Source: a virus. Taken from it: 21,513 bases of DNA. Below, piece after piece: positions 1-21,513 of this stretch. The number at the start of each line of letters is the position of its first letter. Position 1 is the first letter of the stretch. The notes beneath the pieces are model-generated. The model saw nothing but the letters and a program-made list of their open reading frames with translations, did no database searches and was not told the DNA's origin. The translations under genes and the position numbers were made by a program. The DNA lies in the IMG/VR virus record IMGVR_UViG_3300048110_000034, positions 1 to 21,513 of that record, one strand, 5' to 3'.

Positions 1-136
1 TTATACCTCGTTCTTTTAAATGTAACTCTAAAGCTGTATTGCCATTGATGTTTTCTACATCTATACCCCTAGATTCATTTATTAATTCTACTTCTTCAGC
101 AGAAAGTCTTAATCTTTTACCTTTTAATTTTGTCAT
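1..136 (-). CDS. Start of unidentified gene, cut by left edge
   Basis: ATG at 136 opens a frame that runs off the window with 45 codons seen ('MTKLKGKRLRLSAEEVELIN', then 'NGNTALELHLKERGI'). The N-terminus is basic, then helical and acidic. It has its own A-rich leader and lies after the terminator at 190-218, so it may belong to a new transcription unit. The fragment is too short to name; similar N-termini occur, in my recollection, on helix-turn-helix-like or phosphoesterase-linked phage proteins, which is only a hint. Confidence 0.5.
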   Translation of the reverse strand, partial: MTKLKGKRLRLSAEEVELINESRGIDVENINGNTALELHLKERGI

Positions 137-189
137 GTTTTTTGATTTTTAGTTTTGCTAAATGTAAGCAAAATATTAGATGCTTCTAA

Positions 190-218
190 AACAAAAATGG
201 GATGTTATTAACACCCCA
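190..218 (-). terminator. Rho-independent terminator closing the lysis set
   Basis: On the minus strand GGGGTGTT (210-217) pairs with AACATCCC (199-206) with one G·T wobble and an extra A-T pair outside (218 with 198), around an AAT loop. ATTTTTGTTTT follows (to about 187). This is the cleanest terminator shape in the window and fits the end of the late transcript. Confidence 0.7.
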
Positions 219-242
219 CTCTTGAAACTAAAAACAATTATC

Positions 243-257
243 CAACCAGAAAGGTTG
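243..257 (-). repeat. Small hairpin after the holin-like gene
   Basis: CAACC pairs with GGTTG (minus 5' arm 253-257, 3' arm 243-247) around a 5-nt loop. It stands 18 nt after the stop at 276. ATAATTGTTTTT follows it, so it may be a first, weaker terminator ahead of the larger one. Confidence 0.4.
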
Positions 258-275
258 ATAGAAGCACAAATGTAA

Positions 276-560
276 CTATTTTTTTAGATTACAATTACAC
301 TTTTCACAATTTTTTTCAAATACTGAAAACAGTAATGGTAAGACTGCTAAAAAACTTAAACCCAAATTCATATATGTGATGCCATTTAACGATATATCTG
401 CACTAGCAGCTATAACTAACACCCCACTTATTGTTCTCTTAGAAGAATACTTACCCTTAGTGTCTTTAAACAATTCTAAAACTGACTTAACAATTTCAGT
501 AATTGGACTTATAGCTTGTTTAACCAAGCTACCAGTAATCATATCTACTATCTTACTCAT
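276..560 (-). CDS. Holin-like membrane protein, 94 aa
   Basis: This protein begins 'MSKIVDMITGSLVKQAISPI', continues with an amphipathic helical region ('ITEIVKSVLELFKDTKGKYS') and then has two hydrophobic stretches ('TISGVLVIAASADISLNGI' and 'MNLGLSFLAVLPLLFSVF') ending in a CEKCNCN Cys cluster. Two membrane segments and location next to the peptidase suggest a holin that would release it at lysis time. A short helix and loop between the segments is compatible with class II holins. The start overlaps the preceding stop by one base, so both membrane proteins are made from the same transcript. A strong terminator follows. Confidence 0.6.
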   Translation of the reverse strand: MSKIVDMITGSLVKQAISPITEIVKSVLELFKDTKGKYSSKRTISGVLVIAASADISLNGITYMNLGLSFLAVLPLLFSVFEKNCEKCNCNLKK

Positions 561-733
561 TATTTCTTGATGTCAGCAATTCCCTGACCTAGAATTAAAG
601 TAAGTATCGCATAGTAAACTTTTTCTACTTCTGCTTCTGATAGACCTAGCTTTGCTGCTGCAAATGGAACAAATACTGCAGATACTGCATACCAAAACTT
701 TTTTGAGTCAAACATTTTTTTTAACATTTCCAT
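560..733 (-). CDS. Small membrane protein, 57 aa, lysis-associated
   Basis: The frame from ATG at 733 ('MEMLKKMFDSKKFWYAV…') to TAA at 560 overlaps the next ATG by one base (TAATG). It has a basic amphipathic start, a hydrophobic part ('FWYAVSAVFVPFAAAKLG') and a second hydrophobic helix ('VYYAILTLILGQGIAD'), which may give one or two membrane passes. It follows the M15 peptidase by 23 nt. Size, hydrophobic pattern and context are holin-like or spanin-like, but which one cannot be said. Confidence 0.6.
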   Translation of the reverse strand: MEMLKKMFDSKKFWYAVSAVFVPFAAAKLGLSEAEVEKVYYAILTLILGQGIADIKK

Positions 734-756
734 AATTTATTTATTTTAATTATTAA

Positions 757-1116
757 TTAATACAACCAGATAACTGGCTGAACCTTATCTTGATCTGAAT
801 CTACATGAATGAAGTTACCTTCTTTACTCAAACCAATTCTTACAAACCCTGCTTCTGCTAATCCACCTAAAATCAATGCTCTTTGATAACTATCTTTACA
901 TTCTATATCACAAGCTATACCTTTTATATGTGAACTGGAAGGATTTTTTATTGACAGGGGGTGATTTGGACACCTGTACCCTGATGTTATTTTATATTTA
1001 ATATTACTAAAAGACCTAGCTCTATCTAAATCTTCTATAAAATCTAAGTCCATTAAGTTAGTCTTACAACCACACTTACAAGTAAACTCACTTTTTTTAA
1101 AGTAGCTAAATGTCAT
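757..1116 (-). CDS. M15-family peptidase (probable endolysin)
   Basis: This 119-aa protein matches the compact M15 (D-Ala-D-Ala carboxypeptidase-like) fold. The zinc ligands appear as H63 and D70 in 'SSSHIKGIACDIE' and H104 in 'NFIHVD'. The substrate loop is 'ITSGYRCPNHPLS' at 43-55. The N-terminus ('FTCKCGC', C13/C15/C17) has the Cys cluster common in phage members. It would cut peptidoglycan cross-links, either for lysis or during entry. It lies with two small membrane proteins downstream, so lysis is the likelier role. No signal peptide is seen, so export would need a holin. ATG at 1116 is coupled to the 40-aa gene. Usual length for the family. Confidence 0.9.
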   Translation of the reverse strand: MTFSYFKKSEFTCKCGCKTNLMDLDFIEDLDRARSFSNIKYKITSGYRCPNHPLSIKNPSSSHIKGIACDIECKDSYQRALILGGLAEAGFVRIGLSKEGNFIHVDSDQDKVQPVIWLY

Positions 1117-1238
1117 TATTTACCTTGTCCTCTTTTTGGTTTCTTATAACCATTTTGACTTTTACTAGAATTTTTAGAATGTACTCCTTTACGCTTCTTA
1201 GTCTTAGTCTTTCTAAAAGTAAAAACTATTTTAGCCAT
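1116..1238 (-). CDS. Tiny basic protein, 40 aa
   Basis: A complete frame from ATG at 1238 to TAA at 1116 fills the gap between the 147-aa gene and the peptidase, whose ATG it overlaps by one base (TAATG). The sequence is extremely Lys/Arg-rich ('FTFRKTKTKKRKGVHSKNSS', then 'YKKPKRGQGK') and has almost no hydrophobic core after residue 8. It resembles, by memory, small phage proteins with an R/K-K-G-V-H and Y-R/K-G-Q-G ending; this recollection is not verified. A nucleic-acid-binding or virion-internal role would fit the charge. Confidence 0.6.
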   Translation of the reverse strand: MAKIVFTFRKTKTKKRKGVHSKNSSKSQNGYKKPKRGQGK

Positions 1239-1239
1239 A

Positions 1240-1683
1240 CTAAGCTGTTACTGCAATAAATTCTACATCACAAGCTGCTGTATCTGCTTTTGCTGCAACT
1301 AAAGTAATGTCTGCCAAAGCACCAAATGTAGTACCAGTAATAGCATCCATTTCATTGTTCATCAACATCATACTTTCACCTGCTGCAAGTTTATACCAAA
1401 AACTATCTGCACCATTATAAACTCTTAGTGTAATAAAGTTAGTATCATCTAAGTTAGTAACTCTAAAGTAAGCATAATTTGCAGCAACTCCTGTACCTGC
1501 ATCATCTGCTGCACCCCAATTAAATAAAGTCTTTTCAGAAGTAGCCACATTCATTATTCTTTGATCTACTTGTCCTTTAGATGTAAATGTTTTCTCTACA
1601 GTATTACCATATGCCACTCCATTTAAAGTATATGATTCTACTATAGTTACTGTTAAGTTTGCTGCTGTTACTGTACTTGCCAT
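1240..1683 (-). CDS. Putative virion protein, 147 aa, β-rich
   Basis: This 147-aa Ala/Thr-rich, acidic protein lacks signal peptide and membrane segments. It consists mostly of predicted β-strands ('AANLTVTIVESYTLNGVAYG', 'YAYFRVTNLDDTNFITLRVY', 'SFWYKLAAGESMMLMNN', 'LADITLVAAKADTAACDVEF'), a jelly-roll or β-sandwich-like layout common in head decoration and fibre proteins. The start shows the AATAATATGGCA context shared with the tape measure, tube and connector genes, which links it to the virion set. The 40-aa basic gene starts 1 nt after the stop. The exact location in the virion is not known. Confidence 0.55.
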   Translation of the reverse strand: MASTVTAANLTVTIVESYTLNGVAYGNTVEKTFTSKGQVDQRIMNVATSEKTLFNWGAADDAGTGVAANYAYFRVTNLDDTNFITLRVYNGADSFWYKLAAGESMMLMNNEMDAITGTTFGALADITLVAAKADTAACDVEFIAVTA

Positions 1684-1684
1684 A

Positions 1685-1840
1685 TTATTTTCTTGTTTTT
1701 GTAAATTTATAAATTGAGAACCCTATTGCCATTAATAAGGATATTGTCGTTAGTATTTCATTAAACGATGCTAACGATATTCCTATTGCTCCTGCATTTG
1801 CCATTCCCACTTGTATCGTATCTTCAATTGTATCTTTCAT
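1685..1840 (-). CDS. Small membrane protein, 51 aa, holin-like
   Basis: The frame extends further, but the ATG at 1840 has the best leader (AATAAACAAAATAAA) and starts 13 nt after the previous stop; an upstream ATG at 1864 is the alternative. The protein has a polar N-terminus ('MKDTIEDTIQVG'), a Gly/Ala-rich part ('MANAGAIGISLAS') and one good membrane helix ('ILTTISLLMAIGFSIYKF') with a basic C-terminus ('KFTKTRK'). Small proteins of this kind are often placed near lysis genes and can be holins or spanin-like parts, but a single helix alone does not prove it. Confidence 0.55.
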   Translation of the reverse strand: MKDTIEDTIQVGMANAGAIGISLASFNEILTTISLLMAIGFSIYKFTKTRK

Positions 1841-1853
1841 TTTATTTTGTTTA

Positions 1854-2489
1854 TTAATTGTCATAGCCAACTTGTATGCCTAACTTAAAAAATGTTGTTG
1901 CTGCTGTTGATGCTTTTACCATTGCAAATAATACATCTCCTGCTGCTAAACTTGTTTCTGGAGTTAAGTTTCTAGTTACTTGTAAATTATCGTTACTTGA
2001 TTGTCCTGTTATTGTTAATTCGTTTAATTTTACTGGATCAATAGCACCAGTATTTCCTGCTACAAATGTCATTTTGCATAAAGCTACTGTTATTGTTGCT
2101 GAACTTGTAGAGTTAGCCCACATATATAATGTATTTACATTACAAGCATTGTGCATAACAAAAGATTTTACTTTAAAAAAATCACCTATATCTAAAGCTG
2201 TTTGTCCAACAGTTCCTGCTCCATAGTCTTGATTGTATTCATTTGGCGATTGACCATCAGTCATATTAGCACCATAGTGATAATTAGAATTAGTTAATGT
2301 AGCATAACCCTGTATGTCAAACGTATCAGTCTTGATTAGGTTTTTCTTTGTCCAAATTAAACTACCATCTGTGTTACCTGCACCAGTACCTGTAGACTTA
2401 CTACATAAAGTATCGTTAAAAGCAGACTCAAAACCTTTTGGGTTATGTCTGTTTACATCTGTTAAGTTTTTGTGTTCGTTAGCAGCCAT
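1854..2489 (-). CDS. Putative virion surface or fibre protein, 211 aa
   Basis: This 211-aa protein starts 'MAANEHKNLTDVNRHNPKGF', a helical/Asn-rich beginning, then a β-strand-rich body with many Thr, Ser, Asn and Ala ('IWTKKNLIKTDTFDIQGYAT', 'LYMWANSTSSATITVALCKM', 'TFFKLGIQVGYD'). The composition and absence of a signal peptide or membrane segment fit a virion surface or fibre tip domain. It starts 11 nt before the end of the Cys-rich gene and ends 13 nt before the small membrane protein. No named family is recognised; β-sandwich folds with this composition occur in phage tail fibres and head decoration alike. Confidence 0.55.
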   Translation of the reverse strand: MAANEHKNLTDVNRHNPKGFESAFNDTLCSKSTGTGAGNTDGSLIWTKKNLIKTDTFDIQGYATLTNSNYHYGANMTDGQSPNEYNQDYGAGTVGQTALDIGDFFKVKSFVMHNACNVNTLYMWANSTSSATITVALCKMTFVAGNTGAIDPVKLNELTITGQSSNDNLQVTRNLTPETSLAAGDVLFAMVKASTAATTFFKLGIQVGYDN

Positions 2490-2940
2490 ATTTATTTAAG
2501 TAATCTTTAAACCTATCATCTAATTTATTTTTTTCTTTGTCTATTTGGTCAAGTTTTTTTATTGCCCAATTAATACCACTCGTTCCACCCCAACAATCCC
2601 ACATCAAACCACCACAACCTTCATCATAAGGTACATCTTTGTGTTGCTGATGTCTTTTAAATGATGCCATACGAGCTATAGTATCTCTTGATAAACTTTC
2701 TCTACTTGCTAATTGTCTTGCTCTTTTTTTACCTACATCAGTTCCACAAGAACCCCAACCATTTTCTTCTACCCACTTTAAAGCTCTCTTAGCATTGTTA
2801 GTTGCTGATTGTGGATAGTCGTTGTATGTTTTTGCATAATAGTCTTTGTTAGCAGTTTCACACGATTCTTTAGAATCATACTGACAGTTACCAGTTTCTC
2901 CAAATCTCCACATTCCATTTTCACATTCGTAACAAGGCAT
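2479..2940 (-). CDS. Two-part Cys-rich phage protein, 153 aa
   Basis: Residues 1-35 are a Cys/aromatic module ('MPCYECENGMWRFGETGNCQ', then C27) with C3, C6, C19 and C27, perhaps a metal knuckle. Residues about 41-133 carry a separate helical domain ('SATNNAKRALKWVEENGWGS', 'GKKRARQLASRESLSRDTIA' and 'RMASFKRHQQHK', then 'EGCGGLMWDCWGGTSGINWA'). I recall similar R-A-x-x-L-A/S…W-x-x-WGG segments appended to phage proteases and other head proteins. Their function was not known to me. It ends in a basic/acidic helix and a final Cys. It overlaps the following gene by 11 nt. Head or neck association is inferred from the gene neighbourhood. Confidence 0.65.
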   Translation of the reverse strand: MPCYECENGMWRFGETGNCQYDSKESCETANKDYYAKTYNDYPQSATNNAKRALKWVEENGWGSCGTDVGKKRARQLASRESLSRDTIARMASFKRHQQHKDVPYDEGCGGLMWDCWGGTSGINWAIKKLDQIDKEKNKLDDRFKDYLNKYGC

Positions 2941-2951
2941 ATCTTTATATT

Positions 2952-3539
2952 TTAACAGTCATCACAAGGACAGAAATCTTTCCAACTATTGTAATTATAA
3001 CTTCTTGGTCGTGAGTAAATACTGTCGTACATTATTATTCCATGATTCTTATAAGCATAACCTCTAGCAGGTCTGTCAGATTCATATGTAGGATATAAAC
3101 CATTCTGGTCAGAATCTTCCATGTAGTCTAACATATCTTTTAAATATATCTCAGACTTTCTATATGTGTCTTGCTTATATGCATTTAACTCTGAAGGGTC
3201 TACTATAGTAGCAAACTCATCTACATTGTGTACAATACCCATACTACTACTATTACTCTGTACCTCATTAATTACCTCAAATCTTACAAACCAACATAGA
3301 CATCTTGTAAGAAAATCATCCATTAAAGTTTGATTTGCAGTAGTTAATGTACCATCATTATGCTGTTTCTTTATTTCTTCGTAAAACTTTTTACCTAAAG
3401 CAGGTTTTAGATGTGCTAATTCTGAAAGCAGAATAGTATTATTAGATATTAAAGCAGGGTCTGTATTAGCATTTGTAAAGCTATTACTAATAACTTCTCC
3501 TGCACTTACTAAAGGTATGTATTGATTTACGTTTGCCAT
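2952..3539 (-). CDS. Probable head-tail connector protein
   Basis: This 195-aa, mainly helical protein follows the portal directly. Helices are seen at 'ILLSELAHLKPALGKKFYEE', 'QTLMDDFLTRCLCWFVRFEV' and 'YRKSEIYLKDMLDYMEDSD'. This pattern, with a short 'PALGKKFYEEI' helix and a long central one, matches gp6/gp15-type adaptor proteins that form a ring under the portal. The C-terminal ~50 residues are Tyr/Arg/Asn-rich ('RPRSYNYNSWKDFC') and end in a Cys cluster (CPCDDC), unusual for a connector and possibly metal binding. The start has the AATAATATGGCA context. A role as minor capsid accessory is the alternative. Confidence 0.6.
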   Translation of the reverse strand: MANVNQYIPLVSAGEVISNSFTNANTDPALISNNTILLSELAHLKPALGKKFYEEIKKQHNDGTLTTANQTLMDDFLTRCLCWFVRFEVINEVQSNSSSMGIVHNVDEFATIVDPSELNAYKQDTYRKSEIYLKDMLDYMEDSDQNGLYPTYESDRPARGYAYKNHGIIMYDSIYSRPRSYNYNSWKDFCPCDDC

Positions 3540-3540
3540 A

Positions 3541-4881
3541 TTATTGTTCTTGGTTTTGAGATTCTACTTCAGTTACTTGTAATTCTTCTTCACTATCACC
3601 TTTGCCATCACCATCATCATCTCTTGTAACAATAATTTGCTCTCTATCTGTCAAGAACATATTACCCTCTTCAAGCATTGGGAAATCTTCATCTAGCATT
3701 TTTCTTTGCTCGTTTATAGTAAGTATCTTAGTAGGATCAAGCTGAGTAGCAAATGATACTGGTGGCTCGTATTGTATTAATAACTCTTCTGCGATAAAGC
3801 CCATCTCTCTATTTAGTATGTCTTTTATACCATCTAAGATTAAATCAGAAGTATCTTTAATTACAGTTGTCATTGCCATATCATAAGCAATTCTAATCTC
3901 ACTACCTGTGTTGTTCATCTTACCAGAACTAACAATACCTGCAAGTGCAGGTTGCCATCTATGTGCAGTAATAATATTTTGGTCAGTAATCTTTTGTAAA
4001 TCTAACCAACTACCATCTTGGTCATCTTTTATAATAGAAACATTCGCAGGTGAAGTATCTCCATTCTTTACAATAAACATTATTTTTCCATTGTTTCCTT
4101 CTCCAACAAACTTTTTTTGTGCTTCTTTAACCAATTGTTTCGCTTCTTGTTCACCCATATCACCAGAGATTTCAACGATTGCAGATGGCTGAAAACCATT
4201 TTGGAATTTTGTATGATTCCACTTGCCGATTTCGTAATCAACTGCGATATGATCCAATGCAGCAACATAGTCAGGTAAGCCATAGTAAGTAAATGTTGGT
4301 TCATAATCTTTAAAATGCATCACAAACCTCTTACCTTTAACATTTGGATATAGAGGTATAGTCTGTGTTTTGTCTTTCATAGTATTGTACTTTGCCCAGT
4401 CTGGGTGTACATATACTTCTTTCTTGTTTTTAGCCATTCTAACAGTAGTTGCATCTATATGGTATAGGTTTACCCCACCATCATATAAAACACCTTCTAC
4501 ATAAGCATTTCCAAAAGTGTAATAGTCATCAGCTAATTTCTTGTAAACTTGTCTTAAAGTTTCTTTATTAGCATTTACATCTTTTATGTATGCTTTTATT
4601 TCTTGATTGCTTGTAACAAACTTAGCGCCACTTGTAAATACAGTCTTTTGTGCAAGTACACTTCTATGTGTAGATGACTTACGTTTTAGCTCTGCTAAAT
4701 ATTGTGGAAATAAATTGTTGTTACCAAAAGGGATATACTTAGTAAGTACCTTTGATATATCTTGTGGTTCTTCTACGTTTTGTGGTACTGCTAAATCAAA
4801 AACACCAAACTCAAAAGTATTACTCTTTTGTTGAGTCTGCTTTCTTACTTGACTTTTTCTTGCTTGTTTTTTCTGACTCAT
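3541..4881 (-). CDS. Portal protein
   Basis: This 446-aa protein has the size and helical layout of a phage portal. The N-terminus is basic ('MSQKKQARKSQVRKQTQQKS'), then 'PFGNNNLFPQYLAELKRKS' and the helical wing ('LRQVYKKLADDYYTFGNAYVE'). A clip/stem-like part ('GKWNHTKFQNGFQPSAIVE', 'IITAHRWQPALAGIVSSGK') follows, then a crown-like helix ('LDEDFPMLEEGNMFLTD') and an acidic Glu/Asp/Gln-rich tail. The portal is the dodecameric DNA entry channel at one head vertex. Its N-terminal codons overlap the end of the 70-aa gene, and the connector-like protein follows at once. Identification is by pattern and context; the order protease-capsid-…-portal-connector is reversed from the usual portal-first order. 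Confidence 0.85.
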   Translation of the reverse strand: MSQKKQARKSQVRKQTQQKSNTFEFGVFDLAVPQNVEEPQDISKVLTKYIPFGNNNLFPQYLAELKRKSSTHRSVLAQKTVFTSGAKFVTSNQEIKAYIKDVNANKETLRQVYKKLADDYYTFGNAYVEGVLYDGGVNLYHIDATTVRMAKNKKEVYVHPDWAKYNTMKDKTQTIPLYPNVKGKRFVMHFKDYEPTFTYYGLPDYVAALDHIAVDYEIGKWNHTKFQNGFQPSAIVEISGDMGEQEAKQLVKEAQKKFVGEGNNGKIMFIVKNGDTSPANVSIIKDDQDGSWLDLQKITDQNIITAHRWQPALAGIVSSGKMNNTGSEIRIAYDMAMTTVIKDTSDLILDGIKDILNREMGFIAEELLIQYEPPVSFATQLDPTKILTINEQRKMLDEDFPMLEEGNMFLTDREQIIVTRDDDGDGKGDSEEELQVTEVESQNQEQ

Positions 4882-5032
4882 CTTTTGTTTTTGTTATTTT
4901 TTCTATTAAATTATTTAAACCTGCTTCTTCATAAGCATAAGCCAATTCTTCTTGTGTAGCTGTTGCCCAAGAAATACTAAAATCTCCTTTGTAAGTAGAA
5001 CCAGAAGATAATTTTGCTTTGTATGTTGCCAT
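4820..5032 (-). CDS. Small Lys/Ser-rich protein, 70 aa, overlapping portal start
   Basis: The preferred start is the ATG at 5032 ('MATYKAKLSSGSTYKG') with an A-rich leader; the upstream in-frame ATG at 5089 falls inside the inverted repeat and would give an unlikely N-terminus. The first half is β-like ('YKGDFSISWATATQEELAYAYEE'), the second helical and ending in a Lys/Ser/Glu run ('KTSKKKSSKKADSTKE'). Its last 62 nt overlap the first codons of the portal gene in another frame. I do not recognise a family. It is placed between tube and portal, where a head or neck accessory protein would be expected; function is not shown. Confidence 0.6.
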   Translation of the reverse strand: MATYKAKLSSGSTYKGDFSISWATATQEELAYAYEEAGLNNLIEKITKTKDESEKTSKKKSSKKADSTKE

Positions 5033-5050
5033 AATTGTATAAATTTTTAA

Positions 5051-5087
5051 GTGTGATAAATCTACAATTTTTTTGTTGCAATCACAC
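5051..5087 (-). repeat. Inverted repeat upstream of the 70-aa gene
   Basis: GTGTGAT (minus strand 5081-5087) and ATCACAC (5051-5057) form a 7-bp perfect stem with a long A-rich loop that may fold further (ACAA with TTGT). No clean T-tract follows. It lies 18 nt before the ATG at 5032, so a leader structure, an operator, or a second weak terminator are possible. Confidence 0.4.
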
Positions 5088-5093
5088 ATATTT

Positions 5094-5140
5094 AAAAAAG
5101 ATATTAATAGGATTTACAAAACCTCAGTTTCTACCTATTA
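5094..5140 (-). terminator. Hairpin terminator after the tube-like gene
   Basis: On the minus strand TAATAGG (5134-5140) pairs with CCTATTA (5105-5111) over 7 bp. An inner AAAC/GTTT stem (5127-5130 with 5119-5122) closes a TGAG loop. The stem is followed by ATATC and six T residues (5094-5099). It starts 16 nt after the stop at 5156, and is a credible Rho-independent terminator. Confidence 0.55.
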
Positions 5141-5155
5141 TGTATCTAATTATTA

Positions 5156-5737
5156 TTAAGCTGCAGTAGTTGCAGTTAAAGCTGCTGTATCAACAGTAAT
5201 TGCACCAATATATTTTCTTGGTAACTCAAACTGTCTTGCCATTAAGTTAACTGTTATACCACTTTCATCAGAATAAGCTGCTCCAGTTCCACCTTCCATA
5301 CTTGCTAAATTCAAGAATGTTTGACTTTTTGAAGCTACATCTTCGTTTGCATATTTTTCACTAACACCTAAAACCATTGCTGTACCATTAGTATCAATAG
5401 CAATTCCCATCATACAAGTATCTAATAATGCTTGTAATTCTGCAAATTTTGTATTGTCTAATTTTGGTAGCATAAATGATAAACCACATTCAAAAGCTGT
5501 TGAGCCATTTTCTTTAGTTGCATTTATAGTCATTGCAGGAGTTTCATTTTTAAATTCAAAAACAAACCAAGCTGCTGCACTAGAACCAGTAAGAATACTG
5601 TCAATGTCATGCTCACCTGCTGCATTACCATAAACTACTGCATCTGTAGGCGCCCATGATCTTAGAAGAATTTGCTTAATACCACCTGTTGCTTGTAAAT
5701 CTGCACAAGTAACACCTAAACCTTTATCTATTGCCAT
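5156..5737 (-). CDS. Putative major tail tube protein
   Basis: This 193-aa Ala/Thr-rich protein ('MAIDKGLGVTCADLQATGGIKQ') has the β-dominated plan of tube proteins: a first sheet ('WFVFEFKNETPAMTINATK'), a helix ('TKFAELQALLDTCMMG') and a second sheet ending 'GTGAAYSDESGITVNLMARQ'. The region 'SKSQTFLNLASMEGGTG' fits the inner sheet-forming segment. Being the next gene after the capsid and having its own terminators upstream and downstream suggest a highly expressed virion protein. Tube versus head decoration protein cannot be settled from sequence alone; tube is preferred because of the helix between two sheets. The start has the AATAATATGGCA context shared with three other structural genes. 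Confidence 0.55.
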   Translation of the reverse strand: MAIDKGLGVTCADLQATGGIKQILLRSWAPTDAVVYGNAAGEHDIDSILTGSSAAAWFVFEFKNETPAMTINATKENGSTAFECGLSFMLPKLDNTKFAELQALLDTCMMGIAIDTNGTAMVLGVSEKYANEDVASKSQTFLNLASMEGGTGAAYSDESGITVNLMARQFELPRKYIGAITVDTAALTATTAA

Positions 5738-5760
5738 ATTATTTTTTTTTATAAATTATT

Positions 5761-5796
5761 AAAAAGTAAATAAGAGAGAGCTTTTACACTCTCTCT
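5761..5796 (-). terminator. Hairpin terminator after the capsid gene
   Basis: On the minus strand AGAGAGAG (5789-5796) pairs perfectly over 8 bp with CTCTCTCT (5773-5780) around an 8-nt loop, 13 nt after the capsid stop. A T-rich tract (TATTTACTTTTT, 5761-5772) follows. This is the shape of a Rho-independent terminator, though the T-tract is broken by AC. Confidence 0.6.
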
Positions 5797-5809
5797 ATCT
5801 ACATTGTTG

Positions 5810-6856
5810 TTATACAATTACTCCCCATTGTACTAGAGAGTCGTATAAGTATTGTACACCTAACTTGAAGTAACCTCTAAAGTACATTTTTTCTTCTAAA
5901 TCATCATAGAATACTTTAAATGAACCTTCTGGGTCTGTAACATCTGAACCAATAATTAGGTTTTCAGTAGCTACATAACAAGCTCCGTTATTGTATTGAG
6001 TTGCACTACCACCTGATGGTGTGTGAGTAAACATTGCAGGGTTAAGGTCAGCTAAAATAGTATCCCACTCGTACATTGGAATTACTTGAACACCTCTAAA
6101 GCTAACTCTAGTGTAACCTTCAACTGTGTTTACAATAGCTAAATCTGCAGAAGAACCTTCTAAGTTTGCTAAGTAAGCATTAAAGACTTTTGGAGTTACA
6201 AAGAACTTCTTATCAGAAGAAGCTACTTGTTGTAAAGCTGCAGGAGCTGTGTCATACATATTTCTAAGTAGACCAATTGCATCTGCTGCTGTTGGAGCTG
6301 CTTCTACACCTGCATATATAGTTCTAGCTGCTAATATACCTGAAGTTGCCATTAATTTCATCCATCCATCAAATGCTTTGTAACCAGAATTTGCTGCAGC
6401 AGTAGTATCACCACCCCAACCTAATCTTACTACATCTTGTCCAATACCTTTAACTGCACGATTTACAATTGCATCAGCTAATTGAGTACCTTCTAGATTC
6501 ATTACATCTACACCACTTTTGTACATTTCTTCAATGTAAGTTCCAAAGAACTCATCAGTACATTGCTCTAAAGCTACTCTACATCTTCCTGCAGTAATTA
6601 CTTTATCATCAATATTAAAATCTACTTGACCAGAACCATCACCACTATTACTTGAAGAAGAACAAGCAGTATAAGGTCTTACTATTTTTGTTAGAGCAGC
6701 AGAAGTGTATACATTCATTTTATGCTTAACATTAGGGATAACTCTGTAGTTTTGCATTAAATCATCACTTCTAAATACTGGCTCATAAAAGATTTCGTTT
6801 AAGTTAGCACCACTATAAGTTGCTGCTATACTATTATTTGCTACGTTTGTTGCCAT
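5810..6856 (-). CDS. Major capsid protein (HK97-type, by context)
   Basis: This 348-aa protein follows the prohead protease by 20 nt, the usual place for the capsid gene. It starts 'MATNVANNSIAATYSGANLNEIFYE', has the mixed α/β pattern of HK97-fold capsids ('VDVMNLEGTQLADAIVNRAV' as a spine-type helix, then 'GWMKLMATSG') and ends with β-strands ('FKVFYDDLEEKMYFRGYFKLG'). A stretch near the Ser/Gly-rich 'SSSSNSGDGSGQ' may be a flexible loop. It forms the icosahedral shell. No cleavable delta domain is obvious, but the scaffold seems to be carried by the protease gene. A hairpin with an 8-bp stem stands shortly after the stop and probably ends or thins transcription. Confidence 0.88.
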   Translation of the reverse strand: MATNVANNSIAATYSGANLNEIFYEPVFRSDDLMQNYRVIPNVKHKMNVYTSAALTKIVRPYTACSSSSNSGDGSGQVDFNIDDKVITAGRCRVALEQCTDEFFGTYIEEMYKSGVDVMNLEGTQLADAIVNRAVKGIGQDVVRLGWGGDTTAAANSGYKAFDGWMKLMATSGILAARTIYAGVEAAPTAADAIGLLRNMYDTAPAALQQVASSDKKFFVTPKVFNAYLANLEGSSADLAIVNTVEGYTRVSFRGVQVIPMYEWDTILADLNPAMFTHTPSGGSATQYNNGACYVATENLIIGSDVTDPEGSFKVFYDDLEEKMYFRGYFKLGVQYLYDSLVQWGVIV

Positions 6857-6876
6857 TTTTATTTATTTTTTGATTA

Positions 6877-7281
6877 TTAATTATTAAATTTTGCTCTTAC
6901 TCTATCTGCCATTGCATTATAAAAACTTGCATTAGCATCAACAGTTTTATTTTCAACTACAGCAGGGTCGCCTTCAGTAACTACTTCAGTACCTTTAGCA
7001 TCTGCTTTGTTCAATAAAGCATTTAATCTTTCTATTTCAGTAGAAAGAGTTTCATTTTCTCCTTTAGTAGAAGTTAATTCTTCTTCTAAAGAAACAATTT
7101 TTCCATTTAAGTCAGTTACACTTGCTTCAAAAGAAGATAATTTGTTTGATATTTCTTCATTATCTGAAAGCATAACATTAACCTCAGTTACAACATCTTC
7201 TGACTTGTTGTCAGCTCCTTTTACAGAGTTTACAATTTCATCAACTTTGTTGTTAAACCAATTTTTTAACTCTTCAGTCAT
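6877..7281 (-). other. Possible nested scaffold product from internal ATG
   Basis: The internal ATG at 7279-7281 (residue 210 of the protease) follows the A-rich leader AATAACAAAAAA, similar to true starts in this window, and would give a 134-aa protein with the coiled-coil scaffold part only. Nested scaffold starts of this kind are known for the phage lambda C/Nu3 pair. There is no experimental support here, so it is proposed only. Confidence 0.35.
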
Positions 7282-7908
7282 TTTTTTGTTATTTACGTTA
7301 ATATTTAATTTATTATGTATTTGTTCAGTAGTAATGTTTTTGAATTTAGAAACATCATACTTAGCTGCTACTTTAATAGAATCAGAAATAAGATCAATAA
7401 AACCTAACTCATATGCTTCTTGAGCATTTAGCCAAGTTTCTTTATCCATCATTTCAATAATTCTATTTAACGACAATCTTGTTTTTCTCTCGTAAATATT
7501 AGCAATTTCACCACTAATCTTTTCTAAGATAGATGCAGTCTTTCTCATATCTTCAGCTTCACCCATTGCACCACCCCAAGCATTGTGTATCATAAAAAGA
7601 GAATTTTCAGCCATGATAACTTCATCAGCAGCTAATGCGATAACACTACCCATACTTGCAGCTATACCCTCAATATAAGCAGTAGTTTTTGCTTCTCTCT
7701 TTTTTATTATATTGTACATCGCCATCCCATCAAATACATCACCACCAATACAGTTGATTCGTAAATTAACAGGAGTATCTTTGTACTCTTTCATCTCAGA
7801 AATAAAGTCTTGTGCAGTAATACCATAAGCACCAATTTCATCAAAGATGTAAACCTCTGCAACAGCATCTGTTGCTTTTCCTTGTATACTAAACCATTTC
7901 TTATTCAT
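6877..7908 (-). CDS. ClpP-type prohead protease with C-terminal scaffold region
   Basis: This 343-aa protein begins with an S14 (ClpP-like) serine protease domain. The catalytic triad is visible as S85 ('EGIAASMGSVI'), H108 ('FMIHNAWGG') and D155 ('MDKETWLNAQEAYELGFID'). The oxyanion segment 'INCIGGDVFDGMAMYN' is at 51-66. The protease would cleave scaffold and capsid delta regions during head maturation. Residues about 210-343 are Glu/Lys/Ser-rich and coiled-coil-like ('SSFEASVTDLNGKIVSLEE'), typical of scaffolds fused to proteases; the end 'FYNAMADRVRAKFNN' may bind the capsid. An internal ATG at residue 210 (7279-7281), preceded by an A-rich leader, could also start a free scaffold protein. 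It directly precedes the capsid gene, the usual order. Confidence 0.92.
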   Translation of the reverse strand: MNKKWFSIQGKATDAVAEVYIFDEIGAYGITAQDFISEMKEYKDTPVNLRINCIGGDVFDGMAMYNIIKKREAKTTAYIEGIAASMGSVIALAADEVIMAENSLFMIHNAWGGAMGEAEDMRKTASILEKISGEIANIYERKTRLSLNRIIEMMDKETWLNAQEAYELGFIDLISDSIKVAAKYDVSKFKNITTEQIHNKLNINVNNKKMTEELKNWFNNKVDEIVNSVKGADNKSEDVVTEVNVMLSDNEEISNKLSSFEASVTDLNGKIVSLEEELTSTKGENETLSTEIERLNALLNKADAKGTEVVTEGDPAVVENKTVDANASFYNAMADRVRAKFNN

Positions 7909-7965
7909 ACCTGCAAAATTAGAATCTAATTGATACTTTATCTACCTAATTTGTGGAAAAAACTT

Positions 7966-8289
7966 TTAGTAAGAGATATTCTCAGATGCTTTTGATTTTT
8001 TTCTGTATTTATACACTATATTTTGTGCTTGACTTTCACTTATCTTGTATTTATGTGATAAGTCCATAAAGGTATGTGTTCTATTGCCTTTATTAAAAAC
8101 TAATCTTCTGTCAAAGTCTGCTATAATCATATAGTTCCTTAGTCGTTTAGGTTCTACCATACCCCTCTCTACCAAGTGTTTTAAAATATCTTTAGGTGTG
8201 GCAGTTTCACCGAACCTTTTAGAAATTTCAATATCTAACAACTCTAAGTAATCAAAAACTACATCTACTTTATTTTGTCTTTTTGACAT
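7966..8289 (-). CDS. Small HTH-like protein, possible DNA-binding regulator
   Basis: This 107-aa basic protein has a plausible helix-turn-helix near residues 72-98: 'TFMDLSHKYKISESQAQNIV' followed by 'YKYRKK', where the 'L-x-x-K/R-Y-x-I/V-S' turn fits regulators of the Mor or sigma-70 region 4 type. The N-terminal part ('KVDVVFDYLELLDIEISKRFG' and 'TPKDILKHLVERGMV') is helical and might mediate dimerisation. It overlaps the preceding 93-aa gene by 20 nt and lies upstream of the prohead protease, so it is transcribed between tail and head modules. A regulator of late genes, or a DNA-binding packaging accessory, are the two readings. No operator was recognised. Confidence 0.55.
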   Translation of the reverse strand: MSKRQNKVDVVFDYLELLDIEISKRFGETATPKDILKHLVERGMVEPKRLRNYMIIADFDRRLVFNKGNRTHTFMDLSHKYKISESQAQNIVYKYRKKSKASENISY

Positions 8290-8551
8290 TCTTTTTTTTC
8301 TTAGTGTTTTCTTTTAACCACTCTTCACACATTGTATTCCAGAACTTTACAACAGCATTTCTACAGGATGAACAATTTATATCTTGTTTTTGTGCAGGAA
8401 AATATTTATGCCACAAACTATACATATTATTTAAACTATCTACTTTGTGTCTGCTAAAATTAGCATTGTAAATTCTGTTTTCTTCAACAGATTTTTTTAT
8501 AAGCTCTCTGTCTGCCTTAATGACAGATTTAGCTATTTCTTGTAAATTCAT
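8270..8551 (-). CDS. Hypothetical protein, 93 aa, with CxxC
   Basis: The protein has an α-helical N-terminal half ('NLQEIAKSVIKADRELIKKSV'), a conserved-looking middle 'SLNNMYSLWHKYFPAQKQDINCSSC' around residues 39-63, an aromatic helix 'VVKFWNTMCEEWLKE', and a Lys-rich end ('TKKKKNVKKTK'). Three Cys (C60, C63, C75) could bind a metal together with a His, but no known ligand set is clear. It overlaps the following HTH-like gene by 20 nt. The short spacing within the three-gene block suggests co-expression with the zinc-ribbon-like and HTH-like proteins. I do not recognise a named family. Confidence 0.6.
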   Translation of the reverse strand: MNLQEIAKSVIKADRELIKKSVEENRIYNANFSRHKVDSLNNMYSLWHKYFPAQKQDINCSSCRNAVVKFWNTMCEEWLKENTKKKKNVKKTK

Positions 8552-8564
8552 ATTGTTATTTTAA

Positions 8565-8759
8565 TTACCATTTGCCTTCTGGACACTTACCATACCAGTC
8601 TGCAGAGAGAGATGTCTTTGCATCTAGGAAACAAGTGCATTTAGCACATCTTGATCCCCAATTTATTACTGGTTTTTTAAGCATCAAAAAATTTCTGTAA
8701 AAAGTACATTTTTTACAGATAGATAATCTTTCTAACTTTGTTTTTTTATTAACAAACAT
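8565..8759 (-). CDS. Cys-rich small protein, zinc-ribbon-like, 64 aa
   Basis: The protein has six Cys: C15 and C18 (CKKC), C38 and C41 (CAKC, continuing to C43) and C59 in 'YGKCPEGKW'. Two CxxC pairs about 20 residues apart, then a C-P-x-G-K-W ending, form a pattern I have seen in small phage proteins and interpret as a zinc ribbon; metal binding is inferred. It lies 10 nt after the tape measure and 13 nt before the next gene, opening a block of three small genes between the tail and head modules. Its role could be nucleic acid binding or virion assembly; sequence alone does not decide. Confidence 0.65.
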   Translation of the reverse strand: MFVNKKTKLERLSICKKCTFYRNFLMLKKPVINWGSRCAKCTCFLDAKTSLSADWYGKCPEGKW

Positions 8760-8769
8760 TTGTTTAATT

Positions 8770-11277
8770 TTAAAATGTTGCTTCAGCTTCTATAACTGAA
8801 ACAGTATTCTGTGCAGTAGAAATATCTGATTCTACTACAACTACTCTTCCTCCTTGTCCTATTGCACCCATCATACCTGCTTGACTGGTTGCATTAAATT
8901 GTGATTGTGCAAATGATGGCATATTCATTAAACCACCATCAGCAAACTTCACTCCACCACCTGCTGCGTTCATTGCAGATAATTGATTTCTAAACATAGA
9001 TGTACTACGTTTATTTATAACTGCTTCACCACCTTCTAATTCTACTACTCTACCACCTACTGCAAACTTCTCACCACCTTGTGCATGAGATTTACCATGT
9101 ACCATACCACCATTTGCAAATGTATCAATTACACCACCATCACCAAAACTTTTTATTATTTTTGAAAGTACAGCTAATGTAGCTAGTACAGCTATAATGT
9201 TAAGAGGAAAAGGAAGTTTAGTTTGACTTGCAGCTCCAGAAGCTACCTTTGGTGCAATACTGGCAGTTTCAACAACAGTATTAGCTGTGGTGGCTACAGT
9301 ATTAGCACCAGTAGCAACAGTTTCAGCAGTTGTAGCTGCTGTGTTTGCAACCTTTGCTTTTGTACCTAATAATGTGGCTAAAGTTAATTTACCTTTAGTT
9401 ATTTCGCTAAGTATTTCTTGTATTCTTAAAACAGATTCTGCTGCTGCTGCAGCTTGTGTAATTGCTACCCCAACTTCTCTTACTTTATTTAATTTTTCAT
9501 TTTCACCTGCAAGTTGTACTAGAGCATCTCCTAAATCATCTATATCATCTATTTGTTCTTTTCTTAATTTATTTTCTTTTTTAGCAGTAGTTTCTATCCT
9601 GTCTAATTCATTATCTAAAATTTGAGCATTAATTTCGGCAGTATTTTTACCATATCTTTCATACAATCCTAGCATATTTGCAAGATGCAATTGTTCTTTT
9701 GTAAATGATTTTTCATCAAACTCTTCTTTAGTGTCTAAACCATTTTTATATCTTTCTTTTAATTTAGAAATTTCTTCTATATGATGATTTTCTAATTGTT
9801 TCTGTTCTTTTTGAAATCTTTTTTGTTTTTCTTGTTCTTCTTCATCAGCAATTTGTTTTTTGGTTTTTTTGCCAATATTTAATTGTGATGCTAATGCTTC
9901 TGCTGATAATTCTAATTGCTTTTGTATTGATTTATTAAGATCATCAGTTACATCTCCCAACTTTTCTGCACTATCAGCAGCAAACAAATATTGCATTGCT
10001 GCTTCTCCCAACAATACAGCAACAAGACCTATACCTGTTCTTGCTAAAGCTCCTTTAGTTATTTTTAAGCTACCATTTAATAAAGCTACTGCTCCTCTCC
10101 ATGCAATAGTTGCTTTTGTAGCAGCAAAAACTCCAATCCTGTATAAACCTATCCATTTTACTAAATCTATTGTTACAGAAATTGCAGTACTAACAGTTTT
10201 AGAGTTTTCTGTCAAAAGGTTAATAAAATCAGTAATTCTTTTAACAACTCTTCTTAAACTGTTACCTAATTTACTAACTAAAACAATAGCTAATCCCTGA
10301 CTAGCAGAAGTTAATCGCTTCATATCACCTTCAAAAGTATCTCCAATAATATCTGCCATTCTTTTTGCACTACCACCTGCTGCCATATAAGCATTTGTAG
10401 AATCTTCTATGGTCTGTACCCCTTTTAACATTGTTCTAAATATAGCTTGTTGCCTAACATCTACTATCTCTCCAATTCTTTCGTTATCTAATTGTGCATC
10501 ATTTAATTTATGTAATGCTATTATTAAATCATCAGCACTATGAACAGTAAAACCAATTTGTTGTGCAAGATCAGATGTTGGGTTCATCATTTTTAAGAAT
10601 ATGTTTCTTAAAGATGTACCTGCAATAGATGCTTCATGTCCTGCATCAGCTAAAACTCCCATAATTGCTGCTGTTGCTTCTATACTAATATTTGCACTTG
10701 CTGCGATTGGAGCAACTTTAGTCATAGATGTTTGCCATTTTTCAATATCTAAAGGAGAAGAAGCAAATGCTGCTGTCATTACATCCACAACTCTTGTAGT
10801 TTCTGAAACATCTAAACCAAAACCTTTAACTGCAGCACCTGCTACAATTGCAGCTCTACCTAAATCAGAATCAGTAGCAACAGCTAAATTTAAAGTCGCT
10901 TCTTGTGCATCTAATATTTGTTGAGTAGTAAAACCTAATTTACCATAATTTGTTTGTAGCTCTGCTACTTGTTGTGCAGTAAAAAAAGTGCTTCTACCTA
11001 ATTTTTGTGCAGATAAATCTAATTTTTTAAATTCTGCATCACTTGCATTAGTTACAGCTTTAGTTTTAGCCATTTGAAATTCAAAATCTCTAAATGTTCT
11101 AATACCTGAACTAATAACTTTGTTTATTTGTCTAAAAGCTGCAGCAGCACCTAGTATACCAGCAGTTAATTTATTAAAACCTAGTGTCGTTGTTTTAGTT
11201 TTCTTTTCTAAATTATCTAGCTGCCCCTGTCCTTTTACAACTACCTGAACTATTATTTTTTCTGTATCTGTTGCCAT
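8770..11277 (-). CDS. Tail tape measure protein, TP901 family
   Basis: This 835-aa protein contains the hallmark TP901-type core at about residues 65-320, seen as 'FEFQMAKTKAVTNASDAEF', 'VAELQTNYGKLGFTTQQIL', 'IVAGAAVKGFGLDVSETT', 'KVAPIAASANISIEATAA' and 'AGHEASIAGTSLRNIFLKM'. Hydrophobic helices follow (about 360-435), then a charged coiled-coil region (about 465-600), an Ala/Thr/Val repeat near 640-676 ('ETVATGANTVATTANTV'), a short hydrophobic segment and a Gly-rich end with 'GGVIDTFANGGMVHG'. Tape measure length sets tail length; at about 1.5 Å per residue this one predicts a tail near 125 nm, so a long-tailed morphology. It starts with the AATAATATGGCA context and shows no lysozyme or peptidase insertion. 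Confidence 0.93.
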   Translation of the reverse strand: MATDTEKIIVQVVVKGQGQLDNLEKKTKTTTLGFNKLTAGILGAAAAFRQINKVISSGIRTFRDFEFQMAKTKAVTNASDAEFKKLDLSAQKLGRSTFFTAQQVAELQTNYGKLGFTTQQILDAQEATLNLAVATDSDLGRAAIVAGAAVKGFGLDVSETTRVVDVMTAAFASSPLDIEKWQTSMTKVAPIAASANISIEATAAIMGVLADAGHEASIAGTSLRNIFLKMMNPTSDLAQQIGFTVHSADDLIIALHKLNDAQLDNERIGEIVDVRQQAIFRTMLKGVQTIEDSTNAYMAAGGSAKRMADIIGDTFEGDMKRLTSASQGLAIVLVSKLGNSLRRVVKRITDFINLLTENSKTVSTAISVTIDLVKWIGLYRIGVFAATKATIAWRGAVALLNGSLKITKGALARTGIGLVAVLLGEAAMQYLFAADSAEKLGDVTDDLNKSIQKQLELSAEALASQLNIGKKTKKQIADEEEQEKQKRFQKEQKQLENHHIEEISKLKERYKNGLDTKEEFDEKSFTKEQLHLANMLGLYERYGKNTAEINAQILDNELDRIETTAKKENKLRKEQIDDIDDLGDALVQLAGENEKLNKVREVGVAITQAAAAAESVLRIQEILSEITKGKLTLATLLGTKAKVANTAATTAETVATGANTVATTANTVVETASIAPKVASGAASQTKLPFPLNIIAVLATLAVLSKIIKSFGDGGVIDTFANGGMVHGKSHAQGGEKFAVGGRVVELEGGEAVINKRSTSMFRNQLSAMNAAGGGVKFADGGLMNMPSFAQSQFNATSQAGMMGAIGQGGRVVVVESDISTAQNTVSVIEAEATF

Positions 11278-11289
11278 ATTATTATTTTT

Positions 11290-11823
11290 TTATCCTAAAT
11301 TTTGTACAGTTGCATTTGGTATATATTTTTGTATATTGTCTTTAACCATTTGAACAGCATCTTGTTTAATACCTGTTATAATTTCGTGTTTAATTGTTTT
11401 TTTAAGTTTTCTCACAGTATATCCTGCAAAGTCTGTTCTTCTTAAATTATTTCCTTCTGTCCAATAAACATATGGTCTGCCATAAAAACCTCTTCTATTA
11501 GTTTTTTCACTACCCATTAATTTATTATATATAGCATAAGCAGCTTTAGGTATTCCTTTTTTCGCTGCCCATCTTATTATATCACTTTTACTAGCATTAA
11601 AAGACCATTTGCTTGGGTTATTTACTACTTGCCAATATTTTTTGTTGTTTGTAGAAATAACATTAAGTATTTGATTTTTACCTGCATTTGTTTTTATTGC
11701 TTTAATACTTCTGCTTAAATTACCTGTAGCATTATGTTTTTGAAAAGCTAATTCTGCTCGTAAACCTTTAACGATTATTTTACCTACTTTAGTTAATCTT
11801 TTATTTGTGTTTTTTAATCTCAT
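11290..11823 (-). CDS. Minor tail / head-tail joining protein, HK97 gp10-like
   Basis: This 177-aa, strongly basic protein begins 'MRLKNTNKRLTKVGKIIVKGLRAEL'. The arrangement 'NATGNLSRSIKAI', then a β-rich part ('QILNVISTNNKKYWQVVNN'), then 'RRGFYGRPYVYWTEGNN' and a C-terminal amphipathic helix ('AVQMVKDNIQKYI') follows the plan of HK97 gp10-type proteins. In that plan, 'T/S-G-x-L-x-x-S' precedes a β-sheet and a helix that packs on the tail or neck. These proteins act in tail completion or head-tail joining. The gene is coupled to the 59-aa gene by TAATG and precedes the tape measure by 12 nt. Family assignment is by pattern and position, so it is moderate. Confidence 0.55.
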   Translation of the reverse strand: MRLKNTNKRLTKVGKIIVKGLRAELAFQKHNATGNLSRSIKAIKTNAGKNQILNVISTNNKKYWQVVNNPSKWSFNASKSDIIRWAAKKGIPKAAYAIYNKLMGSEKTNRRGFYGRPYVYWTEGNNLRRTDFAGYTVRKLKKTIKHEIITGIKQDAVQMVKDNIQKYIPNATVQNLG

Positions 11824-12002
11824 TAACTTGACACTTTATTATTTAAGTTTCTTCTCAATACTTTATGTGCATTGCCAAACTTATCTTCAGCTACTATAGG
11901 TATTAGAAATTCTTGTGAGTTTATAGTTACAGTCATATAAACCTCTAAGCCACTTCTATTTGGTACACCACTATTTGTTATTTCTTCTTTTACTTTAGAC
12001 AT
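11823..12002 (-). CDS. Small hypothetical protein, 59 aa, in tail cluster
   Basis: A complete short gene fills what would otherwise be a 180-nt hole between the 898-aa and gp10-like genes. It begins with ATG at 12002 (MSKVKEEITNSG…) and stops with TAA at 11823, overlapping the next ATG by one base (TAATG). The sequence has a β-hairpin-like core ('LEVYMTVTINSQEFLIPIV') and a basic tail ('HKVLRRNLNNKVSS'). I do not recognise a family. Precise end-to-end packing with both neighbours, the same coupling type used elsewhere in this cluster and an intact frame support it as real. A small structural or assembly factor for the tail is the likeliest role. Confidence 0.65.
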   Translation of the reverse strand: MSKVKEEITNSGVPNRSGLEVYMTVTINSQEFLIPIVAEDKFGNAHKVLRRNLNNKVSS

Positions 12003-12004
12003 AA

Positions 12005-14701
12005 TTAAAATTCATAAATATTAAAAGATGTTGGACTGTTTGACCAACTACCATCATTAGAGTTTACAGTTGGTATAGATGCAGCAAAATCACCTAAAAG
12101 AGGAAACTCTATAAGCTCTACTTTTGTTGTAGAATTAGATTGTGGCATATAATCTGAAATTTTGTTTATTCTCCAATACACACCATCTAAATAAATTAAC
12201 TTTCTAAAATCTAAATTAGCTATATCACTAATCTTTAAATTAAGATTTGCTACTCTTACTCTTGGATTGTATTTATACATCTCAATCATTTGCTTGTAAT
12301 ACGTTTCGTATAAACCCTTACCATACTCATATGCACTATAAGTATCATTAACATCATCAAAATCTCTTACATATACGTTACCATATGTTAAAATAGGACT
12401 TGTACTGTCATCTCTATTTACAGATGTTGCTTGTGGGTATCTATCAGATAATACATTAGCACCTGTTAAACCTAAATTTGCTGCTATAGTTTCTGTTTTA
12501 CCTGTCCATAACTGTGCTGTTGCAATTTTACCAGTATCAAAATTTAATCCACTTGCAGTATAGTTTTTCCAATATAAAAGTCTAGGTAAAAATTCAAAAC
12601 CTTTGTCTGGTCTAGCATAATCATTTGGCGATATAAAACCTTTCTCATCTTTTTCTTGCCACAAACACGATATGTATGGTGGTGTAGATGAAGAGCCACT
12701 ATCTAAATCTTTTGCATTAAAAGTACCTGCAAAGAAAGGATTTTCAAAAGTAGATGTACCTCTTTCAAACTCATCAGATAGAGTTTCAAAATATGGGTAC
12801 TCATCTTCTATTTCTTTAAAATAATCTATACTTCTTTGTCTAACCTTTTCATCTTTACTATCTGTTTTGTATTTAAAAACTAAATCTCTTTTTATATCTA
12901 CATTTAACCATTTATCTTGTATTTCTTGACCAATATCTAATTTATCTGTCCAATCTATAGCTTCATATAATGGCTTATAAAAAGTATCAAATGGTTCTAT
13001 GTAAATAGTTTTTGATGCTTCATCAGAAGTAAATTGTAAATTAAAAGCATGAGCAACTCCTTTAATAAAATCTATTTGTTTATAGTCTTTATTAATAATG
13101 TTTTTTAAATCAAATGTTTGTCCATATTGTGTAAAATCTGGTTGTAATCCTATATCATAAATACCATCTCTTGCAGCTATATTAGTGTTTCTTTGTGCAA
13201 ACAATTGATAAGTAGCAGTTATAGTATTTGTAAAATTAGATTTATTTGGGAAAGCCAATACTTTTAAATGTAATCTAACTTGATCTCCTTTGTTTAAGTA
13301 TTGTGTTATTTCAAATGGTTCTATTTCTGCAGTATAATCTACAGCAGGTGTTTGTGTGTTTCCTGCAGGTAAAGCTAAATCTACTGCACCTTCTGCGTAA
13401 CCTAAATCTTGCCAATGTGTTTCACCAACTGTAAGTTTTTGTACTTGTACTCTAACATATTTGTAAACTATATCAAAATTATTACCAAAAGATGTTGTAT
13501 ACCCATTAGAAATGTCTTTAATATTTATACACCAATTTTCTAATTGTATGTCATATCTGCCATACTCTGGTGCATACCATATATCTTGTGAAGTATTATA
13601 TGAACTACCACCATTTAACTGAAAGTTTATACCATTAGCACTACCTGCAGTTGTTGTATTTGGATATATAACCTCATCAAAAACTAATGCTTCAGCACTA
13701 TTTGTAAAAGATGTGCTTTTAGCACTACCATTATTATTAAAAACTCTTGCAGAATCTGTGCCACGATTATTATTAAATCTAATTTGCAAAGAATTAGCAT
13801 CATATCGTGTGTCAGGATTGTTATATTTAAAATTAGGTAAAGCAAATAGTAATCTCTTAAACATATCTGTTTCTACAAAGTTTGACACTAATGTATATTC
13901 TGATTGTAAAAATATTTCTTTAAATACGTCGTATACCCATAAACATGGTCGCCAATCTACTACAGGATCAGGAGTACCATAGTCAAAACCTAAATAATTT
14001 GTTCCAACATAACCAACCTTATTATTAGACTGTCCTAAATATTCTTTGGCAGTTTCAAGCAATTGTATGGTTCTGCCTATACCTGATGGATTGAAATCAC
14101 CATAAGAAGTTATAGGGTAAACTAATGGTATGTCATTAGCTGTATTGTTTTGGTTTTTATAAATAGCACTATCTTGCACCCAAGTAGATGTTATGCCTGT
14201 TTTGTTTATTACTAAATCTTGACCAGTACCTGCACCTTTTAAATTATCCCAAGCATCACCATTTGTTCCTAAATCTTTAAGTAGCTTTTCACCTATAGCA
14301 GTTGCCCAACCAACATTATCTCCATAAAATACACAAGAATAAAATTGTGGTTTATCACTCAAACCAACTGATTTAAGCTGTAGTAAACCAGTAATAGAAT
14401 ACAAATTATTAATTAATATTCTACAAGGTTTTTTACTTGATAAATTATTTGTGCTTGTAGAGTTTACAATATATACACTCTTATATAATTGATTGTTGTT
14501 TTTTGTTGCAGGTATTTTAAAAGTCTTACTAAAGCTACCTTTACGAGCATTTATATCTCTAATGTCTGAAATTGAAAAAGTTAAAGAAAGTGGAAACTCA
14601 GAATGTGTAGAAACTTCTAGCTCACCAACAACACTCTTATCCCAGTCTATACTAGAACCATCATATACATAATCTAATAACTCTATTGTAATATTACTCA
14701 T
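12005..14701 (-). CDS. Large tail protein, 898 aa (tail hub/baseplate candidate)
   Basis: This is the longest protein in the window. Its N-terminus ('MSNITIELLDYVYDG', then 'FSISDIRDINARKGSFSKTF' at about 40-60) looks like the start of a tail hub type protein: a β-rich domain, then a conserved-looking Lys/Ser/Phe stretch. The remainder is Asn-, Tyr- and Asp-rich, with 'YRRINKISDY'-like strands near the end ('YLDGVYWRINKISDYMPQSNS'). It lacks membrane segments and a signal peptide. It is coupled to the 568-aa gene by TAATG and followed 2 nt after its stop by the ATG of the 59-aa gene. Hub proteins join the tail tube to fibres; here that is an inference from size, place upstream of the tape measure and composition. 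No catalytic motif was seen. Confidence 0.7.
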   Translation of the reverse strand: MSNITIELLDYVYDGSSIDWDKSVVGELEVSTHSEFPLSLTFSISDIRDINARKGSFSKTFKIPATKNNNQLYKSVYIVNSTSTNNLSSKKPCRILINNLYSITGLLQLKSVGLSDKPQFYSCVFYGDNVGWATAIGEKLLKDLGTNGDAWDNLKGAGTGQDLVINKTGITSTWVQDSAIYKNQNNTANDIPLVYPITSYGDFNPSGIGRTIQLLETAKEYLGQSNNKVGYVGTNYLGFDYGTPDPVVDWRPCLWVYDVFKEIFLQSEYTLVSNFVETDMFKRLLFALPNFKYNNPDTRYDANSLQIRFNNNRGTDSARVFNNNGSAKSTSFTNSAEALVFDEVIYPNTTTAGSANGINFQLNGGSSYNTSQDIWYAPEYGRYDIQLENWCINIKDISNGYTTSFGNNFDIVYKYVRVQVQKLTVGETHWQDLGYAEGAVDLALPAGNTQTPAVDYTAEIEPFEITQYLNKGDQVRLHLKVLAFPNKSNFTNTITATYQLFAQRNTNIAARDGIYDIGLQPDFTQYGQTFDLKNIINKDYKQIDFIKGVAHAFNLQFTSDEASKTIYIEPFDTFYKPLYEAIDWTDKLDIGQEIQDKWLNVDIKRDLVFKYKTDSKDEKVRQRSIDYFKEIEDEYPYFETLSDEFERGTSTFENPFFAGTFNAKDLDSGSSSTPPYISCLWQEKDEKGFISPNDYARPDKGFEFLPRLLYWKNYTASGLNFDTGKIATAQLWTGKTETIAANLGLTGANVLSDRYPQATSVNRDDSTSPILTYGNVYVRDFDDVNDTYSAYEYGKGLYETYYKQMIEMYKYNPRVRVANLNLKISDIANLDFRKLIYLDGVYWRINKISDYMPQSNSTTKVELIEFPLLGDFAASIPTVNSNDGSWSNSPTSFNIYEF

Positions 14702-16407
14702 TAGTTTCTTTGTGTTTGTACTTTATGCGATAGTGTATATTCTATATTAAACTTTACTAAACCTACTTCTTGATTAACAGTTTCAACATCACTATTTGTT
14801 ATAATGACTGGTATGTATTCTTTTGTAGAAGGTCTTTGGTAAGGGTTAATGCTATTACCTCTTGCAGTAGCATCTGTATCCATTTCTATCCATACATTTG
14901 GCGAAGTCATAATTTCTTGTAACCATTTAGCTGTGTTTTTATTTAATGGCTCTGTATATACACTATTGTTTTTTTGAGCATTTACATTTAATACTTCTCT
15001 ACCACCCTTGTATAAATTACCACCTCTCATAGTATTAGATATGTATTCTGCATCTGGTATTGTTGCACCTAAACCATCAACACTATTTTGATACCAAGTT
15101 CTGTCAGCACTTTTTGTTTCTATAGTATCTCTGTTTATAGATATACTTTCTAGAACACTTCTTTTAGCTGTATAGCTGTCTATACCACCCATTCTATTTA
15201 GCCAATGAAATCTTACAAAATCATAAGGCAGTTTTTCATCTTCTCTATCTATCTTGTACCATCTATATTCTGACATTAATTGTGGAGTAGTAGCAACCCT
15301 GTCAAAAAACAAACTAATTGTATATGTATCTGTAGATGCAGTAATTTTATTGCCAGAATATGATGTACCATCAGCTTGTTTAGCATTATTATTTAAATAA
15401 TCTATTGATACATTTTGAACACACATTTTATTTTGGTCAATGTAATATTGGCTTATACTTGAATTATATTCTAAATTACTAGCAAAATCATCTACATAAA
15501 AAGTATTCCCATCTGATGTTTCTATTTTTAAATTTACTCTTTCCACATTAAAAGTACCTGCTTTTGCTTGTCTTATATAAAAATACAGCCATTCAGCAGT
15601 TTCATCAGTTCTAACAGATTTTACAAGTGTTGGTTTATTTGTATTGCTATTATTGTTGTTTGGACAGTAACTTAAAAAACCACCACTACCACTACCTACT
15701 AAAAACCTAGTAAATAAGAAAACTTCATCTTTTTCATACTGATGTACTGAATTTATAATAGTTATAGGTTTAAATGTAACTTTATTTGTAGCTTCAACTA
15801 CTAAACCAGTATCTAAAAGAATTTCAGGTCTTGCAACTACCTTAATATATCTATATGATCCATTTGGTGTAACATTAAATAAACTTACACTTTGTGTTAC
15901 ATTATCTTGTTTAGTTTGCCCACCATTCATACCACCCCATTGTGAATTTTGCCAAGTTCCTTTGTTTATTGGCACTAAGCTATATGATAATAAGTCTTGA
16001 CATACTTGACTAATGTCTACAGTAAACCTTTGATTAGATAAAATAGCATTGCTATTGTATTGCTTATTAGCTACATCTCTTGATTTTTTTATAGTAGCTA
16101 CTAAGTCCCAATTGTTTAAGTTTGGTGGATAGCCACTAGGGTTTTCATATCTTGTACTTGCATAAACATAAAAAACCATATTAATTATATCACCTGTACT
16201 AGAAGTTCCATTTAACTTTGTTGGTACATATGCTTCGTTAATAGTAACCCCATTATAACCTGTTCCTGCCCACCTTACTTGGTATCTTTTAGGCACATTA
16301 GCACTTGTTAAGTAATTTGTTCTATCAGTTCTACTTAAATCTTTTGCTGATTGTGTTAATGATACTGGTGCAAATGAATCATATATATTTCCATTTATTG
16401 TAGCCAT
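14701..16407 (-). CDS. Large tail protein, 568 aa (distal tail or baseplate candidate)
   Basis: The protein starts with 'MATINGNIYDSFAPVSLTQ' and is Asn/Ser/Thr/Tyr-rich, β-dominated and without membrane segments or a signal peptide, as usual for phage tail proteins. The middle contains repeated β-strand-like stretches ('YRYIKVVARPEILLDTG', 'EWLYFYIRQAKAGTF'), and the C-terminal third has 'YDFVRFHWLNRMGGIDSYTAKR' followed by a region ending 'VGLVKFNIEYTLSHKVQ', typical of structural all-β folds. It lies 2 nt before the previous gene's stop and its own stop overlaps the ATG of the 898-aa gene (TAATG at 14699-14703), so the pair is translationally coupled. A distal tail or receptor-binding part is inferred from position and composition; I do not recognise a named family with confidence. 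Confidence 0.7.
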   Translation of the reverse strand: MATINGNIYDSFAPVSLTQSAKDLSRTDRTNYLTSANVPKRYQVRWAGTGYNGVTINEAYVPTKLNGTSSTGDIINMVFYVYASTRYENPSGYPPNLNNWDLVATIKKSRDVANKQYNSNAILSNQRFTVDISQVCQDLLSYSLVPINKGTWQNSQWGGMNGGQTKQDNVTQSVSLFNVTPNGSYRYIKVVARPEILLDTGLVVEATNKVTFKPITIINSVHQYEKDEVFLFTRFLVGSGSGGFLSYCPNNNNSNTNKPTLVKSVRTDETAEWLYFYIRQAKAGTFNVERVNLKIETSDGNTFYVDDFASNLEYNSSISQYYIDQNKMCVQNVSIDYLNNNAKQADGTSYSGNKITASTDTYTISLFFDRVATTPQLMSEYRWYKIDREDEKLPYDFVRFHWLNRMGGIDSYTAKRSVLESISINRDTIETKSADRTWYQNSVDGLGATIPDAEYISNTMRGGNLYKGGREVLNVNAQKNNSVYTEPLNKNTAKWLQEIMTSPNVWIEMDTDATARGNSINPYQRPSTKEYIPVIITNSDVETVNQEVGLVKFNIEYTLSHKVQTQRN

Positions 16408-16409
16408 AA

Positions 16410-17558
16410 TTAATATATTTTGTATTTAGTATTTAAGTAAGATTTTACATTAGCAATTTCAGTATCGGATAAAACAGAATTGTAAATAATTACTTCTTGT
16501 AGATTACCTTTTAAATAGTTTGTAGCTGCTGCACCAATTTTGTAACCTATCGTGTAGTCTGCATTATTAAAAGTATGTGAATTGTCATAACCACTTTCTT
16601 GTACAGAATTGCTTAGTGTATTGTTATATTCTAAATATAATCTCTTGTTATGAAGTTTAGCCATTGCAATATGATAATTACCTGTTGCAGCACTTGTTAA
16701 AGACAGCTCAGCACCATCACCACTTGCATCAGCAAATTTACCAGTAAACAAGCCATTCTTACTTCCAAACTCTAAAATAGAGCTGCCATCTATATAACTA
16801 AAGTATTTACCCTCATAACCTGAACTTAATGTATTTTGTGCTACAAAAAACATTGTAAATGTACTGGCAATAGGACTATCGCCATTTGAAACAAAATAAT
16901 TAGATGTGCCATTAAATTCTATTCTAGCTTTATCATTAGCACCATCATAACCATATCTTAGTGCTTGTTTAGATTTTGTAGCTTGTGCTACACTATTTGT
17001 ATTGCCTGATTGATCTGCCCAAGCAGAAATCTTTTTAGTAGGTATGTCAAATGTCAATCCACTATCTGCTCTTAGCCATGTTACTAAGTTAGCAATGTCA
17101 GAAGGGTATGTAGAGGTAGGTCTGAAACATTTAGAAAATGCACTCATAGTAAAGGTAAACTTAATCTGTACTAATCTATCGTTAGCCACTTCTTTTACTC
17201 TTTCTATCTCTACACTTTCATCATTTAGGTATACATCTACTACATTGTCCTGATAGTTCTTTAAAACCATGTCAAACCACTCCATAGCCAAATCTTGTAG
17301 GTTATCCCATCTATGTTGTAGTGTTACTGCAGACTGTGCTGCTTGTGGGTATAGGTTGTAAAAGTTTATTTCAAACTCATACTCTTCTCTACCAGAATAT
17401 ATCTCTGGCATAGTAGATAGTGGTGGGTTAATTAGTAACAGAGGGTATTGTGTGTTATGAGCTTCGTTTACTTCACCATCATAACCAAACTTACTATCAC
17501 CGAAAGTCCATTTGTTTTCAAATACTGTTACTATGTCTTTTAATCTTGTTATTGCCAT
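16410..17558 (-). CDS. Tail-terminator-like protein with C-terminal LamG domain
   Basis: This 382-aa protein appears to be a fusion. Residues 1-147 form a compact α/β unit ('TQYPLLLINPP', 'EYEFEINFYNLY', 'NDRLVQIKFTFTMSAFSKCF') with the size and pattern of tail terminator or completion proteins, which cap the tail tube. After a Pro/Ser/Thr linker (about 148-157), residues 158-382 are a LamG/concanavalin domain. Its marks are 'LVTWLRADSGL', 'ISAWADQSGN', 'IEFNGTSNYF', 'YHIAMAKLHNKRLYLEYNN' and the closing 'GNLQEVIIYNSVLSDTEI'. LamG modules on virions are thought to bind host-surface glycans; that is family knowledge, not shown here. The start ATG sits at one end of an (AT)7 run (17557-17570). 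The terminator assignment is tentative; the LamG call is firm. Confidence 0.75.
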   Translation of the reverse strand: MAITRLKDIVTVFENKWTFGDSKFGYDGEVNEAHNTQYPLLLINPPLSTMPEIYSGREEYEFEINFYNLYPQAAQSAVTLQHRWDNLQDLAMEWFDMVLKNYQDNVVDVYLNDESVEIERVKEVANDRLVQIKFTFTMSAFSKCFRPTSTYPSDIANLVTWLRADSGLTFDIPTKKISAWADQSGNTNSVAQATKSKQALRYGYDGANDKARIEFNGTSNYFVSNGDSPIASTFTMFFVAQNTLSSGYEGKYFSYIDGSSILEFGSKNGLFTGKFADASGDGAELSLTSAATGNYHIAMAKLHNKRLYLEYNNTLSNSVQESGYDNSHTFNNADYTIGYKIGAAATNYLKGNLQEVIIYNSVLSDTEIANVKSYLNTKYKIY

Positions 17559-17569
17559 ATATATATATA

Positions 17570-17905
17570 TTACATTACTTTATTTGGGTTGTGAATCTTA
17601 TCATTTACTGCTATCTCGTAATCATTCTTCGCTGTATTCCAACTCAAATATGTTAAAACTTTATATAGATTAGTATTCTTTACACTATCTACATCATTCA
17701 TTCCCTCTACTCTAAAAATACCTTTCTCTGCAACCATATATAAGCTATTTAGCCAACCATATGGTTTTATGAACTTGGTATAGAGTCCAACTGTAGAAAC
17801 TCTTCCTTTGCCTGTTCCAATTCTTCCCCTTCCTTCCCCAAAAACATTTGGAAAGTCCTTGTTAATTTTACGCTTTGCATAGTCAAAAAAAAACTGAACT
17901 CCCAA
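17570..17905 (-). CDS. -1 frame extension of the chaperone gene (GT-like frameshift product)
   Basis: This frame overlaps the 230-aa gene by 139 nt and has no ATG in the overlap. Its apparent start at 17905 is a TTG, the first ATG lies well inside it, and TAA stops close the frame just upstream of 17905. It therefore seems to be reached by a -1 shift at the T9 run. The fusion would be 191 residues of the first frame plus 105 from this one, 296 in total, continuing 'SFF|FDYAKRKINKDF'. The extension is basic and Gly-rich at first ('GEGRGRIGTGKGRV'), then hydrophobic and aromatic ('FIKPYGWLNSLYMV'). It ends 12 nt before the ATG of the next tail gene. A homopolymer sequencing error (true T10) would make it one ordinary gene instead. 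Confidence 0.6.
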   Translation of the reverse strand: MGVQFFFDYAKRKINKDFPNVFGEGRGRIGTGKGRVSTVGLYTKFIKPYGWLNSLYMVAEKGIFRVEGMNDVDSVKNTNLYKVLTYLSWNTAKNDYEIAVNDKIHNPNKVM

Positions 17906-18459
17906 ACGATGTCCATAGTCAATTGCTTAAACTTATCACTTTTTGAGGATATAATATCATCATCGTATTCTTCATCTATTCTTCTGCATAATATCGCCAT
18001 TTGTTCTGGTAAAACATCAAATTTACCATGCTTCATCATTTGTATAGTAGCATCTAATTGTGTAGATTCTATGTAATCTCCAAAAGTGTTTCTTTTTAGA
18101 AATTCCTTTGGAAAAAAGTACACATCATCATCAAATTCAAATCTATCTATACCTTGAGGTTTATATTCTTCCATCATTTGTCCTATAGTTCCAACAGCAG
18201 TATTTACACTTTCTAAATCTAATTGATTTAGCATAGCATCGTTTATACCAGTAACATACTTAAATATTTCTCTGTTCATTCGTAAAACCTTAACCTCATC
18301 TAACTTTGGCTCTACAACTTCTTGTTTTTCTTCTTCTTCTTCAGCAGTTTCAGTATACTTTTTTATAATATTATATAGTCCACACCAATACTCAAGTGTA
18401 ATATCTTTCCACTCTGTTGGTATATCGTATTTTTCTTCTTTGATTTGAATTTCTATCAT
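17767..18459 (-). CDS. Putative tail assembly chaperone (gpG-like, 0-frame product)
   Basis: This 230-aa acidic, mainly helical protein begins four bases before the end of the previous gene. It opens with 'KYDIPTEWKDITLEYWCGLYNIIKKY', has a low-complexity Glu run near residues 39-50, then a helical core ('LRMNREIFKYVTGINDAMLNQL'). Near its end a T9 run encodes F190-F191 (17885-17893) in the phase T TTT TTT, from which a -1 shift would enter the 17570-17905 frame. Long-tailed phages conserve exactly this arrangement: a chaperone gene (G) with a -1 frameshift extension (GT) near the start of the tail module, whose products help assemble tail tube and tape measure. I assign function on this architecture and position, not on residue similarity. 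The last 39 residues of the unshifted product are an acidic helix plus a short tail. Confidence 0.6.
   Translation of the reverse strand: MIEIQIKEEKYDIPTEWKDITLEYWCGLYNIIKKYTETAEEEEEKQEVVEPKLDEVKVLRMNREIFKYVTGINDAMLNQLDLESVNTAVGTIGQMMEEYKPQGIDRFEFDDDVYFFPKEFLKRNTFGDYIESTQLDATIQMMKHGKFDVLPEQMAILCRRIDEEYDDDIISSKSDKFKQLTMDIVWEFSFFLTMQSVKLTRTFQMFLGKEGEELEQAKEEFLQLDSIPSS
17885..17893 (-). promoter_or_regulatory. Slippery site T9 for -1 recoding
   Basis: On the minus strand nine consecutive T residues follow AG and precede GAC. In the 0 frame the codons are AGT TTT TTT TTG, so T TTT TTT sits in the canonical X XXY YYZ phase. It lies inside the only window where a shift can work, between the last TAA stop of the -1 frame (about 40 nt upstream) and the 0-frame stop at 17767. 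A hairpin with arms 17835-17842 and 17847-17854 lies about 30 nt downstream, farther than usual for a stimulator. Polymerase slippage adding one U would give the same product. Confidence 0.55.
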
Positions 18460-18869
18460 GATTCTATGTTTAGTTCTTCTATTATTTCTATTTTCTCTTT
18501 ATTGTCAATCAGAATGTCAGTAAGCTCACCAGTTATGTTCTCAGTTTTCTTTGCTAACCGATCAATGCACATTTCTATGTCTTTTGCATTATTTTTTTTC
18601 TTCAATCCAGTAAAAAACCCTACACTAAGGTAAAAAGCCATATTTGGTATCAAAAACATAAATTCTTCTACCATATGCTTCTTTCTTGTCATGGTATCGT
18701 AAAAATTATTAGAATACATAAACACACTCTCTAATATCTCTGTATATTCCTGAAATTTCATGTTACCTGCATCTTCAGTAGCAAAATAAACTAACTTTTT
18801 TAAATACAGTACATATTGCTCAACAATAGCTTCGTGTTCCTTATTTATGTACTTATTTTCAGACTCCAT
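18456..18869 (-). CDS. Hypothetical protein, 137 aa, start of tail cluster
   Basis: This is the first gene after the gap that follows terL, and it overlaps the start of the chaperone-like gene by 4 nt. I do not recognise the family. The protein looks mostly α-helical and highly charged, with a central hydrophobic stretch around residues 70-90 ('FMFLIPNMAFYLSVGFFTGL') that could be one membrane segment or a buried helix. A Lys-rich patch ('KKKNNAKD') and an acidic helical C-terminus ('IDNKEKIEIIEELNIES') follow. The start ATG at 18869 has an A-rich leader (AAATAAGGT), usual for Bacteroidota. Coupling to the next gene suggests a role in tail assembly, but that is inference from position only. 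Confidence 0.6.
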   Translation of the reverse strand: MESENKYINKEHEAIVEQYVLYLKKLVYFATEDAGNMKFQEYTEILESVFMYSNNFYDTMTRKKHMVEEFMFLIPNMAFYLSVGFFTGLKKKNNAKDIEMCIDRLAKKTENITGELTDILIDNKEKIEIIEELNIES

Positions 18870-18902
18870 ACCTTATTTTATTATAATTTCTTCAAATCTA
18901 TG

Positions 18903-18937
18903 CAAAATTACATACAAGTGCATAAATTGATACACAA
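18903..18937 (-). promoter_or_regulatory. Candidate Bacteroidota-type promoter before the tail cluster
   Basis: In the 89-nt gap after terL the minus strand carries TAATTTTGC (-7 consensus TAnnTTTGY, element at 18903-18910) with a TTG at 18935-18937. The spacer is 24 nt, one longer than the usual 17-23. Transcription would begin near 18897, about 27 nt before the ATG at 18869. In DNA this AT-rich the -7 motif is expected several times by chance, so only its placement in one of the few real gaps supports it. Confidence 0.3.
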
Positions 18938-18958
18938 TTTTTAGAATTTCAGAAAAAT

Positions 18959-20392
18959 TTAACTAAAGTATACTACTTTACCTTTTCCTGTCCAGATTTC
19001 TTTGTTTACAGCCATTACAAGACAGTCTACCATGTCATCATGTTTAGCAGATGGAAATTTAGTCAATTGATCTAAAAATTCATTGTTCCACTTACCTTGT
19101 AACAGTCCTACTCTACCTGATTCTAGTGTTGCAGAAATATCTGCTACTCTTGCTACCTTATCTTTAGTTGGTGGTTTATCTTCTCTAACATTTAAACCAG
19201 TTTCTCTAATTAGTGTTTGTACTATAGACTTACCTGATGCTTTTGGTTCTACAAATATTCTACTCTTGTTTGTATAGCCATTTTTAGTTACCCATTGTGG
19301 TATAAATTTTACTAAGTCAGGAAACTCTTTATGTACGTTAACACAATCTGTAATTTGCCACTTATTGTCTTTGTATATGTATGCTAGTAGTGCTGAAGGG
19401 TCGTTTTTTTGATTTGCAGTATATGCAGGGTCTATAACAAAGTTTACTACACCATCTTCTCTATATCTATCTATTTTAAACCACTCTTGTTTTATCATAC
19501 CACTATCTAGAGGTGTTGGTGTTTGCATAAGCTGACCTGCATAGCCATAACTACCTAAAGACTTCTTATAATCATCTAATACATCCTGTCCAAACCTTTC
19601 TTCCCAAAATAAGCCATTGTCATCGTAAAAGTTTTCTAGCTTCTTTGGTTTTACATCACCATCTATAGTTGCAGGTATACATATGTGATTATAGTTTAGT
19701 CTTGTTTCTCTATCAAGCAAAAAACCACTTAAATCATCTTCGTGTACTCTTTGCATAATAATTATTCTTACACCAATCTTTGGACTGTTAAGTCTTGAAT
19801 AAAATGTTGTTCTATACCACTCATTAGCATTATCTCTCTCTGTTGCTGAGTTTGCCATTTGTGGTGATAGTGGATCATCAACAATAAGAAAATCTCCCCC
19901 TTGTCCTGTTACAGTACCACCAACAGATGTTGCTCTTCGCATACCCATATGGTTATTCTCGTATCTTTCTTTTAAGTTTTGGTCTTTCTTAATATGAAAT
20001 ATTGTTCCCCATCTTGACTTAAACCACTCACTAAATATTATATCCCTACTCTTAGTAGCAAGTTCTATAGAAAGGTTAGCAGAATATGATGAGGTTATAA
20101 ATCTTAGCTTAGGGTCTTTTATCCATGACCATACTGGAAACATTACAGTAACAATAAGTGATTTAGTAGAACGAAAGGGTACGTTTATTATTATGTCTTT
20201 AGTTTTGGGTTTTTTAGCAATTATTCTCTCTGCTTCTTCTTGCAGAGCATCGCATATGTATTTATGATGCCAATTACTAGATAAGTCTATAGCAGGTTCT
20301 ACAATATGCCATGCTTGTTTAAAAAACTCATAGAAAGACATCTCACATAGAGTTTTGTTAAGTGCATATTTAAGTTGCTCCTTATTACTCAT
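18959..20392 (-). CDS. terL: Terminase large subunit (packaging ATPase and nuclease)
   Basis: This 477-aa protein is the motor that pumps DNA into the prohead and cuts the concatemer. The N-terminal ATPase has a degenerate Walker A at residues 71-78 (VPFRSTKS, in place of the common PPRHGKS), followed by 'SSYSANLSIELATKSRDI' around 101-118. Walker B is at 168-173 (FLIVDD), and a coupling-type motif 'IIMQRVHEDDLSGFL' lies at 211-225. The C-terminal RNase H-like nuclease has D321 ('FVIDPAY'), E382 ('IFVEPKASGKS') and the D452/D453/D456 cluster ('KHDDMVDCLVMAV'), which together give the acidic active site. Length is normal for the family. ATG at 20392 is supported by the 8-nt overlap with terS. 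It is not followed by the portal gene; an 89-nt gap and then the tail cluster come next, which is unusual. Confidence 0.96.
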   Translation of the reverse strand: MSNKEQLKYALNKTLCEMSFYEFFKQAWHIVEPAIDLSSNWHHKYICDALQEEAERIIAKKPKTKDIIINVPFRSTKSLIVTVMFPVWSWIKDPKLRFITSSYSANLSIELATKSRDIIFSEWFKSRWGTIFHIKKDQNLKERYENNHMGMRRATSVGGTVTGQGGDFLIVDDPLSPQMANSATERDNANEWYRTTFYSRLNSPKIGVRIIIMQRVHEDDLSGFLLDRETRLNYNHICIPATIDGDVKPKKLENFYDDNGLFWEERFGQDVLDDYKKSLGSYGYAGQLMQTPTPLDSGMIKQEWFKIDRYREDGVVNFVIDPAYTANQKNDPSALLAYIYKDNKWQITDCVNVHKEFPDLVKFIPQWVTKNGYTNKSRIFVEPKASGKSIVQTLIRETGLNVREDKPPTKDKVARVADISATLESGRVGLLQGKWNNEFLDQLTKFPSAKHDDMVDCLVMAVNKEIWTGKGKVVYFS

Positions 20393-20801
20393 TTATTTCT
20401 TCAAAATCAATATCACTAGCACTATCTTGCTCTATTTCTTTTAGTTGTCTTTTAATATCTTCAAGAGTAGCACCATCTTCTAATTTGATTTCAATTTTCT
20501 TATCGCCTTCGTGTTTTATTTCTGTAGAAGAAAGTTTAGGTACTGCATAGTTCAGCAGTTTCGCTATAGCATCTATATAAGCTCTAGGGTCTTCATCAAA
20601 CAACAAGTCTAAAGCCATCTTTATCTTTACTGGCTGTCCTTCTAAAGCATATGCTACAGAAGTCCTGCTAATCTTTGCCATCTCTCTAGCATGAGATTTT
20701 TTTGGTAGATTAGCTTTTGGGGTGTTATTATATACTTCATTTATTTTACCTCTTTTGGTTCTGGCAAGACCACCAAGTTCTTTGCTTTCTTGTTCACTCA
20801 T
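20385..20801 (-). CDS. terS: Probable terminase small subunit
   Basis: This 138-aa protein lies directly upstream of the large terminase and overlaps its start by 8 nt, the classical terS-terL arrangement. The N-terminal ~45 residues are basic and polar ('LARTKRGKINEVYNN', 'LPKKSHAREMAKISRTSVAY'). A helical middle follows ('GQPVKIKMALDLLFDEDPRAYIDAIAKLL'), and the C-terminus is very acidic ('DSASDIDFEEINE'). Small terminases bind the packaging start site and form a ring that regulates TerL; the basic N-terminus, helical core and acidic tail fit that plan. I see no unambiguous helix-turn-helix, so the call relies largely on synteny and size. A transcriptional or packaging accessory protein is the main alternative. 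Confidence 0.55.
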   Translation of the reverse strand: MSEQESKELGGLARTKRGKINEVYNNTPKANLPKKSHAREMAKISRTSVAYALEGQPVKIKMALDLLFDEDPRAYIDAIAKLLNYAVPKLSSTEIKHEGDKKIEIKLEDGATLEDIKRQLKEIEQDSASDIDFEEINE

Positions 20802-20830
20802 TAAGCAAATATAATAAAATTAAATAAATG

Positions 20831-21193
20831 TTATTCTTGATCTATTTCTGTTTCAGGGTCTATGTCAGTACCCTCAGCATTTTTCTCATATCCTGCAAAC
20901 GAATGTACGCAATCTGTTGGAAATATCTCATTAGTTCCAAAGTCAAATTCTTCTGTAGTCATTAAGTCGTAGAATACTCCACTAAAATAAACAGGAGGAG
21001 TTATCTCGTGTCCATCTTTGTCATACTTTGCAGGTATCTCTACTATCTTACCTATATATACTATAGCTTGTGTACCATTAATGTAAACATCTTGAGTTAC
21101 ACCTTTTTCAGTTACTACTTCATAAGTACCTTTAGATAGTAAGTCAGCATCTCCTGTTGCTTTGTCTGTGTATTGTAGTTTGTATATATTCAT
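20831..21193 (-). CDS. Hypothetical phage protein, 120 aa
   Basis: The ATG at 21193 lies just after the stop of the LamG gene, and 29 nt separate its stop from the probable small terminase. I do not recognise a named family. The sequence is predicted to be mostly β (runs such as 'GTYEVVTEKG' and 'TQAIVYIGKIVEI'), lacks a signal peptide or membrane segment, and ends in an acidic tail ('TDIDPETEIDQE'). It has one Cys and many Tyr, Thr and Asp. Its position between a LamG virion protein and the terminase suggests a structural or accessory virion role, but nothing in the sequence fixes this. The coding call rests on its tight fit in the gene series and its length. Confidence 0.6.
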   Translation of the reverse strand: MNIYKLQYTDKATGDADLLSKGTYEVVTEKGVTQDVYINGTQAIVYIGKIVEIPAKYDKDGHEITPPVYFSGVFYDLMTTEEFDFGTNEIFPTDCVHSFAGYEKNAEGTDIDPETEIDQE

Positions 21194-21194
21194 T

Positions 21195-21513
21195 TTATAT
21201 TGTTGTTAATGTTGCTAATTGAGTATCTGTTAATGCAGTCTTATATACTTGTAGTTGTTTTATTTTACCGTAAAACCCATTGCCAGTTGTAAAATCAAAT
21301 TCAAGTTTGTCCAAACCACTTAAAGAAATTGTATTAGTTCTTGTAACGATTTCTACTCCATTAAACCATAAAGCAATATCTCCTGATTTATATTTTAATG
21401 CAACTTTATTAAGTTGTAAAGCGTTAGTAATATTTGTAATTACAGAAACAGTACCTGATGGATTCAAAATATCAAAAGCAATTCTATTACCAAAATAATA
21501 TAAAATTACTGCA
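21195..21513 (-). CDS. LamG-like domain protein, C-terminal part (5' end outside window)
   Basis: The reading frame stays open to the right edge of the window, so only the last ~105 residues are visible. The TTG at 21467 is probably not the true start, because in-frame codons continue upstream (…YYFGNRIAFDI). The fragment has the alternating β-strand pattern of a concanavalin/LamG jelly roll: a strand with 'ALWFNGVEI', then 'GFYGKIKQLQVYKTALT' and the typical closing 'LTDTQLATL'. LamG modules on phage proteins usually sit on fibres or virion surfaces and may bind carbohydrate; that role is inferred here. A second LamG domain ends the protein at 16410-17558. The next gene starts 1 nt downstream, so the two are probably co-transcribed. 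The full domain layout cannot be known from this window. Confidence 0.6.
   Translation of the reverse strand, partial: AVILYYFGNRIAFDILNPSGTVSVITNITNALQLNKVALKYKSGDIALWFNGVEIVTRTNTISLSGLDKLEFDFTTGNGFYGKIKQLQVYKTALTDTQLATLTTI

Follow-up and report, generated by a model that had tools for sequence, protein, structure and literature searches.

Phage lambda ends its tail tube with a hexameric terminator, gpU, which also attaches the tube to the neck. As far as the available accounts go, the terminators of R4C, of a TP901-1 model and of RcGTA are also hexamers that end the tube and dock it to the neck. In phages 812, Milano and E217, all of which are contractile, the accessible descriptions have the terminator C-terminus pointing outward to the sheath. 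For the siphophage T5, the portion available gives the authors' suggestion that a tag added to the terminator's C-terminus may fold into the lumen (PMC11784142). In a separate line of work, the available part of one report describes lactococcal 936 phages with carbohydrate-binding modules (CBMs) on the neck passage structure (NPS), the major tail protein and an evolved Dit; when fused to GFP, one neck module and one tail-tube module attached to host cells, the neck module weakly (PMC6669499). For mycobacteriophage Douge, the excerpt available describes domains on the capsid, tube and tip that bound mycobacterial glycans on an array (PMC13033339). Glycan-binding domains on the neck, tail and capsid of other phages are therefore already known. 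In the literature searched (subscription papers lay outside it), we came across no lectin fused to the tail terminator itself; lectin or concanavalin-A-like domains in that literature are, in the text available, carried by other proteins or by a carrier that is not a terminator.

The DNA stretch analysed here (the window) is a 21.5-kb (21,513-nt) IMG/VR virus record that carries no completeness estimate. A single open frame encoding 382 aa fills positions 16410-17558 exactly on the minus strand, and its product joins a predicted tail-terminator domain to a LamG domain across a gap of about eight residues (Table 1). In order of transcription on the minus strand, this terminator-LamG gene is preceded by the cut gene for a LamG protein, a 120-aa ORF, a terminase small-subunit-like ORF (assigned by inspection, upstream of the large subunit), the terminase large subunit, and ORFs of 137, 230 and 111 aa. 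It is followed by genes for proteins of 568 and 898 aa, an HK97 gp10-like protein, the tape measure, a protease, a capsid-like protein, a possible tube protein (candidate at 5156-5737), the portal, a DUF6712 protein and an endolysin. The gene is thus placed between the terminase-side genes and the gp10-like and tape measure genes. The gene order over 3541-11277 on the minus strand is unusual, as the tape measure gene (assigned by inspection) is transcribed ahead of those for the protease, capsid-like, possible tube and portal proteins.

Table 1. Positions of the features discussed, in coordinates of the window.
Feature	Coordinates	Strand	Basis
Predicted tail-terminator domain, residues 1-147	17118..17558	-	AF2, Foldseek, VIA
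LamG / concanavalin-A-like domain, residues 156-382	16413..17093	-	AF2, VIA Z 20, Laminin_G_3, PHROG 10356
Hypervariable, exchanged LamG core, residues 231-358	16485..16868	-	Conservation profile, trees, AU test, codon-aligned mosaic
Overlapping upstream ORFs: 230 aa (17767-18459) and 111 aa (17570-17905)	17570..18459	-	ORF calls; tail-assembly-chaperone-like by inspection
568-aa neighbour, probable tail protein, variable middle at about residues 221-380	14701..16407	-	Conservation, trees
898-aa neighbour, probable tail protein, variable segment at about residues 301-520	12005..14701	-	Conservation, trees
HK97 gp10-like neck/tail-completion protein	11290..11823	-	PF04883, E 0.0076, 17.6 bits, below the cut-off of 21.4
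Tape measure protein, 835 aa	8770..11277	-	Assigned by inspection: length, content, place
C-terminal end of second LamG protein, cut by the window end	21195..21513	-	Laminin_G_3, E 2.7e-5, 24.8 bits, below cut-off

The terminase is closest to that of Croceibacter phage P2559Y (44.6%), and from this likeness the host is probably a marine flavobacterium. The 230-aa and 111-aa ORFs are 83-98% and 86-99% identical, respectively, in nine of nine close relatives and have no family match in Pfam, PHROG or NCBIfam. Read in a different frame from the 230-aa ORF, the conserved 111-aa ORF overlaps the latter's 3′ end, with its listed TTG start inside the longer ORF; by inspection, it may be a tail-assembly chaperone product of frameshifting. 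Among the downstream neighbours, the 568-aa protein gave no phage tblastn match at E<=0.01, and the 898-aa protein shows N-terminal similarity to Nonlabens phages P12024S/L and a match to PHROG 38559. Promoter-like sites in the window are fewer than in shuffled sequence (18 versus 22.7), and the terminator-like sites from the same site scan number 3 versus 1.2 expected, all 3 on the plus strand.

An earlier note on this sequence had likened the N-terminal part of the 382-aa protein to a tail terminator. Structure prediction bears this out. The AlphaFold model of residues 1-147, made from 55 diverse members (alignment Neff 2.2), has a pLDDT of 71, a pTM of 0.66 and zero residues at or above 90; a first model gave a pLDDT of about 50 for the domain. 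Its elements run in the order helix, strands, long helix and two long strands. When this model was searched with Foldseek, 46 of the 50 best PDB rows were neck, connector, tail-cap or tail entries, many of them named terminators; their sources were phages, an archaeal virus, tail-like bacteriocins or SaPI1. The remaining four were 2gjv (unknown function), 4acv (Listeria antigen B), 6i6o and 4fdk. VIA comparison gave Z 10-11.5 in the first 18 rows over 118-138 residues, including the NF5 neck protein (Z 11.5), the SaPI1 neck protein (11.4), lambda gpU (11.2, rmsd 3.4 Å over 125 residues), Mu (10.8) and T5 p142 (10.2), together with 2gjv (10.3) and 4acv (10.1). The best clearly unrelated row was a collagenase at Z 8.2.

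These results indicate, at moderate model confidence, that residues 1-147 adopt the gpU/gp17-type monomer fold of tail terminators, and we regard a terminator fold for this domain as highly probable. The predicted domain resembles lambda gpU, T5 p142, the Mu protein, the SaPI1 and NF5 neck proteins and cyanophage A-1(L) gp7 in fold and core-domain size, with VIA Z 10.1-11.5, rmsd 3.1-3.6 Å and Foldseek E values down to 2e-6 for the named terminators. The chains of these named terminators comprise 127-240 residues and none is described as lectin-bearing, whereas the window protein adds a LamG domain of about 230 residues.

Searches of a viral structure library (BFVD) with the N-domain returned a 398-aa protein of the same family as the top row (54% identity), followed by proteins of 152-196 aa with 17-26% identity, about the size of the domain alone. 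A lower row, R9ZXN6 of Cellulophaga phage phi12:1 (145 aa), has the same predicted fold. We equate this entry with phi12:1 gp53 on the basis of length and phage. The 145-aa gp53 gene lies between a gp10-like gene and a tail protein gene, which is the usual place of a terminator, and hhalign of the N-domain against the single gp53 sequence gave E 0.098. Terminator-like folds were also matched in long viral proteins of 393-1035 aa, among them one of 667 aa with collagen repeats, a 404-aa DUF1566 protein and others of 653-1035 aa; these may be other decorated terminators.

Sequence profiles and direct searches returned little for the N-domain. PHROG 78, 'tail terminator', matched 2 of the 55 members (best E 0.035). 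Pfam holds no family for the window's N-domain and gave chance-level matches only for other members (best E 0.023), and NCBIfam gave no match. A tblastn search with the N-domain against 50,697 phage records yielded no match at E<=1, and the N-domain of a homologue, L130, yielded two rows at E 7. In the PHROG scan of 20 window ORFs, none was named as a second terminator.

The earlier note had also placed a LamG domain in the C-terminal part, and the models agree on about residues 155-382. Pfam Laminin_G_3 matches residues 251-369 weakly (E 3.4e-4, 21.2 bits, below the 27.6 cut-off), and PHROG 10356, 'virion structural protein', spans residues 152-381 (E 8e-15). The mean AlphaFold pLDDT of ten-residue blocks is 86-97 over residues 221-380, except for 341-350 (69), and is low (42-69) over residues 161-210. 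In the VIA comparison of the whole-protein model, which covers the LamG part only, 671 of the 996 chains ranked highest by Foldseek reach Z of at least 8. The best match, domain 4 of the arabinanase AbnA (5ho2), has Z 20.0 over residues 155-376. AbnA with bound arabino-oligosaccharide (5hon, Z 19.4), the Pan3 cyanophage tailspike (Z 19.7) and clostridial binding domains follow, the whole set falling at Z 18-20. Like all of these, the C-terminal part is predicted to be a concanavalin-A-like jelly roll, and a LamG fold is, on the strength of this model, close to certain. Identities of 9-18% make the likeness one of fold, and the domain is a putative glycan binder.

Some other readings of the LamG part can be set aside. 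A toxin, as the clostridial rows might suggest, was rejected because the likeness is at the fold level and no other toxin part is present. A plain tail fibre was rejected on the N-domain fold in both Foldseek and VIA; as the earlier note proposed, the LamG is attached to a terminator-like protein and not to a fibre. The note had left open whether this protein sits at the neck or the tail tip. The matches of the N-domain to tail terminators would place the LamG at the head-tail junction rather than the tip. When solved structures were searched by sequence, the LamG part matched the PilC minor pilin (E 0.042 and 0.11). A LamG-based search of phage records returned 4 records at 23-26%; in the two inspected (Erythrobacter ZS04 and Rheinheimera Barba26A) the match lies in other large genes.

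The arrangement resembles that of the 936 phages in that a sugar-binding domain (here putative) is added to a structural tail or neck protein, beside the receptor-binding protein. However, the carriers in 936 phages, in the part of that report available, are NPS fibres, the tube protein and Dit, whereas here the carrier would be the terminator itself; similarly, the 936 modules are described there as BppA-type and other CBMs rather than LamG. An NPS-type neck collar or whisker is a separate fibre protein on the connector, whereas the LamG and terminator domains of the window are found in one polypeptide. No terminator is named among the Douge carriers in the excerpt available, and their domains have Ig-like and CBM folds, not LamG. 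The beta-sandwich of phage 812 gp99 and the C-terminal domain of PVC16 are, like the LamG of the window protein, extra domains on a terminator core (PMC12886913, PMC11784142); in the portions available, they belong to contractile systems and are ascribed to sheath contact or domain duplication, whereas the window protein carries a lectin fold. No sheath protein was recognised among the 20 window ORFs scanned.

Homologues were collected in five scans of IMG/VR viral contigs, three of which took the best 80 of 83, 145 and 147 confirmed loci. We read 137 ORFs and dropped second copies of a contig (L134 and L161) to leave 135 distinct loci. Among these listed matches, the LamG end, scored by a conserved C-terminal motif and ORF length, is present in 130 of the 135, three run off the contig within LamG, and two (L043 and L177, 153 and 205 aa) stop early through a natural break or an assembly error. 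This retention of the frame among the listed loci rules out a chance ORF. The 130 proteins comprise 113 of less than 450 aa, three of 525-531 aa and 14 of at least 600 aa; four loci (L010, L044, L066 and L180) are cut at the 5′ end. No relative with an intact C-terminus but without LamG occurs among the 135 loci listed, which indicates that, relative to the sampled family, the fusion is an old one. A scan of genome contigs gave 98 pattern matches, none of which was confirmed.

Some relatives carry more than one LamG. With the Pfam LamG model, two matches fall within the long terminator frame in 4 of 18 records (G009, G011, G013 and G018); one of the 18, the record of L070, has no Pfam LamG match, yet its protein matches PHROG 10356. 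Inspection of proteins revealed a second LamG nested inside the first in L068, L069, L071, L124, L125 and L132. Terminator-LamG proteins of about 640 aa with a nested second LamG were seen in L068, L071, L124, L171 and L184. When the nested LamG was searched against phage records, only two Synechococcus phages were found, with the match in an 851-aa gene.

The second LamG gene that the earlier note saw at the window end is likewise recognisable, at 21195-21512 on the minus strand, by a Pfam match that falls below the cut-off (Table 1). At the corresponding place, the near relatives G002 and G003 have frames of 1842 and 1764 aa, respectively, each containing three LamG matches that exceed the cut-off; both frames match PHROGs 8510 and 347, and one matches PHROG 5939. 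A piece of this giant upstream ORF found no match in phage records. PHROG 347 is itself named 'tail terminator' (connector), and the last quarter of its 394 positions (about 303-389) matches the nested LamG of L068, L124 and L187. No match links it to the protein of the window, and a search of 11 records did not recover its N-terminal part in any of them. From these matches, PHROG 347 is perhaps an independent terminator-LamG fusion, or else bears a carried-over label that possibly rests on few members; it hints at a similar fusion that may have been overlooked in existing databases.

Although the fusion is conserved, its LamG part varies. In nine close relatives the N-domain is 92-99% identical to that of the window (20-residue blocks average 0.91-1.00 identity), whereas the LamG part is 46-97% identical. 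Conservation drops between residues 221 and 360 and recovers at the C-terminus, such that the LamG ends (residues 148-230 and 359-382) are better conserved than the core. Pairwise comparison of 124 sequences (123 of the 135 loci and the window; core taken as residues 235-358) revealed 97 of 7626 pairs in which the cores are more alike than the N-domains, although for the most divergent cores the identity values vary with the alignment. For example, L124 and L184 share 49% of the N-domain and 85% of the core, and L038 and L042 share 98% and 18%, respectively.

Two lineages were then compared, picked after the pairwise comparison had already hinted at exchange: group A, comprising the window and L001-L009, and group B, for which 12 loci were taken from the clade around L129 (leaving out L167, which is close to L166; L161, a second copy; and L177, which is cut short). 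In quick trees with SH-aLRT support only, both groups are single clades for the N-domain, for the terminase large subunit (20 rows available) and for the 230-aa neighbour. In the tree of the LamG core (residues 231-358), 7 changes are needed for each group and the lineages are fully intermixed; shuffled labels give a mean of 7.5 changes, with 231-232 of 500 shuffles as low as observed. LamG residues 148-230 require 3 changes, and the 568- and 898-aa neighbours 1 or 2 depending on the segment. Forcing group A together on the core is 360 log units worse (AU p 1.7e-6). The variable segments of the 568- and 898-aa neighbours track the two lineages far better than does the LamG core.

The mosaic is visible in codon-aligned DNA. 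L005 and L163 are 55-78% identical over codons 21-140 and 83-88% over codons 161-340, whereas L005 and the window are 87-97% identical over codons 1-180 and 37-70% over codons 221-360, with edges near codons 160-220 and 340-360. Together, these alignments and trees show that the LamG core is exchanged as a cassette by recombination, independent of the N-domain, and the better conserved LamG ends are likely the recombination arms. A diversity-generating retroelement is an unlikely source of the variation: a search of 19 records, possibly including fragments, gave no reverse transcriptase (RVT_1), and LamG alleles with shared indels occur in distant lineages. The presence of whole alleles in different lineages favours recombination over such an element. 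The earlier note had counted it against its own reading if LamG occurred in all homologues as a single unit. This is so to the extent that no relative with an intact C-terminus among the 135 listed lacks LamG, but it does not hold for the core, which moves independently of the N-domain, and shorter proteins (152-196 aa, and 145 aa in phi12:1) share the predicted fold of the N-domain.

We propose that the gene encodes a tail terminator with a C-terminal LamG lectin, and on balance favour a neck collar of exchangeable lectins that serves in weak, reversible adsorption to glycans. Residues 1-147 would form a hexameric ring, cap the tail tube and dock it to the neck, and the six LamG domains would surround the neck on the outside. 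Six domains of about 230 residues are too big for a terminator channel (40 Å wide in phage 812), which argues for a collar around the neck. The outward terminator C-termini of phages 812, Milano and E217 also favour this placing, but those phages are contractile, and the possible location of the T5 tag in the lumen counts against a firm claim. We judge the outward collar to be likely. The collar would bind host-surface or capsule glycans weakly, with avidity, and thereby hold the virion near the cell until the tip meets its receptor, a role in host-glycan adsorption that we consider somewhat more probable than its absence. Replacement of the presumed sugar-contacting core through recombination between related phages, probably by way of the conserved LamG ends, would give different specificities on one fixed platform, and the variability of the core fits contact with variable host glycans. 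Host recognition may nevertheless rest mainly on the variable parts of the 568- and 898-aa proteins downstream.

Phage virions commonly bear Ig-like or lectin decorations that bind weakly, and a neck collar might be present without any part in host choice. It would then bind abundant matrix glycans (exopolysaccharide, particles or mucus-like material) and keep the phage near its hosts. Consistent with this, exchange of the LamG core is not paralleled in the downstream tail proteins, so that LamG alleles are not linked to particular types of tip. However, such diversification and swapping are more typical of host-driven selection than of generic retention, and we consider this explanation unlikely. 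Alternatively, LamG domains can be purely structural in role, and those of the window protein might brace the neck or anchor an appendage to the terminator, such as a whisker or the giant multi-LamG protein encoded upstream. In the part of the phage 812 report available, terminator decoration proteins are thought to reinforce the neck and stopper decorations contact putative whiskers (PMC12886913), and an anchoring face could lie at the LamG ends, which are better conserved. A brace would be expected to be conserved, yet no part of the protein varies more than the core, which makes this role quite improbable. Finally, the N-domain could be another ring protein of the same fold, for example near the tail tip, with LamG as an ordinary tip adhesin, as the moderate model confidence, the unusual gene order and the place of the gene just ahead of two large probable tail proteins with variable segments would allow, but the neck, tail-cap and tail entries that dominate the Foldseek rows, the agreement of VIA and the lack of another named terminator among the ORFs scanned with PHROGs make this very improbable.

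The lectin collar proposed here would bear on where host specificity is sought. Host recognition is usually looked for at the tail tip, whereas here a conserved part of the neck bears a putative lectin, and the greater shuffling of the LamG core between the two lineages than of the other segments tested points to selection on neck contacts. Phages that are alike over the terminase-to-neck genes and differ in one lectin core, such as L004 and the window, constitute a natural experiment. For annotation, lectin matches in terminator-like genes should not be recorded as tail fibres. More broadly, the predicted fusion indicates that a terminator can bear a large decoration. We advance only tentatively, and with some doubt, the wider idea that the terminator is a general platform for exchangeable adhesins in marine phages and its collar a second determinant of host specificity, one that recombines freely and separately from the tail-tip proteins. 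If this were true, the long terminator-like proteins of the viral structure library (the collagen-repeat, DUF1566 and other proteins) would be further cases.
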